Of a stretch of DNA of 64,000 nt, positions 1-64,000 are shown piece by piece; within the stretch, counting starts at the first letter, position 1; every line of letters begins with the position of its first letter. Both the position numbers and the translations under genes were made by a program. Under the pieces are notes generated by a model. That model saw nothing but the letters and a program-made list of their open reading frames with translations. It had not been told where the DNA came from and did no database searches. Source of the stretch: Bacteroidota bacterium (GTDB lineage Bacteria; Bacteroidota; Bacteroidia; JACCXN01); the NCBI GenBank assembly GCA_013696965.1, contig JACCXN010000072.1, positions 1 to 64,000 of the forward strand, given 5' to 3'.

Positions 1-2
1 TT

Positions 3-398
3 ATTGCAAAATCATGGAAAGATGATTTGCATAAATACATTTCAGGCATCATTACAAATAAAGAGCAAAAATCAATTATTGTTAATGGAATGCCCGACCA
101 TATACATGTCTTTATTGGATTGAGCCCCTCAATGAAAATTTCCGATTTGGTTCGTGATATAAAAAACAACTCTTCGAATTTTATCAATGATAGAAATTTG
201 ATAAAAGGCAAATTTGCCTGGCAAGAAGGATATGGGTCATTTTCCTATTCTCATTCACATATTCAGAATGTTTATAATTATATATTAAATCAGGAAGAGC
301 ATCATAAAAAACGATCATTCAAAGAGGAATACCTGGAGTTGCTCAAAAAATTTGAAATTGAATACAATGAAAAATACTTGTTCGACTGGATAGAATAA
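3..398 (+). CDS. IS200/IS605-like (Y1) transposase, 5' end cut by window
   Basis: This is the C-terminal part of a single-strand-DNA transposase of the HUH/Y1 family. The reading frame is open from base 3, so the start codon and N-terminal strand lie outside the window. Visible signatures are the metal-binding HUH motif in MPDHIHVFIG, a typical SDLVRDIKNNSS segment, GKFAWQEGYGSFSYSH, and the catalytic tyrosine in the NVYNYILNQEEHHKK helix, followed by the usual KYLFDWIE end. Such enzymes cut and rejoin single strands at short hairpins at the element ends. The C-terminal half looks intact, so the gene may be active if the missing part is sound. A free-standing single-gene IS200 copy is likelier than a TnpB-carrying IS605, because no tnpB follows. 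Confidence 0.9.
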   Translation: MAKSWKDDLHKYISGIITNKEQKSIIVNGMPDHIHVFIGLSPSMKISDLVRDIKNNSSNFINDRNLIKGKFAWQEGYGSFSYSHSHIQNVYNYILNQEEHHKKRSFKEEYLELLKKFEIEYNEKYLFDWIE

Positions 399-400
399 TC

Positions 401-475
401 ATTTCACCCCTTCGGGGTTGGTTAGATGGGGTTTACCATGTTGTTATACTAATCACAACCCCTCGGGTTTATTTA
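401..475. repeat. palindromic end of the IS200-like element
   Basis: Directly after the transposase stop there are two small hairpins, ACCCC-TTC-GGGGT at 406-418 and AACCC-CTC-GGGTT at 457-469. IS200/IS605 elements carry subterminal hairpins that the Y1 transposase recognises, so this stretch probably holds the right end. The exact end and the target tetranucleotide cannot be fixed without the left end, which lies outside the window. Confidence 0.4.
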
Positions 476-514
476 TCATTCAATATGGGTTGGCTGAATT
501 AAAAAGTTGATGTA

Positions 515-631
515 ATGCAGGAAAAATTATCATGTATTTTAAGTTCGCTTGAAAGTGGCGGCAGACCAAAAGGCGGAGTTTTACTTCGTGATCAAATAAC
601 ACCGGAATTGGCATGTCTGAAGAAACTCTAA
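515..631 (+). pseudogene. possible remnant of a type I restriction specificity subunit (hsdS-like)
   Basis: A 38-codon open frame contains SLESGGRPKGGV, which resembles the start of a target-recognition domain of type I restriction S subunits, where S/N-G-x-RPKGGV is common. After this motif the likeness stops and the frame closes. No hsdM or hsdR is present. It lies between an IS200 end and the CHRD gene, so it is best read as a decayed scrap left by rearrangement. The assignment rests on one short motif and may be wrong. Confidence 0.25.
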
Positions 632-763
632 ACTTATTCTTTAAGAATCGGAAATGGCAAAGCAGAAAGTTTGCTTTCCACCCAAATTTCAACCATGTGC
701 TTTTGTACAAAATCTTTCACTGCTGATTGATTTTCTAAATTCAATGTTTTTTTATCTTAAGGA

Positions 764-805
764 ATAAAATTCCGAAGGGATTAAATGATTATAGAAAAAA
801 AATAA
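764..805. repeat. REP-like short repeat (ccgaaggg...aaatga...atagaaaa)
   Basis: The stretch has the form ATTCCGAAGGGATT followed by AAATGATTATAGAAAA. It resembles the reverse complement of the IS200 end at 385-415 (CCGAAGGGGTGAAATGATTATTCTATCC). Short repeats of this kind are often seen near REP-associated Y1 transposases. Only these two occurrences were noticed here, so the assignment is tentative. The rest of 480-820 shows nothing beyond the hsdS-like scrap. Confidence 0.3.
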
Positions 806-820
806 AAACAGCTCCCCGCT

Positions 821-851
821 AAAAGAGAGCGGCTATAAACCGCTCTCTTTT
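821..851 (-). terminator. rho-independent terminator of the CHRD gene
   Basis: A perfect 12-bp stem (AAAAGAGAGCGG / CCGCTCTCTTTT) with a 7-base loop lies 20 bases beyond the stop codon of the CHRD gene. Because of the A and T tracts at both edges it can act in both directions. Confidence 0.85.
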
Positions 852-870
852 ATAAGGTAAAAAAGCTTAA

Positions 871-2736
871 TTACTTTTTGACAAATCGCTTAACTGTTTG
901 ATTTGTTCCGTTATTGATTTTTATAAAATACATTCCTGTATCCAACTTTGCAAGGTTCATCTGATAAAGATTAATACCAGAAGCGGCATTAAGGGTTTCG
1001 TTGAATACCTTGTTACCTGTTATGCCATAAACCGTAATGAACACCTGGGTGGAATAGGGCGATTCGAAACGTACACTTATTTTTTCTGATGCAGGGTTAG
1101 GGAACAATTCCAAACTACCTATAGTAGAGTTATTGATTTCTTTAATACCTACCCCAATTTGAAAGCAAGTGCTTCCTCGCATTACATCACCCCTTATCTC
1201 TCCATTAGGGTTAGCTACGGTATGAACATTTATATAAACACTGTCTTTTCTGAACAACAAGGAGCTTGCAGTGGTAAATGGGGTAGTATCAGTAGATTTT
1301 AAGTAGCCGAAAGCTGCGCCATTCCCCATACTTGTTTCTGTAACAAAGCTGCTCAAATCATGAATTACGCCTCCGGTTTGTCCTGCCATGCCTTTATGAA
1401 AATGAGTACCAGTACTTGCACCGCTTAACCCATTGTAAACAAACATAAAATGGGCATTGTCTTGATTACGGTCAATGCTTACAAAGCCTGAGCCTTTGCC
1501 CGGAGTATTAACAGTAGGTATTTCCTGTTCCCCGTCCATTGAAAAAGTATATCCTTCTCTGGCAAGGCGATAAACCTGCCCCCTTATTTCACCATTCGGG
1601 TTGGCGGCAGTATGCAAATTGAGGTACATATTACCGGTAAGAAATTTATTAATTACGGCAGTAGTAAGCGTTGTTGTTCCGGTAACCCGTCCTTTAATAC
1701 GGTTACCATTAATAGAGTCGGTAATATTAATTTCCACACCACCTGCTACTCCGGGTGCAGCAGAATGAAAATGTGCACCGGTAATAGCTCCACTTAATTC
1801 GTCTCCGTCTGCTACCACATCATACCATAAAGTATCCATGGTGGCATTAAGCTTAACACTAGCTACACCCATGGCATTTGTTGTAACGGAAGGAACTTCT
1901 TGTGCCCCGTCCAGCATGGCATCATGCATAAGATACTTGCCCATTATAAGCTGGCCACGTATTTCACCATTGGGATTAGCCGCAGTATGTACGTTAATAT
2001 AAACATTGCCGGCCAAAAGATCGTTTAAATAAGCTGCCGGGTCTACTTCTCCTGTTATTACATTTCCGGTCATAAAGGGCCCCAAGTCTTCAACAACCCC
2101 TCCTGCAACGCCCATGGCCCCGGAGTGGAGGTGTACACCTGTTATTGCACCGCTTAATCCCTGTACCACAACATGGAACATTAAATTATCCTGGCTTTGT
2201 AATAAGTTAAAAACGCCCAACCCGTAAGCTGATGTTGTTACCGGTGGCACTTCCTGGCCTCCGTTCAAATCAGCGGTAAAACCATGATCCGTTTCCAACA
2301 TCAGTTGCCCCCTGATTTCACCATTCGGATTAGCTGCTGTGTGAACATTCACGTAATACATTCCTTTTAAATATTTGGCAATCATCGCAGGGGTAATGTC
2401 ACTTCCTGTTAAAGTAGCAGCAATACGGTTCCCTACAACATAGGTAGAAAGGTCTGTAACAACGTTTCCATTAACGCCCATAGCCCCTTCATGCACATGG
2501 ATGCCTGTTATATTGCCACTTAAACCGTTTACGCTTATATTTACACACATGGTGTCCTTGGTGGCATTAAGTGTAAAACTGGCAACACCAGTGGCATTGG
2601 TGGCAACAGCCGGAACTTCCTGCGCACCTTCCAGTTTGGCCGAAAGCAACAGATTGGCGCTTAAATGCCCTGCATTCACATTATATGCGAAGCAAATAAA
2701 GGCAATCGCCATTAATTTAGTGGTAAGTTTTCTCAT
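871..2736 (-). CDS. secreted four-CHRD-domain protein with T9SS sorting domain
   Basis: This 621-residue exported protein has a signal peptide (about residues 1-22, ending near NAG) and four tandem CHRD (chordin-like) domains at about 28-145, 150-265, 270-390 and 395-515. Each contains the repeated signature pair TGVHLH/TGAHFH...G and YINVHTAANPNGEIRGQ. A type A T9SS C-terminal domain follows (about 535-621, starting LFPNPASEK). CHRD domains occur in secreted bacterial proteins of unknown biochemical role; the T9SS tail predicts surface attachment or release. The gene has its own terminator and is separated from the upstream minus-strand operon by another one, so it is probably transcribed alone. 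No catalytic motif is visible. Confidence 0.9.
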   Translation of the reverse strand: MRKLTTKLMAIAFICFAYNVNAGHLSANLLLSAKLEGAQEVPAVATNATGVASFTLNATKDTMCVNISVNGLSGNITGIHVHEGAMGVNGNVVTDLSTYVVGNRIAATLTGSDITPAMIAKYLKGMYYVNVHTAANPNGEIRGQLMLETDHGFTADLNGGQEVPPVTTSAYGLGVFNLLQSQDNLMFHVVVQGLSGAITGVHLHSGAMGVAGGVVEDLGPFMTGNVITGEVDPAAYLNDLLAGNVYINVHTAANPNGEIRGQLIMGKYLMHDAMLDGAQEVPSVTTNAMGVASVKLNATMDTLWYDVVADGDELSGAITGAHFHSAAPGVAGGVEINITDSINGNRIKGRVTGTTTLTTAVINKFLTGNMYLNLHTAANPNGEIRGQVYRLAREGYTFSMDGEQEIPTVNTPGKGSGFVSIDRNQDNAHFMFVYNGLSGASTGTHFHKGMAGQTGGVIHDLSSFVTETSMGNGAAFGYLKSTDTTPFTTASSLLFRKDSVYINVHTVANPNGEIRGDVMRGSTCFQIGVGIKEINNSTIGSLELFPNPASEKISVRFESPYSTQVFITVYGITGNKVFNETLNAASGINLYQMNLAKLDTGMYFIKINNGTNQTVKRFVKK

Positions 2737-2930
2737 AATAGTTTTTAAATTAATAAATAATGATTCTTTTCAAACACCTACGATAAAAAAGCCAGTTTGG
2801 ATTTTACCGGGAAACTTTTCTTTAAAATATCATGCCCATTTAAAAAACCCTTGGCCAAAAACATCAATGCCCTTTATTATAATATTGGATATTAAGGGAA
2901 AGTTTTTTGATTTTTAAACAATGAGAAATT

Positions 2931-2970
2931 ATTCTACTAAACGGGGAGTTAATTTCCCGTTTAGTAGAAT
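2931..2970 (-). terminator. terminator of the sigma-factor/lipid operon
   Basis: A perfect 15-bp inverted repeat (ATTCTACTAAACGGG / CCCGTTTAGTAGAAT) with a 10-base loop sits 17 bases after the last gene of the minus-strand operon. A short T-rich tract follows on the minus strand. It separates the operon from the CHRD gene. Confidence 0.75.
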
Positions 2971-2986
2971 AATCTTCTAATGGATA

Positions 2987-3442
2987 TCAGAAACCCAATT
3001 TTAAAATAATCCTTTTGATGAGGTGAAACAATATAAAAAACAGTGGTATACCAATTATTAACCAAGCCGTAAGGGCATGAAGGGTAGGCCAAAACAAAAG
3101 GGAAATTGCCTGGGCCGGATCTTTTGAAAACAGTTCAAAAATATCACCGATTGAAACCGAAAAAGAAGAGGCATTAAAAATTTTTTCTCCTAAAAACATA
3201 AAAGGTATGTATAAAGCAAATTGCAAGGGGTAAGCAAATTGGTTTACAAGCATAATGGCCAAAGGGTTCAGGCGGAATGCCGCAATAGCGATTAAGCAAA
3301 GGATAGTAGAGGATCCGAAAAGGGGTATGATGGCCAATATGGTTCCGAAAGTAACGGCCAGGGAAAGTCGGGACGGAGAAATACCCTGTTTTAACAATAG
3401 GGTCAGCGGCTGTAACAGTTTTTTCTGAAGATATTTTTTCAA
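2987..3442 (-). CDS. DUF2062 membrane protein
   Basis: This 151-residue protein has the DUF2062 pattern: a basic N-terminus, GISPSRLSLAVTFGTILAIIPLFGSSTILC, a membrane segment ending in NPLAIMLVNQ, and two further hydrophobic segments near the C-terminus. The function of the family is unknown; some members sit next to glycosyltransferase or lipid genes. The start is a TTG directly abutting the stop codon of the glutathione peroxidase gene, so the two are almost certainly translated from one transcript. It is the last gene before the operon terminator. Confidence 0.8.
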   Translation of the reverse strand: MKKYLQKKLLQPLTLLLKQGISPSRLSLAVTFGTILAIIPLFGSSTILCLIAIAAFRLNPLAIMLVNQFAYPLQFALYIPFMFLGEKIFNASSFSVSIGDIFELFSKDPAQAISLLFWPTLHALTAWLIIGIPLFFILFHLIKRIILKLGF

Positions 3443-4006
3443 TTAAAGAAGTTCTGTTAATTCACTGCTCATAGGATTTGTTTTCGAATAAAACACCTTT
3501 ATCAATTTACCAGATCCATCTAAAAGGTATTTCTGAAAATTCCATTTGACAGAAGAATCAAATTGTCCGTTTAGCTCTTTTACAGTTAGCCATTTATAAA
3601 GCGGGTGCTGACCTTTTCCCTTTACAATGATTTTTTGTGTCAGGATAAAAGTAATACCAAAGTTCTTCTCACAGAATGAGGCTATTTCTGCTTCGTTCCC
3701 GGATTCTTGTTTTAAGAATTGATTACAGGGAAGCCCGATTACCACCAACTTTTCTTTATAATATTCATGCAGCTTTTGTAAATCTTTATATTGTTTGGTA
3801 TAGCCGCATTCCGATGCTACGTTTACCAGTAATATCTTTTTCCCCTGGAATTTGCCCAACTTAAAAGGTTCCCCTTTTATATCTGTTAATTCTATATCAT
3901 AAACGGAAGAGGGATTGTTAGTCGCCACAAATTTATTATCTACGTCTTTCAACAGAAAAATAGAATTTATCATTATGAGTATTGAAAATAATTTGAGTAT
4001 AGCCAT
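3443..4006 (-). CDS. glutathione peroxidase family protein (cysteine type), exported or membrane-anchored
   Basis: This thioredoxin-fold peroxidase reduces hydrogen peroxide or lipid hydroperoxides. Seen in the sequence are the active-site block NVASECGYT with cysteine in the peroxidatic position, LPCNQF with a likely resolving cysteine, and the WNFQKYL block with the conserved Trp and Asn. The first 20 residues (ILKLFSILIMINSIFLL) form a hydrophobic signal or anchor that cytoplasmic BtuE-type enzymes lack, so this one probably works in the periplasm. It starts 17 bases after the methyltransferase stop and abuts DUF2062. In an operon of lipid-modifying enzymes under an ECF sigma factor, a role in detoxifying lipid peroxides is a reasonable inference. 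Confidence 0.9.
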   Translation of the reverse strand: MAILKLFSILIMINSIFLLKDVDNKFVATNNPSSVYDIELTDIKGEPFKLGKFQGKKILLVNVASECGYTKQYKDLQKLHEYYKEKLVVIGLPCNQFLKQESGNEAEIASFCEKNFGITFILTQKIIVKGKGQHPLYKWLTVKELNGQFDSSVKWNFQKYLLDGSGKLIKVFYSKTNPMSSELTELL

Positions 4007-4023
4007 GGTTGGTGGTTTATTAT

Positions 4024-5265
4024 TTACATATTTTTGTTGTTAGGCCTTGAATAGACCATTTGCATTACATTGATATTACGCATCAGAAAAGCGGCCTCGC
4101 AATAGCACATATAATAATTCCACTTCCTTTTAAAGGTATTGTTGAATCCAAGCCTGTTAATGTTGTACCAGTTGGAATTGAAAGACTCCAGCCAGAAACG
4201 AAGTGTTTTTGCATAATGAAGCCCCATTTCCTCCAAATTAACAAGTGTGAGATCGCTTGTGTTGTTAACTGCTTTATTGATTGCAGCAATGGAAGGCAAT
4301 AAAGAGCCTGGAAAAATATATTTTTGTATCCAGTCCACATTGCCCCGTAAACTCTCATATCTACTATCTGGACAGGTAATTACCTGCAACCCTAACAAAC
4401 CATCTTTCTTCAACAGGTGATGGCATTGCCTAAAATAGGATTCCAGGAAATTATGCCCTACTGCTTCAAGCATTTCAATGGAAACAATCTTGTCATAAGA
4501 ACCTTTTAGTTCCCTGTAATCCTGGAGAAGAACCGTTACCTTATCCTCAAGCCCTGCCAGTTTTACTTTTTCACATGCCATTTTATGTTGTTCCTCAGAA
4601 ATAGTGGTAGTTGTTACCCTGCATCCGTATTTTCCGGCCATATAAATGGCATTGCCGCCCCAGCCAGTTCCTATTTCAAGAACATGATCAGAAGATTTTA
4701 ACTTAACCCTCCTACAAAGGGCTTCATATTTTGCATATTGGGCTTCTTTCAAAGGCATATCGTCTTCTTTAAAATAAGCAGAGGAATAGGTCATTGTTTC
4801 ATCCAAAAACAGCGAAAAGAAATCATTGTTCAGGTCGTAATGGTCGCTGATGTTTTTTCTTGAGCCATTTAATGTATTAGAGCGAAAAAAATGCTTGTTG
4901 ATGTTGAAAAATTTCAGCACGTTCACTGAAAACATATTCAGCTTGTTTCCTGAAATTGTGGGTGCATTATCAATATTGGACAAGAACCAGGAGATAAGAT
5001 TGGTTATGTTTGTTGATTCCCAGTCCCCATCCACGTAAGCTTCTCCAAAACCCACATCTCCATATAAAACACATTTTTTAAAGAACTCAGGCCTTGTTAT
5101 CCTTATGTCTGCCTGTAACGTTTCAGCCGTATTGCCGGTAGCTATTGTTTCTCCGTTCGGTAGCGTTATTGTTAAATTTCCTGTTTGCATTTTTTGAAAA
5201 ATCTGCAAAACAATATTTTGCCAGATATTTTCCTTCCTTTTTAAAATAATACTTGCAGCTTTCAT
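4024..5265 (-). CDS. cfa: cyclopropane-fatty-acyl-phospholipid synthase family methyltransferase
   Basis: This SAM-dependent enzyme of the CFA synthase (Mycolic_acid_cyclopropane_synthase) family acts on double bonds of membrane phospholipid acyl chains. Features are an N-terminal lipid-binding region (VGFGEAYVDGDWES), the DHYDLNNDFFSLFLDETMTYSSAYF block, the SAM motif VLEIGTGWGG, SIEMLEAVGHNF, and a C-terminal YMCYCEAAF block matching the conserved cysteine region of the family. I chose the second in-frame ATG (5265). The earlier ATG at 5295 touches a hairpin and would add ten poorly conserved residues (MTVKKINYIH). Length (413) fits the family. It is a full-length CFA synthase, unlike the second methyltransferase in the same operon, and may make cyclopropane or methyl-branched acyl chains. 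Confidence 0.88.
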   Translation of the reverse strand: MKAASIILKRKENIWQNIVLQIFQKMQTGNLTITLPNGETIATGNTAETLQADIRITRPEFFKKCVLYGDVGFGEAYVDGDWESTNITNLISWFLSNIDNAPTISGNKLNMFSVNVLKFFNINKHFFRSNTLNGSRKNISDHYDLNNDFFSLFLDETMTYSSAYFKEDDMPLKEAQYAKYEALCRRVKLKSSDHVLEIGTGWGGNAIYMAGKYGCRVTTTTISEEQHKMACEKVKLAGLEDKVTVLLQDYRELKGSYDKIVSIEMLEAVGHNFLESYFRQCHHLLKKDGLLGLQVITCPDSRYESLRGNVDWIQKYIFPGSLLPSIAAINKAVNNTSDLTLVNLEEMGLHYAKTLRFWLESFNSNWYNINRLGFNNTFKRKWNYYMCYCEAAFLMRNINVMQMVYSRPNNKNM

Positions 5266-5294
5266 ATGTATATAATTTATTTTTTTAACTGTCA

Positions 5295-5359
5295 TCCCGA
5301 TTTATCGGGATAGCCATGCTGTATTCATTAGCGTTTGTGAACGGTTCGTGCATGGCTAT
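5295..5359. repeat. intercistronic hairpins between DUF1365 and cfa
   Basis: Two inverted repeats occupy the 78-base gap inside the operon. TCCCGA-TTTA-TCGGGA (5295-5310) overlaps the first possible cfa start codon, and ATAGCCATGC / GCATGGCTAT (5310-5319 and 5350-5359) encloses a 30-base loop. They could set relative expression or protect mRNA; without a U-tract they are not standard terminators. The first also resembles a short palindromic filler repeat common in this phylum. Confidence 0.5.
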
Positions 5360-5373
5360 TTCATAATTTAGCG

Positions 5374-6171
5374 TTATTGATGATGAGGACGGTAAACATC
5401 CTGTTGTAATTCTTTATGTTCAGATTTTTTATGGTATGGTAATTTTTTTAACAGTAAAATAACTGCCTGCCAATGGATCAGGGTAATCACTTTTAATGTG
5501 ATAAGCGGAAAACGAAAGGCAAAGCGAAAAACATTGTAATTGGTCAAAGACTTTCTTTTGCCTGTAAGGGTGCTTACAAAAAAACGCTCCCCATCTTTAT
5601 GATCATCAATCCGGATATTTAATTTTTCAGAAGGGACTCCTAAATTAAAATCAAATTGGGTATCGTGGTCGATGAAAGGCGAAACATAAAAATATTTGGT
5701 GGTGTTTAGATGAAATATATTGCGCATATAATTTTCAGGGCCTATAAAGTAAGGCTTCATCTCACGGAAGGTATTGCAGGTTTCCACTATGGTGCAAATG
5801 GGTTGGTTTTCATTGTTAAAGCAGTAATATAAGGATACGGGGTTAAATTGATATCCTAAAGTGCAAAGATTGGTCAACAACATTATTTTGCCATCTTTAA
5901 TATCAATCCCTTGTTCTTTCAGGTAACCGGAAATTTGCTCTTTTGTGTTTTTTGATGTGTCGGGCCTTTTTGCAGGAAACTGCAAGTGATCGGCATCCCT
6001 GAAATTAAAATAATTAAAGCGGTTGCGACTTATCAGCAGGATTTTTTTTGTTATTTCGTTAATCTCATCCAGGTCTATATAAAACATAAAAATACTATAG
6101 TGAAACCGATTTTGTTTTGGTTTCAGCCGGTTATGCATAACCGTACATTTATATAGGCAGGAATTCTTCAT
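5374..6171 (-). CDS. DUF1365 domain protein
   Basis: This 265-residue protein matches the DUF1365 family throughout: the start CLYKCTVMHNRLKPKQNRFHYSIFMFYIDLDE, FNYFNFRDADHL, the LLTNLCTLGYQFNPVSLYYCFN block, ETCNTFREM, and a C-terminal FRFPLITLKVITLIHWQA segment. Its biochemical activity is not known to me, but genes of this family recur next to COG2907 flavoproteins and CFA-type methyltransferases, as here. The start codon overlaps the stop of the upstream flavoprotein gene by one base (TAATG on the minus strand), indicating translational coupling. Confidence 0.88.
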   Translation of the reverse strand: MKNSCLYKCTVMHNRLKPKQNRFHYSIFMFYIDLDEINEITKKILLISRNRFNYFNFRDADHLQFPAKRPDTSKNTKEQISGYLKEQGIDIKDGKIMLLTNLCTLGYQFNPVSLYYCFNNENQPICTIVETCNTFREMKPYFIGPENYMRNIFHLNTTKYFYVSPFIDHDTQFDFNLGVPSEKLNIRIDDHKDGERFFVSTLTGKRKSLTNYNVFRFAFRFPLITLKVITLIHWQAVILLLKKLPYHKKSEHKELQQDVYRPHHQ

Positions 6172-7487
6172 TAAGCGCTAGTTAAACTTTTACTGAATAA
6201 TGGAGTTTCATATTTTTTCACTTTCGGGTGGTTCTGGCCAAGGATTTTTTTGCATAATTCCACGGAACTTGTAAAAGCATCTTCGTGAAAACCGTATCTG
6301 AAATAGCTTCCGCAGTAAAAAACAGGACCTGACTCATTTAACTTACCCAAGCTTTTTTGTGTTTCCATTGCTTTAACCGTAAAGATAGGATGGTCATATT
6401 CAATCACTTTAATGGTTTTTTTGGGGTCTACATTTCCAGGATCATTTATAGAAACAAAGTAATTTTGATTTTGGGAAACCTGCTGTAAACTGTTCATGAA
6501 ATAAACAGTGGAGGGCGAAAGTTTGCCTTTTTTACTCTCAATCCGGTAGTTCCAGGAAGACCATGTCTTTTTGTTTTTAGGCATTACCGAAGAATCGGTA
6601 TGCAATGTGGCTATGTTTTTTTGGTAACTGAAATTGCCGAGCATGGCTGTTTCCTGTTTAGTCGGGTTCTCCAGTATTGGCAACACCTGATCTGCATGAC
6701 AGGCGAAAATCACCTGGTCAAATTCATAATGGTTCCCGCTTTCAGATATTACTGTTACCTTATTATTCTCTTTTCTGATCACTTTTTTTGCACCTTCATT
6801 GATTTTAATCTTATCCTTAAATGATGCAACAAGCCTTTCCTTGTATTCTTTGCTTCCTCCCGAAACCGTGTACCATTCATGCTGGGTATCCAACCCGAGA
6901 AACCCATGGTTTTTAAAAAACCTTACAAGTGCGATTGCCGGGAATTGCATACTGATATCGGTAGGTGTTGACCAGAGTGCAGAACTCATCGGCAACAGAT
7001 ATTTGAACATCATATCAGCGCCATAATTTCTCTTTTTGATGTATTCATACAAGCTATCGTTACTGAATTCCGATGATTCCATGTCAATCACGCTTTGTTT
7101 GTTAAAGCGGTTAATTTGCATCAGCATTTTTAAGTGACCAGGGTTGAAAAAATTTTTTCTTTGGGCAAAAAGGCCATCAAAGCCTGTTCCGCTGTATTCT
7201 AACCCACTCGGAAGATGCTGAACACTAAAGGACATAGCTGTTTTTTTTATAGGCACCCCGAGTTCTTCGAACAAAACAATAAGGTTTGGATAGTTAACTT
7301 TGTTGAAGACCATAAAACCAGTATCAATAGGTATATTACTTCCATTTTCATTAACGTCTATCGTATTGGTATGGCCACCAACATAATTGTTCTTTTCAAA
7401 AAGGGTAATCTCCTGATCGTCTTGCAGGAAATGTGCACAAGCCATACCCGATATTCCTGTTCCTATAATCGCTGTTTTTATTTTCAT
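6171..7487 (-). CDS. COG2907-type FAD-dependent oxidoreductase (amine-oxidase fold)
   Basis: This flavoprotein has an N-terminal Rossmann FAD site (AIIGTGISGMACAHFL, then LFEKNNYVGGHT with the ribose-binding Glu) and the family blocks IDTGFMVFNKVNYPNL, SALWSTPTDISMQFPA, YTVSGGSKEY, and a C-terminal GPVFYCGSYFRYGFHEDAFTSS that closes over the flavin. The ATG at 7487 is preferred to a TTG two codons earlier. COG2907 proteins are clustered with DUF1365 and CFA-like methyltransferases in many bacteria and are thought to act on acyl chains, though the reaction is not established for this protein. It overlaps DUF1365 by one base. Confidence 0.88.
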   Translation of the reverse strand: MKIKTAIIGTGISGMACAHFLQDDQEITLFEKNNYVGGHTNTIDVNENGSNIPIDTGFMVFNKVNYPNLIVLFEELGVPIKKTAMSFSVQHLPSGLEYSGTGFDGLFAQRKNFFNPGHLKMLMQINRFNKQSVIDMESSEFSNDSLYEYIKKRNYGADMMFKYLLPMSSALWSTPTDISMQFPAIALVRFFKNHGFLGLDTQHEWYTVSGGSKEYKERLVASFKDKIKINEGAKKVIRKENNKVTVISESGNHYEFDQVIFACHADQVLPILENPTKQETAMLGNFSYQKNIATLHTDSSVMPKNKKTWSSWNYRIESKKGKLSPSTVYFMNSLQQVSQNQNYFVSINDPGNVDPKKTIKVIEYDHPIFTVKAMETQKSLGKLNESGPVFYCGSYFRYGFHEDAFTSSVELCKKILGQNHPKVKKYETPLFSKSLTSA

Positions 7488-7608
7488 GGGCAATAATCGT
7501 TTACCGTCACATGGAATTGTTCATTCCATAATTGTTTTTGCAATGTATTGTGTTTGTAAATATTGATTTACTGATTTTTACAGAAAATTCATGTATAATG
7601 ATTTTAGC

Positions 7609-8316
7609 TTATGGGCCTTGTTCAGGATAAATAAGCCGTGCCAGGTAATTCTTTCCCGAGTTATTGCTCAGGTTGGATTTTCCTTCATAAATCAATATCC
7701 GCTTTGTTGCCATATCATAAGTAATGGAAATGGGATCAGAAAGCCACCTGAACATTACATTGTTCGGTTCTACTATAACCTTGGCTTTATCGTTACCAAC
7801 AGAACCATCCTTTACTAACCTTGCCCTTAATTGAAAATAATTAAGTTCGGATGACACCGTAAAATTAAATACGAGCACCTTCCCTTCCATCAACTCCGAC
7901 CAATGGTCTTTTATATAATAGTTAAACCCACCATCAACAGTAAAAGGTTCCGGCACCGTTAGGGTCTTTTCACGGATTGGCTCCTTCTCATTCGATTTTA
8001 CAAATAGCCTCACCTTGTTTCCGTCCACAATTGCCCCTTCCTGGTATCCTGTTAGCAGATCGGAAGTTTTAAAATCGGGGGTGTGCCTGGATTTTGAAAA
8101 ATCAAGGTTTCGCTGAGCTACCAATTTGTTTTTGGAATCATAATATTTTGTTTCGGTGCCGGCATGTTTTCCATTTTCAAACATTTCGGTGTGTGTTTCT
8201 TTGTAAATAAATTTTTTGGAACCTATCTCATATGCATAGCCTGAATACGTTTCTGTTTTTAAGCCGGTTGCCTGGCCTAATGCATAAGCAACGATAATAA
8301 TTAAAAACTTCCCCAT
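7609..8316 (-). CDS. uncharacterised exported protein of the lipid operon
   Basis: I do not recognise the family. The 235 residues begin with a short hydrophobic signal-like segment (MGKFLIIIVAYALGQATG). A soluble, beta-rich region follows with no cysteines and no catalytic motif. Phrases such as YKETHTEMFENGKHAGTETKYYD and PFTVDGGFNYYIKDHW suggest a lipocalin- or DUF-type beta barrel handling a hydrophobic ligand, but this is only an impression. It starts five bases after the methyltransferase gene, so it belongs to the operon. A comparable small exported protein (DUF3833) occupies this place in proteobacterial versions of the cluster. Confidence 0.75.
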   Translation of the reverse strand: MGKFLIIIVAYALGQATGLKTETYSGYAYEIGSKKFIYKETHTEMFENGKHAGTETKYYDSKNKLVAQRNLDFSKSRHTPDFKTSDLLTGYQEGAIVDGNKVRLFVKSNEKEPIREKTLTVPEPFTVDGGFNYYIKDHWSELMEGKVLVFNFTVSSELNYFQLRARLVKDGSVGNDKAKVIVEPNNVMFRWLSDPISITYDMATKRILIYEGKSNLSNNSGKNYLARLIYPEQGP

Positions 8317-8321
8317 TTCCG

Positions 8322-9353
8322 TTATGGTTTTTTATTAAAAAGATAATGGCTTACCATCCATTCATTTCCTCCGTTAAAGCCCCACAACTCGGCACACGAC
8401 ATAAAGAATATCCTCCAATACGCCAACCATAGCATTCCTTTGTCTTTTCCATAGGTTTTGTTCATGATGGGTATAATTTTTTTCTTGTTTTTATCCATAT
8501 TTTCCAACCAAGCCTCTGCGGTTTTGCTGTAGTTGATGCCATTTACCCTCCAATGCTTGTTTTTTTGGAAGTGGTCGTCAAAATAAAACAGGAGATCATC
8601 GCTAGGCATAATTCCCCCTGTAAAAAAATATTTGGACATCCAGTCGCTCTCGTCCTTTACTTCAAACTTGTAAGCATATTTATGGTGGGTAAAAATGTGT
8701 ACGAACAGCTTTCCATCTTCCTTAAGCCATTTCGATATATTTTTCATTAGTTTCTGATAGTTTCGCATGTGTTCGAACATTTCTACGGAAACCACCCTGT
8801 CAAATCTTTTTTCTATGTCAAACGTATTCATGTCAGCAGTAATAACTTCCAGGTTTTTCAATTTCCTTTCTGCTATTTGTTTATCGATATGTATTTTCTG
8901 GGTGCTTGAATTTGAAACAACGGTGAACCTGCTCGAAGGAAAATTCTGGGCCATGAAAAGAGAAAGAGAGCCCCAGCCACAACCTAATTCCAAAACATCC
9001 TGTCCTTCCTTTAAATCTGCTCTTTGACAAGTTAGTGCCAGCATTTCACATTCTGATTCAATCAGACTAGTAGCGTTGTTTTCCCAAGATCCGCAACTGT
9101 ATTTCATATATGGTCCTAGCACATATTTGAAAAACTCCGTTGGAAGCTCATAATGCTGCTCGTTAGCAGCTTTGGTATTAACAGCTATGGGGTTTTCTTT
9201 GAGTTCATCAACTAAAAAACCAATGTGTTTTTTAAGGTCATGCCCTGAAGCATTTTCTTCCTCCCGGAGCCTTTGGATCAATAATTTTTTGATGTTTTTT
9301 CTGATCAACCGTTCAGGGACCAAATTATTGGAAAGTAGTTTATCGTACCACAT
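8322..9353 (-). CDS. second CFA-family SAM methyltransferase (coclaurine N-methyltransferase-like branch)
   Basis: This SAM-dependent methyltransferase has the blocks AANEQHYELPTEFFKYVLGPYMKYSCGSW, motif I VLELGCGWGSLSLFMA, VVSVEMFEHMRNY, FTGGIMPSDDLLFYF and FFMSCAELWGFNGGNEWMVSHY. It belongs to the CFA synthase superfamily but lacks the long N-terminal lipid-binding domain of the other enzyme in this operon, and it is closer to the coclaurine N-methyltransferase-like branch. The ATG at 9353 is preferred to the TTG three codons upstream. Two divergent paralogues in one operon suggest successive or different methyl transfers to acyl chains. The substrate is unknown. Confidence 0.85.
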   Translation of the reverse strand: MWYDKLLSNNLVPERLIRKNIKKLLIQRLREEENASGHDLKKHIGFLVDELKENPIAVNTKAANEQHYELPTEFFKYVLGPYMKYSCGSWENNATSLIESECEMLALTCQRADLKEGQDVLELGCGWGSLSLFMAQNFPSSRFTVVSNSSTQKIHIDKQIAERKLKNLEVITADMNTFDIEKRFDRVVSVEMFEHMRNYQKLMKNISKWLKEDGKLFVHIFTHHKYAYKFEVKDESDWMSKYFFTGGIMPSDDLLFYFDDHFQKNKHWRVNGINYSKTAEAWLENMDKNKKKIIPIMNKTYGKDKGMLWLAYWRIFFMSCAELWGFNGGNEWMVSHYLFNKKP

Positions 9354-9418
9354 GTTTAACAAGCTTTTTTTTAAACTTACGTGTGGTTTTCTTATTTGGA
9401 TTTGAAAAATGAAAAAAT

Positions 9419-10285
9419 TTATTCTTTTTCTGGAAAATAAGGTTCTTTGAGAAAAGAAAGAATATCCCGGCCCATAGGGTTGTTCCTGAAATAAAGCTGG
9501 GCGATCATTCCGAAATGATTTCTTCCTTTTATTACTTTTAATGAGCAGAAGTTACCGGATTCATTGAGCTTATGGCAGAACATTTCGCTACTTTCAGAAA
9601 TAGTTTTATACGTTTTAGATCCTGTAAAAACGAGAAAAGGAACAGATCCTTCTTTGGGGATATGATAAATCGGGGAGGCCTTTCGCCATATACGGGGATC
9701 GGTTGTAAAAACTGCTCTTAAAGATTTGCTATAATTATTGTTGTATTGTTCAAAATAAGAAACCATATCCAGACCAAAGGCATCAATAAGTATGGTCTTT
9801 TTTATAGGGTTGTTAAGGTTTAAATCTTTAAACGTATTTCCTAAAGTAATTAAAGCGACAAGATGGCCCCCGGCCGAATGCCCTGCAACAGTTATTTTTT
9901 TAGGATCGCCACCGAATTTTGAAATGTTTTTGTAAACCCAGTCTGTTGCAGCAGCACAGTCCTCTGCCATCTTATCATATTTAACGGAAGGACTTAAACG
10001 GTAGTTTATCAAAACCGTAACAATGCCTTTTTTTGCCATTCTATTACCGATAAAATGAAATCGGTTTTTACTTCCTGTGTTCCAACTGCCCCCGTGAACA
10101 AATACTAAAACCTCTCTTTTGTTTTCGCCAGGTTCTGGATAAAAAATATCCAGGATATGCCTGTCAGGGTCAAATTCATTAAGGGTTTTATCCTTGTATG
10201 GAATATCTTTCGACTTACGGATGTTTGTGCTCCATAAAAAGGAGGTAAGAAAAATCGGAAGGGTCAACAATACCACGCTTTTCAT
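9419..10285 (-). CDS. alpha/beta hydrolase, esterase/lipase type, exported
   Basis: This carboxylesterase-like hydrolase has the oxyanion-hole motif HGGSWNTG, the nucleophile elbow AGHSAGGH, DPRIWRKASPIYHI, and a C-terminal GRNHFGM supplying the catalytic histidine. An N-terminal hydrophobic stretch (VVLLTLPIFLTSFLW) indicates export or membrane anchoring. I chose the ATG at 10285 because it gives the classic four-base ATGA overlap with the DUF1295 stop; the open frame extends five codons further. It could release or remodel fatty acyl chains in the envelope, but the substrate is not predictable from sequence. Confidence 0.85.
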   Translation of the reverse strand: MKSVVLLTLPIFLTSFLWSTNIRKSKDIPYKDKTLNEFDPDRHILDIFYPEPGENKREVLVFVHGGSWNTGSKNRFHFIGNRMAKKGIVTVLINYRLSPSVKYDKMAEDCAAATDWVYKNISKFGGDPKKITVAGHSAGGHLVALITLGNTFKDLNLNNPIKKTILIDAFGLDMVSYFEQYNNNYSKSLRAVFTTDPRIWRKASPIYHIPKEGSVPFLVFTGSKTYKTISESSEMFCHKLNESGNFCSLKVIKGRNHFGMIAQLYFRNNPMGRDILSFLKEPYFPEKE

Positions 10286-11070
10286 TTTATTCTGAACCAA
10301 GGGAAAAATGCATTCGTTGTTTTTTGATAGTTAATATATGCTTCTCCTTTTGATAAAACTGCCAGTTTCTCCAACATAGGAATGCCTGTTACATTATTCA
10401 ATAAAAAATACATACTAATGGGTGAAGTTAAAGCCAGCCAGCCAAAAGGAGAGGATAATGCATAAACGGCAAAGCCGACCCATATCAGCCATTCGAAAAA
10501 ATAATTGGGGTGGCGGGAATATTTCCAAAGTCCTTTTTGACAAACTTTTCCTTCATTTCCACTTTCTTTTTTAAAAGATTTAAGTTGTTTGTCTGCCACA
10601 CTTTCCCCAACAAACCCTACCAACCAAATGGTAGAACCGGAGATCTCAAAAAAAGAAACAGAGGAGTCCTGATCAATAAAAACCAACAAAAAAGGAATTG
10701 AAAGCAGCACGTTTGAAAATGCCTGGATTAAAAAAAACGACAGCATGTTACGATTGGCATTTTTTCCGTATCCTTTTCTCAATAAAGCATATCTTATGTC
10801 TTCTTTATTTCGGTGAAAAGAGTTTCGGATCAATAAATAAGTTCCAAGCCTTATGCTCCAAAACATTACCATGGCTATTAATAAAAAAATCCTGATAGAA
10901 GAACCTAAGGTTAGAAAATAAAAAAGAACGATCAGAAAAGTAAAATTATAGGCCCACCAGGCATCTACTATGCCGGCATTTTTTGTTTTTAATTGCCTTA
11001 GCCATACAATAAACAGTACCGATGAAGTAAGCAATAGCCCCGATAATAGCATTTTAACAATAAGCAACAT
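10282..11070 (-). CDS. DUF1295 integral membrane protein (steroid 5-alpha-reductase-like)
   Basis: This polytopic membrane protein has about seven hydrophobic segments and the family signature GLWKYSRHPNYFFEWLIWVG near the C-terminus, preceded by IVDAWWAYNF near the N-terminus and ending ALTSPISMYFLLNNVTGIPMLE. DUF1295 belongs to the steroid 5-alpha-reductase/ICMT superfamily, whose members reduce double bonds or methylate in the membrane. The ATG at 11070 is preferred to an upstream start that adds 14 non-conserved residues. With two methyltransferases and a flavoprotein, a lipid-reducing step is plausible but unproven. Confidence 0.85.
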   Translation of the reverse strand: MLLIVKMLLSGLLLTSSVLFIVWLRQLKTKNAGIVDAWWAYNFTFLIVLFYFLTLGSSIRIFLLIAMVMFWSIRLGTYLLIRNSFHRNKEDIRYALLRKGYGKNANRNMLSFFLIQAFSNVLLSIPFLLVFIDQDSSVSFFEISGSTIWLVGFVGESVADKQLKSFKKESGNEGKVCQKGLWKYSRHPNYFFEWLIWVGFAVYALSSPFGWLALTSPISMYFLLNNVTGIPMLEKLAVLSKGEAYINYQKTTNAFFPWFRIK

Positions 11071-11190
11071 TATATTTATATAAGTTTTTTTACAAAAAAG
11101 AAGACAGAACAAATTTAGGAAGACGGGAATTATACAGAATTTAACTGGGTATAAAAAAAATGGTATATCCTTAAATTTAAATAAATTCTA

Positions 11191-11529
11191 TTAATTATTT
11201 TGTTTGATGAGCAAATCTTTTATACTCTCCTTTTCCTTTAACTGAAACAGTTCTTTTAATATGTAGATACAGGTGGCTACACTTCCCAGCAGAATCAAGA
11301 GTATTAACCACAATATCTTCTTATAGTGCTTTTTTTCTTTGTAAGCTATCCAAAGAAACAGCGCTGCTACATTGGCATAGAAATCAATAAGGGTAGCTTT
11401 CATCCAGGGTATTCGGATTAAATCCGGAAGTGCTTCAAAAAGATTGCTTTGCAGGCTTGTTTGTATAATGGTGAAAACCATTCCAATTAAAAGGATGGAA
11501 AAGAGGAAAATCAATAAGTTTTTTAGCAT
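11191..11529 (-). CDS. small DUF1475-like membrane protein
   Basis: A protein of 112 residues with three hydrophobic segments. The central phrase IPWMKATLIDFYANVAALFLWIAYKEK resembles DUF1475 or DUF2834 proteins (W-x-ATL-x-D-x-Y...WVAYKE). The function is unknown. It lies between the anti-sigma factor and DUF1295, with gaps of about 75 and 120 bases, in the same orientation, so operon membership is likely. The internal ATG at 11529 gives the better N-terminus. Confidence 0.65.
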   Translation of the reverse strand: MLKNLLIFLFSILLIGMVFTIIQTSLQSNLFEALPDLIRIPWMKATLIDFYANVAALFLWIAYKEKKHYKKILWLILLILLGSVATCIYILKELFQLKEKESIKDLLIKQNN

Positions 11530-11603
11530 GGCAGATATAAAATATATCATATATACGCTAAAAGAAAAGAGTTGGATTTTTAAAGAAGCAGAAAAAACGG
11601 AGA

Positions 11604-12446
11604 TTATACTTTTCCAAGCACAAACATTTCTTCCATTGTAGGAGAAGGAGATCCTCCCTTTTTCTCTAAGGTTACCGCAAATGCCTGGGGGTTTTCAACC
11701 TGTTTCATTTTTTGCAGCGTTTCCAAACGATATTCAAAAACACCCATGTCCACCGGCTGGCCTTCCACAATTGCCCATAGTTGGTATTGTTTTCCGGAAG
11801 GGGGCTCGGGAAGGTTGTTTAAGCTTAAATAAACACTGTTGTCAGAGGGATTGAAGTAAACAGAGGTAAGTCCGTCAGGTGCTTTGTTCTCAAGGCCTTT
11901 TAATAGCACTTTTATGTTGTTCGGGTCTTTCACAACAGCGAGTTCTTCTTCTGTGTTGTTTAAATTTTCCTGTAGGGAGGATAGTGATGCCGAAACGGCA
12001 TTTCTTTCTTCTGTTATATTTGTGATCTGTTGCTTTTGTCCAACATAATTCCTGTATAGGTTATAAGAGAACAAACCTGTTGCTATCAAAATTGAAACAG
12101 AAGCAGCGACAGCCAATTTAAGATAACCGGTTTTGGCACTTTCTGTTTTCACGTTATTGCCTGCATCATTAATTGAGATAATCTTTGATTCAGGCCCCTG
12201 TTTCTTTTTTTGCTGCTCTTCTATTTCTTCAACTTGCTTAAAAATTTTGTCTTTCAGAGTGGGGGGAGGTGTTGTTTGATGGGAAAAGGCATATCCTTCC
12301 ATGGCACTTTCAAATCTTGAAAGTTCCTGTTTTATTTCAGGGTAAATATGAGACATACATTCTACCTCACGCCTCTCTTGATCAGAAGCCTGTCCTAAAA
12401 TATAGTCCTCCAATATTCCGGAAGATATGTAACTTTTTACATCCAT
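11604..12446 (-). CDS. RskA-type anti-sigma factor
   Basis: This transmembrane anti-sigma factor has an N-terminal sigma-binding domain (SGILEDYILGQASDQERREVECM) facing the cytoplasm, one membrane helix (about residues 108-130, LKLAVAASVSILIATGLFSYNLY), a coiled coil (about 140-170) and a C-terminal RskA domain (KQYQLWAIVEGQPVDMGVF). It would hold the neighbouring sigma factor inactive until an envelope signal triggers its release by proteolysis. There is no HxxxCxxC zinc motif, so it differs from ChrR/ZAS-type anti-sigmas. Its ATG directly follows the sigma-factor stop codon. Confidence 0.92.
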   Translation of the reverse strand: MDVKSYISSGILEDYILGQASDQERREVECMSHIYPEIKQELSRFESAMEGYAFSHQTTPPPTLKDKIFKQVEEIEEQQKKKQGPESKIISINDAGNNVKTESAKTGYLKLAVAASVSILIATGLFSYNLYRNYVGQKQQITNITEERNAVSASLSSLQENLNNTEEELAVVKDPNNIKVLLKGLENKAPDGLTSVYFNPSDNSVYLSLNNLPEPPSGKQYQLWAIVEGQPVDMGVFEYRLETLQKMKQVENPQAFAVTLEKKGGSPSPTMEEMFVLGKV

Positions 12447-13013
12447 TTAATTGAATAATTTCCTTAATTCTTTTAATGCGGCCCTTACCCTCGTTTTAAC
12501 AGTTCCCAACGGAATGTTTAATTCTTTTGACGCCTCCTCATGGGTGTAACCTGAAAAATAGATTGCATGGATTACTTTTTGATACTCAGGGCCCAGTTTA
12601 TTTACAACTTCCCTCATTCCTATTGTTTGAATATTGTTTTGATGGTTTTGGCTTTTATCAATAGTATATACGCTCTGATCGATATCTTGGATTTCGGGCC
12701 TTGTTTTTTTACTGCGTAATTTATCTATGGATTTATTCCTGGCAATATTAAGCATCCAGGTAAACAGTGAACCTTTCTTTGCATCATAGCTCTCCATTGC
12801 CTGCCATATTTTAACAAATGCTTCCTGAAGAACATCTTCAGCCAGTTCCTGGTCGGACAGTATTTTTATGACGACCCCGAACAAGGCGCCTGAATATTTA
12901 TCATACAGATAGCTGAAAGCTTCTTTGTCTTTCTTTTTTAAAAGATCAACCAGCTCCTGCTCACTGTATGTTTTTTTGTTTTTTAACAAAGATTTTAATT
13001 TTGGGCCGGGCAA
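12447..13013 (-). CDS. ECF-family RNA polymerase sigma factor (SigK/RskA-partner type)
   Basis: This sigma-70 family ECF factor has region 2 (AFSYLYDKYSGALFGVV through LAEDVLQEAFVKIWQAMESYDAKKGSLFTWMLNIARNKSIDKLR) and region 4 (LGPEYQKVIHAIYFSGYTHEEASKELNIPLGTVKTRVRAALKELR). It heads the operon and probably activates its own promoter. The open frame begins with a TTG that overlaps a promoter-like TATATTTG, so translation may really begin at the TTG at codon 9; no ATG is available early. The downstream genes suggest its regulon includes membrane-lipid modification. Confidence 0.92.
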   Translation of the reverse strand: MPGPKLKSLLKNKKTYSEQELVDLLKKKDKEAFSYLYDKYSGALFGVVIKILSDQELAEDVLQEAFVKIWQAMESYDAKKGSLFTWMLNIARNKSIDKLRSKKTRPEIQDIDQSVYTIDKSQNHQNNIQTIGMREVVNKLGPEYQKVIHAIYFSGYTHEEASKELNIPLGTVKTRVRAALKELRKLFN

Positions 13014-13018
13014 ATATA
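13011..13018 (-). promoter_or_regulatory. possible -7 element (TATATTTG) of the sigma-factor operon
   Basis: On the minus strand TATATTTG matches the Bacteroidota housekeeping -7 consensus TAnnTTTG. It overlaps the first possible start codon of the sigma-factor gene, which would imply a nearly leaderless message or a start further in. An ECF-like AGTTTC lies upstream at about 13036-13041. No TTG at the usual -33 distance is clear. Confidence 0.3.
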
Positions 13019-13771
13019 CATTTTTTCACATTCATCCGAAACTTTTTATAAACCCCATTAAAATCCTCTGTAATTACTGATTTCATTGAAATAGCAATGA
13101 ATTATTTCTGAAAACATCTCCTTTTTTTTGTTCCTATGGCTTGTCCCTGAATTTGCACAACACTTACCTCCAATTGCCACCGTTAATCCAAAAATGTAGT
13201 CTGTTTTTAAGAAGTAACTGATTTTAAATAATCCATTTGAGATTTTATAAAAAGCTCCTGTGCATTTATGATTTCAAGGTGCTTCCTGCCTATTATTGTA
13301 TTGTTTAATTACTGTTACAGAATTATACTGTCGCTGGCATTTCAATTGGCAAATTGGCAATGAAAGGTCTGCCTAGTTAGAAATTTAAAACAAAAAAGGG
13401 AATAGTATATTTTAATGGAAAAATAAAATAGCCATTATTACTCAGGTGTTTAAAATTATTGTTTAAGAGGTAATTAAATCGACCAAAGTGTTTGAAATTT
13501 GGTTTTTACACTTTTTGAGTGCTTTGCGTAACCTTTGCGAACTTTGCGGTTAAATACCAAAGATACTAACTTAAATCGTTATATATCAATAACTTAGCGA
13601 ATCCACAAAAAGAATAGGAACTTGGCTTTTTTATCGTAATTAAAGATTCGAATTTTTATGCTGTAGAACCAAATCCACAAGTTTCATAAATAAGCCCACA
13701 CCTTATTATTTATCTTCCCCTTAAGCAGCCGGAATTTCAGTCGGGAACAGATTTTGGTTTTACTCCAGGTA
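13019..13771. other. divergent intergenic region
   Basis: About 750 AT-rich bases separate the divergent sigma operon and glycan unit. No open frame with coding character was found. A filler phrase of the type ctttgcgtaacctttgcgaactttgcgg occurs at 13522-13550, a form of short repeat often seen between genes in this phylum. Promoters for both flanking units must lie here, but none could be fixed with confidence on the plus strand. Confidence 0.4.
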
Positions 13772-15640
13772 ATGAAAGAGTTTTATTTCAACCAGTTCGA
13801 CCACCGTAAGCCATATAAACCCGTAAAAGATAACATTTACAGGGCAAGGTTATTTCAGGTGGCCGGAATCCTGGCAATCATAGCAGGGCTGATTTACCTT
13901 TACTGGAGGTGGGCTTTTTCATTGAATTTTGATGCACTCTGGTTCTCACTGCCGCTGGCCATAGCCGAAACATTCTCCTTTTTGGGGATTTGCTTTTTTA
14001 TTTTCGATTTATGGCAAAATAAAGATGCAGCACAGCAACCAGCACCTCATTATTTATCAGAGGTGGAGGAGTTGAACGGGAGGGAAGACAGGCCCATTAA
14101 AATAGATGTTTTTATTGCCACTTTAAATGAAGAAGCAGAATTGCTAAGGTACACCATCAAAGATGCCAAAGCAATGGAATATCCTTTTGACGATATGCCT
14201 GTTCATATTTTTGTTTTGGATGATGGAAGGCGTGACGGGCGCAATATTCACAAGGAAAATATAAAAAAACTCTGCCAGGAGGAAGGTGTAAAGTATATTT
14301 CCAGGGAACATAACACCGGTTATAAAGCAGGAAATTTAAAAAACGGCATTGAACATACTTCTGGCGATTTTTTTGTAATACTTGATGCCGACAACAGGCC
14401 GTTTCCAGGTTTTTTAAAAAATACCCTTGGTTATTTCAAAAGGGAAAAAGTTGCCTGGGTGCAAACCTGCCATTGGTTTTATGATACCACAGAAACAATC
14501 CCTTTAAGTACCTACCTGATTAATGCCCTGGGCATTACTTCTGAAAAACTTAAGAAAGCAATTATTTTTTCAACAGGATATATTAATACTGGCGGAGATA
14601 TCTTCGGAAGTGAGCCAAGGCAGTTTTATGAGGTAATCCAACGTAGAAGAAACTTCCACAATGCGTCCTTTTGTTGTGGCGCTGCATCTGTTCACAGAAG
14701 GGAAGCGGTTATGGGCAATTCCATTAAATTATTCAGTGAATCCTTCAATGAAGGCTTTCTGCAGGGGAAAATGCAAAAGGACAACCAAAACCTTATGGCA
14801 AAGCGGATGGAATTAATCCAAAGCAAAGAATTAATGCCTTTTATGTTTCATGCCTCAGAAGACCTCTATTCTTCTATGGTTATCCACAGCGACAGTAAAA
14901 ATAAATGGGAGAGCGTGCTTCACCCTTACGTGGAAAGTAAGTTGCTTTCGCCACAGGATATGCAAACCTTTGTAAAGCAAAGGCTTCGCTATGCAGAAGG
15001 CTCTATTGACATCGCCCTCCACGACAACCCCTTATTCAAAAAAGGGCTTAGCTGGAGGCAAAAACTTTGTTATTTCCATACAGCCTGGGCTTATTTTTCC
15101 TGCATCTGGATACTGATATTCTTACTTAGCCCTATCGTATTTTTCTTTACGCATCAATTGCCTGTGGATTGCAGCTCTACAGAATTTTTTGCAGTATTCA
15201 TTCCTTTTTATTTCATCTATAAAATAGCCGAAACAGCAGGCTCCTGGGGAATCTCTCAAAAACGTGGCAGGCAGTATTATATATGCCTTTTCTGGATAAA
15301 CCTTCAGGCAATCATCAGTGTTTTATCAGGCAAGAAAGTGAAATTCACAGTTACGCCTAAATATAAGCAGCAGTCGCACCCGCTAAAACATTCCTGGCCA
15401 CATTTAACCATTATAATACTCACCGTTTCTGGTATCATTTTAAATGGAATACTGGTGTTTTTTGGAAGTGAAAATCTCTCATTTGGCATTACCATGAATA
15501 CTTTGTGGGGGCTTCATAATTGTTACACTTTAAGTGTTTATGTGCGCGCTGCGTATTGGGATACGGAATTATCCGGTGTTAAAGAAAAAGTTAAGGAAAT
15601 CGAGAGAAAATCATATAGACCTCTGGCGGTAGAAGCCTGA
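13772..15640 (+). CDS. membrane GT2 glycosyltransferase, cellulose-synthase-like
   Basis: This 622-residue processive-type glycosyltransferase has two N-terminal membrane helices (about residues 20-80) and a cytoplasmic GT2 domain carrying VFVLDDG (UDP site), VILDADNRP (DxD), HASEDLYSS (catalytic ED) and KQRLRYAEGS in the place of QxxRW. About five further helices follow from residue 430. It has no PilZ domain. Such proteins polymerise sugar chains from nucleotide sugars across the inner membrane. The ATG at 13772 is preferred over a TTG six codons upstream. The Tyr in QRLRY replaces the usual Trp. It heads a tight plus-strand unit with an esterase, a UDP-GlcNAc epimerase and a flavoprotein, which suggests an amino-sugar polymer. 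Confidence 0.88.
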   Translation: MKEFYFNQFDHRKPYKPVKDNIYRARLFQVAGILAIIAGLIYLYWRWAFSLNFDALWFSLPLAIAETFSFLGICFFIFDLWQNKDAAQQPAPHYLSEVEELNGREDRPIKIDVFIATLNEEAELLRYTIKDAKAMEYPFDDMPVHIFVLDDGRRDGRNIHKENIKKLCQEEGVKYISREHNTGYKAGNLKNGIEHTSGDFFVILDADNRPFPGFLKNTLGYFKREKVAWVQTCHWFYDTTETIPLSTYLINALGITSEKLKKAIIFSTGYINTGGDIFGSEPRQFYEVIQRRRNFHNASFCCGAASVHRREAVMGNSIKLFSESFNEGFLQGKMQKDNQNLMAKRMELIQSKELMPFMFHASEDLYSSMVIHSDSKNKWESVLHPYVESKLLSPQDMQTFVKQRLRYAEGSIDIALHDNPLFKKGLSWRQKLCYFHTAWAYFSCIWILIFLLSPIVFFFTHQLPVDCSSTEFFAVFIPFYFIYKIAETAGSWGISQKRGRQYYICLFWINLQAIISVLSGKKVKFTVTPKYKQQSHPLKHSWPHLTIIILTVSGIILNGILVFFGSENLSFGITMNTLWGLHNCYTLSVYVRAAYWDTELSGVKEKVKEIERKSYRPLAVEA

Positions 15641-15668
15641 AATAATTTAATTATTAATAAGAATAAAC

Positions 15669-16349
15669 ATGAACTGGGAAACATTAATGTGCTTCGGAGA
15701 TAGCATCACCATCGGGGCAAGAAGTTATTGCGGATATCCTGAATATGCCGGAAACCTTTTGGAAAAAAAACTTGGAAACAACTGGAATGTCATCAACCTG
15801 GCGGTGTGTGGCTATACCGCAATGGATTTGGCACGCTACATTAGCAGTAACTTTTCAAACCTAAAGCAATTTGAGCCAGGCATCATATCTATTTTGATAG
15901 GAACCAATGATGTAAAGAAAAACACCTTGCCTTCTGATTTTGAAATAGCATACCGGCAAGTTATCCTGAAAGCTTTGTTGCTTTCCTGCAACCGGAATGT
16001 GGTATTGATAAAATTGCCCTTTTTTCCTAAAAATGTAGCATATCCCTATAACTTCGGGATGAATAATAAAGTCGATTCATGCAATGAAATTATTGACCAA
16101 TTGGCTGTGAATTATAACCTAAGGGCCATGGAATTTCATTTAAATGATGCTGACCTTTTCGATGGGGTACACTTGAATGCAACTGGTTCAAAAAATACCG
16201 GGGCACAATTATCGCGCTTTATTGAAGCGGATAAAGGGCTGGTTCAAATAAAAGAAATTCCTGCAATGGCTAAAGATGCAATCGCAGGAAACATCTTAAA
16301 GGATTTTGTTGGAAATGATTTAAGCACTTTCAAAGCAAAAAATGGATAA
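15669..16349 (+). CDS. SGNH/GDSL-family hydrolase
   Basis: This 226-residue protein has the SGNH block I (CFGDSITIGARS) with the nucleophilic serine, a central GTNDVKKN (block III), and the C-terminal DGVHLNATG (block V) with Asp and His of the triad. It has no signal peptide, so it would act in the cytoplasm or at the inner face of the membrane. Enzymes of this fold often deacetylate or transfer acyl groups on sugars. It begins 28 bases after the glycosyltransferase and overlaps the epimerase by eight bases, so the three are co-transcribed. Its last 40 residues after the DxxH motif are not part of the core fold. Confidence 0.85.
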   Translation: MNWETLMCFGDSITIGARSYCGYPEYAGNLLEKKLGNNWNVINLAVCGYTAMDLARYISSNFSNLKQFEPGIISILIGTNDVKKNTLPSDFEIAYRQVILKALLLSCNRNVVLIKLPFFPKNVAYPYNFGMNNKVDSCNEIIDQLAVNYNLRAMEFHLNDADLFDGVHLNATGSKNTGAQLSRFIEADKGLVQIKEIPAMAKDAIAGNILKDFVGNDLSTFKAKNG

Positions 16350-17529
16350 AGCATTATTGGCAATAGGAACAAGGCCTGAGCTCATCAAGGTTGCACCCGT
16401 TATCCGGGAGATGGAAAAGCGTGGCCTTCGGGGACAATTAATCGTAGTAAATACCGGGCAGCATAAGGAGTTAATGAAAAACACCTTCCGGATTTTAGGA
16501 ATTGATGCAGACTATACACTCGATTTAATGATTCCGGGCCAAAGTTTAAATGAATTAACCGCCAGGGCATTGGTGCAGTTTCAGCAATTAATAGATGAAC
16601 TTCAGGTAAAAAATGAAAAACCTGCTATTTTTCTGGCCCAGGGTGATACCGCAACGGCTTTTGCAGCATCGGTTACTGCTTTTCATAATAAAATTCCATT
16701 TGCCCATATTGAAGCAGGTCTTAGGACAAATAACCTGGAGAATCCTTTTCCGGAGGAATATTACAGAAAAATCATCAGCCTGAATACGATGAAACATTTT
16801 ACCCCAACTATATCGGCAAGCAACAACCTGTTAACAGAGGGGATAAATCCAGAAAACATCATCATGACCGGAAATACGGTGGTTGATGCTATCGAATATA
16901 TTAAAAAAGTTCAGTTAATGGATGAAGTTGCAAAAGATTTAAAATTGCCAATGCATTACCTTAAACAGCAGAAAAACCTGGTGCTGATTACATGCCACAG
17001 GCGTGAAAATTTTGGGGCTAATATGGAAAATATTATAAAGGCCATTGGAGAATTGGCTCATGAAAACCCGGGCCATAATTTTGTTTGGCTGAGGCATCCG
17101 AACCCTTCTGTCCAAAAAAGCCTGGAACTAGCCAAAATTGGCGAACAGGCTAATGTTGCCATTATTGACCCGCTGGATTACTTTGACCTGGTAAGTATTT
17201 ACCCATTCATAAAGATTATGATTACAGATTCCGGTGGCCTGCAGGAAGAGGCGCCTACCTTTAAAATTCCGGTGATTATTTTAAGGGAAACCACAGAACG
17301 TATGGAAAGCGTACAAAATGGTTTTGCATTTTTATGCGGGGCAAACCGGGAAAAGATAAAAAATGCTTTTCAAGGCTGTGTTTTAAAACCGGTAAACATA
17401 ACCCATAACCCTTATGGGGATGGAAAAGCCTCGAATAGAATTGCTGATTTTCTCCAGGATTTCCTGAAGCCTGAAATTAAAATTATCATACAAAAAGAAG
17501 GTTATGAAGAATTGCACGCTAAAGTTTAA
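16342..17529 (+). CDS. wecB: UDP-N-acetylglucosamine 2-epimerase, non-hydrolysing
   Basis: This enzyme interconverts UDP-GlcNAc and UDP-ManNAc. Typical blocks are GTRPELIKVAPVI at the start, VNTGQHKELM, AQGDTATAF (catalytic Asp), HIEAGLRT and NPFPEEYYRK (catalytic Glu residues), CHRRENFG (His) and DSGGLQEEAPTFKIPV with RETTERMES, which bind the nucleotide. Length (395) fits the family. It overlaps the genes on both sides (8 and 26 bases), which argues for a dedicated pathway rather than a general housekeeping copy. The likely product, UDP-ManNAc, would feed the GT2 enzyme at the head of the unit. Confidence 0.9.
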   Translation: MDKALLAIGTRPELIKVAPVIREMEKRGLRGQLIVVNTGQHKELMKNTFRILGIDADYTLDLMIPGQSLNELTARALVQFQQLIDELQVKNEKPAIFLAQGDTATAFAASVTAFHNKIPFAHIEAGLRTNNLENPFPEEYYRKIISLNTMKHFTPTISASNNLLTEGINPENIIMTGNTVVDAIEYIKKVQLMDEVAKDLKLPMHYLKQQKNLVLITCHRRENFGANMENIIKAIGELAHENPGHNFVWLRHPNPSVQKSLELAKIGEQANVAIIDPLDYFDLVSIYPFIKIMITDSGGLQEEAPTFKIPVIILRETTERMESVQNGFAFLCGANREKIKNAFQGCVLKPVNITHNPYGDGKASNRIADFLQDFLKPEIKIIIQKEGYEELHAKV

Positions 17530-18838
17530 AACAGTTATTATTGGCGCAGGGCCTGCCGGCACAGGAATAATTTTTAATGCCATACGAAAGGGGAAGTTGA
17601 AGGAGCTATTAGAAGGTGGCCTTGCTTTTATTGAGTCAACAGGCAATTTTGCATCCGGTACTATCGGGAAGTACCTGGTTAATTCAGATTCTAATGGGGG
17701 AGTGTTTTTAGAATGTTTAAATGACACCGGCACCGATTGGTTTAACCATCTCCAAGCGGATGAAAAAGTTAAATCTATTGCAGAAATGGCATCCAATCCT
17801 GTTCCTCTGGAATTAGTGGGTGAATATTTACATAGGCTTGGAGCAGCATTAAAAAACATAATAAATGGTATTTCCCCTTCCGGAATTTTTCAAAATTCAA
17901 AGGCAATTTCTATCTATAAAGAAAAAAGCGGGCAATTTTTAGTTAAAATGCAAACAACAGAAGATGGCAAAGTAACAGAGCGCCTGATAGAAGCAGAATC
18001 CCTGGTATTTGCAATGGGTGGGAAACAGGATTTTGAGAATATGGCCAATAGCAGTATTACACCCTCATTAAAATTAAAAGAATTTGAACAGAAAATCTTC
18101 CTGACAGATGAATTTTTTACCGCTCCAGGACTATCAAAAGCGGAAGTATTAATTAGAAAAGCAAAATGTAATAAAGTTGTGGTCATTGGAGGCTCTCATA
18201 GTGCATTTTCATCCATTTGGCTGATGTTAAATAAAATGAATGGAATTGAATTTGAAAAAGCAGCCATTTCCTTAATTCACAGGGGAAAGTTTAAACTGTT
18301 TTATGAATCAAAAGAAAAAGCGTGGGCGGAAGGTTATGGTGATTTTACGGAAGCGGATATTTGCCCGGTAACGCAAAGGGTATTTCGGATGGGGGGCATG
18401 CGTGCCGATTCAAAGGACTTGCTAAGAAAACTTTTCGGCTTAAGCCATCAAAGGGAAGAAAGGATAGAACTGCTTGAAATTGATGATGGTGGCGATAATT
18501 CAGAAATTCTGAAAAAGAAATTGAATGAAGCGGCACTCATCATACCTGCTTTTGGTTATCAGCCTAATACCATTCCTTTATATGATGAAGCAGGAGTTGA
18601 GCTCATGTTTTCCCAAAAACCACTGGTCAACAAATACTGCCAGGTAATGGATGTTAATGGGAATACTATTACCGGGCTTTATGGAATTGGGCTTGCATCC
18701 GGCTTTTTACCCTGGGGTGAAATGGGCGGTGAAGCCAGTTTCAATGGGCAAACCAATAGTTTATGGGCATACCAGCACGGAATAGGGGAGTTAATTTTTA
18801 ACCAACTGATGAATGCCGGGAAAGTTATGGCGATATAA
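17504..18838 (+). CDS. FAD/NAD(P)-binding protein of unknown specificity
   Basis: This 444-residue protein carries an FAD site at the N-terminus (VIIGAGPAGTGIIF, about residues 11-24) and a second dinucleotide fold near residue 226 (VVVIGGSHSAFSSIW). A closing FAD block LYGIGLASGFLPWGEMGGE lies near the C-terminus. This two-domain plan resembles flavin monooxygenase or N-hydroxylase-like proteins (YdhS/SidA style), but I cannot name a close family. It overlaps the epimerase by 26 bases and ends the unit. A role in oxidising an amino sugar or its carrier is only inference. Confidence 0.8.
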   Translation: MKNCTLKFKTVIIGAGPAGTGIIFNAIRKGKLKELLEGGLAFIESTGNFASGTIGKYLVNSDSNGGVFLECLNDTGTDWFNHLQADEKVKSIAEMASNPVPLELVGEYLHRLGAALKNIINGISPSGIFQNSKAISIYKEKSGQFLVKMQTTEDGKVTERLIEAESLVFAMGGKQDFENMANSSITPSLKLKEFEQKIFLTDEFFTAPGLSKAEVLIRKAKCNKVVVIGGSHSAFSSIWLMLNKMNGIEFEKAAISLIHRGKFKLFYESKEKAWAEGYGDFTEADICPVTQRVFRMGGMRADSKDLLRKLFGLSHQREERIELLEIDDGGDNSEILKKKLNEAALIIPAFGYQPNTIPLYDEAGVELMFSQKPLVNKYCQVMDVNGNTITGLYGIGLASGFLPWGEMGGEASFNGQTNSLWAYQHGIGELIFNQLMNAGKVMAI

Positions 18839-19222
18839 AATCATCCCCATCAAGTCCTGATCCTAATTTTTAGTATTATATGTGGTTTGTGAAAAACAGA
18901 ATGGCTGTTGGAGTTGATACCAAAGTCATAGGATGGGTGAGCAAAAAAGGGATGTTTTCGAAAATACAAATGAATATAACATGGCGAAACGTAAGTTCGT
19001 GAAATCAAAGATTCATGAACACCTTTAAAAATTAAAAGACAAGTGAATAATACATAAAAAAACACATGCTTTAGCATTGGCTTTGCCGAATCTTGATTTG
19101 GTAAAGCAAATCATCGATTTCATGAGTTCCTTAAAGGAATAATAAAAAAAACGAATAATTAAGGAATGAACAATTCCATTTGAATTTATTTTATCAAGAG
19201 ATTTATTATAAGTAATTTTATT
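18839..19222. other. intergenic region between flavoprotein and fic
   Basis: The two flanking genes converge here. No convincing gene was found; the short minus-strand frame at 18850-19077 has no recognisable character. A weak inverted repeat GCTTTGCC / GGTAAAGC lies at about 19080-19108 and might end transcription from one side. Otherwise nothing is seen. Confidence 0.4.
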
Positions 19223-20341
19223 TTAAGCTTCTTCCAGAATCCGGATTAAACTGTCATTTAGGTAAAAAACTTCTTTTCCGTTTTTTTTATAGGATAAAAT
19301 TCCTGCCTCAACCAACTCCGCCATGTATTTTGTTAAAGTTGTTCTGGAGGTTTTTCCTAATGCCTCTCCTACAACAGCAGGCTTAATATAAGGTTGATAA
19401 AAAAGCGCCTCATTTACTTCCTTGTTGTACCATTTGATTTCCTTTTTTCCATGGCTTAATGTTGACTCCATTTGTTTGATGATCTGGTCGATTAAATCAT
19501 TGGTAATTGCAGAGGTTTTGCATACTGCTTCAAGCATATACAGTACCCATGGCTTCCAGGCGTTTCTTTGTGTTACAGCGCCCAGGTTAAAATAGTAATC
19601 CTCCTTATTATTAATGATATATTTTGAAAGGTAAAGAATAGGGTGGGAAAGTAGCTTTTTCTGAACCAAGTAGAGCAGGTTCAAAATCCTTCCTGTCCTT
19701 CCATTTCCATCCTGAAATGGGTGGATTGCTTCAAATTGATAATGGGCAATACACATTTTCAGTAAAGGGTCTTCTGGAAATTGCACATCGTCATCCATAT
19801 AATCCAACAGGTTTTTTACAAGTTTTTCAATGATGCCTTTTCCTCTTGGTGGCGTATAGATTACTTCCCCCGGTTTAAATTCACTCGGGCCACGCTTAAT
19901 AACCACAAGGGCATGTGGAGGGCGAAAACCGGTATGGGCATTTTTAACCATCTGAAATACCCTCTTAATAGTTTCTTCCTGTATAATGCCATTCTTTGTA
20001 AGTTCATCATGCCCTGCCCATAAGGCTTCTCTGTACCTCAATACTTCTTTGGTTGATAAATCAGCATCTTTCTCCTTTACGCTATCTGAAATTGCTTTAT
20101 ATAATTCGTCTTCAGTTGTAAAAATATTCTCTATTTCTACAGATGTTTTAGCCTCCTGAAGCGCAATGGTATTAATGAGCATAAAAGGATTCGGCAACCT
20201 CAGGATATTAGCATTTACGGTTGCCAATTCCCTTGAAGCCAACAGCAGTTTTTTAAGGATTTCCAGGTCCTCGTCCAGTTTTTTAGAAGGAGGAAGCAAT
20301 GGTAATTCATTATATGGGAGGTTTCGATCTAATTTAGCCAT
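19223..20341 (-). CDS. Fic-family protein (class II, with winged-helix C-terminus)
   Basis: This 372-residue Fic protein probably transfers AMP from ATP to a target hydroxyl. It carries the full catalytic motif HPFQDGNGRTGR (about residues 205-216) and an N-terminal inhibitory motif S67-VEI-E71-N72, which fits the class II [S/T]xxxE[G/N] pattern that self-inhibits the active site. The C-terminus (about 310-372: VGEALGKTSRTTLTKYMAELVEAGIL) forms a winged helix that may bind DNA. This plan is that of SoFic-like proteins. The 180 bases upstream carry 70-bp tandem repeats with inverted motifs, consistent with autoregulation. No small antitoxin gene is next to it. Confidence 0.92.
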   Translation of the reverse strand: MAKLDRNLPYNELPLLPPSKKLDEDLEILKKLLLASRELATVNANILRLPNPFMLINTIALQEAKTSVEIENIFTTEDELYKAISDSVKEKDADLSTKEVLRYREALWAGHDELTKNGIIQEETIKRVFQMVKNAHTGFRPPHALVVIKRGPSEFKPGEVIYTPPRGKGIIEKLVKNLLDYMDDDVQFPEDPLLKMCIAHYQFEAIHPFQDGNGRTGRILNLLYLVQKKLLSHPILYLSKYIINNKEDYYFNLGAVTQRNAWKPWVLYMLEAVCKTSAITNDLIDQIIKQMESTLSHGKKEIKWYNKEVNEALFYQPYIKPAVVGEALGKTSRTTLTKYMAELVEAGILSYKKNGKEVFYLNDSLIRILEEA

Positions 20342-20343
20342 AC

Positions 20344-20520
20344 GTCCATTTATTTGCTTTTATTGAACATGTTTACGAAATTAAATAAAAAACTGGACAT
20401 ATAATCATAACATGTCCATTATTTGCCTTTTATTGAACATGTGTAGTTTTGTTGTACAGAAACTGGACATATAATCGTTACATGTTCATTTTATATTAAA
20501 AATTGAACATGTTTGGTTTG
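20344..20520 (-). promoter_or_regulatory. 70-bp tandem repeats with paired inverted operator-like sites upstream of fic
   Basis: Two and a half copies of a 70-bp unit start at 20344, 20414 and 20484. Each contains TTGAACATGT (20363, 20433, 20503). Two inverted repeats TGGACAT-N11-ATGTCCA/ATGTTCA lie at 20394-20418 and 20464-20488, also exactly 70 bases apart. The block begins three bases from the fic start codon, so it covers the promoter and leader. Regular spacing of seven helical turns suggests cooperative binding, perhaps by the Fic protein's own winged helix. Confidence 0.65.
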
Positions 20521-20660
20521 AATTGATAAAAAGCGGAGCATCAATTTTTTCTTTTACAGGTTTGTAATTTCCTACCTGTAGAATGATTATCAAAACCTAC
20601 TCATAGTCCTGAGCCTTTACCTGCACATGGAGAAGAGTCAATGTTAGTATTATTATTAAT

Positions 20661-20872
20661 TAAAGTTTCGGAGTTGTAAATTCCTTGTTTTACTGATGTT
20701 TCAGTATGTAAAAATATTTTAGATAAAAAACTGAAACATAGAATTAGTGCTTCCAGCACATTTATGTTCAATTGTTTGGCAAAACACACATTGTTGAAAA
20801 TTAGCAATTTGCGTTGTTGTATTTTTTTAATATACTGAAATTAAGGCAATTAAATCAGCTCCGAAACTTCAG
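20661..20872. mobile_element. MITE-like element, copy 1
   Basis: A 212-bp non-coding unit has imperfect terminal inverted repeats (TAAAGTTTCGGAG...CTCCGAAACTTCAG). It is flanked on both sides by TTATTAAT (20653-20660 and 20873-20880), as expected for an 8-bp target duplication. An internal hairpin ATGTTTCAGT / ACTGAAACAT lies at 20696-20705 and 20730-20739. It encodes no protein, so it would depend on a transposase elsewhere. Confidence 0.6.
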
Positions 20873-20880
20873 TTATTAAT

Positions 20881-21092
20881 TAAAGTTTCGGAGTTGTAAA
20901 TTCCTTGTTTTACTGATGTTTCAGTATGTGAAAATATTTTAGATAAAAAACTGAAACATAGAATTAGTGCTTCCAGCACATTTATGTTCAATTGTTTGGC
21001 AAAACACAAATTGTTGAAAATTAGCAATTTGCGCTGTTGTATTTTTTTAATATACTGAAATTAAGGCAATTAAATCAACTCCGAAACTTCAG
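20881..21092. mobile_element. MITE-like element, copy 2
   Basis: This second copy starts exactly 220 bases after copy 1 and differs from it at only about four positions. It has the same terminal inverted repeats and is followed by a third TTATTAAT at 21093-21100. The two copies share the middle TTATTAAT. This could be a second insertion into the duplicated target or a tandem duplication of one element with its flank. Confidence 0.6.
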
Positions 21093-21100
21093 TTATTAAT

Positions 21101-21434
21101 TTCCTCATAACTAAGTTCAAATCTTCTGTTTTTCAGCATTAAATCTAATTAACCATTCGGCTATCAATACATACCTCTTCTTCTCCATAAAATTTAGCCA
21201 AAAAAACACCTTCGCAATTTGTGATATTTAGAATTCAGGTAGTAAAGTGGCTGACGGAATTGCCCAAGGTGGGGGAAACCTTCTGCAGAAGCTAAAAAAT
21301 GTTTTCCTAATCCCGATTCTACCCAATACTCAAACGGTTTTTGGTGTAGATAAACATTTCTGGAATTGCTGATTTTTCTTTAATGGATAAAAGGGTATGA
21401 TTTTAGAAAAATTTAAGTAATTAATACTTAAAAA
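21101..21434. other. intergenic leader region
   Basis: About 330 AT-rich bases between the MITE pair and the interrupted secreted protein gene. No gene, hairpin terminator or clear TAnnTTTG promoter was identified. Confidence 0.3.
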
Positions 21435-23804
21435 ATGAAAAGGCTGTATCTGTTTTTCCTTATGTTTTTAATGCAGGTAAATCTTTATGCACAGGAGATA
21501 GAGTGGGCAAAGAAGATTAGTATTCCTTTTTGGAATCCACATGGAATGTTATATGATAATTCCGGAAATGTTTATCTCTATGGCTCATATTACAGAAACT
21601 GGAACATCAATGATCCTGGCCAGGTTATAAATGATACTGTAGGTTCCTTTATTCAAAAATATTCCGATGAAGGCGAATTAATATTTGAAAAAAGGTGGAA
21701 GCTTCCATTTTATATCGTTAAAATGATTTTTGATGGTGATAATGCCTTTTATTTTACTGGCTGTTTTGCAGGTTCTCTTAATCTAAATGGAGTTGCTTTT
21801 AATAGTATGGGCGAATATGATGGTATGGTAGGGAAAATGGACTTAAATGGCAATATTTATTGGGTTAGTACTTTCGGAGGAGGTAAATCTGATTTTGGAA
21901 TGGGCATAAGCATGTATGCCAATAGCACAAATTTGCTGATAACAGGTTCTGTAGCTGATTCTCTTTTTGTAAACAGCCAGTATAAAGGCAGTGAACCCCT
22001 TCCAATGTTTTTAGGCATTTTTAATTTAAATGGGCATAATATAAAAAACAAACTTGTTGATTTTATTCCTGAAAGAATCCATTCAAATAGAGGAATAGAA
22101 ATAACCTGCGACAAGAATAATGAAATTTTTGTTCTTGGGGACAGAGAAGGCGCCCATTGGTATGGTGATACTATTGATGGCCCTTTAGCAGGAAGATATA
22201 TCATAAAATTTAATGAAAATCTTGATACCCTATGGTCGAGGTATTTGATTGGGCCATCCTGTTATAACGGATGGAGCAATGGAAATCTTGTAGCCGACAG
22301 CAAGTGAGATATTTATACCAGAAGTTACTGCTCTTTTAAATATGGTGGAGATGGCAGTATCAGCAGGTTAAGTAATTCGAATGCAAGTACATTATGGACA
22401 GGGCAAAATAGGGATGGGGGTTATAGTGATATTTTTTTCCGTAACAATTCCATATGGTTTGTTGGTAAAGAAGGGGCAAATGGCTGCCCTTGCCCTGGCA
22501 GCAATTCTGGTTATCAGGTGATAAAGAAGATGGATGAAAATAACCAACTTTTGGGTGAGGCAAGGATAATGGGAGTATGGCTACGGAAAATTATTCAGGA
22601 TAATCAGGGAAATGTATTTGTATATGGTGCTTTTAATGAAAGGCAAGCACATATTGGCAAAGATGTAATACTAGCTGATAGTATTTCAAGCAGTGGTACT
22701 TCTTTTTACTATTCTGGACATTTTTTAATCAAACTGAATGATAAAAACTGTACTCCTCCAAGTATTAATGATGTACCACACCATCCATTTAACAGGATTA
22801 TTTGCCCAGATCAGGTCTTTCAACTTGATGCAGGCCCTGGCTTTGTGGATTATGAGTGGAGTAATGGTTCTAAAACTCAGAAAATAGAAGTTTCTGAGCT
22901 AAACAGATATACCGTAAAGGTGAAGGATAAGAATAATTGCATTTCATACTCATCTCCAATTTCAATTTTACATAAAGAAAATAGTTCTGTACACAATTTA
23001 TGCCTGATAACTTATGAAAATGATAAACAAATAATTTATGGCACTTTGAATTTTGATTATAGTACAAAGAATTATAAAATATACAAAATAGATAAAGCAA
23101 CAGGAGATACTGTAGATGTTTTGTTTGAAGATTACAAAAATTATTTAAATGTTCAATTTGTTGATGAAAATTCTACACCTTCAACCAAAGCTTATTTATA
23201 TTCCATTTCAAAGGTTGATACTTGTGGCCTTGAATCACCAGTTAGTGTTGCCCATAAGCCAATTCTGCTAAAAATAAGAAAGGAAGGCACAAGTAATTTA
23301 CTTGAGTGGGAGCCTTATGAAGGGATGGATATTCATAGCTATCATATTTATAAAGGAACAGATAAAGGGAAGATGCGTTTGGTTGATTCTATTGGTGTTT
23401 CAGTTTTAATTTACGTTGACACAAATCTGGATAGCCTTTTTCATTATCAGGTGAAGGCCAACAAAAAATTATTTTGTTACTTGGGTAGTAGTAATTATTT
23501 TGGAACTACATCTTCAAATATTGTTGTGGATGAGGCCTATGTACCTACAATTGTTGAGGCAACTGAAATGGATATTAATGCCGATCTCTTTCCTAACCCT
23601 GCCCATGATATTTTAACCATTCAGCTTCCTGAACAAAAACAAGTAACTATAGTTCTTAAAAACCTATTAGGAGAGGTACTTTATAAAACCTCAGGCAATC
23701 AAAATAAATTTGAAATTCCAATGCAAAATTTTAAACAGGGTTTATATGTTATTTCTATTGATTATGGAGTGGAAAGGAAGCAGTTTAAAATTATAAAACA
23801 TTAA
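21435..23804 (+). pseudogene. T9SS-secreted protein gene interrupted by one in-frame TGA
   Basis: A 789-codon frame runs from ATG 21435 to TAA 23804 with a single TGA at 22305-22307 (codon 291). Both sides are in the same frame, and the stretch after the TGA reads as normal protein (DIYTRSYCSFKYGGDGS), so this is a recent nonsense change rather than two genes. The N-terminus is a signal peptide (MKRLYLFFLMFLMQVNLYAQ) followed by repeat blocks typical of SBBP-like propellers. The middle has an Ig/PKD-like part (DQVFQLDAGPGFVDYEWSNGSKTQ) and FnIII-like segments. The C-terminus (LFPNPAHDILTIQLPEQ...GLYVISIDYG) is a T9SS sorting domain. As it stands a truncated, unsorted N-terminal piece would be made. 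It is a relative of the array that follows. Confidence 0.8.
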
Positions 23805-23947
23805 AAGTTTTTAGTCATAAAGGCTGTTGTAATTTAGGATGGTATAAATTATCTATTTATACTTTTGGTTTTATACTTGCAAGGAAAACTTTAAAATATA
23901 TTTAAGCAGTTTTCATTCTGTATTCTACATTTTGATACTATCAAATG

Positions 23948-24019
23948 CTAATGAAGCCACCTAATGAAATAACCCACCTGAACAAAAAAAATCAGTATTA
24001 AAGTAATCAGCCTTTTCAT
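23948..24019 (-). pseudogene. orphan signal-peptide stub of a lost array member
   Basis: On the minus strand ATG at 24019 opens a 23-codon frame, MKRLITLILIFFVQVG..., that is the signal peptide of the neighbouring paralogues and then runs into unrelated sequence and a stop. The 85 bases 23976-24060 match the leader and first codons of the gene at 26273-27724 (27681-27765). The body of the gene is gone. It marks a deletion or recombination breakpoint within the array. Confidence 0.7.
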
Positions 24020-24139
24020 AATCTACACTTTTTAATTTAAAATCTTAAGCATTTTCATCACTACAACTTGTCCCGTCCCGAAAGCTTTATAGGTCATCGG
24101 GATCACCATAATCCGCTAATCATCGCATCCGCTAATTAG

Positions 24140-24352
24140 TTAATTGATAACCAGCTTCCTCCTCACCAAATCCTCCCCAACTTTCACCTGCACAAAATAA
24201 ATTCCTTTAGAAAAGCCACTGGTGCTGATGTTTTCGTTGCTTTTTACCTGGCGCTGGAGCATAATTCTTCCTGAAAAATCGGTGATGGTAACATCAGCTT
24301 TCTCGGCTTCAAAAGAAAGGGTGAAATGGGAAGAGGTGGGGTTTGGGTGGAG
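24140..24352 (-). repeat. 213-bp C-terminal sorting-domain DNA repeat, copy 1 of 5
   Basis: The DNA coding for the last 70 residues plus stop is repeated in five consecutive genes: here and at 26273-26485, 27845-28057, 29539-29751 and 31154-31366, all in the same orientation. By eye about nine of ten bases agree, including synonymous positions, while the gene cores are unrelated. This is the pattern expected of gene conversion or recent cassette duplication. Confidence 0.85.
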
Positions 24353-26212
24353 GAGAAAATTAATTCTATTTATTGCTTCCGACTCTATACTGACATTACT
24401 ACTTAATTCCATGCTGTGTATATAAACTCCTCCTCTGTTCAGCGATGCATAGAGTTTACCATCTCTTACAACTAATCGCCAAATTTTATTTCCTGCTAAA
24501 TCATTTTCTAAATCAAAATCTATCCCCTCATTCATTGGTTCCCAGGTTTTGCCAAAATCTTTGGTGAACAAAAGGTTTCCATTATAATTGACTGTAATGG
24601 CTATTAGTGAATCCTCTATAACAATATTGCTAACAAGATTTTTAAATCTCATATTTGAATTGTCTTCCCAGGCCTTGTTCCAGGTGGCCCCACCATCACG
24701 GGAGATATAGAGGCCTTGGTTAAAAGTACCTATGCATATTATATCACCTTTTACTTTTGCTGAGTATATTTCCCATATACCCAACCAGGAAAGAATTGCA
24801 ATTTTTTTAAAGGTTATACCACCATCATCTGACCTAAATAATTCCTGCCTTGTAAAGCCATAAATGAAATCATTGTCTGAATCCAATAAGCTATAATTTT
24901 CACCTCCTAAATATTTATAAGATTTTCCTTCAAGCTCATATAGCCCGTGAGTGGTGGACAGCAACAGTTTACCTTTATGCTTTAAAAAACTTTTGGCACT
25001 TATATCATTTGTACTGTCAGGAAAAATGACTTCCCATTCATTGCCTCCTTGTTTTAAGATGCTTAATTGTAGTTTATCGTCAATAATATAAATATCCCCT
25101 TTGTAAGTTTGTGCTTGGGTAATATAACCTGGGGAAAAATAGGGAGTAGGTTTGCCTGAATCAGAAAAGGCGAATTGAGTGCTTAAGTCAGGAGATATTT
25201 TTTCCCATTTCTGTTTTTTCTCATCCAGCTTGTATAGTTTTTGATTAATTGAAGCTAACAGGCCTGCATCAGTATTTGAAAGGCTATATACTGGAGCGCC
25301 ATTTAGAAATATGCTGGCTTCTTCCCAGGTGCCATTGTTGAATTTGTATATTCCATTAAAATTATCTGTTCCTGCAAATAAATGCCCTTTGAACTTTACA
25401 AAAGAGGTTACATTTTTTCTTTCAAGTCCGGTACCCAGGTAATTCCATGTTAAGCCATTATCAACAGAATAGTACACACCGTTGATGGTGCCAGCATAGA
25501 GGGTGTCAGTGTCCATAAAAAAAGTTCTTAGGTATGCAGGTATAGATATGGTTTGTTCCAGCCACGTTTGCCCCAGGTTTGGAGAAATATGATAACCTAA
25601 AAAAATACTGTCCCCTTTAAATTCTAAGGCATTTGAGCTTCTTGGAGAATCAATGGTTTTCCATGATAAGCCATTGTTATAAGATATACAAGTTTTGCCT
25701 TCATTTTGCCTTTTTGTACTTGCTATTAAGGTATTATTTCCAGCTGCAAATGAAACAAAATTCCCTCCTATGACTAATTTCCAGGTATTATCATTGAAGC
25801 CACATTTTAAAATTCCACCCTGATGGCAGAAAAAAACAGTGTCATCAATCGCTGCAAATCTAGGTACACCATCCCAACTAGAGGAATGAAAGTAAAAGTT
25901 ATCATTCTGAATCATCTCCTGCCAGGAATCTCCGTTATCAAGGGAAACATAGTATTTACCTGTGTAAATAAATAATTTTCCTCTGTAGTGAAAAATGGCC
26001 CTTGTGAATTCATAATTATTAAAATTCCATGTTTTGCTTCCATCATCAGAAAAATATAACCCTCTATCGGTGCCAGCGAAAATTCGAGTATCGGAGGCCG
26101 CAAGGCAATTAATAGTCGCACCGTAAGGCCCGTTTGTGGGCTGCCAACTTTCCTGGGCCTGTACTAAGCCCTGTAATACAACAACCATTGAAAACAAAAT
26201 CAACTTTCTCAT
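24140..26212 (-). CDS. T9SS-secreted BNR/Ycf48-like beta-propeller protein
   Basis: This 690-residue exported protein has a signal peptide (about 1-19, ending VQAQ). A long series of sialidase-type BNR and Ycf48-like repeats follows, with S-x-D-x-G-x-T-W phrases such as SDDGSKTWNF, SLDNGDSWQEM, SVDNGLTWNYL, SRDGGATWNKA and TKDFGKTWEPM, which indicates one or two beta-propellers. The last 70 residues (LHPNPTSSHF...RRKLVIN) are the T9SS sorting domain shared almost identically with the next four genes. No sialidase catalytic residues are apparent. It probably binds or displays at the cell surface. It is the only BNR-type member of the array, so its core is unrelated to its neighbours' cores. 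Confidence 0.88.
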   Translation of the reverse strand: MRKLILFSMVVVLQGLVQAQESWQPTNGPYGATINCLAASDTRIFAGTDRGLYFSDDGSKTWNFNNYEFTRAIFHYRGKLFIYTGKYYVSLDNGDSWQEMIQNDNFYFHSSSWDGVPRFAAIDDTVFFCHQGGILKCGFNDNTWKLVIGGNFVSFAAGNNTLIASTKRQNEGKTCISYNNGLSWKTIDSPRSSNALEFKGDSIFLGYHISPNLGQTWLEQTISIPAYLRTFFMDTDTLYAGTINGVYYSVDNGLTWNYLGTGLERKNVTSFVKFKGHLFAGTDNFNGIYKFNNGTWEEASIFLNGAPVYSLSNTDAGLLASINQKLYKLDEKKQKWEKISPDLSTQFAFSDSGKPTPYFSPGYITQAQTYKGDIYIIDDKLQLSILKQGGNEWEVIFPDSTNDISAKSFLKHKGKLLLSTTHGLYELEGKSYKYLGGENYSLLDSDNDFIYGFTRQELFRSDDGGITFKKIAILSWLGIWEIYSAKVKGDIICIGTFNQGLYISRDGGATWNKAWEDNSNMRFKNLVSNIVIEDSLIAITVNYNGNLLFTKDFGKTWEPMNEGIDFDLENDLAGNKIWRLVVRDGKLYASLNRGGVYIHSMELSSNVSIESEAINRINFLLHPNPTSSHFTLSFEAEKADVTITDFSGRIMLQRQVKSNENISTSGFSKGIYFVQVKVGEDLVRRKLVIN

Positions 26213-26272
26213 TATCTTAAACTTTCAATTTTCTAAAAACCACATCCGTTAATCCGCTAATCATTTCATCCG

Positions 26273-26485
26273 CTAATTAATAACCAATTTCCTTCTTACA
26301 ACTTCCTCCCCAACTTTTATCTGCACAATATATATCCCTTTAGAAAAGCCGATGGTGCTGATGTTTTCATTGCTTTTTACCTGGCGCTGGAGCATAATTC
26401 TTCCAGAGAAATCGGTGATGGTAACATCTGCTTTTTTGGCTTCAAATGAAAGGGTGAAATGGGATGAGGTTGGGTTGGGGTTGAG
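26273..26485 (-). repeat. sorting-domain DNA repeat, copy 2
   Basis: This is the second copy of the 213-bp repeat that codes for the shared T9SS tail. It differs from the others at several codons (EAKKADV, GIYIVQIKV), which makes it the most diverged copy. Confidence 0.85.
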
Positions 26486-27724
26486 GGAAAGGGAAGTCTT
26501 TGAAATATTTCTTTTTATAGCTGAATTCTGTTCTGGCAAGGTATCCGGAGGAAAATTTCGCAAAGCGTATTTTGCTAAAAATGTATAATAACTGTCTTCA
26601 GTTTTTCCAATGTTGAAAGGGCCAATACTTATCGGTTCATTGGCCGTCCCAAAAAAATATAAATTATCATTTTCATCTATGCTTACTTTTTGACCAGTCA
26701 ATTTGACTGCCCAGCCTGGCACAAAGGTTTCAAGTAATTCTCCTGTTTCATCATTTAATTTCCAGGCAAATGATTTGGTTTTACCATCGCCAGATGCCAC
26801 ATAACCAGTTCCATAAAGATTTCCATTTTTGTCAAAAACTATGTTCGAAAATTGACTGTAAACAGCATCTATATTGGTCTTCCAGGTTTCCTTTCCATCT
26901 TTTGAGTTTTTGAATAAGGTAATGCCGGAATATCTGCTGACATTGGCTCTATAAACACTTCCGTCTTCTTTTACTTTTAGAAACCCTTGAGAACCATATG
27001 GATTCCCACCTTTATTCTGAAAATATTTTACTTCTAGGTTTGTGTCGAAAATTATTTCAAAATTATTGGTATAAAAGCCATCCCATCCGGAGCTTATACT
27101 TTCAATCAACCAAAAATCTTCCCTGTTGCCACCTATCAGGTATATAAAACCCAGGGTGTCGGATTCAATTCTTTGGCCGAACCCTCCCTTCTTTGCCTCA
27201 AAGGCTTTTAATGCTTTGCCTACAGAATCAATTTGAATTATAAACAATCCACTATTACTAAAGGTATAGTCTCCAAAGTGGTCACCTTGGTTAGCTTTTC
27301 CCGTAATCCAATAATTTCCATAATAATCTATGTGGATTTCGGAAAGCGATACCTGCTCATTTCCTTCCAGGTTCTGTTGCCACATTGAATTTCCGTCTTC
27401 TGAGAATCTTTCAAGTGTAAACCTTTTTTTATCCTGGCTTCCATAGGTAAGAAAAAAACCTCCCTGTTTCAATGTCTTCAAAGAAACTGTCCAATAATCA
27501 TTTGAGATTTGCCTGGTCCAGAGCATTTCCCCTTCAGAAGAAAATTTTTCAAGGTTTATTTTTTCTTGTTCACTATCAAAATGAAATAAATAAATGTTTC
27601 CAAATGCATCCACATCGCAGGAAGAAGAGCGTATAAAATCGAGCTCTTTTACCCACTCCCATTCCTGGGCTTTAACCTGCACCTGAACAAAAAACATCAA
27701 TATTAAAATAATCAGCCTCCTCAT
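26273..27724 (-). CDS. T9SS-secreted repeat protein, array member 2
   Basis: This 483-residue exported protein has a signal peptide MRRLIILILMFFVQVQVKAQ, then EWEWVKELDF and SBBP/propeller-like repeats (DAFGNIYLFHFDSEQ, DYYGNYWITGKA, DKNGNLYGTGYV, DENDNLYFFGTA). It ends in the shared sorting domain (last 70 residues, with a few substitutions: AKKADV, TIGFSKGIYIVQIKV). The repeated D-x-x-G-N-x-Y-x-x-G phrase suggests a beta-propeller. The function is unknown. Its leader DNA is the closest match to the orphan stub at 23948-24060. Confidence 0.85.
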   Translation of the reverse strand: MRRLIILILMFFVQVQVKAQEWEWVKELDFIRSSSCDVDAFGNIYLFHFDSEQEKINLEKFSSEGEMLWTRQISNDYWTVSLKTLKQGGFFLTYGSQDKKRFTLERFSEDGNSMWQQNLEGNEQVSLSEIHIDYYGNYWITGKANQGDHFGDYTFSNSGLFIIQIDSVGKALKAFEAKKGGFGQRIESDTLGFIYLIGGNREDFWLIESISSGWDGFYTNNFEIIFDTNLEVKYFQNKGGNPYGSQGFLKVKEDGSVYRANVSRYSGITLFKNSKDGKETWKTNIDAVYSQFSNIVFDKNGNLYGTGYVASGDGKTKSFAWKLNDETGELLETFVPGWAVKLTGQKVSIDENDNLYFFGTANEPISIGPFNIGKTEDSYYTFLAKYALRNFPPDTLPEQNSAIKRNISKTSLSLNPNPTSSHFTLSFEAKKADVTITDFSGRIMLQRQVKSNENISTIGFSKGIYIVQIKVGEEVVRRKLVIN

Positions 27725-27844
27725 AATTTACACTTTTTAATTTAAAATCTTATGCATTTTACCATCACCAAATCACTTTCCCGATTCGTACCTCAAATGG
27801 ATTTCGCTTCTCTCATAATCCGCTAATATCGCATCAGCAATTAG

Positions 27845-28057
27845 CTAATTGATAACCAGCTTCCTTCTTACCACATCCTCTCCAAGCATCACCTGCACAA
27901 AATAAATCCCTTTTGAAAAGCCGCTGGTGCTGATGTTTTCCTTGCTTTTTACCTGCCGTTGGAGCATAATTCTCCCTGAAAAATCGGTAATGGTAACATC
28001 TGCTTTTTCGGCTTCAAATGAAAGGGTGAAATGGGATGAGGTGGGGTTTGGGTGGAG
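27845..28057 (-). repeat. sorting-domain DNA repeat, copy 3
   Basis: This is the third copy of the 213-bp tail repeat, with the local changes VKSKENIS and FVQVMLGEDV. Confidence 0.85.
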
Positions 28058-29386
28058 GTTGAGGGAAGAGTGAAAATTCTTGTTTTCTGAATGTACTTTT
28101 GTAAATTTTTCGATTGTGTTTATTTTGATAAGAAAGTTTATTTTAAGATTATCCCGATTGACTTCCAAATTATTACCAAAACTAATTAATGAAGAAGATA
28201 CTCCTGTTATATAAAGGTTTTTGTTGTTGTCATAACAAATTGAGTATCCTATTGATTCCCAGCTTTCAATTTCACTACTTTTCAATTTGAAAATTTTCGT
28301 ACCTGTTGAATCTGTTAATTCTACACTTAATCCTGTTTTAGGATAATTTAAAAATGTACTCAATGTTGCAAAACCATAATTTATTAATTCCATCTTAATA
28401 GGATGTAGATTGTTTAAGCTAAAACCCCAACGATAATTAAGCAGACTATCGTAGCTTTCAATTCGATCAGTACAGGGTGAATGATTGCCACAGAATGATC
28501 TATAAAAATAAAAGTTGTTAATTGAATCAATTTTAAAATCGGAAATAAATTTGCGTGAGCTCGAAATATTCTTATGATTTAAAAAATAGCCTTCTTTGGA
28601 AAATTTGAGCATATACTGGCCACTTTCATAAGCCAGTAAATTATTTGAGAAATTAGTTTCTCCATTAATGCGGGCAATTAAATAAATATCATCCTGATTA
28701 TTTATTTTAATTAAATCTGGCTTGGATCCAATAGGATTAATTAAAGAAGGTGAGTCTTTAAGAAATATTTCTTTTGCCCATAGAGATACACCGTAAGTAT
28801 CATATTTGGCATAAAAGATATTATCTTCTTCAGCTTCTGAAAAAAACATTTGATTATTAATTGACCCGCCCTTACTAAAGCTTCCTGTAATCACAATTTC
28901 ACTATTCTTTATATCCATGGTTTTGAAAACTTCCTTCTTAGTCCCTCCATCCCTTTTTACCATCTTCAAATCCCTCTCCATATCAAAAGAAGCCAGAAAA
29001 ATATCCCAACCACCGACAGAAGTTTCATCTCCTAAACTTGATTTCAAAGTCCCTGTAAAATTCCCCCCAATATAAGCCACCCCTGCTTTGGCTTTAAGCT
29101 CAACCATTACAAGGGTATCAGTACTTCCAATGGTTTTCCACCAAAGGATATTCCCATCTTCATCATACCTTAAAACAAAACAAGCTGATTTTTCAGGTGA
29201 GGCAATTGTAACTTCTCCTAATTTGCAAGAGCCTTTGAAATTTCCTGAAGCAAAAAGATTTCCTTCTTCGTCCGCGGCTGTTTGGAGGTTTTCAATGCCT
29301 TCGCCTTCTATAACCCATTCCCAATCCTGGGCTTTAGACTGCACCTGAACAAAAAACATCAATATTAATATAATCAGCCTTTTCAT
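27845..29386 (-). CDS. T9SS-secreted repeat protein, array member 3
   Basis: This 513-residue exported protein has a signal peptide MKRLIILILMFFVQVQSKAQ. Residues 21-150 (DWEWVIEGEGIENLQTAADEEG onwards, to KMVKRDGG) are almost identical to member 5, and then the two proteins diverge. The middle contains propeller-like segments (INNQDDIYLIARING, CYDNNKNLYITGVSS). The last 70 residues are the shared T9SS sorting domain. The mosaic of shared ends and private core is the striking feature. No enzymatic motif is visible. Confidence 0.85.
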   Translation of the reverse strand: MKRLIILILMFFVQVQSKAQDWEWVIEGEGIENLQTAADEEGNLFASGNFKGSCKLGEVTIASPEKSACFVLRYDEDGNILWWKTIGSTDTLVMVELKAKAGVAYIGGNFTGTLKSSLGDETSVGGWDIFLASFDMERDLKMVKRDGGTKKEVFKTMDIKNSEIVITGSFSKGGSINNQMFFSEAEEDNIFYAKYDTYGVSLWAKEIFLKDSPSLINPIGSKPDLIKINNQDDIYLIARINGETNFSNNLLAYESGQYMLKFSKEGYFLNHKNISSSRKFISDFKIDSINNFYFYRSFCGNHSPCTDRIESYDSLLNYRWGFSLNNLHPIKMELINYGFATLSTFLNYPKTGLSVELTDSTGTKIFKLKSSEIESWESIGYSICYDNNKNLYITGVSSSLISFGNNLEVNRDNLKINFLIKINTIEKFTKVHSENKNFHSSLNLHPNPTSSHFTLSFEAEKADVTITDFSGRIMLQRQVKSKENISTSGFSKGIYFVQVMLGEDVVRRKLVIN

Positions 29387-29538
29387 AATTATAAATTTTT
29401 ATTCTCAATTCACTCAACATCAGCTAATCCGATTCCCTATTCCTACCTCACCGGGATTTCGCTCTCTCATAATCCGCTAATCATCGCATCAGCTTCCCGA
29501 TTCGAACCTCATCGGGATTTCGCTTCGCTCAAAATCCG

Positions 29539-29751
29539 CTAATTGATAACCAGCTTCCTCCTCACCACTTCCTCCCCAACCTTCACCTGCACAAAATAAA
29601 TCCCTTTAGAAAACCCGCTGGTGCTGATGTTTTCGTTGCTTTTTACCTGCCGCTGGAGCATAATTCTTCCTGAAAAATCGGTGATGGTAACATCTGCTTT
29701 TTCGGCTTCGAAGGAAAGGGTGAAATGGGATGAGGTTGGGTTGGGGTTGAG
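29539..29751 (-). repeat. sorting-domain DNA repeat, copy 4
   Basis: This fourth copy of the tail repeat is closest by eye to copy 1. Confidence 0.85.
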
Positions 29752-31131
29752 AGTGAGGGGGATTATCTTTGTTTCAGATATTATTGGAGTTGTTTCACCT
29801 TTATATGGTGTTGTAAGTTTTGCGAAAAATAATCTCTGAAGGGTATCTGAGGTATTTAATTTAAAACTACCTAGGACTAAATTTCTATTCCCCTCGGTGC
29901 AATAGTAGTCAGTTCTGTTGTAATTTCCAATTACATAAGAATTTCCCTTTCTATCGCTGATAATATCAGTTATTTTATTGCATCCATCACCTTCAGAAGT
30001 AATTGCCCATTGAAATTTATTATCTTTAGATATGCCTGCCAATAACAATCTTTCCATTGTATCTGGAACAATGTAATGACTGTCAAAATAAACAGTATCA
30101 AAATTCATATAAACATTTTTTTTTATGGCTCCTGATATTATTATATCTTCTTCATTTTGTGCAGTGATAAAATTCGTGTAATAACCATTATAATATTTAC
30201 CTACATCTTTTCTAAGGTTGCTTGTTCCGTTAGAAAGTTGGTCATAAATTGATCGGTCGCCATAATTATATCTGGTTTTCATATTAAGGGAAGTAATTTT
30301 AGAATTATATGATATAAAATCTACAGATGCCCATGTAAAGGAAAATTGTATTATTTGAATTTCTTCTCCGCTAGGTTTAATCTTAAAAATTATATTCTTA
30401 CCACAATACGCATAACAACCAGGTTCAAGTGTGGAAAGTGTGGAATATGAAGAGAGGAAGATATAATTATCAGGGCCAACCTTAATTTTAGCTCCATTGT
30501 GATTATTAATACTATCGTTTAAATGCCAAATAAATTCTCCGTTTTTATCAAGTTTAATTAAATAAGCCCAACTTTTCTTATCGTTATTAATGGTATTATT
30601 TTCAATCAAATAATCGCCAAAAATCTGGCCTCCGAAATAAATGTTTCCTTTTATATCAACTCCGACAGAACTAGCTATTTCTTTATTTTCATCATTTCCT
30701 ATAGGTTTTGCCCATATACAATCCCCTTCTGGATTAAATTTTGCTAAAAATGCATCAGAGCTCCCAAGGCTTAAAATTGATATTGAATTAAAGCTCAGTT
30801 GCACAGTGAATAGACCCACTAAATAAAAGTTGCTGTTATTATCTGTAGTAATGTCTTCAATTATTCCTGAATAATTCTTACCCCAAATGAAATTTCCATC
30901 TATGTCGTATTTTAAAATGAAATAGCCAGTGTCAAGAGTAGTATTAATTATTTTGCTTTTGCCATCCTGGTAAGCCAAGACGTAAATATGTTGTTGATTA
31001 AAGCAAATTTTCCTGGCATCCTGTCGGCCTTCTACAACATCGAATCCTTTCACCCACTCCCAGTCCTGGGCCTTTACCGCTCCCATAAGTAGGGTAATCA
31101 TCAGAAATAACAAAAACTTTTTCATAACCAA
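29539..31131 (-). CDS. T9SS-secreted repeat protein, array member 4
   Basis: This 530-residue exported protein has a signal peptide (about MKKFLLFLMITLLMGAVKAQ) and DWEWVKGFDVVEGRQDARKI. Repeats of the form TDNNSNFYLVGLFTVQLSF, DIKGNIYFGGQIFGDY and DRKGNSYVIGNYN suggest a beta-propeller. The shared T9SS sorting domain ends the protein. The signal peptide and core differ from its neighbours while the C-terminal 70 residues are almost the same. The encoded start is a codon or two before MKKFLL. The function is unknown. Confidence 0.85.
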   Translation of the reverse strand: MVMKKFLLFLMITLLMGAVKAQDWEWVKGFDVVEGRQDARKICFNQQHIYVLAYQDGKSKIINTTLDTGYFILKYDIDGNFIWGKNYSGIIEDITTDNNSNFYLVGLFTVQLSFNSISILSLGSSDAFLAKFNPEGDCIWAKPIGNDENKEIASSVGVDIKGNIYFGGQIFGDYLIENNTINNDKKSWAYLIKLDKNGEFIWHLNDSINNHNGAKIKVGPDNYIFLSSYSTLSTLEPGCYAYCGKNIIFKIKPSGEEIQIIQFSFTWASVDFISYNSKITSLNMKTRYNYGDRSIYDQLSNGTSNLRKDVGKYYNGYYTNFITAQNEEDIIISGAIKKNVYMNFDTVYFDSHYIVPDTMERLLLAGISKDNKFQWAITSEGDGCNKITDIISDRKGNSYVIGNYNRTDYYCTEGNRNLVLGSFKLNTSDTLQRLFFAKLTTPYKGETTPIISETKIIPLTLNPNPTSSHFTLSFEAEKADVTITDFSGRIMLQRQVKSNENISTSGFSKGIYFVQVKVGEEVVRRKLVIN

Positions 31132-31153
31132 CTTTTAACTTTTAACTTTTAAT

Positions 31154-31366
31154 TTAATTTACCACCAGTTTCCTCCTTACCAATTCCTCCCCAACCTTCA
31201 CCTGAACAAAATAAATTCCCTTTGAAAATCCTTGGGTGCTGATGTTTTCGTTGCTTTTTACCTGCCGCTGGAGCATAATTCTTCCAGAGAAATCGGTAAT
31301 GGTAACATCTGCTTTTTCGGCTTCAAAGGAAAGGGTGAAATGGGATGAGGTTGGGTTTGGGTGGAG
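31154..31366 (-). repeat. sorting-domain DNA repeat, copy 5
   Basis: This fifth copy of the tail repeat has ISTQGFSKG and ends RRKLVVN. Confidence 0.85.
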
Positions 31367-32710
31367 GGATTCGGATAATTGACGACTTATTGCATCGAAG
31401 CCAGTCTGGGTTTCAAAAGAATGATTCTTAGCAATTTTAGCAATATATTGAACTTGTTTTCTATTTTCATTTATTATTTGGGCTCCAAAAGATATTTTAT
31501 CAGCTAAGGCTCCTGAAATAATAACAAAATCTGATGAAACTGAAAATATATTGTGCGGGGATATAGAATAAAATGTCCCTGCTGATTCTACTTTTCCAAG
31601 ATTGAAATTTATTAATTTTCCTTCTGTATTAAATTCTTGAATTAAAAGTCCATTCTTATTTTCATTGTTATAATTGTTAACCGAAGTAAAAATTAGAATT
31701 TTATCTTCCTTTACTTCTAATGATAAAGGATAAGCGGGCTCTGCGTTTATTGAATAGATCCAATTTGCATTCCCAGAACTATCAGAGTATTTCGAAAGCG
31801 AAGTTATGATATATCTGATACTGCTCCGAAAAAAACGATAAAAAAAACCATCTGAATCAATATGTATTGATTTAGTAGAATGGCCGGGATTGCTTATGCA
31901 ATATAAATATTCAAGAAAATCACCTTGAGGAGAAAATTTTAATAATTTGTCACAAGAATTAAAGGTTGTATCAACTTCACCAATCCTAATATTTTGTATC
32001 CCACAACTAATATATATATTTCCCTTTGAGTCCGTTACTGCCATACGAGCAAAACTATACGAATCCTCTCCACCTAAAAATTCTTTTATCCACTCATAGT
32101 TACCTAGCGTGTCCATTTTTAAATAATATGAATTATTTCTTGTAGACTGTGATGTGAAGTTTATGTTCCCAATTTTTCCTCCAACTGAAAAGCTGCCAAT
32201 AACAATTAAATCTTCTCCCGTAAAAGCCAAGGAAACCAGTTCCTCCCTCTCAGGCCCACCATCCCTCTTCACCATCTTCAAATCCCCCTCCTTATCAAAA
32301 GAAGCCAGAAAAATATCCATTCCACCTGCAGATGGGGAAATACCTAAACTAGATTTCAAAGTCCCTTTGAAATTTCCTCCAATATAAGCCACACCTGCTT
32401 TGGCTTTAAGCTCAACCATTGCAAGGGTATCAGTACTGCCAATGGTTTTCCACCAAAGGATATTCCCCGCTTCATCATACCTTAAAACAAAACAAGCTGA
32501 TTTTTCAGGTGAGGTAATTGTAACTTCTCCAAGTTTGCAGGAGCTCTTAAAATTTCCGGAAGCAAAAAGGTTTCCCTCTTCATCAGCGGCTGTTTGGAGG
32601 TTTTCAATGCCTTCGCCTTCTATAACCCATTCCCAATCCTGGGCTTTAGACTGCACCTGGAACAGGATAATCATTAAAACTATAAATAACATTCTCATAA
32701 ATACATACAC
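31154..32710 (-). CDS. T9SS-secreted repeat protein, array member 5
   Basis: This 518-residue exported protein has a signal peptide with an N-terminal extension (MYVFMRMLFIVLMIILFQVQSKAQ; MRMLF may be the true start at 32695). From QVQSKAQDWEW to about residue 155 it is nearly the same as member 3, differing at a handful of positions, and then it has a private core (DTLGNYEWIKEFLGGEDSYSF, DSKGNIYISCGIQNI). The last 70 residues are the shared sorting domain, which ends in RRKLVVN. As the most upstream gene on the minus strand it may carry the promoter for part of the array. Gaps between array genes (22-152 bases) permit either co-transcription or separate promoters. Confidence 0.85.
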   Translation of the reverse strand: MYVFMRMLFIVLMIILFQVQSKAQDWEWVIEGEGIENLQTAADEEGNLFASGNFKSSCKLGEVTITSPEKSACFVLRYDEAGNILWWKTIGSTDTLAMVELKAKAGVAYIGGNFKGTLKSSLGISPSAGGMDIFLASFDKEGDLKMVKRDGGPEREELVSLAFTGEDLIVIGSFSVGGKIGNINFTSQSTRNNSYYLKMDTLGNYEWIKEFLGGEDSYSFARMAVTDSKGNIYISCGIQNIRIGEVDTTFNSCDKLLKFSPQGDFLEYLYCISNPGHSTKSIHIDSDGFFYRFFRSSIRYIITSLSKYSDSSGNANWIYSINAEPAYPLSLEVKEDKILIFTSVNNYNNENKNGLLIQEFNTEGKLINFNLGKVESAGTFYSISPHNIFSVSSDFVIISGALADKISFGAQIINENRKQVQYIAKIAKNHSFETQTGFDAISRQLSESLHPNPTSSHFTLSFEAEKADVTITDFSGRIMLQRQVKSNENISTQGFSKGIYFVQVKVGEELVRRKLVVN

Positions 32711-32909
32711 TTTTTACTTGTGCATCTATTGGATAGTGTAATAAAACTTTGCCGTTATTTCAGGAAAAAGTAAATGCTTGTGTCTCTGTTTTTCAGAAAG
32801 TTGGGCAGATGTGCCTCTTGCACAGGATGGGGAATTTTTTTCCTTTGGATTAACTAGTGAGTAGGGGAATCAAAATTGCAAATACAAATCGCAAGTTCTT
32901 GACAATCAA

Positions 32910-34298
32910 CTATTTTCCTATGCAGAAATTCCTGAAAATATTCTCCAATAAATCATCAGTGGTAATACTTCCCGTAATTTCTCCTAAATGAAACAATGAT
33001 TTTCGGATATCAATAGCGAGGAAATCACTGCTAATTCCTGAAACAAGGCCCGTATTTACACTATCAATAGCTTCGGATGCTTTTTTTAATGCCTCATAAT
33101 GGCGCACATTGCTTACTATTGTTTGTCCGCTTTGGAGTAGTCCTGTGTTGATAAAGGAAGATAGTTTTTGGGTAAGTTCTTCCAGGTTTTCTTTCTGTTT
33201 TGCGGAAATGAAAATAACATTTTCCAATTCACTGAACTTTAGTTTTAGTTCATCCAGGTTGATTTTGTCAGCTTTGTTGGCAAGCAAGATTAAATGTACC
33301 GGCAGTTTTTTTATTTTTTCCTGTAATAAGGCTGTATTTTTCTGAATTGTCTGAGGACTATCATTATAGGCATCAAACATATACAATAATACCCGTGCCT
33401 TTTCAATTGCATCATAAGTCCTGGAAATACCCAGAGCCTCTATTGTGTTTTGGGTTTCCCTGATTCCTGCCGTATCAATAAAACGAAATACAACCCCATC
33501 AATATTAATTTCATCTTCAATGGTATCTCTGGTTGTGCCAGCTATTTCCGAAACTATTGCCCGCTCTTCGTTGAGCAGTGCATTTAAAAGAGTGGATTTA
33601 CCAACATTAGGTTCTCCTGCAATAGCAACTGGAATACCAGTTTTAATTACATTGCCAACAGAAAAAGAATTAATTAAACGTGAAAGTACTTTTTGAATAT
33701 GCTTTAAGAGATCCTGTAAATCCTTGCGATTGGCAAACTCAACATCCTCTTCAGAAAAATCAAGTTCCAGTTCTATCAGGGAAGCAAAGTTTATGAGTTT
33801 CTCCCTCAAGTCATTAAGTTCTTTTGCAAAACCACCCCTCATTTGGTGCATAGCAATTTGATGTGAGGCTTCTGAATCAGAAGCAATCAGATCTGCAACA
33901 GCTTCAGCCTGTGAAAGATCTATCTTCTTATTTAAATAAGCCCTTAAAGTAAATTCGCCGGGTTTTGCAGCTCTTGCACCTGTCTTAATCAACAATTGTA
34001 GAATCTGTTGCTGAATATAAACAGAACCATGACAGGAGATTTCAATGGTATTTTCTCCTGTAAATGAATTTGGACCCTTAAAAACTGAAATTAAAACTTC
34101 ATCAATTATTTTATTATCCTCCTTAATAAAACCAAAGTGCAGGGTATGGGATTTGACTTCTGAGAGTTTCTTTCGAGATTTAGAATCGAAAATTTTTTCG
34201 GTAATAAAAATAGCCTGAGGGCCAGAAATGCGAATAACAGCAATTGCACCCATTCCAGGCGAAGTTGCAATAGCACAAATAGAATCTATATTTATCAA
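32910..34298 (-). CDS. mnmE: tRNA uridine-5-carboxymethylaminomethyl modification GTPase MnmE
   Basis: This enzyme works with MnmG to modify the wobble uridine of certain tRNAs. The 462 residues show the N-terminal tetrahydrofolate-binding domain (GMGAIAVIRISGPQA), the helical domain, and an inserted GTPase domain with G1 GEPNVGKST, G3 DTAGIRET and G4 NKAD. The C-terminal CIGK carries the catalytic cysteine. The start appears to be a TTG; no in-frame ATG is nearby. It is divergent from sucD. Confidence 0.97.
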   Translation of the reverse strand: MINIDSICAIATSPGMGAIAVIRISGPQAIFITEKIFDSKSRKKLSEVKSHTLHFGFIKEDNKIIDEVLISVFKGPNSFTGENTIEISCHGSVYIQQQILQLLIKTGARAAKPGEFTLRAYLNKKIDLSQAEAVADLIASDSEASHQIAMHQMRGGFAKELNDLREKLINFASLIELELDFSEEDVEFANRKDLQDLLKHIQKVLSRLINSFSVGNVIKTGIPVAIAGEPNVGKSTLLNALLNEERAIVSEIAGTTRDTIEDEINIDGVVFRFIDTAGIRETQNTIEALGISRTYDAIEKARVLLYMFDAYNDSPQTIQKNTALLQEKIKKLPVHLILLANKADKINLDELKLKFSELENVIFISAKQKENLEELTQKLSSFINTGLLQSGQTIVSNVRHYEALKKASEAIDSVNTGLVSGISSDFLAIDIRKSLFHLGEITGSITTDDLLENIFRNFCIGK

Positions 34299-34348
34299 TG
34301 ATTTGTTTTTTATAGTAATTACCGATATTTATTAACGTTAAAAAGTGC

Positions 34349-34356
34349 CAAAAATA
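34349..34356 (-). promoter_or_regulatory. possible -7 element (TATTTTTG) of mnmE
   Basis: On the minus strand TATTTTTG fits the phylum consensus TAnnTTTG and lies about 50 bases upstream of the mnmE start. No convincing -33 TTG was found at the right distance. Confidence 0.35.
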
Positions 34357-34464
34357 TAAGGTTTTGCAAAAATATCATTTTACTTTGTTCCTTTTTACGA
34401 GAATAAACTTTATTTTAGCGCTCTGAATAAGGGTATTTTCAATAAAACTAACCAAAAATAAACA

Positions 34465-35382
34465 ATGAGTGTTTTAATAAACAAGAATTCCAAAGTAATT
34501 GTGCAAGGGTTTACAGGCAGCGAAGGAACCTTTCATGCCGGTCAAATGATTGAATACGGGACCAATGTTGTAGGAGGAGTAACTCCTGGTAAAGGGGGAC
34601 AATCACATTTAGATCGTCCAGTATTTAACACAGTTGAAGAGGCTGTAAAAAAAACAGGAGCAGATGTTTCCATCATTTTTGTTCCACCTCCATTTGCAGC
34701 TGATGCTATAATGGAAGCTGCAGAGGCTGGTATTAAAGTTATAATATGTATTACTGAAGGAATTCCAACAAAAGACATGATTGATGTTAAAGAATATCTA
34801 TCAGATAAGGATTGCAGGTTAATAGGACCAAATTGTCCTGGAGTGATTACAGCAGGGGAAGCTAAAGTTGGTATTATGCCTGGTTTTGTTTTTAAATCGG
34901 GTAGAATTGGGATTGTTTCCAAATCAGGGACTTTAACATATGAAGCAGCAGATCAGGTTGTGAAAGCAGGCTTGGGGATATCAACAGCAATTGGAATAGG
35001 AGGGGATCCAATAATTGGAACTCCAACAAAGGATGCAGTAAAACTTTTAATGGAAGATCCTGAAACAGATGGTATTGTAATGATAGGTGAGATAGGTGGA
35101 GGAATGGAAGCTGAGGCCGCTTATTGGATAAAGGAATTTGGAACTAAGCCAGTTGTGGGATTCATAGCCGGTCAAACCGCCCCTCCAGGAAGAAGAATGG
35201 GCCATGCTGGGGCAATTGTAGGTGGAGCGGATGATACTGCTGCTGCCAAAATGAAAATTATGAGTGAATGTGGGATTATAGTTGTAGATTCTCCTGCAAT
35301 TATTGGAAAAGCAATAGCTGATGCAGTTGCCAAGGAATCCAGAACAGAAAATCCTCATCATTATGCAAACCGAGTAGATTAA
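34465..35382 (+). CDS. sucD: succinyl-CoA ligase, alpha subunit
   Basis: This is the alpha subunit of succinyl-CoA synthetase, which joins succinyl-CoA cleavage to NTP formation in the TCA cycle. Visible are the CoA-binding Rossmann part ([24 protein letters not shown]), [29 protein letters not shown], the [10 protein letters not shown] loop and the phosphohistidine loop GHAGAIVGG. Length (305) is slightly above the usual 290. The beta subunit sucC is not adjacent, so it must lie elsewhere. A strong terminator follows, and the gene is probably monocistronic. Confidence 0.96.
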
Positions 35383-35458
35383 TTATTCCCGTTGATACCA
35401 TTTAAAGTCTAATTTTTGTACTTATTGGACTAAAGTAAATACGATTAAACTGGCTGGA

Positions 35459-35489
35459 AGCCACTCCATTTATGGGGTGGCTTTTTTTA
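35459..35489 (+). terminator. rho-independent terminator of sucD
   Basis: A nine-pair stem AGCCACTCC / GGGGTGGCT (one G-T pair) with loop ATTTAT is followed by a run of T, about 75 bases after the sucD stop. Confidence 0.85.
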
Positions 35490-35593
35490 TTGGCTTATAT
35501 TAAACTATTTGGCAAGGTTTTGAATTGGTTTAAGCAAGAGAATGAATGATTTGGAGGATTAAAAGAGTAAAAACAACTTAAATATTAATAATT

Positions 35594-36091
35594 ATGGAAA
35601 CTAAAAAAATCAGCCGGAGAATATTTTCCTTTTTAGGGATTTTAGGAATCGCGGCAATGGTATATTCCTGTGAACCAAGTAAACGAGCAGCAGATACAAC
35701 AGCTTCAGTGCCAATTACAGAATCGGTAACCCCTGGAAATGAAGGTGCAGCGGCATTGGATTCAAGGATTCAGAACCTTAACCAAAATTTTACAAATGTT
35801 GAAAAGGAAGTGATGTCATCCGACAAAGTATCTGAAGAAGGCTTTAGGGAGGAATGGAGAAAAGTTGAGGTTAAAAGACATGAACTAAACCGAAGTATTG
35901 AACTCTATAATCAGGCAATTGAAAAAGATGCTTCACTTGAAGCCGCTGAATTAAGGACTGATATAAACAGAATGATAACTGAACTGGAAAGGGATTTGAT
36001 ATCTGTAAGAGATGGTGATGGAATGCAGCAAGAACCAACGCAAGAGCCTCAATTTGAGCAAGAACAGGAAATTGAACAATATCCAGAATAG
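35594..36091 (+). CDS. uncharacterised lipoprotein
   Basis: This 165-residue protein has a hydrophobic leader ending in a lipobox-like AMVYSC (Cys about residue 26), so it is probably lipid-anchored. The mature part is helical and charged: a DSRIQNLNQNFTNVEKEVM coil, then repeated E/K/R-rich helices, and a Gln/Glu-rich tail. I do not recognise the family. It may be a small envelope or stress-related helical lipoprotein. It is transcribed alone and ends in its own terminator. Confidence 0.75.
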   Translation: METKKISRRIFSFLGILGIAAMVYSCEPSKRAADTTASVPITESVTPGNEGAAALDSRIQNLNQNFTNVEKEVMSSDKVSEEGFREEWRKVEVKRHELNRSIELYNQAIEKDASLEAAELRTDINRMITELERDLISVRDGDGMQQEPTQEPQFEQEQEIEQYPE

Positions 36092-36123
36092 AATTATTTT
36101 GGCTTCAAAAACCTATTTATTCA

Positions 36124-36157
36124 ATGGGCTGACTTTAATTAGTCAGTCCATTTTTTT
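36124..36157 (+). terminator. rho-independent terminator of the lipoprotein gene
   Basis: An inverted repeat ATGGGCTGAC / GTCAGTCCAT with an eight-base loop is followed by seven T, 32 bases after the stop. Confidence 0.85.
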
Positions 36158-36325
36158 ATTAATATACCCATTAATTAATAATAAAGTTTCTCGAATTGTG
36201 GAAGATTCTCTTCAAATTTAATTTTTTACTCTTAACATTCCAAGAAATATTCAACTCATAAGTGGAGGAGCCAATGCGGCAAGATTTTTTAATTAAGTTA
36301 AAATGACTTGAAAAAAAATAGCAAA

Positions 36326-37801
36326 ATGGACTCAAAATATACAATTTCCTGTTTCACGAACTTCAAAAACATTATGTTCTTTTTGGTAATGTTGTTAGTT
36401 CCATTAATTTCTTATGGCCAAATAACTTTTCAAAAAATATTTGGAGGAACTCGTTCTGAATCCTCTTATAAAGTGGAAATATGTTCAGATGGAGGCTATA
36501 TAACTGCTGGATATACCGTATCCTCTGGACCAGGAGATGCGAGTATGCAATTAATTAAAACAGACTTGTATGGTAAACAAATTTGGGAGGCAGTAATTGG
36601 TGGAAAATATACAGATTATGCATTTGCAGTAACCACAACAACAGATGGAAATTATGTAGCTGTGGGCTCTACAACAAGCTTTGGTTCTGGTCAACAAGAT
36701 ATTTATGCAGTTAAAATTGATAATAATGGAAACAAATTGTGGGAAAAAACATATGGAGGATTACAAAAAGAAGAAGGTTGGGACATAAGACAGACCAACG
36801 ATGGCGGATTCATTATTACGGGAATGACCAATAGTTTTGGGGCAACTTTCTTCGATGCTTTTCTTTTAAAAATAGATACTAATGGAAATGAAGAATGGAA
36901 AAAGCTATATGGAGGTCCTTCTTATGATTCAGGATTATGCGTAAGACAAACTCTGGATGGCGGTTATGCTTTCCTTGGCCAAACACATAGCTTTGGAGAA
37001 GGTTCAGGAGATTTTTATTTAGTGAAGACTGATTCAAATGGAAATAAAGAATGGTCAAAAACTTATGGAGGGACATTAACAGAAGAGGGTAGATATTTTT
37101 CACTTACTGATGATGGAGGATTCATTTTAATTGGAAAAACAGAAAGTTTTGGAGCAGGAGATGAGGATATTTATGTTGTAAAAACAGATGATAAAGGGAT
37201 TCTTGAATGGTACAAAACATTTGGTGGTGATAAAAAAGATACTGGAAAATCCATTGAACCAACTAATGATGGGGGTTATATAATTGCTTCTTCCTCCCGT
37301 AGTTTTAATTGGGCAAACCCAAATGCTTGGTTTATTAAAATAGATAAACAAGGTGAACAGGTATGGGCTAAAGAATATGGAGGTTATGATCATGATCACG
37401 GACATCATATTCTTCCAACTTCCGATGGGGGTTACATTGCCACTGGACATGTTAATAAGAATATAGCACAAATGGAAGATTCCTATTTGCTTAAACTAGA
37501 TTCACTGGGCGAATGGAGTGATAACACTGGAATCAGAGAAGAGTCATTAGCAAATACAATTCAAATATATCCTAACCCAAGTTCTGGAATTGTGGAACTT
37601 TCACTTAAGATGAACACGCATGGCTCTTTAGAAATCAATATTTTAAGTTACATGGGAAAGGTAATTTATAAAAATATTTATCATCCTGAAAACCTTTCAT
37701 TTTCAATAAAGATAGATATGCAAAGTTTTCCAAAAGGTATTTATTTGCTCCGTGTTTCCGATGGCCTTGATCAAACTACCACAAAAGTAATATTGGATTA
37801 A
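36326..37801 (+). CDS. T9SS-secreted seven-repeat beta-propeller protein
   Basis: This 491-residue exported protein has a hydrophobic signal segment (IMFFLVMLLVPLISYGQ). Seven repeats of about 51 residues follow, each of the form DGGYI-x-x-G-x-T-x-SFG-x-G-x-x-D-x-Y-x-VK-x-D-x-NGN-x-x-W-x-KTYGG. Seven copies fit a closed seven-bladed propeller. The C-terminus (IQIYPNPSSGIVELSLK...GIYLLRVSDG) is a T9SS sorting domain unlike that of the array to its left. The ATG at 36326 is preferred to a TTG six codons upstream. It lies 31 bases before the TPR gene, so the two may be co-transcribed. The ligand is unknown. Confidence 0.88.
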   Translation: MDSKYTISCFTNFKNIMFFLVMLLVPLISYGQITFQKIFGGTRSESSYKVEICSDGGYITAGYTVSSGPGDASMQLIKTDLYGKQIWEAVIGGKYTDYAFAVTTTTDGNYVAVGSTTSFGSGQQDIYAVKIDNNGNKLWEKTYGGLQKEEGWDIRQTNDGGFIITGMTNSFGATFFDAFLLKIDTNGNEEWKKLYGGPSYDSGLCVRQTLDGGYAFLGQTHSFGEGSGDFYLVKTDSNGNKEWSKTYGGTLTEEGRYFSLTDDGGFILIGKTESFGAGDEDIYVVKTDDKGILEWYKTFGGDKKDTGKSIEPTNDGGYIIASSSRSFNWANPNAWFIKIDKQGEQVWAKEYGGYDHDHGHHILPTSDGGYIATGHVNKNIAQMEDSYLLKLDSLGEWSDNTGIREESLANTIQIYPNPSSGIVELSLKMNTHGSLEINILSYMGKVIYKNIYHPENLSFSIKIDMQSFPKGIYLLRVSDGLDQTTTKVILD

Positions 37802-37832
37802 AATATTAAAAAGAGAATTAAATATTCGATTT

Positions 37833-39845
37833 ATGGCAACTAAGCTATTTAAGGAAACACGTACTGGGAAAATAGTAAATGAAATATTAATTATGAGTTT
37901 GTTATTAATTGTTTTTACAGGTTATTCCAACCCAATTCACTTGCCTTTAAAACTGAAAATTACACATGAAAACGAATGTGCTGATTATATAAGAAAAGGG
38001 AAACAAAAAATGGATAAACAGGATTATAAGGGTGCTATTTTTGATTTCACAAAAGCTGTTGAATTGGATCCAAATAATTCCGAAGCTTTTTATTTGCGAG
38101 CAAATTCATTAAATAGCCTCAAAGATTATGATGCTGCCATAGAAGATTACAACAAAGTTTTGCAGTTAAAACCAATGTTTGCTGATGCATATTTGAACAG
38201 GGCTATTGTGAAGGAAACCCAAAAAGAATTTAAAGATGCTGTTGCAGACCTTAACCAATTTCTAAAAATAAACCCCAATGACAATATGGTTCTTATTAAA
38301 CGCGGAGAACTGAAAATGAAATTACAAGATTTAAATGGAGCTCTTGATGATTTTACTGCTGCAATAGAAATTCAACCAAGCTATACTCCTGCACTTGAAC
38401 TTCGAGCAACAGTTTATGTGATAAACAAAAAATTTAAAGAAGCTTTGGATGATTACAATCAAATTATTAGTTTGAATCCTGATAATGCCTTAGTGTACTG
38501 CAACAGAGCAAATATATTATCTGAACTAAAGGATTTTGAAGGAGCAATGTTAGATTATGAAAAAGCACTAAGTATTGATCCAACTATTTCTGAGGCTGCA
38601 CAAAAGAAAAACAGCATACAGAATAAACTATCTAACATAAAATCACTTCCAGAAGACAAGAATGAAATAACTGAAAAAAGCCCCAGCTATGCTGAGGACT
38701 TTGTGCGAAGGGGAACATTTAATTACGAGCAGGGAAAGTTTCAGGAAGCCCTTTATGATTTTGGCAAGGCGATAGAACTACAGCCTGATTATGAGGAAGT
38801 TTATCAAAAAAGAGCGAATACCTACCTAAAACTTGAAGATTATAATGCAGCTCTTAAAGACTATACAATTCAATTAAGGTTAAATCCAAACAATGAACTT
38901 GCCTACAACAACCGAGGCATGGTTAAAGCAAAACTTAAGGATCATGCAGGTGCCCTTGCAGATTACAATAAAGCAATTGAATTAAATCCTGATTTTGCCA
39001 TAGCCTATAGTAACCGTGGTAGTACATACAGCGAATTGAATGATATACAATCTGCAATGAGAGATTTTGATAAGGCCCTGGCAATTGAGGGAAATTCTGC
39101 CGAAGCTTATTACAACAGGGCTTTGGCACGAAATCAACTAGGTGATACAAAAGGTGCAATAGAGGATTACAATATGTGCATAAAACTAAATCCAGGAAAT
39201 GCAATGGCTTACAACAACAGGGCAAACGCATATTGTGACATTGATGATTATAAGAAAGCCTTAGAGGATTACAATAAAGCAATAATGATGAAAATTGATG
39301 GAGCAGATGTTTATTTTAACCGAGGTATGGTAAGACATATAATGGGAGATTACAAACTCGCAATAATGGATTACAACAATGCTATTGAATTAAAACCAGA
39401 TGATTCTGAGGCATATTCACAAAGAGGAATGGCAAAAGCTGAACTGGGTGATTTCAGAGGTGCTCTTGCAGATTATGATAAGGCATTAACCTTAAAACCA
39501 AAGTCAATGGTTGGTTATTATAAAAGGGGTTTGCTAAGGCACATCAATAAAGATTACAAAGGAGCATTAAGTGATTTTAATAATGCAATAGAAATAAAAT
39601 CGGATTATGCACTTGCCTATTATAACAGGGGATTAGTAAAAAAAGACCTTGGTGAATACGAAGAAGCAATTATGGACTTTACAATTGCCATCGAATTCAA
39701 ACCTGGTTTTGAAAAGGCATACAATAGCAGAGGTATGGTAAAATTTGAAATGGGGGATAAGGATGGCGCTTGTTTTGATTTAAGTAAAGCTGTAAAACTT
39801 GGATATAGAGTTGCCTATGACAATATGCAATTGTATTGTAAATGA
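37833..39845 (+). CDS. tetratricopeptide-repeat protein with N-terminal membrane segment
   Basis: This 670-residue protein has a hydrophobic segment at about residues 15-33 (ILIMSLLLIVFTGYSNP) acting as signal or anchor. About 17 TPR units follow in two blocks (about 50-270 and 285-660), with the repeated phrase A-x-x-DYNKAIELNPDFA-x-AY-x-NRG and a linker in between. A long solenoid of this sort is a protein-interaction scaffold in the periplasm or outer membrane. Near-identical repeats indicate recent internal duplication. It follows the seven-bladed secreted protein closely, which hints that it might help its assembly. No enzymatic domain is present. Confidence 0.9.
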   Translation: MATKLFKETRTGKIVNEILIMSLLLIVFTGYSNPIHLPLKLKITHENECADYIRKGKQKMDKQDYKGAIFDFTKAVELDPNNSEAFYLRANSLNSLKDYDAAIEDYNKVLQLKPMFADAYLNRAIVKETQKEFKDAVADLNQFLKINPNDNMVLIKRGELKMKLQDLNGALDDFTAAIEIQPSYTPALELRATVYVINKKFKEALDDYNQIISLNPDNALVYCNRANILSELKDFEGAMLDYEKALSIDPTISEAAQKKNSIQNKLSNIKSLPEDKNEITEKSPSYAEDFVRRGTFNYEQGKFQEALYDFGKAIELQPDYEEVYQKRANTYLKLEDYNAALKDYTIQLRLNPNNELAYNNRGMVKAKLKDHAGALADYNKAIELNPDFAIAYSNRGSTYSELNDIQSAMRDFDKALAIEGNSAEAYYNRALARNQLGDTKGAIEDYNMCIKLNPGNAMAYNNRANAYCDIDDYKKALEDYNKAIMMKIDGADVYFNRGMVRHIMGDYKLAIMDYNNAIELKPDDSEAYSQRGMAKAELGDFRGALADYDKALTLKPKSMVGYYKRGLLRHINKDYKGALSDFNNAIEIKSDYALAYYNRGLVKKDLGEYEEAIMDFTIAIEFKPGFEKAYNSRGMVKFEMGDKDGACFDLSKAVKLGYRVAYDNMQLYCK

Positions 39846-40020
39846 TTTTTTCTTCACCTAAATTATCAAAAAAAGGGATTTTGAAGTTTAAAAATTCAAT
39901 AGAAGTAAAAGTAATCATTTGTGTAGTTTGCGTTTTCGTTTGTGTAGTAATTTGTGAAGTCCCTACCACACAACCCTAAAACATACACAACCTAACACGC
40001 TGAAAAACACTCAGAAACAA

Positions 40021-40050
40021 AAAAAGGAGCGCATTTCTGCGACTCCTTTT
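40021..40050 (-). terminator. terminator downstream of tRNA-Asp
   Basis: On the minus strand AAAAGGAGTCGCA-GAAA-TGCGCTCCTTTTT forms a stem of about 12 pairs with a tetraloop and a T run, directly after the tRNA 3' end. Confidence 0.85.
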
Positions 40051-40051
40051 G

Positions 40052-40125
40052 CGGTCCGGACGGGACTCGAACCCGCGACCTCCTGCGTGACAGGCAGGCA
40101 TTCTAACCAGCTGAACTACCGGACC
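40052..40125 (-). tRNA. tRNA-Asp (GTC)
   Basis: The minus strand folds into a standard cloverleaf. The acceptor stem is GGTCCGG / CCGGACC with discriminator G, the D-arm includes AGCTGGTTAGAAT, the anticodon stem CCTGC / GCAGG encloses the loop CTGTCAC (anticodon GTC, plus-strand bases 89-91 of 40081 line), and the T-arm holds GGTTCGAGTCC. CCA is not encoded. Confidence 0.96.
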
Positions 40126-40294
40126 GTTTTTACTATTTTTAAGAGTTTAAAACTCATTATTTTTAAGAACAATTTTCCCTTAATTGGTTTTAGAGAGCGG
40201 CAAAAGTAGTTTATTTTTTTTAATACCACAAAGAAAAAGAAAAATAATTAAAAATATTTTTTTAAACTTTTTCTTTTGCCAAAATCCTTCTAAA

Positions 40295-41221
40295 TTAAAG
40301 CATTTTAGATCGCTTTATAAGATAGGGGAGTAGCACTTGATTAAAACCCTCACCAATATCTGCCTCTACAAATTCTATTTTATATTGACCACACTTTAAC
40401 ATCAACTCTTTATTGTATTCTTTTATAGCTTTCAAATAGTTTGACTTTACTTCGTTTGCGTGGACTTTTACCTCCTCGCCAGTTTCAACATCAATAAATT
40501 GATAGGGTCGGTTTTCAAATTCAAAATCTAGTTCTTTCTTTTTATCTGTAACATGAAACAGTATTACCTCATGTTTATTATGCCTGAGATGTTGAAGGGA
40601 AGAAAATAAATCATCCTTGGAAGCTGAACTTTCCATCATGTCACTAAAAATTATCACCAATGAGCGGCGATGAATATTATCAGCAATTTTATGCAATGCC
40701 TGAACTGCAAATGTTTTCTTTTTATCCGGCTTATCTTCCAGCAATTGCTCCATTTGATCAAAAAGATATTTATGATGCATTGAAGTTGATTTGGACGGAG
40801 TATGCAATTCAACATCCTGGGAAAACACACTTAAGCCGGCTGCGTCTCTTTGTCTTCCAAGGAGTTCAATGAGTGCGGCTGCGCAATATATTGAAAAATG
40901 GATTTTACTAAACTGGTTATCCTTTAAAGATTCCTTCAAGGGATAATACATTGAAGAGGAATTGTCAATGATTAACTGACATCTTAAATTTGTTTCTTCT
41001 TCAAAGCGCTTTATAAATAATTTTTCTGTACGGGCATATAATTTCCAATCAATATGCCTTGTTGACTCACCGGTATTGTAAATGCGGTGCTCAGCAAATT
41101 CAACTGAAAAACCATGAAAAGGACTTTTATGCAAACCGGTAATAAAACCTTCTACAACTTGTTTGGAGAGTAGTTCAAGATGGGAATACTGCTGAAGTTG
41201 GTGTAGGTCTATGCTTGCCAT
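40295..41221 (-). CDS. DUF58 domain protein
   Basis: This 308-residue protein has the DUF58 signature near its N-terminus (YNTGESTRHIDWKLYARTEKLFIKRFEEE) and a von Willebrand A-like region (LIIDNSSSMYYP). Proteins of this type often occur with MoxR AAA ATPases and BatA/BatB proteins in stress or metal-insertion complexes, but none of those genes is adjacent here. No signal peptide or membrane segment is seen, so it acts in the cytoplasm. The exact role is unknown. Confidence 0.9.
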   Translation of the reverse strand: MASIDLHQLQQYSHLELLSKQVVEGFITGLHKSPFHGFSVEFAEHRIYNTGESTRHIDWKLYARTEKLFIKRFEEETNLRCQLIIDNSSSMYYPLKESLKDNQFSKIHFSIYCAAALIELLGRQRDAAGLSVFSQDVELHTPSKSTSMHHKYLFDQMEQLLEDKPDKKKTFAVQALHKIADNIHRRSLVIIFSDMMESSASKDDLFSSLQHLRHNKHEVILFHVTDKKKELDFEFENRPYQFIDVETGEEVKVHANEVKSNYLKAIKEYNKELMLKCGQYKIEFVEADIGEGFNQVLLPYLIKRSKML

Positions 41222-41229
41222 TTTAAGTC

Positions 41230-41356
41230 AATCAATTTTGTTAATTCGCCAATTGTAATTTTCCTTTTAAAATCACAATTATTTTAAGTCTTAATAATAA
41301 ACTTACAACAATTCAATTTAGTATTAATTATCGAATTGGCGAATTATCAAATTGAT
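41230..41356. repeat. long inverted repeat between DUF58 and trxA
   Basis: Arms of about 24 bases at 41230-41254 (AATCAATTTTG...AATTCGCCAATT) and 41334-41356 (AATTGGCGAATT...CAAATTGATT) are almost perfect reverse complements around a 79-base AT-rich spacer. The arms consist of phrases of the AATTGGCGAATT type, which resemble common intergenic filler repeats in this phylum. They might form a large hairpin in the mRNA downstream of trxA. Confidence 0.55.
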
Positions 41357-41363
41357 TTAAAGT

Positions 41364-41681
41364 CTAAAGGTGGGCGTCAATTTTTGCTGCAAGCACAGAT
41401 TTTGGCACAGCTCCAACTTGCTTATCCACAATTTCTCCGTTTTTAAAAAACAAAATAGTTGGAATGTTTCTTATACCAAACTGTGCAGAAATACCAGGAT
41501 TATTATCAACATCTAATTTTCCAATTACTGCTTTCCCTTCGTATTCCTTGGAAAGTTCCTCTACTATTGGCCCAACCATTCTGCATGGACCGCACCATTC
41601 TGCCCAAAAGTCAACTAAAACAGGCTGATTTGATTTCAATACTGTTTCTTCAAAATTAGCATCTGTGAATTCTAAAGCCAT
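41364..41681 (-). CDS. trxA: thioredoxin
   Basis: This 105-residue thioredoxin is a general cytoplasmic disulfide reductant. It has the active site WAEWCGPCRMVGP, the DVDNNPGISAQFGIRNIPTILFF block with the cis-proline, and the GAVPKSVL C-terminal helix. It lies downstream of dnaE on the same strand with a gap of about 120 bases, so it probably has its own promoter. Confidence 0.97.
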   Translation of the reverse strand: MALEFTDANFEETVLKSNQPVLVDFWAEWCGPCRMVGPIVEELSKEYEGKAVIGKLDVDNNPGISAQFGIRNIPTILFFKNGEIVDKQVGAVPKSVLAAKIDAHL

Positions 41682-41804
41682 AATTTATGTTTTATTTTTA
41701 TAATGAATGTTTATTTTACTAATAGTTGTAAAAGTATATAATTTACTGTCTTCTCCCAAAAAATAGTCTGATTTTAAATATAAAAACGCATTTAATATAA
41801 ATTA

Positions 41805-44800
41805 TTATTGCAAACTCAAATCAATAATTTTCCAGGATTTCATTTCATCTAGAAATTCTTTTTCCAGGTTTACTTTTAACTGTTTGGCAGGCATGTCAAT
41901 TTTAATATTCTCAACAGGGTCATAAACAGTGATATTCAACCTGCATTTTCCGGAATTTTTTCGAATTAACTGATCAAGCTTTTCAATTAAATCTTCATTG
42001 ATATTTGACAATGCAATTTTCAAATTAAGGTTTTTGACCAAATTATCTTTTACATCGGTTAACAGCTGAATAGTATGTATTTTAAATTCGAGCTGTTCTG
42101 GCGCTCCCCATTTCCTGTTTTGAGCTTTCCCTTTAACAAATAGGAAACAATCTTTTATCATATATTTCTGAAAGTTCAGATAATCCTCTGAAAACAATGC
42201 AAACTGAAAGGAACCAGTATAATCTTCTACCGTTAGAAGTCCGAATTGTTTGCCCATTTTAGTGGTGCGGTGAATAAAGTCAGTTACAATGCCTGCTATG
42301 GCCACATCCCTGCCTTTTACCTCCTCTAAATTTCCAAGTTGATTTAATTGAACATTACAAAAAGTATCAATTTCTAATTTAAAATCATCGAGTGGATGAC
42401 CGGATATATAAATTCCAATGACTTCTCTTTCGCGGGAAAGCCTTCTTAATGTGGGCCATTCTTCAATAATTGGCACTTGTGGAAGGGCAATATCAACTGA
42501 TGAGGCTTCTCCAAAAAGATTTGGGGCTGCACTATCGTTTTCTTGACAACTGTTCCCATAACGGATTATTTTCTCAAGAAATGTAGCAGCGTTGGCATTG
42601 TCCTGGTAAAAATATTGAGCACGGTTAAAAGTACCCAATGAATCCAGGGCGCCACCAAAAGTAAGACTTTCAAAACATTTTTTATTTGCAGATTTTAAAT
42701 CAACCCTCCTTACAAGGTCAAATATATCGGCATAAAGCCCATTTTTTTTGCGCTCCTTAACAAGAGCTTCAACAGCCGCTTCTCCAATTCCTTTAATTGC
42801 ACCTAATCCAAACCGGATCTGGTCATTTTTATTTACCGTAAACATATATTCACTCTCATTCACATCGGGACCAAGCACTGAAACCCCCATTCTTTTACAC
42901 TCTTCCATAAAAAAACTTATCTTATCAATGTTGCTCAAGTTATGAGTAAGAACAGAGGCCATATATTCGGCCGGATAATTGGTTTTAAGGTAAGCAGTCT
43001 GATATGCAACAACTGAATATGCTGCCGAATGGGATCGGTTAAAACCATATTCAGCAAATTTGGCCATTATGGCAAAAATTTCTTTGGCTTGATCTTTTGG
43101 AACATTGTGTATTTTTTGTGCGCCTTCAATGAAAATAAGGCTTTGGCGCTCCATTTCTTTATGGTCTTTTTTACCCATTGCCCTTCGAAGCAAATCTGCC
43201 TGGCCAAGGGAATAGCCAGCCATTATTTGAGCTGTTTGCATGATTTGTTCCTGGTAAACCATTATTCCATAGGAATAGTTAAGTATTGGTTCCAGCAATT
43301 CATGTGGATAAGAAACTTCTTCTCTACCGTGTTTCCTGTTGATAAAATTAGGAATAAATTGCATTGGACCTGGCCTGTAAAGGGCATTCATGGCAATAAG
43401 GTCTTCAATGTTATTGGGTTTTAAATCAACAAGGTGTTTACTCATTCCATCGCTCTCAAACTGAAAAATACCAACAGTATCCCCTCTTTGAAACATCTGA
43501 TAGGTTTTCTCATCATCCAAAGGAATATTATCAATATCTATTATTTGCCCTTTATTGCTCTTTATAAGCCTGATAGCATCACGGATAATTGTTAAATTTT
43601 TGAGACCTAAAAAGTCCATTTTAAGCATTCCAGCACTTTCAATGTATTTTCCATCAAACTGGGCAACCAATAAATCAGTTTCCTTAGAAGTTGAAACAGG
43701 AATGTAGTTTAACATATCATCGGGAGCAATAATGATTCCTGCGGCATGAATACCGGTATTGCGCACCGAACCTTCAAGTTTTACGGCAAGTCTTAGCGTT
43801 TCACCCCTTAAATCATTTCCCTTTCTGATGTCATCAAATTCTTTTGCCTCAAAAGCTTTCTTTAAAGTAACACCTGCACCATCCGGAACCATTTTTGCCA
43901 ACAGGTTTGCTTCGGAAAGAGGCAAATCAAGAACTCTTGAAACATCTTTAATGGATGATTTTGCAGCCATTGTTCCAAAAGTAATAATCTGAGCAACCTG
44001 GTTTCTTCCGTATTTTTGAACCACGTAATCAATTACCTTTCCACGGCCTTCATCATCAAAATCGGTATCGATATCGGGCATGGAAACACGTTCGGGGTTT
44101 AAAAACCTTTCAAAAAGCAAATTGTATTTGATGGGATCAATATTTGTAATACCTACACAATAAGCAACTGCTGAACCAGCAGCAGATCCTCTTCCGGGCC
44201 CAACTGCAACATCCATTTTACGGGCTTCATTAATAAAATCTTGTGTAATAAGAAAGTAGCCTGCAAATCCCATGGTTTTAATTATGAATAGCTCATGGTT
44301 AATTCTTTCTTCTACTTCCTGTGTAATTTCTTTATACCTTTCCTTGGCGCCTTTAAAAGTCAAGTGTTTAAGAAATTCATCAGCTCCTGAAAATTCTTCA
44401 GGAATAGGATAATTAGGTAAAAGAATATCTCGCTTTAATTTTAGAACTTCAACCTTGTCAACAATTTCATTTGTATTGTCAATTGCTTCAGGTATATCGG
44501 CAAATAAGGTATTCATTTCTGCCTGGTTCTTAAAGAAAAATTCATTGTTAGGAAAACCAAACCGCCTATCCCTGCCATGACCAATCTCAGTTGATTTCTT
44601 TTCCCCGGTATTCACACATAATAATATATCATGAGCCTCTGAATCTTCTTGTTCAATATAATGGGAATCGTTGGAAGCAATAATTTTAACATTGTATTTT
44701 TTCGCAAATTTCAACAATACTGCATTTACCCTTTCCTGTTCCTCCATTCCGTGACGCTGCAATTCCACATAATAATCCTCACCAAAAATATCGAGCCACC

Positions 44801-45287
44801 ATTTAAAAAGTTCTTCTGCCTCGGCTTCGTTTTTATTCATAATTGCCTGAGGCACTTCAGCTCCAAGGCAACAAGTTGTTGCAATAAGGTCCTGGTGGTA
44901 TTGTAAAATAAGCTCTTTATCAATTCGGGGCCATTTGCTGTATAAGCCATCAATATAGCCCAAAGAACAAAGCCTGCTTAAATTTTTATATCCATTGGCA
45001 TTCTTTGCAATTAACAACTGATGGTAACGCTGATCTTTTTGTTCTTTTGTGAAATTTTTTTTAAATCTGTCTTCAACAAGATAAAATTCGCATCCAACTA
45101 TTGGTTTTACATTGTATTTACTTGCCTCTGCAACAAATTTAAACACCCCAAACATATTGCCATGATCTGTTATGGCAACTGCTTTCATGTTGTCTTCTTT
45201 GGCCTTTTTGAATAAACCGGAAATATCAGCAGCACCATCCAACAATGAATACTGAGTATGAACATGTAAATGAGAAAAATCAGGCAT
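41805..45287 (-). CDS. dnaE: DNA polymerase III alpha subunit
   Basis: This is the catalytic subunit of the replicative polymerase (1160 residues, usual DnaE length). Domains in order are the N-terminal PHP domain (HLHVHTQYSLLDGAA), the palm with [10 protein letters not shown] and the catalytic aspartates in PDIDTDFDD (about residue 400), the finger region, LYRPGPMQFIPNF, the helix-hairpin-helix part (GLGAIKGIGEAAVEAL) and an OB fold (VAIAGIVTDFIHRTTKMGKQFG). A 200-bp piece of this gene, including the catalytic aspartates, is repeated at 47181-47381. Confidence 0.97.
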   Translation of the reverse strand: MPDFSHLHVHTQYSLLDGAADISGLFKKAKEDNMKAVAITDHGNMFGVFKFVAEASKYNVKPIVGCEFYLVEDRFKKNFTKEQKDQRYHQLLIAKNANGYKNLSRLCSLGYIDGLYSKWPRIDKELILQYHQDLIATTCCLGAEVPQAIMNKNEAEAEELFKWWLDIFGEDYYVELQRHGMEEQERVNAVLLKFAKKYNVKIIASNDSHYIEQEDSEAHDILLCVNTGEKKSTEIGHGRDRRFGFPNNEFFFKNQAEMNTLFADIPEAIDNTNEIVDKVEVLKLKRDILLPNYPIPEEFSGADEFLKHLTFKGAKERYKEITQEVEERINHELFIIKTMGFAGYFLITQDFINEARKMDVAVGPGRGSAAGSAVAYCVGITNIDPIKYNLLFERFLNPERVSMPDIDTDFDDEGRGKVIDYVVQKYGRNQVAQIITFGTMAAKSSIKDVSRVLDLPLSEANLLAKMVPDGAGVTLKKAFEAKEFDDIRKGNDLRGETLRLAVKLEGSVRNTGIHAAGIIIAPDDMLNYIPVSTSKETDLLVAQFDGKYIESAGMLKMDFLGLKNLTIIRDAIRLIKSNKGQIIDIDNIPLDDEKTYQMFQRGDTVGIFQFESDGMSKHLVDLKPNNIEDLIAMNALYRPGPMQFIPNFINRKHGREEVSYPHELLEPILNYSYGIMVYQEQIMQTAQIMAGYSLGQADLLRRAMGKKDHKEMERQSLIFIEGAQKIHNVPKDQAKEIFAIMAKFAEYGFNRSHSAAYSVVAYQTAYLKTNYPAEYMASVLTHNLSNIDKISFFMEECKRMGVSVLGPDVNESEYMFTVNKNDQIRFGLGAIKGIGEAAVEALVKERKKNGLYADIFDLVRRVDLKSANKKCFESLTFGGALDSLGTFNRAQYFYQDNANAATFLEKIIRYGNSCQENDSAAPNLFGEASSVDIALPQVPIIEEWPTLRRLSREREVIGIYISGHPLDDFKLEIDTFCNVQLNQLGNLEEVKGRDVAIAGIVTDFIHRTTKMGKQFGLLTVEDYTGSFQFALFSEDYLNFQKYMIKDCFLFVKGKAQNRKWGAPEQLEFKIHTIQLLTDVKDNLVKNLNLKIALSNINEDLIEKLDQLIRKNSGKCRLNITVYDPVENIKIDMPAKQLKVNLEKEFLDEMKSWKIIDLSLQ

Positions 45288-45336
45288 TTAAGGAAATATT
45301 TGTCGCTCCTGAAATTGGAACAAGGTTTAAAAATTG

Positions 45337-45344
45337 CAAATGTA
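45337..45344 (-). promoter_or_regulatory. possible -7 element (TACATTTG) of dnaE
   Basis: TACATTTG matches the consensus TAnnTTTG on the minus strand and is correctly placed about 50 bases before the dnaE ATG. Confidence 0.35.
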
Positions 45345-45696
45345 AAATTAAGAAAAAAGCAGAGGCCTTAGCCTGTTGTTAAAAACTTTAAACGTAAAAA
45401 ATTTAAACTTAATTTATATTTAAATAGCAGTATCATCAATCCAATAAACCAATATGCGACTTGTAAATTAAAGTTTAAAAAATGAAGATAATTGAATAAA
45501 AGTACTATGTTTGTGAAGCTTAAAAGTGCTTTTTAACAAAAATATCTTCTCCATTTTAAAATTTAATTTTGGAGCACAAAAGCTGTGAAATTATAGAAAA
45601 GTGAATTTAAAGAAAACAGTATTTGTTAATTTATCTAAAAAAGCGTTATACTTAAATTCTTTCTAATTGAAATGATTAAATTATTGATGTTCAAAC

Positions 45697-45704
45697 TAAA
45701 TTTG
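45697..45704 (+). promoter_or_regulatory. possible -7 element (TAAATTTG) of the DUF389 gene
   Basis: TAAATTTG matches TAnnTTTG and would give a leader of about 35 bases before the ATG at 45745. Confidence 0.4.
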
Positions 45705-45744
45705 ATTAACATTTTAAAATTTCAAAAATAATAATTGGAAAATT

Positions 45745-47070
45745 ATGCAAAGAATTGTCTTTATAAGAAAAGCTTTAAATTATTTTAATCTTGAGACTGA
45801 ACTTGATGACTTTGATATTATCCATGAAAATATTTCAAAAGATATAGTATTTAAGGGTACAAATCTCTGGATTTTAATATTTGCAATAATTATTGCATCC
45901 ATTGGATTGAATATGAATTCCACGGCTGTGATTATTGGTGCAATGCTTATTTCCCCTTTAATGGGCCCAATCAATGGCATGGGATACAGTATTGCAACCT
46001 ATAATTTTCCTTTATTCAGAAGATCACTTAAAAATTTCGCTTTTGCAGTTGTCGCAAGTCTCGTTGCATCAACAACTTACTTTGCTTTAAGTCCAATTTC
46101 TACGGCTCAATCAGAACTCTTGGCTCGTACAAGTCCAACTATTTATGATGTGTTAATAGCATTGTTTGGCGGCCTTGCTGGTATTGTTGCTATCAGTAGT
46201 AAACATAAAGGAAATGTAATTCCAGGAGTAGCAATTGCTACTGCTTTAATGCCTCCATTATGCACTGCGGGTTTTGGATTGGCAACAGGTAATTTTTATT
46301 ATTTTATTGGGGCAATTTATTTATTCACAATAAATACAGTTTTTATCGCATTGTCCTCTGTTTTCATATCTCAAATATTAAAATTTCCTATCCGAACAAT
46401 ATCTTTAGATTCTCAAAGAACAAAAGTAAACAGATGGATTTCTTTAGTTACTATTTTAATCTTAATTCCAAGTATTTATTTTGGTTACGTTCTTGTTCAA
46501 AAAGAAAAATTCTTGGCTAATGCAACTAATTATGTAAGGAATATTAGCATTGTAGAGGGTAATTACCTGCTGAAAAATGAAATTGATCCTAAGAGCAAAA
46601 AGATTATATTAGTTTATGGAGGGGCAAACATGAATAACGATCAAAAGGAAAAAATTAAAGAAAAAGCCAAAGATTTCTCCATTGATAATGCAAAAATTAT
46701 TTTTCAGCAAGGGTTATCTTTTGATTTAATTAACAACAAAAATAGTGAGGTAGAAACCCTTAAAGCTGAAATGAACAGATTAAATACTTTACTAAAGTTA
46801 AATGAAAACCGTGTTGACAGCATTTCCCAGAGCAAATTATTAGGAAAACAAATATACTATGAGATAAAGAACCTATATCCCCAAATAATAAGTTGTTCAT
46901 ATGCCAGCACCTTGTTGTTTAATGATACTTTGGTAAATTCAAACCAAATGGAAATAGTTGCATTTAATACAAAGGGAAATATAAATAGTATTGATAAAAA
47001 GAAAATTGGACAGTGGTTACAAGCCAGGCTTAAAACTGAAAAAATAAAAGTTTACTTTGAAAACCAATAA
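45745..47070 (+). CDS. DUF389 membrane protein
   Basis: This 441-residue protein belongs to the DUF389 (TIGR00341) family. Its membrane part has the blocks IASIGLNMNSTAVIIGAMLISPLMGPINGMGYSI and GLAGIVAISSKHKGNVIPGVAIATALMPPLCTAGFGLA and several further helices (about residues 40-255). A C-terminal soluble tail (about 260-441) is predicted coiled and lysine-rich. The function of the family is not established. A TAnnTTTG element is present upstream. It appears to stand alone. Confidence 0.9.
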   Translation: MQRIVFIRKALNYFNLETELDDFDIIHENISKDIVFKGTNLWILIFAIIIASIGLNMNSTAVIIGAMLISPLMGPINGMGYSIATYNFPLFRRSLKNFAFAVVASLVASTTYFALSPISTAQSELLARTSPTIYDVLIALFGGLAGIVAISSKHKGNVIPGVAIATALMPPLCTAGFGLATGNFYYFIGAIYLFTINTVFIALSSVFISQILKFPIRTISLDSQRTKVNRWISLVTILILIPSIYFGYVLVQKEKFLANATNYVRNISIVEGNYLLKNEIDPKSKKIILVYGGANMNNDQKEKIKEKAKDFSIDNAKIIFQQGLSFDLINNKNSEVETLKAEMNRLNTLLKLNENRVDSISQSKLLGKQIYYEIKNLYPQIISCSYASTLLFNDTLVNSNQMEIVAFNTKGNINSIDKKKIGQWLQARLKTEKIKVYFENQ

Positions 47071-47180
47071 TATTTACCATAAAACAACCAGTACAAAAAT
47101 ATATACTCCTATAGTATTGAAAACTTGTCCTTTTAGTTTTTTCGGTTTAAATTAATCTAGCAGTTGGTATGCCAATACAA

Positions 47181-47381
47181 CACGTAATCAATTACCTTTC
47201 CACGGCCTTCATCATCACAATCGGTATCAATATCGGGCATGGAAACACGTTCGGGGTTTAAAAACCTTTCAACAAGTAAATTGTATTTTATGGGATCAAT
47301 ATTTGTAATACCTCCGCAATAAGCAACTGCTGAACCAGCAGCAGATCCCCTTCCGGGCCCAACCGTAACATCAATTTTACG
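47181..47381 (-). pseudogene. 200-bp duplicated fragment of dnaE
   Basis: This stretch matches dnaE 44022-44222 almost base for base (about nine in ten) in the same orientation, and stops abruptly on both sides. It encodes the [15 protein letters not shown]...PDIDTD segment around the polymerase active site. The frame stays open, with amino-acid changes such as PDIDTDF to PDIDTDC and YCVGITN to YCGGITN. There is no start codon, and the flanks are degraded sequence. It is a gene fragment left by duplication or by recombination with a foreign dnaE. Confidence 0.85.
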
Positions 47382-47436
47382 CTGAAAAAACGACTCGGTT
47401 TTAGTGTAATATCCAAACTTAATATGTTTTTAATAC

Positions 47437-47840
47437 CCTATTTCTACCTTAACTCCTGCGGAGGCCTTATAAGTTGCTTTATGGCCCTGAAAATGGTTTG
47501 AATTTCTTCTCCCTGTTTCCTTAGTCCTCCATCGTTTTTAATCATTTTCTTTTCCAGTTTTAACAGTACGTCCTTTTCATTTATGATCAATTCACGTATC
47601 CGGGTGAAAATCCTGATAATTTGTATGTTTGCTTCTATAGCTGCTTCACTTTTTTAATACACTGGATAGCATTGCTACACCTTGTTCTGTGAATACACAA
47701 GGGAATTTCAGGAGTCCCATTTTCTCTTTAATGGATATCACAAAATCCTTGGGAAAACGCGTTTCAATTTCTTTTTACTGGCAGGTTTAATACCCTTATT
47801 TCTACTCCATAAATATTGGGCAGCCTAAGTGATAAAAAAG
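47437..47840 (-). pseudogene. decayed ORF6N-domain (KilA-N-like) gene
   Basis: Reading the minus strand across frames gives consecutive ORF6N phrases. They are IYGVEIRVLNLPVKRN, then ETRFPKDFVISIKE, KFPCVFTEQGVAMLSSVL, SEAAIEANIQIIRIFTRIRELI, LLKLEKKMIKNDGGLRKQGEEIQTIF and AIKQLIRPPQ. At least two frameshifts (near the RN/ET junction and in the A-run after SSVL at about 47655-47661) and stops break it. Intact family members are DNA-binding proteins found in genomes and mobile elements. The remaining bases of 47071-47940 hold only the dnaE piece and unreadable sequence. Confidence 0.7.
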
Positions 47841-47939
47841 CTGTTCTTCTTTGTACCTTTCTGTAATGAAATGTTTCAGCAAATTGCCCATTTCGGTAAA
47901 TTGGGAGAAAATTAAAACGTTCTCAATTGCAATAGGTAC

Positions 47940-48950
47940 TTAATAAAAAACAAGCGAAGTGAATAACAACAGGAGAAAAAATAAGGGGATAAACAATAAC
48001 AGGTAACTCAATGAAAGCATTATGAAACTTGAAATTGTCTTTTTGTAACTTTCACCATATACCTTTTTCATTGCCATGAAAAGATAAACTAAAAGCAGCA
48101 GAATTGAAATAGAGAATGAAAAATCAAATACATAGTGCACAAAAAGCAGGTTTATAATTAAATAGCTGAAAATAAATGTGTGAAAATGAAGGGAAAATAT
48201 AAAATGTTCGTAAAAGTATTTTCCTTTTCTTATATAAATAAACTTCAGTAACAATGCAAAAAAGGGTAGCATCAGGAAAATTAATTTTGAAGAGAAGTTA
48301 ACTACAACTTCAGTAAATTTAGAATGATCATCAATAAATATTTTTATCAGTTGTTTAACTATAAACTTCTCATATTTACTATCATTCGGTCTAATTGAAT
48401 CTATATAAGTATCAAAACCAACTTTGGAAATTAAGTTTCTTGTAGAATCAATATTGAAACCAATATTAAAATCATTTCCAAAATCTAATTTTACCACAGC
48501 TTTATTTCCTGGTTCATTTGAATGAACAACTTTTTTGTTTTCAGTATGAGCATAATTTTCATTCTTATTTGGCAAACTGTCGTTTAAACCGCTATTAGTA
48601 GTAGTTTCAAACTCAATAAAACTGCTTTTCTGATTGTTAAGAGAAGAAAACAATAGAAAAAAAGCAACAGAAATAATAATGAAAACTCTGAAAGGAGGAA
48701 TAAATTTAACTCTTTTTCCTTTTATATATTCAAGTGTTAAATGCCCGGGGTTAACAAAAAGGGGAATAATGCTTTTAAAAATTTTTGAATCATAGGAAAA
48801 GTAATCTCCTAAAAAATCCTGGATAAAATGAATTATGGGAACTTTGGCAGGAGTTGTTTTTTGCCCGCATTGCCCACAGTAAGAATCTTTATCATCTATT
48901 GGCTTTTCACAATTCAAACAAATTTTCTTCTCTGATATAGATTGATCCAT
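47940..48950 (-). CDS. DUF3667 membrane protein with zinc ribbon
   Basis: This 336-residue protein begins with a zinc ribbon (CLNCEKPIDDKDSYCGQCGQ). The DUF3667 block IHFIQDFLGDYFSYDSKIFKSIIPLFVNPGHLTLEYIKGKRVKFIPPFRVFI follows and leads into the first membrane helix, then a soluble loop (about 125-215) and three or four more helices. The function is unknown. It is restricted mainly to Bacteroidota and relatives. It stands alone, divergent from rpsP. Confidence 0.9.
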   Translation of the reverse strand: MDQSISEKKICLNCEKPIDDKDSYCGQCGQKTTPAKVPIIHFIQDFLGDYFSYDSKIFKSIIPLFVNPGHLTLEYIKGKRVKFIPPFRVFIIISVAFFLLFSSLNNQKSSFIEFETTTNSGLNDSLPNKNENYAHTENKKVVHSNEPGNKAVVKLDFGNDFNIGFNIDSTRNLISKVGFDTYIDSIRPNDSKYEKFIVKQLIKIFIDDHSKFTEVVVNFSSKLIFLMLPFFALLLKFIYIRKGKYFYEHFIFSLHFHTFIFSYLIINLLFVHYVFDFSFSISILLLLVYLFMAMKKVYGESYKKTISSFIMLSLSYLLLFIPLFFLLLLFTSLVFY

Positions 48951-49086
48951 ATACTATTTTTGTGGAAATATAGCTAAATTTAAAATAATTAGCGGAACAT
49001 GCGTTAATATTATATAAATTTTTACGATATTCGCACACCCAAAAAAAGGGAGTAAACTATTATTTAACTTAAAAACTTAATTAACA

Positions 49087-49641
49087 ATGCCTACAAGAAT
49101 CAGATTACAAAGACATGGTAAAAAAGGGCAAGCCTTTTTCCATATTGTAATTGCCGATGGTCGTGCACCTCGTGATGGAAAATATATCGAGAAAATAGGC
49201 ACGTACAACCCGAATACCAATCCGGCAACAATCGACATTAATTTTGACAAAGCTTTAACCTGGCTTAAAAACGGAGCACAACCTTCAGATACCTGTAGGG
49301 CAATGTTATCTTACAGAGGTGTTCTTTACAGATATCACCTTGCAAAGGGTGTTGCAAAAGGCGCTTTAACTGAAGAGCAGGCTGATGCTAAGTTTGAGAA
49401 GTGGTTAGAGGAGAAAGAAGGTAGAATTACTGGTAAAAAAGACAAATTGTCTTCTGGAAAACAAGAAGCTACTAAAAAACGTTTGGCTGAAGAATCAGTT
49501 TCAAGGGAGGCAAAAGCTGCCAAAATAGCTGCGAAAAACACGCCCCCTGCTGAGGAAGTAGCCGTTGAAGAGGCTCCAGCTGAAGAAACAACTTCAGAGC
49601 CTAAAGCAGAATCTGCAGAAGAAAACAGTCCAGAAGCTTAA
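49087..49641 (+). CDS. rpsP: 30S ribosomal protein S16
   Basis: This small-subunit ribosomal protein has the typical start PTRIRLQRHGKKGQAFFHIVIADGRAPRDGKYIEKIGTYNP. The 184 residues are about twice the minimal S16; after the core (about residue 85) comes a charged, alanine- and glutamate-rich tail (KKRLAEESVSREAKAAK...EEVAVEEAPAEE). Such tails are common in this phylum. It lies nine bases before rimM and is co-transcribed with it. Confidence 0.97.
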   Translation: MPTRIRLQRHGKKGQAFFHIVIADGRAPRDGKYIEKIGTYNPNTNPATIDINFDKALTWLKNGAQPSDTCRAMLSYRGVLYRYHLAKGVAKGALTEEQADAKFEKWLEEKEGRITGKKDKLSSGKQEATKKRLAEESVSREAKAAKIAAKNTPPAEEVAVEEAPAEETTSEPKAESAEENSPEA

Positions 49642-49650
49642 TTTAAAGGT

Positions 49651-50178
49651 ATGCACAAGAAAGATTGCTTCTATCTTGGACATACGGTAAAATTACATGG
49701 ATATAAAGGTGAACTCAGCATTAAATTAGATGTTGATAATCCTTGGGAATACAAAGAATTGGAATCAGTTTTCATTGAAATAGATGAACAACTGATTCCT
49801 TTTTTTATTAAACAAATTGATGTTAAAGACAAGGGCTTTGCTGTTGTAAGATTTGACGGAGTTGATAACCTTGAACAAGCACAAAGACTTTTAAGTAAAG
49901 AACTTTATCTGCCTTTAAGTGTTCTTCCTGCTTTAAATGGCAATAAATTTTATTACCATGAAGTAGTTGATTTCACTGTAGTTGATAAAAATTTTGGTGT
50001 TGTTGGTATTGTAAAACAAGTTCTTGATTTCCCTAATCAGGCTGTTTTGCAGGTTTTTAAGGATAACAAGGAAATTCTTATTCCGGTTAATGATGAAATC
50101 ATCAAATCAGTTGACAGAATTCAAAAAGAGGTGATAACAGAGACTCCCGAAGGCCTTATTGCCCTTTATTTAAAATAA
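49651..50178 (+). CDS. rimM: 16S rRNA-processing protein RimM
   Basis: This 30S maturation factor binds S19 and helps assemble the head. The 175 residues have the N-terminal RimM domain (YLGHTVKLHGYKGELSIKLDVDNP, LEQAQRLLSKELYLP) and the C-terminal PRC barrel (YYHEVVDFTVVDKNFGVVGIVKQVLDFPNQAVLQV...EILIPVNDEIIKSVD). The usual partner trmD is not adjacent here. Confidence 0.96.
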   Translation: MHKKDCFYLGHTVKLHGYKGELSIKLDVDNPWEYKELESVFIEIDEQLIPFFIKQIDVKDKGFAVVRFDGVDNLEQAQRLLSKELYLPLSVLPALNGNKFYYHEVVDFTVVDKNFGVVGIVKQVLDFPNQAVLQVFKDNKEILIPVNDEIIKSVDRIQKEVITETPEGLIALYLK

Positions 50179-50243
50179 ACTTTTCCTTCATTTTTTCTTT
50201 ATTGCCTTTCTTTTTGTAAATTGCTTTTCTAAATATATCAGTT

Positions 50244-50516
50244 ATGGAAACCAATGAAATCACAATTAAGGTAGTTGTAGACGAGTGTAATGTAAAACAT
50301 CAGATTGATATTGCTATGGAAACCATTATTTATTCAGAAGATGGGGATAACAAAATAGTATGGCGATCAAAAGATGGAAAATACAAACTACAGGTGTGGA
50401 GAAATGGCAATGAAATCGTAATAAATCCGGCAAATGTTGATAAGGATGAAAAAATTGTTTCTACTGCTGTGGAAATAGCAGATCAGGTAGACAGAATTAA
50501 GCCCGATCAATATTAA
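50244..50516 (+). CDS. uncharacterised 90-residue protein
   Basis: This small acidic soluble protein has a predicted beta-rich N-terminal part (EITIKVVVDECNVKHQIDI) and no recognisable motif. It is 65 bases downstream of rimM on the same strand and converges with the mrp operon. It could be read with rpsP-rimM or from its own promoter. I do not recognise the family. Confidence 0.65.
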   Translation: METNEITIKVVVDECNVKHQIDIAMETIIYSEDGDNKIVWRSKDGKYKLQVWRNGNEIVINPANVDKDEKIVSTAVEIADQVDRIKPDQY

Positions 50517-50538
50517 TTGGATTTTTAATTGATCCAAC

Positions 50539-50940
50539 TTATTTTTTTTCTTTCATGTCCAATTCATTTTGATGAGCTTGTTCGTCTGAGCTTGCCAAGT
50601 TCTCTGATTGCTTATTGTATCTGTTTTTTAATTCATCTCCAACCGTTTTTTTCCAAAGTGGGTCCCCAATAAAATAGGCTGCCCTGCCAATCATATGAGC
50701 TGCAGCAGGACCTGTTAGGAATACAAAGAGTAAAATTGCCAAGGCCCTGGTTGTAATAGCGAAATTTTCATAATGAACGGCAAGGCCAATAAGCATAAAT
50801 CCTACGCCAAGGGTAGCGGCTTTGGTAACAACAGAAATTCTTAAATACACATCAGGCATGCGTAATATTCCAATAGATGCAGTAAGGATAAAAAATGTTC
50901 CCAGAATTAAGAAAACAAGGGTTGTAATTGTAGAAATCAT
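50539..50940 (-). CDS. mrpG: Mrp Na+/H+ antiporter subunit G
   Basis: This small subunit of the multisubunit cation/proton antiporter has three hydrophobic helices. The family block is ILTASIGILRMPDVYLRISVVTKAATLGVGFMLIG. A charged C-terminal tail (about residues 100-133) is extended relative to the core. It overlaps mrpF by four bases and is the last gene of the operon. Confidence 0.92.
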   Translation of the reverse strand: MISTITTLVFLILGTFFILTASIGILRMPDVYLRISVVTKAATLGVGFMLIGLAVHYENFAITTRALAILLFVFLTGPAAAHMIGRAAYFIGDPLWKKTVGDELKNRYNKQSENLASSDEQAHQNELDMKEKK

Positions 50941-51218
50941 TCAGTCCCCCTTCTTTTAAGATAATAGGCAAATGCAATTGTGCTCAAAAATGCTATTAAA
51001 GCAAGTATCATTGCAATATCCAGATAGGCAGATTGGCCAGTGGCAATGCTGTAAACAGAAATAATGGCTATTCCAATTGTTACCAGTAAATCCAAAGCAA
51101 CAACCCTATCAGTTAAACTAGGTCCTTTTATAAACCGTATAACAACTAGCATGATGGCAATTCCCATAATTGGTAAAAAAACGATAACAGATAAATTCTC
51201 AATTAATAGTAGATTCAT
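50937..51218 (-). CDS. mrpF: Mrp antiporter subunit F
   Basis: This 93-residue subunit has three helices and the family block FIKGPSLTDRVVALDLLVTIGIAIISVYSI. It overlaps both neighbours by four bases (ATGA style), which indicates translational coupling within the operon. Confidence 0.93.
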   Translation of the reverse strand: MNLLLIENLSVIVFLPIMGIAIMLVVIRFIKGPSLTDRVVALDLLVTIGIAIISVYSIATGQSAYLDIAMILALIAFLSTIAFAYYLKRRGTE

Positions 51219-51688
51219 CTTAAAACCTCCAATAGCCTTCTTTCCAGGCCTGATTTGATTTGCTCAATAAATTTTTCAGGGGTAACCAAATACATAGTAT
51301 GAACATATATTATTTTTTTGTCATCAGAAACATCAATGCTTAAGGTGCCAGGGGTAAGGGTTATAAGATTTGCAAGCAAGGTTATTTCTAAATCCGATTC
51401 AACTGACAAGGGGACTGCAATGATTGCAGGTTGCATTTTAAATTTTGGAGTTATAATATCATAAGTAACTAATACATTAGCTTTTAACAATTCCCGTATA
51501 AAGTAAAAAATCAATCCGAAAGCACTGATTAACCTGGGGAAATAACGGGATGACTTTCCGTAACCTGTAGATATCCACAGCACAAAGAAACTCATTGCAA
51601 AACCCAAAATAAAGTTTTGATAAATAAACTCCCCTGTTAAAACAACCCAAACAAAAGTCAGTAATATGTTAGTTAAAAAGGATCTCAT
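51215..51688 (-). CDS. mrpE: Mrp antiporter subunit E
   Basis: This 157-residue subunit has two or three N-terminal helices and the family block [27 protein letters not shown] near the C-terminus. It is needed for assembly of the complex. A 121-base gap separates it from mrpD, the largest gap between mrpD and mrpG. Confidence 0.92.
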
Positions 51689-51809
51689 AATAATTCTGGT
51701 AAATTCTTGAAACCAACTATTTTGTTCTTAAATTAAATCTCTTTTTATTCTCAAATTAAAAATTCAGTCTACACTTAGTTCTAAAAAATACAATTTATAA
51801 TTATTTAAC

Positions 51810-53321
51810 TTACTTTCCTAAAACCTCATTTATATAAATCTGAGGATCCATTAATTGTTCTGCTGCTCTTTGTGCAATTGAAATGGCAGTTTCAGCACCA
51901 AAGCTAATCAAACCTATTAAGATGCATAACCAGATTATTGGTCCAAATATCATTGCTTTTTTCATAAAATTAAATTGTTGATAATTTCCAATAGTATTGA
52001 GGCTTTCTTTAGGAGTAGTTTTCCAAAAAGCCTGAGTCCATATCTTAATCATAGAAAATAATGTTAGAACACTTACAATTAAGGAAATGGCAAGAATTGC
52101 ATATTGTTCCGTTTCAATGGCCGCTTTCATAAGTATAAATTTTCCCCAAAATCCTGAAAGTGGAGGTACACCAGCAAGTGAAAGTGCCGGAATCAGAAAC
52201 AAAATGGAAAGAAAGGGGAAAGCCTGGTACAATCCGCCAAGATAATACAATTGATAATGCCCTTTTATTTTATAAATAATTCCACTAACCAGGAATAAAG
52301 CATTTTTAACAATAATATTATGAAACATAAAATAAATAGCCCCAGCTAGTGCAAGGGGGGTGAAAATGGCTAGTCCCATAATCATATATCCTATTTGGGA
52401 TATAATATGGAAAGATAGCAACCTCCTTATTTCTGATTGTGCCACTGCACCCAAGACACCTGTTACCATGGTAAAACCAGCAATTACCAGGAGTATGAAA
52501 TGTGTAAAATCAATGTCGTGGATAAAAATAAGGGTAAAAATGCGAATTAAAGCATATGTACCAACCTTGGTAAGCAAACCCGCAAATATGGCAGAAACTG
52601 CTATGGGAGGGGTATGGTAAGATGCAGGAAGCCAATAAAACAATGGAAAAACAGCGGCCTTTATTCCAAATGCAATAATAAATAATACAGCCGCAATGTT
52701 TATTATTCCTTTATCTTCAAAGGCGGCCACTTTTACAGCAATATCAGCCATATTTAATGCACCGGTAATTCCATAAATCATCCCAACAGCAGTTAACAGC
52801 ATTATGGATGCAAATAAATTCAGAGTAACGTATTTAATTGCTCCCTCAAGCTGCGCCTTTTCACTTCCTAAAGCTATTAAAACAAACGAAGTGATGAGTA
52901 TTAATTCAAACCAGACATATAAATTAAACAAATCACCAGCTAAAAAGGCGCCTGAAATACCCATCATTAAAAAATAAAATAATGGAAAAAAACCATATTT
53001 TATCCTTTGCTTATCCATACTAACCATTGAGTATATTGCACCCCCTGACCCAAGAATTCCTGTAACAAGAATCATAATTGCACTATATAAATCTGCTACG
53101 AGTGTTATTCCAAAAGGGGCAGGCCAATTGCCTGACTGAAAAGTGATAATATCAAAATGATTTACCTGAAGAAAAAGATTAACAGTTGTTCCAAGAAAAA
53201 TCAATGCGCCAAAAATGTTTAACCATAGCTGTATTTTTTGTTTCCACCAGAAAAAAATGGATAAAATAGCCACAATACAAGGTACAACTATAGGAAGAAT
53301 AATACTTATATAACTATTCAT
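51810..53321 (-). CDS. mrpD: Mrp antiporter subunit D
   Basis: This 503-residue membrane subunit is related to NADH dehydrogenase ND2/ND4-type proton channels, with about 14 helices. Blocks include [16 protein letters not shown] (the conserved Glu region), [54 protein letters not shown] and [14 protein letters not shown]. It carries out ion translocation together with subunit A. It overlaps mrpC by four bases. Confidence 0.95.
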
Positions 53322-53686
53322 TCTCCGAATTCGATTAATTCCTGATCCGTTGTAATTAATTCATCCAAATCATCTGTTTGAGATCCCTGATAAACTTTTT
53401 TAATTAATACAATTGCAAAAGCTTGTACACCAAAACTAATAACTATAGCTGTTAAAATAAGTGCATGCGGAACAGGATCTGCGTAAAGTTCTTTAAGAAC
53501 TTCAGAAGATTCTTCAATAAGCGGTGGCGTTCCTCTGGTAATACGACTGATAACAAAAATAAATAAATTTGCGCCATGTGAAAGCAAAATTAAACCAATA
53601 ATAAGTTTAACTATACTCCTTCTAAGCATCATATACATTCCTCCGGCATAGAGTATTCCAACGATAACGGCTAAAAATAAATTCAT
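53318..53686 (-). CDS. mrpC: Mrp antiporter subunit C
   Basis: This 122-residue subunit is homologous to NuoK, with three helices. Blocks are [30 protein letters not shown] and [25 protein letters not shown]. It lies five bases from mrpB and overlaps mrpD. Confidence 0.94.
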
Positions 53687-53691
53687 ACTTT

Positions 53692-54099
53692 TTAATCTTC
53701 TGCAAGTGAAAAAACAATAGTATTGGTAACTCCAAATACAACAAGGAAAACACCAACATCAAACAACAATGGGGTACTAAGTTTTCCGAAGGCTGGAATA
53801 TGAAAATCTGACCATAATCCAGTTAAAAACGGCAATTGAAAAAACAAGGGCAGAATACCTGAGCCTACTGCGAAACTTAATCCTGTTGCAATGAATATTC
53901 CCGGTTTAACTTGTAATGTAGCAGTTGCATATTTTACTCCATTTGCAATTGTATATAAAGCAAATGCAGTTGAAGCTACCAATCCCCCTACAAATCCACC
54001 ACCGGGCTCATTGTGCCCTCTTATCAATAAAAAAATTGAAAACAATAGCAGCAATGGTAACAAAAACCTAGAAGCTGTTGTAAATAATTTTGATTTCAT
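53692..54099 (-). CDS. mrpB: Mrp antiporter subunit B
   Basis: This 135-residue MnhB-type subunit has four helices and the family block [21 protein letters not shown]. It follows mrpA with a gap of about 110 bases. Because mrpA already ends in a DUF4040/MrpB-like region, this is the standard group 1 layout with separate B. Confidence 0.94.
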
Positions 54100-54207
54100 T
54101 ATTAAAAGTTAAGTTTATCCTTGTTAAAAAATGGCGAACTGTTTAAAATTTTGTCTTAAAGTTAAATATTTGCGGTTATAAAATAGAATTGGTTAAAAAC
54201 GGATTTA

Positions 54208-56505
54208 TCATTGTTTTTCATCAAGCTTAAGTTTTAAAAGGGCATAAACACCTATTGCGGCAACCGCTAATACAGTAATTTCAACTAGTGTATCAAGACT
54301 TCTGAAATCAACCAGAATTACATTTACTACATTTCTTCCTTTTGCAAGCAAGTAACTATTTTGTGCAAAAAAAGTTCTTAATCCCGCATCTGAGGGCTTT
54401 GCTGAAACATAGAAAATTATAAATGTGAGTAAAGCTCCGGTTGTGAGTGCAATGAGCATATCCCTAATGCGCACATAAATAGTTGACATTGTTGAGAATG
54501 TTGGGAGTTTATAAAGTATCAAAACAAAAAGAATAACTGTAAGCGTATCAATTGTGAACTGAGTCATTGCAATATCAGGAGCGCCAAAAAGTACAAATAT
54601 CAGCGCAAGCCCATAACCAGCAAGACCAAGGGAGGCTACGGCCATTAATCTTGATTTTGTAATAACAATTGAAATTGATGCTATAACAATGGTAATTCCA
54701 AGAAAAAACTCGTAGATCATTAGATCTTTAAGATAAAATTCAATTGGAGGGGAAATATACATGAATAGGGTAATTACTAATAAAAGCAGCAAGAACAATA
54801 TTATAGCCAAAAGGTAATGCCTTAAATATCCATTTTGAATTGCCTTTGTTTGAAGCCAGGAAAATTTAAGCAAAGCATTTATTAATTGTTCATACCATTT
54901 TTCAGGCCCTATATTAAAAAGAATGTTTAAATATGGATTTTTTTTAAGTCTGTAAAGCCTAAGAAAATACAAACCAACCCCTAAGGTTACTGTCAACACA
55001 CTTAAAAACAACATTACATTTAATCCATGCCAGAGCTCTAATTGCACTTGTGTTTTAACATTCAAAATAGCACTAACTGATTGAGTAATGAAAACATTAG
55101 CCACTACTTGAGGAAAAACACCTGCAAAAAGGCCTGCCAGGGCTAGAACAGCGGGTCCAAACCAAAGTAAAAAAGGAACATTTAAAGGAAGCTTAGGGGC
55201 AGAAGTTTTACCCATAAAAGGTTTGATGCCAACTTGAATTGCAGTTACAACAAGTAGTATATTTGATAAAACAGCAAGTCCAATGAAAAAATAAGAGCTT
55301 TGTTCGCCAACTGCAATAGCAGCTTCGTAAATTAATTCCTTTCCAATAAACCCTATTAAAGGCGGTACACCTGAATAAGATAAGGCAGCAAAAATTCCTG
55401 CCAGGCCTACTAACGGCATATATTTAAACAGTCCTCCAAGCTTTGAAATATCCCTACTAGTAGTTAAATAATCTACATTTCCTACTACCAAAAACAAAGC
55501 GCCTTTATAAAGGGAATGAATAATTAAAAAGGACATTGCAGCTTTAATAGCAACTTCCCCTCCGATACCTATAAGCAGTACAAGCATTCCCAATGAGCTA
55601 ACAGTTGAGTAGGCCAGAATTTTTTTCATATCAGTTTGAAGTACTGCCATTATTGCCCCTGTAAGCATTGTTATAGCACCAATATTCATCAATAGATTAC
55701 TCCATAACACAGTTTCCCCTAAAACAGGGCTCAATCTTGCAAGTAAATAAATACCCACCTTAACCATTGTTGCTGAATGAAGGTATGCGCTAACAGGAGT
55801 TGGTGCAGCCATTGCATTTGGCAGCCAAAAATGAAAAGGAAACTGAGCTGATTTAGTAAATGCTCCAATAGAAACCAAAAGTAAAATTGGAACGTAAGCC
55901 CCATCAGTGCGAATAAACTGAGAATTATTCAACATTTCTGAAAGTTCATAAGTTCCTATCCTCTCACCCAGAATTATCATTCCTGCAAGCAACAATAAGC
56001 CTCCACCAGCTGTTACCAGCAAAGCTTGAAGGGCCGATTTTCTGGAATCTTCATCCTGATGTTTATGTCCGATAAGAAAAAAGGAACTAATGCTTGTAAT
56101 TTCCCAAAAAATAAATAAACAAATAATATTCCCTGCCAAAACAAGTCCAAGCATGGATGCCATGAAAAGCAGAATAAATAAATAAAATCTTCCAGCATGC
56201 TTGTCATTTTTCATGTATTCACTGGAAAAAAGCATAACCAGGAAACCGATGAAAGTAATCATAATAGCAAACAGTATACTTAGGCCATCTGCATAAAAAG
56301 AAATATTAATTTGCAAAACAGGTACCCAATTATAAAACTCAACTTCAGGATCGCCTTTAATAATTTGGGGTAAAAGAATAAGCAGGTAAATTAAAAAAAG
56401 CAATGGATAAAAGGAAAACATTACCAATGCTAGCCTTTTGGAAAATTTATATAAAGCAGGAGCAAGCAATGCAAGGGTTATTCCTAATATAATAAGAAAA
56501 AACAT
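54208..56505 (-). CDS. mrpA: Mrp antiporter subunit A
   Basis: This 765-residue ND5-like subunit is the largest of the complex. The N-terminal two thirds are a proton-channel domain with the blocks FILLFMASMLGLVLAGNIICLFIFWEITSISSFFLIG, AQFPFHFWLPNAMAAPTPVSAYLHSATMVKVGIYLLAR, LAYSTVSSLGMLVLLIG and LSYSGVPPLIGFIGKELIYEA. The C-terminal part (about 590-765) is the DUF4040/MrpB-like domain (VLFGAPDIAMTQFTIDTLTVILF; DFRSLDTLVEITVLAVAAIGVYALL). The enzyme exchanges Na+ or other monovalent cations for protons. It heads the operon. Confidence 0.95.
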   Translation of the reverse strand: MFFLIILGITLALLAPALYKFSKRLALVMFSFYPLLFLIYLLILLPQIIKGDPEVEFYNWVPVLQINISFYADGLSILFAIMITFIGFLVMLFSSEYMKNDKHAGRFYLFILLFMASMLGLVLAGNIICLFIFWEITSISSFFLIGHKHQDEDSRKSALQALLVTAGGGLLLLAGMIILGERIGTYELSEMLNNSQFIRTDGAYVPILLLVSIGAFTKSAQFPFHFWLPNAMAAPTPVSAYLHSATMVKVGIYLLARLSPVLGETVLWSNLLMNIGAITMLTGAIMAVLQTDMKKILAYSTVSSLGMLVLLIGIGGEVAIKAAMSFLIIHSLYKGALFLVVGNVDYLTTSRDISKLGGLFKYMPLVGLAGIFAALSYSGVPPLIGFIGKELIYEAAIAVGEQSSYFFIGLAVLSNILLVVTAIQVGIKPFMGKTSAPKLPLNVPFLLWFGPAVLALAGLFAGVFPQVVANVFITQSVSAILNVKTQVQLELWHGLNVMLFLSVLTVTLGVGLYFLRLYRLKKNPYLNILFNIGPEKWYEQLINALLKFSWLQTKAIQNGYLRHYLLAIILFLLLLLVITLFMYISPPIEFYLKDLMIYEFFLGITIVIASISIVITKSRLMAVASLGLAGYGLALIFVLFGAPDIAMTQFTIDTLTVILFVLILYKLPTFSTMSTIYVRIRDMLIALTTGALLTFIIFYVSAKPSDAGLRTFFAQNSYLLAKGRNVVNVILVDFRSLDTLVEITVLAVAAIGVYALLKLKLDEKQ

Positions 56506-56602
56506 ATTCTTGTATTTAAGTATTTAATCTATTTTCTGATGAGCTTATGCCTCTAATATACTGAAATTGCATATAAAAATGTAATCTTTTTAATTTTTAA
56601 TC

Positions 56603-56610
56603 TATATTTG
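56603..56610 (+). promoter_or_regulatory. possible -7 element (TATATTTG) of fabI
   Basis: TATATTTG matches TAnnTTTG and lies 35 bases before the fabI ATG, a good distance for the promoter. A -33 TTG is not obvious. Confidence 0.45.
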
Positions 56611-56644
56611 AAAATCCATTTTTTATACAAAAAATCATAAAACT

Positions 56645-57463
56645 ATGTCTAACAATTTATTAAAAGGAAAAAGAGGAATAATATTCGGAGCGCTTGATGA
56701 AAAATCCATTGCCTGGAAGGTTGCAGAAAGGGCTTATGAGGAAGGCGCAATATTTACATTAACAAATGCCCCAATAGCGTTAAGAATGGGAGCTATAAAT
56801 CAACTGGCTGAAAAATGTAAAACAACAGTTATTCCAGCTGATGCCACCTCGGTTGAAGATTTGGAAAACCTTTTTAAAGTATCCATGGAACAAATGGGGG
56901 GGAAGGTAGATTTCGTGTTGCATTCAATAGGAATGTCACCAAATGTTAGAAAAGGAAGACATTATACAGATAGTAATTATGAGTTTTTTCTTAAAACCCT
57001 TGACATTTCGGCATTGTCCTTTCATAAGGTATTACAAACTGCTATGAAACTTGATGCTATTAATGATTGGGGATCTGTTTTAGGTTTAAGTTATATTGCA
57101 GCGCAAAGAGTTTTTCCGGATTATAATGATATGGCAGATGCAAAATCCCTACTTGAATCTATTGCAAGAAGCTTTGGGTATCATTATGGCATAAAAAGGA
57201 AAATAAGGGTTAATACCATTTCACAATCTCCAACAGTTACAACAGCTGGAAGCGGGGTGAAGGGTTTTGAAAAGTTTTTTGATTATGCTAATAAAATGTC
57301 TCCTCTAGGAAATGCTCCGGCAGTAGATTGTGCTAATTTCTGTGTTTCTATGTTCTCAGACTTCACACGTTATGTAACTATGCAAAATTTGATGCATGAT
57401 GGTGGTTTTTCCAATACAGGGATAAGTGAGGAAGTAATGAACCATTTTGGTACAAATAAATAG
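56645..57463 (+). CDS. fabI: enoyl-[acyl-carrier-protein] reductase (NADH)
   Basis: This enzyme carries out the last step of fatty-acid elongation, reducing the trans-2-enoyl-ACP double bond. The 272 residues show an SDR fold of the FabI branch: N-terminal LKGKRGIIFGALDEKSIAWKVA, VDFVLHSIGMSP, and the Y-x6-K catalytic pair in YNDMADAK, then INTISQSPTVTTAGSGVKGF. It is transcribed towards clpC, and the two share a bidirectional terminator. Confidence 0.93.
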   Translation: MSNNLLKGKRGIIFGALDEKSIAWKVAERAYEEGAIFTLTNAPIALRMGAINQLAEKCKTTVIPADATSVEDLENLFKVSMEQMGGKVDFVLHSIGMSPNVRKGRHYTDSNYEFFLKTLDISALSFHKVLQTAMKLDAINDWGSVLGLSYIAAQRVFPDYNDMADAKSLLESIARSFGYHYGIKRKIRVNTISQSPTVTTAGSGVKGFEKFFDYANKMSPLGNAPAVDCANFCVSMFSDFTRYVTMQNLMHDGGFSNTGISEEVMNHFGTNK

Positions 57464-57492
57464 GGGAGAAGCAGATAAAATACGATAATCAA

Positions 57493-57549
57493 AATAGGTA
57501 TAAAAAAGAAACCCGGTCCAAATGGCCGGGTTTCTTTTTTATACCTATT
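57493..57549. terminator. bidirectional terminator between fabI and clpC
   Basis: A 24-bp perfect inverted repeat (arms 57493-57516 and 57526-57549) contains GAAACCCGG / CCGGGTTTC with A and T tracts on both sides and a 9-base loop. It serves fabI on the plus strand and clpC on the minus strand. Confidence 0.9.
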
Positions 57550-57566
57550 TGAATTAAATCTTAAAA

Positions 57567-60113
57567 CTAATCTTTTTCTTTCTCATCATCCGCCTTAGTT
57601 TTTCTTTTTTTAGGTTTAGTTATTTTAATTGAAATTTCAGTTTTTTCCTTGTCAAAATCAACAAGAATAGAATCACCTTCAGCAAGATTTGATTTTATTA
57701 TTTCCTCTGCAAGTGGATCTTCAATGTATTTTTGAACGGCCCTTTTTAAGTGACGAGCACCAAATGCTTCATCAAAACCTTTATCAGCAATGAAATCTTT
57801 AGCTTCTTCTGAAATTTTAATTTCATAACCTAGTTGAAGGATTCTTTTGAATAAGCTATTTAATTCAATATCAATAATTTTATGAATATCCTCTCTGGAC
57901 AAATGGTTAAACATCACAATATCATCAATCCTGTTAAGGAATTCAGGTGAAAATGCTTTTTTCAATGCACCTTCTACAACATTTTTAGCATAAACTTCAG
58001 ATCCCCCTTGTTTAGCCGAAGTAGAAAATCCTACTCCTTGTCCAAAATCCTTTAATTGACGAGAGCCAATGTTGGAGGTCATGATGATAATAGTGTTTTT
58101 AAAATCAATTTTTCTACCTAAACTATCTGTTAACTGTCCGTCATCTAGAGCTTGCAGTAAAAGGTTGAAAACATCAGGATGTGCTTTTTCAATTTCATCC
58201 AGCAATACAACTGCATAAGGTCTTCTTCTTACTTTTTCAGTAAGTTGTCCGCCTTCTTCGTAACCTACATATCCCGGAGGTGCTCCAACAAGCCTTGATA
58301 AGGCAAATTTTTCCATGTACTCACTCATGTCAATTCTAATGAGTGCATCTTCATTATCAAACAAATACCTTGAAAGCACTTTAGCAAGTTGTGTTTTTCC
58401 AACCCCGGTAGGGCCAAGGAAAATAAAAGAACCAATAGGTTTATTAGGATCCTTAAGTCCGGCACGATTTCGTTGAATAGCCTTTACAACTTTTTTCAAA
58501 GCCTCATCCTGTCCAATAACTGCCTCCCTCATCTCATCCATCATTTTTGAAAGCTTATTGCTTTCATTCTGTGCCACACGTTGCACAGGAATTCCACTCA
58601 TCATAGAAACAACTTCTGCAACATTGTCCTCACTTACAACTTCTCTATGTGTACGTGTTTCTTCTTCCCATGCTTTTTTTGCTGCTTCCAATTGTTCTTG
58701 CAACTGTCTTTCAGTATCCCTTAAACGAGCTGCTTCTTCATACTTTTGGCTTCTAACAACTTTGTTTTTTTGTTCTTTTATATCTTCAATTTTCTTTTCA
58801 ATCTCAATAACATTCTTTGGAACATTAATATTCTTAATATGAACCCGTGAGCCTGATTCATCCAGGGCATCAATGGCTTTATCTGGCAGATGCCTGTCGG
58901 TAATGTATCTTTGTGTTAAAGTAACACAAGCTGAAATGGCCTCATCAGTATAAACAACGTTGTGGTGATCCTCGTACTTGCTTTTAATGTTGTGAAGAAT
59001 TTGTATGGTTTCTTCAACAGAGGTTGGTTCAATCAATACTTTTTGAAACCTTCTTTCCAGCGCCCCGTCCTTTTCAATATACTGTCTGTATTCGTCAAGA
59101 GTGGTAGCTCCTATACATTGAATTTCGCCTCTTGCAAGGGCTGGTTTAAACATGTTGGAAGCATCAAGTGATCCAGAAGCACCACCCGCACCAATTATGG
59201 TATGAATTTCATCAATAAATAAAATAACATCAGGATTTTTCTCCAGTTCATTCATTACTGCTTTCATTCTTTCTTCAAACTGTCCACGGTATTTAGTACC
59301 GGCAACAAGAGAAGCCAAATCAAGAGAAACAATGCGCTTATCAAAAAGCACTCTGGATACTTTTCTTTGAACAATTCTTAAAGCAAGACCTTCTGCAATA
59401 GCGGATTTACCAACACCTGGCTCTCCAATTAAAATAGGATTGTTTTTCTTTCTGCGACTCAAAATTTGAGAAACCCTTTCAATTTCTTTTTCACGACCTA
59501 CAATAGGATCAAGTCTTCCCTCATCTGCTGCTTTAGTCAAATCTCTTCCAAAATTATCCAAAACGGGAGTCTTGGATTTGGAATCAGCCACTTTTTTTGC
59601 ACCACCTGAAAAACCGGAAGACTCTTCTGGATCATCATCATCAGCTTGATTTCCGGGCATTTCTGATTTCGGATTAAAATTATTCATAATATCTAATTCC
59701 TCCTTTACAAGTTCGTAAGTAATATTCATTTGATTAAGTGACCTGGTAGCAACGCTGTCTTCATCTTTTAAAATAGAAAGCAATAAGTGTTCTGTTCCAA
59801 TCACAGAACTTTTCATCAATTTGGCTTCAAGGTAGGTGATTTTCAATACTTTTTCTGCCTGCTTTACCAATGGAATATTGCCTGCAGCAGGACTTTTACC
59901 TGTGTTTACTTTTGTTGAATGTTCCACAGTTTTTCTTAAATCTGATAAATCAACATTAAGACTTTTCAATACTTTTATAGCCATTCCATCACCCTCTCTA
60001 ATAATTCCTAGCAAGAGATGTTCCGTACCTATATAATCATGTCCTAATCTTAAAGCTTCTTCTCTGCTAAAGTTAATTACCTCTTTAACACGTGGGGAAA
60101 ATTTCTGATCCAT
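57567..60113 (-). CDS. clpC: ATP-dependent Clp protease ATPase subunit ClpC
   Basis: This Hsp100 AAA+ unfoldase feeds substrates to ClpP. The 848 residues show two N-terminal Clp repeats ([25 protein letters not shown] and [21 protein letters not shown]), AAA1 with Walker [10 protein letters not shown] and Walker [11 protein letters not shown], a UVR motif ([15 protein letters not shown]) and AAA2 with [12 protein letters not shown] and [12 protein letters not shown] lysine/glutamate-rich tail follows. No mcsA/mcsB/ctsR neighbours are present. A TAAATTTG on the minus strand at 60233-60240 may be its -7 element. Confidence 0.97.
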
Positions 60114-60440
60114 AATTTTTTATTCTATTGTTTATTATACTATTTTTTTAATTAATGTGTTTGATTAATTATAAATTAAAACGTTCTTTTTACGATTGAG
60201 GTATGTTAAATATAGTTAAAAATAAAACAACTCAAATTTAAAGAACAATTATTCTTGAAATAGTTTATTAATGGCTTTTTATCAACAGAATTTTGTTAGT
60301 AATTAAGTGCATTTTCACAATTGCCTGCATTAATTTTAACTATTTTCGGAACTTCAAAAAGCTTATAAATTTTATACAAATATAAGGATTTCTGAACATT
60401 TGCATTATGCTAATAAAAAACAATAAAATAATATAAAAAC
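60114..60440. other. divergent intergenic region between clpC and gyrA
   Basis: About 330 AT-rich bases without a gene. On the minus strand TAAATTTG (60233-60240) and TATATTTG (60377-60384) fit the -7 consensus and might serve clpC; the first gives a leader of about 110 bases. No clear plus-strand promoter for gyrA was fixed. Confidence 0.35.
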
Positions 60441-63026
60441 ATGGCAGAAGAAGAAGGAAAAATTATCAATATAAATATTGAGGATGAAATGAAAACCGCT
60501 TACATTGATTATTCAATGTCGGTAATTGTTTCCAGGGCTCTTCCTGATGTAAGAGACGGATTAAAGCCTGTTCATCGCAGAGTCCTTTACGGAATGCTGG
60601 ATCTTGGTGTTTTATCAAACCGTGCACATAAAAAATCTGCAAGGATAGTAGGTGAGGTTTTAGGTAAATATCATCCCCATGGTGATACATCGGTATATGA
60701 TGCTATGGTGCGTATGGCCCAGGAATGGTCACTTCGCTACCCTTTGGTAGACGGACAAGGAAACTTCGGTTCAATTGATGGTGATAGCCCTGCTGCAATG
60801 CGTTATACCGAAGCAAGATTGAAAAAAATTGCTGAGGAAATGGTTGCAGATATTGACAAGGAAACCGTTGATTTCAGGCTGAATTTTGATGATTCACTCG
60901 AGGAACCAACAGTTCTTCCTGCACGAATTCCTAATTTGTTAATTAATGGAGCTTCTGGTATTGCCGTTGGTATGGCAACTAACATGCCTCCGCATAATCT
61001 TACAGAGGTAATAAATGCAACAGTTGCATACATCGACAACAGGGAAATAGACATAGCTGGATTGATGCAATATGTTAAAGCTCCTGATTTTCCAACCGGA
61101 GGTACCATTTATGGTTATGAAGGGGTAAAAGATGCTTTTGAAACAGGGAGAGGGCGTGTTGTAATGCGTGCTAAATCTCATATTGAAAATGAAAATGGCA
61201 GAGATCAAATTGTTGTAACCGAAATACCTTATATGGTAAATAAGGCTGAAATGATTAAAAAAACAGCCGAGCTAGTAGAAGATAAGAAAATTGAAGGTAT
61301 ATCGGATATGCGCGATGAGTCGGACAGGGACGGTATGCGAATTGTATATGAGCTTAAGCGTGATGCAATTACCAATGTTGTATTAAACAAGTTGTTTAAA
61401 TACACCCAACTCCAAACTTCATTTAGTGTTAACAACATTGCCCTTGTAAAAGGAAGGCCAATGATGCTTAATTTAAAAGATATGCTTGTTCATTTTGTTG
61501 ATCACAGGCATGAAGTTGTTGTAAGAAGAACTCAATACGAACTAAAGGAAGCTCAAAAAAGGGCGCATATTCTTGAAGGATTATTAATTGCGCTTGACCA
61601 TTTAGATGAAGTAATTAAGCTAATTCGCGCTTCAAGAACCCCAGAAGATGCAAGAAACGGGCTAATGGGCCAGTTCGGGCTAAGTGAAATCCAAGCCAGG
61701 GCTATTCTTGATTTGAGATTACAAAAGTTAACCGGACTTGAACGCGATAATATTAAAGCAGAACATGCTGAGTTAATGAAGCAAATCAATTATTACCAGG
61801 AAATTTTAGGTAATGAAGGCCTAAGAATGGAAATTATAAAAACAGAATTAATCGAAATACGTGATAAATATGGTGATGAAAGAAGGACTGACATTGTATA
61901 TGCAGCTGATGATTTCCGTATTGAAGACATGATTGCTGATGAGGCTGTTGTTATTACTATTTCTCATCTTGGTTATATTAAAAGGACTGCTCTTTCAGAA
62001 TACCGTGTACAAAGCAGGGGAGGAAGAGGTTCTAAAGGCAGTGCCACGCGTGATGAGGATTTCCTTGAACATATATTCATTGCAACTGCCCATAACTATA
62101 TGCTTTTCTTTACTGAACAAGGCAAATGTTTTTGGTTAAGGGTATTTGAAATTCCTGAAGGAACTAAGACTTCAAAAGGAAGAGCCATTCAAAATTTAGT
62201 TAATATCGGGCCAGATGATAAGGTAAAGGCTTTTATTAATGTGAAGGATCTTACTGATCAGGAATATATCAAAAATAACTACATAATTATGTGTACCGAG
62301 AAAGGTGTGATTAAGAAAACCACACTTGAGGCTTATTCCAGGCCAAGGGTAAATGGTATTAATGCCATTACTGTTCGTGAAGGCGATCATTTACTTGGGG
62401 CAAGATTGACCAACGGTAAAAATGAAATTATTATGGCATTGCGTTCTGGTAGAGCAATCCGTTTTAATGAGGAGAAAGTTAGGCCAATGGGTAGAAATGC
62501 ATCAGGAGTAAGAGGAGTAAGGCTAAAGGATGAAAAAGATGCGGTAGTGGGTATGATATGCGTTTCTGATCTTACATCTACAGTTTTGGTTGTATCTGAA
62601 AAAGGATACGGAAAACGTACTGATGTAGAGGATTATAGAATTACTAACCGTGGAGGTAAAGGTGTTAAAACCTTGAATGTAACTGAAAAAACAGGTGAAC
62701 TAATTGCAATTAAACTTGTAAGCGATGAGGAAGATTTGATGATTATTACCAAGTCTGGTGTTGTAATCAGAACACCGGTTTCTGAATTAAGGGTAATGGG
62801 AAGAGCCACACAAGGGGTAAGGTTGATAAATTTAAAAGGTAATGCAAGTATAGCAGCAGTTACAAATGTTCCCCATGAGGATGAGGAGCAGGAAATAATT
62901 GTAACTGATGATGGAATTGTAGTGGATTTAGGACCATCAATTGACACAACACCTGATAATAATGGATCCAGTGGAAATGAACCTGAGACAGACGAATCAG
63001 AAGAAGAAAATCCAGAGGTTGAATAA
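60441..63026 (+). CDS. gyrA: DNA gyrase subunit A
   Basis: This type II topoisomerase subunit cuts and rejoins DNA to introduce negative supercoils. The 861 residues have the core ([30 protein letters not shown]), the catalytic Tyr122 in [10 protein letters not shown], and the quinolone-resistance region [11 protein letters not shown] with Thr at E. coli position 83 and Asp at 87. The C-terminal beta-pinwheel includes the GyrA box [10 protein letters not shown]. An acidic tail ([16 protein letters not shown]) ends the protein. A terminator follows. Confidence 0.97.
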
Positions 63027-63034
63027 TTCTTTTT

Positions 63035-63084
63035 AATACTAAAAGAGAGGTTGAATCTATGGATTCAGCCTCTTTTTTAGTATT
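63035..63084 (+). terminator. terminator of gyrA
   Basis: The inverted repeat AATACTAAAAGAGAGG...GAATC / GATTC...CCTCTTTTTTAGTATT (63035-63057 and 63062-63084) has a T run in its 3' arm and begins nine bases after the stop codon. Confidence 0.85.
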
Positions 63085-63227
63085 AATTTTTCAAAGACTA
63101 TGAAAATGGCATAAAAAGTGAGAACTTTAACACCTGAAATTAAAAACCCACGTTTGTAATTTTTAATTATTAAGATAAAGGAAGAATTAAAAAAGATTTT
63201 ATGGAATCAAAAACAAATAATTCAATT

Positions 63228-64000
63228 ATGAAAAAATTAATCCTCTCAGCAATCCTTGCTGCTGCAACCACCCTTACTTTTGCACAAAATAACAAGGTTG
63301 TTACTGCTTTTAATTACCATAAGTATTATGTTGAAAGGGGCGGCAAATTAGATGATCTTATGAATGCAAAGGCGGCAATTGACGAGGCTACCCAACATGC
63401 ACAAACAATGGGAAATTCAAAAACCTGGTATTACAGGGGACAGATTTATCATGCAATGGTGGAGAGTAAGGAAGCATCCTTAATTGAAACTAAGGATAAA
63501 AACCTTCAGGAAACAGTAAAATCTTACCTTAAAACACTTGAACTTGATTCAAAAAAGGAATATTCTAGAGAAACATTGCAGCGATTGGCAATTGCTCAAA
63601 TACAATATTTAAACCTTGGGGTTGAGCAATTCGAGAATAAAAAGTACGTACATGCAGCAAATGCTTTTGAAGAGGCTGTAATTGTTGCAGGACATCTTAA
63701 TAAGGTTGATACTTTAGCCTTATACAATGCTGCATTGGCTGCTGAAAAAGGCAATTTAAATGATAAAGCTATAGCTCATTATGAAAGATTAATCCAATTG
63801 AAATACGGAGGGGCTAATACCTACATATTTCTTTCCAATATCCATAAAAATCTAAAACAGGATGATAAAGCTCAGGAAGTTATCAAAAAAGGAAGAACCG
63901 CTTTTCCTGATGATAAAAACCTGATAATTGAGGAACTTAATTATTATTTAATCCAGGGTAAATTAAAAGAAGCAATTTCAAATCTAGAATTAGCCGTGCA
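63228..64000 (+). CDS. exported TPR protein, 3' end outside window
   Basis: The frame runs open to the window edge. The ATG at 63228 starts a signal peptide (MKKLILSAILAAATTLTFAQ); an ATG nine codons earlier is in frame but less likely. The mature protein is helical with TPR-like units (TWYYRGQIYHAMVESK, QYLNLGVEQFENKKYVHAANAFEEA, ALYNAALAAEKGNLNDKAIAHYERLI, IFLSNIHKNLKQDDKAQEVIKKG, YYLIQGKLKEAISNLELAV). It is probably a periplasmic or secreted interaction protein. It is partial, with at least 257 residues seen. Confidence 0.85.
   Translation, partial: MKKLILSAILAAATTLTFAQNNKVVTAFNYHKYYVERGGKLDDLMNAKAAIDEATQHAQTMGNSKTWYYRGQIYHAMVESKEASLIETKDKNLQETVKSYLKTLELDSKKEYSRETLQRLAIAQIQYLNLGVEQFENKKYVHAANAFEEAVIVAGHLNKVDTLALYNAALAAEKGNLNDKAIAHYERLIQLKYGGANTYIFLSNIHKNLKQDDKAQEVIKKGRTAFPDDKNLIIEELNYYLIQGKLKEAISNLELAV

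Follow-up and report, generated by a model that had tools for sequence, protein, structure and literature searches.

Furan fatty acids (FuFA) are made on phospholipid chains by UfaM, a SAM methyltransferase, UfaD, a flavoprotein desaturase, and UfaO, a DUF1365 protein that uses O2, and in R. palustris FufM adds a second methyl to give dimethyl furan fatty acids (PMC7380195). The activities of all four enzymes have been shown biochemically for R. sphaeroides and R. palustris (PMC7380195), and FuFA genes are included in the ChrR core regulon (PMC6852236). In R. sphaeroides, the pathway is controlled by the sigma/anti-sigma pair RpoE-ChrR.

The M. tuberculosis sigK-rskA locus (Rv0449c-Rv0444c) encodes a SigK/RskA-type pair and, we presume, also contains flavoprotein, DUF1365, ufaA1 and DUF1295 genes. 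Through the Rv0449c promoter, sigK regulates its own expression (PMC7509140), and the inducer of SigK/RskA systems has been described as obscure (PMC9861118). In M. kansasii, the SigK-type targets mpk83 and mpk70 are light-induced (PMC9861118), and in R. capsulatus the RpoE-ChrR equivalents that are induced by photooxidative stress are closer to M. tuberculosis SigK-RskA than to R. sphaeroides RpoE-ChrR (PMC7074977). The LitR/LOV light regulon of Pseudomonas includes UfaM, a FAD oxidoreductase and photolyase (PMC9758184), and in Chlamydomonas CFA1, CFA2, DUF1365, DUF1295 and GPX5 are all singlet-oxygen-induced in a SAK1-dependent manner (PMC4067076).

Results

The window, which is the whole 64,000-nucleotide stretch of Bacteroidota DNA that was analysed, contains twelve collinear ORFs on the minus strand between 2987 and 13013 (Table 1). 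The original prediction had described them, with identical coordinates, as a twelve-gene run forming a lipid-modifying operon linked to oxidative stress, and it was right in both respects. NCBIfam and Pfam concur with the family names that it gave, the Pfam matches above cut-off being sigma-70 r2/r4, RskA_C, DUF1475, DUF1295, BD-FAE hydrolase, CMAS (twice), amine oxidase, DUF1365, GSHPx and DUF2062. From the sigma gene to the DUF2062 gene the intergenic distances are 0, 53, 78, -19, 56, 5, 115, -1, 78, 17 and 0 bp, such that five of the joints overlap or are no more than 5 bp wide and the largest gap is 115 bp, consistent with the proposed coupling of most genes by overlaps and short gaps. To judge from this layout, the twelve genes are probably carried on a single transcript. 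Directly past the DUF2062 stop lies a hairpin with a stem of 19-20 bp and a poor T-tract (AAUAAUUUCUC); the strong terminator that had been proposed for this end is upheld as a stable hairpin, but not by its T-tract.

Just past the hairpin, on the same strand, 871-2736 encodes a secreted protein that combines four CHRD domains with a type IX secretion sorting tail, and at the window edge (27-398) is an ORF that, judged by eye, resembles an IS200/REP-type transposase. Divergent from the operon, on the plus strand, the 13754-18838 cluster begins with a glycosyltransferase family 2 gene and a GDSL lipase gene (both identified by Pfam) and continues with what appear, from the sequence only, to be UDP-GlcNAc 2-epimerase and flavoprotein monooxygenase genes. 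On the minus strand at 24140-32710 are the genes of five adjacent secreted proteins, the translations of which share near-identical C-terminal sorting tails, apparently a paralogous cluster.

Table 1. Features of the operon and its terminal hairpin, in the order of transcription
Feature	Coordinates	Strand	Evidence
ECF sigma factor, SigK-like, TTG start	12447..13013	-	Sigma70_r2/r4
Membrane anti-sigma factor with RskA_C	11604..12446	-	RskA_C 82.6 bits vs cut-off 29.4
DUF1475 small membrane protein	11191..11550	-	PF07343; beside DUF1295/FufM in several phyla
DUF1295 membrane protein, steroid 5-alpha-reductase-like	10282..11112	-	PF06966 214 bits
BD-FAE alpha/beta hydrolase, GHSAGG and HGG motifs, probably exported	9419..10300	-	PF20434
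FufM-type SAM methyltransferase, predicted furan ring methylation	8322..9362	-	45% identity and 100/100 clade with R. palustris PS3 FufM-like protein
Exported beta-rich protein, possible lipid carrier or sensor	7609..8316	-	no Pfam match
UfaD-type FAD desaturase of methyl-branched acyl chain (predicted)	6171..7493	-	Amine_oxidase; 37% identity over 423 aa to R. palustris PS3 UfaD-position protein
UfaO (DUF1365), O2-dependent furan-forming enzyme (predicted)	5374..6171	-	PF07103 245 bits
UfaM-type acyl-chain C-methyltransferase	4024..5295	-	99/92 clade with UfaM-position genes; E/A/Q signature
Cysteine-type glutathione peroxidase (GPx), hydrophobic N-terminus	3443..4006	-	GSHPx 127 bits
DUF2062 membrane protein	2987..3442	-	PF09835 36.8 bits
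Terminal hairpin, probable terminator	2926..2976	-	-28.1 kcal/mol, z -7.0 vs shuffles; weak T-tract

The four enzyme families and the adjacency of UfaD and UfaO are common to the window operon and to the FuFA pathway of R. sphaeroides and R. palustris. In the genome taken as R. palustris PS3, gene order matches RPA2569 ufaM-RPA2570 ufaO-RPA2571 ufaD and RPA0923-RPA0924 fufM, and DUF1295 and FufM are adjacent there. Unlike the arrangement in those organisms, however, the window genes form one compact twelve-gene operon that takes in DUF1475, the exported protein, GPx and DUF2062. Sigma control is likewise a feature of the R. sphaeroides pathway, but the window anti-sigma factor is of the RskA type, as in M. 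tuberculosis, rather than ChrR, and the phylum differs. In the Pseudomonas LitR/LOV system, UfaM, flavoprotein and SDR genes are under a light-responsive MerR-type regulator, whereas the window operon has no adjacent LitR-type regulator. The Chlamydomonas SAK1 response co-induces the same families, but is eukaryotic and involves no operon.

When bacterial and archaeal genomes were searched by profile, 80 loci were recovered; UfaM is linked to UfaO in 78 of them and to UfaD in 71, and FufM and DUF1295 are each present in 44. The loci span Bacteroidota, Ignavibacteria, Verrucomicrobiota, Gemmatimonadota, Acidobacteriota, Omnitrophota, Obscuribacterales, Nitrospirota and Proteobacteria, and in at least six phyla FufM and DUF1295 accompany UfaD-UfaO-UfaM. 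Within Bacteroidota the pathway has a patchy distribution, occurring in 7 of the 198 genomes sampled. Because UfaD-UfaO-UfaM, FufM, DUF1295, DUF1475, the exported protein and DUF2062 are similarly ordered in other phyla, the gene order is far from chance. A Rhodococcus plasmid, the sole Actinomycetota check, has the order hydrolase-UfaD-UfaO-UfaM-second CMAS-DUF1295; its second CMAS-family gene (L170:10823-12302) is unannotated, split over two frames and possibly broken.

Since the CMAS family covers both methyltransferases of the operon, a tree was needed to tell them apart. The 8322-9362 protein, originally described as a CFA-like methyltransferase, falls in the FufM-position clade (100/100), separate from the UfaM clade, refining the family assignment to FufM-type. 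It was matched to R. palustris RPA0924 through the PS3 locus equivalent, which lies beside DUF1295, and not through CGA009. By sequence score, the protein is closer to coclaurine N-methyltransferase (259 bits) than to E. coli Cfa (110 bits), and plant N-methyltransferases are its nearest solved structures. Given that several loci also carry the UfaD-UfaO-UfaM triad with no FufM-type gene, the operon might yield a monomethyl furan product, with this methyltransferase acting on another substrate, for example an amine of the kind that its relatives, the coclaurine N-methyltransferases, methylate. We regard such a division of labour as improbable: the protein groups with the R. palustris PS3 FufM-position gene, a FufM-type gene is linked to UfaD-UfaO-UfaM in many phyla, and the FufM-similar Arabidopsis protein AT4G33110 is a lipid-droplet protein (PMC10940516). 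The window DUF1295 protein is 34% identical to the DUF1295 protein of R. palustris PS3, where the fufM-like gene lies directly behind the DUF1295 gene. Among 44 loci with full flanks, DUF1295 is present in 26 of the 30 that have FufM versus 3 of the 14 that do not (Fisher p 4.5e-5, relatedness ignored), and we name DUF1295 as a likely partner of FufM.

The 4024-5295 protein was originally taken for a CFA synthase, an identity that is ruled out by its tree position and active-site residues. The tree places it with every UfaM-position gene in one clade (99/92), from which E. coli Cfa and the remaining CFA synthases are separate. At E. coli Cfa positions 236/240/266, where CFA synthases have G/H/H, it has E/A/Q; each UfaM-position protein that was examined shares this signature, and neither E. 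coli Cfa nor any of the other CFA synthases has it. Of the cyclopropane synthase residues C139, H240 and H266 (E. coli Cfa numbering), none is retained, S, A and Q standing in their place. We take some of positions 236/240/266 to lie in, or close to, the site of the bicarbonate base in CFA synthase, and the E/A/Q signature would fit methyl transfer without ring closure. The protein is 38% identical to R. palustris PS3 UfaM.

The UfaD and UfaO genes overlap, and the latter is the sole DUF1365 copy in the genome. Window UfaO is 30% identical to the R. palustris PS3 UfaO-position protein, and its residues H13, R15, D33, N133, K159 and H233 are invariant among 30 relatives. A PDB sequence search with the UfaO profile gave no matches, and the structural model (pLDDT 94) has only weak matches to nitrobindin/fatty-acid-binding-like barrels (Z 6.5, rmsd 4.7 over 134 residues). 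One methyltransferase of the operon groups with UfaM and the other with FufM, which favours a furan over a cyclopropane product; among the cyclopropyl, methyl-branched and furan acyl lipids that the original prediction had entertained, furan is thus the best supported. It could be argued from the CMAS homology, and from the 38% identity that E. coli Cfa also shows to the 4024-5295 protein, albeit at a lower score, that the operon makes cyclopropane or methyl-branched acids in the style of 10-methylstearate, in which case the flavoprotein would serve as a reductase and no furan would arise. This is highly improbable in view of the replaced G236/H240/H266, the tree position and the near-constant linkage to UfaO, an enzyme that acts after desaturation in furan formation.

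Several accessory genes also recur. Phyllobacterium has a hydrolase related to that of the operon next to ChrR, Chthoniobacter has one next to RskA, and homologues of the exported protein occupy the same position in five other loci (L015, L016, L042, L048, L049). The model of the exported protein (pLDDT 88) is most like DUF1849 (Z 11.9, rmsd 4.4 over 197 residues) and more weakly like LolA/RseB-type lipid-binding folds, which suggests a lipid carrier or sensor. A GPx also occurs close to FuFA genes at three other loci (L016, L089, L099), two of which are in gammaproteobacterial MAGs, and DUF2062 comes after UfaM in L015, L016, L042, L052 and L068. Many Bacteroidota FuFA operons are headed by a fatty acid desaturase; the window genome has an unlinked desaturase, on contig C19, with 55% identity to the operon-linked desaturase of relatives. 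In Pedobacter-type operons (L013, L014, L041, L044, L046, L047, L050), a desaturase gene and a mannose-6-phosphate-isomerase-like cupin gene come before the FuFA genes. That the same enzymes work on a Bacteroidota-specific lipid (an unusual unsaturated chain or sulfonolipid) to make a new furan-containing or other oxidised lipid, as the conserved DUF1475, DUF1295, exported protein and dedicated desaturase missing from the Rhodobacter set might imply, is likewise highly improbable, since DUF1295 and FufM are paired in alphaproteobacteria too and are hence not Bacteroidota-specific.

For the sigma factor, the best NCBIfam model is SigK (PRK09646) at 130.8 bits, below the cut-off of 226 for membership, and the nearest solved structures are R. 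sphaeroides RpoE and M. tuberculosis SigK. The anti-sigma factor scores 107.6 against a cut-off of 100 with the NCBIfam anti-sigma model, abuts the ECF sigma gene and is the only RskA_C protein in the genome, confirming the earlier assignment to RskA rather than ChrR. A ChrR-type sensor was rejected: the window protein has no Cupin_7 match, whereas the Ensifer ChrR control has Cupin_7. In Chthoniobacter flavus, an RskA pair followed by a BD-FAE hydrolase gene lies beside the FuFA operon. In the genomes of Bacteroidota relatives checked, no linkage of such a pair to the operon was found, and RskA, where present, is located elsewhere; the linkage is therefore lineage-specific apart from C. flavus. 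Alphaproteobacterial FuFA versions adjoin a ChrR pair, and other FuFA operons, including L015, L016 and L068, adjoin MerR regulators with B12-binding domains. In two of these, the regulators (L015:4582-5532 and L016:2462-3448) are LitR/CarH-like and divergent from the FuFA operon, an arrangement that suggests direct light control in these lineages. No sigma promoter motif was identified, and a scan with a consensus promoter was uninformative, giving fewer matches than in shuffles.

Discussion

The window most likely encodes complete machinery for making furan fatty acids from ordinary membrane fatty acids, switched by its own stress sensor. More specifically, we consider it likely that this is a dimethyl furan fatty acid operon that acts on existing membrane phospholipids under a SigK/RskA-type pair. 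The pathway is not undescribed, as had been suggested, because UfaM, UfaD, UfaO and FufM have already been shown biochemically (PMC7380195), nor do DUF1295 and the hydrolase mark an undescribed set, as both recur with ChrR-controlled versions. What is new is that in Bacteroidota a known pathway is found under an RskA-type pair, assembled with FufM, DUF1295, DUF1475, the exported protein and GPx.

Given the gene identities, clade memberships, active-site signature and linkage, we infer a furan product, its substrate, the inducer and the accessory roles as follows. By analogy with R. palustris, UfaM would methylate an unsaturated acyl chain with no cyclopropane closure, UfaD would add a second double bond, UfaO would insert an O2-derived oxygen to form the furan, and FufM would add the second ring methyl. 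DUF1295 and DUF1475 may help in a further, probably FufM-linked, step, and the contig C19 desaturase is a possible source of the double bonds in the substrate. Bacteroidota acyl chains differ from cis-vaccenate, and for this reason the predicted substrate is uncertain. FuFA are antioxidants that scavenge singlet oxygen; GPx could reduce lipid peroxides, and the exported hydrolase and the lipid-carrier-like protein might remove or move damaged acyl chains. Membrane oxidation would free the sigma factor from RskA, and the pair probably drives its own operon too. On the strength of the induction of the SigK/RskA-like pair in R. capsulatus and the light response of mpk83 and mpk70 in M. kansasii, we propose that the inducer may be light or singlet oxygen.

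FuFA have chiefly been found in a small number of alphaproteobacteria, in plants and in fish oils. Our prediction is that Bacteroidota, Verrucomicrobiota, Acidobacteriota and others would make dimethyl FuFA with a single compact set of genes, and such compact sets are on offer for heterologous FuFA production. The operon also suggests a testable stimulus for SigK/RskA systems. A bolder and rather unlikely extension is that SigK/RskA-type pairs are a second, ChrR-independent class of membrane photooxidation sensor, of which the ancestral target, across Bacteroidota, Verrucomicrobiota and mycobacteria, was FuFA synthesis. If so, RskA turnover would be set off by furan acids, or by products of their oxidation, as the signal, and singlet oxygen or light would be the unexplained stimulus of mycobacterial SigK.
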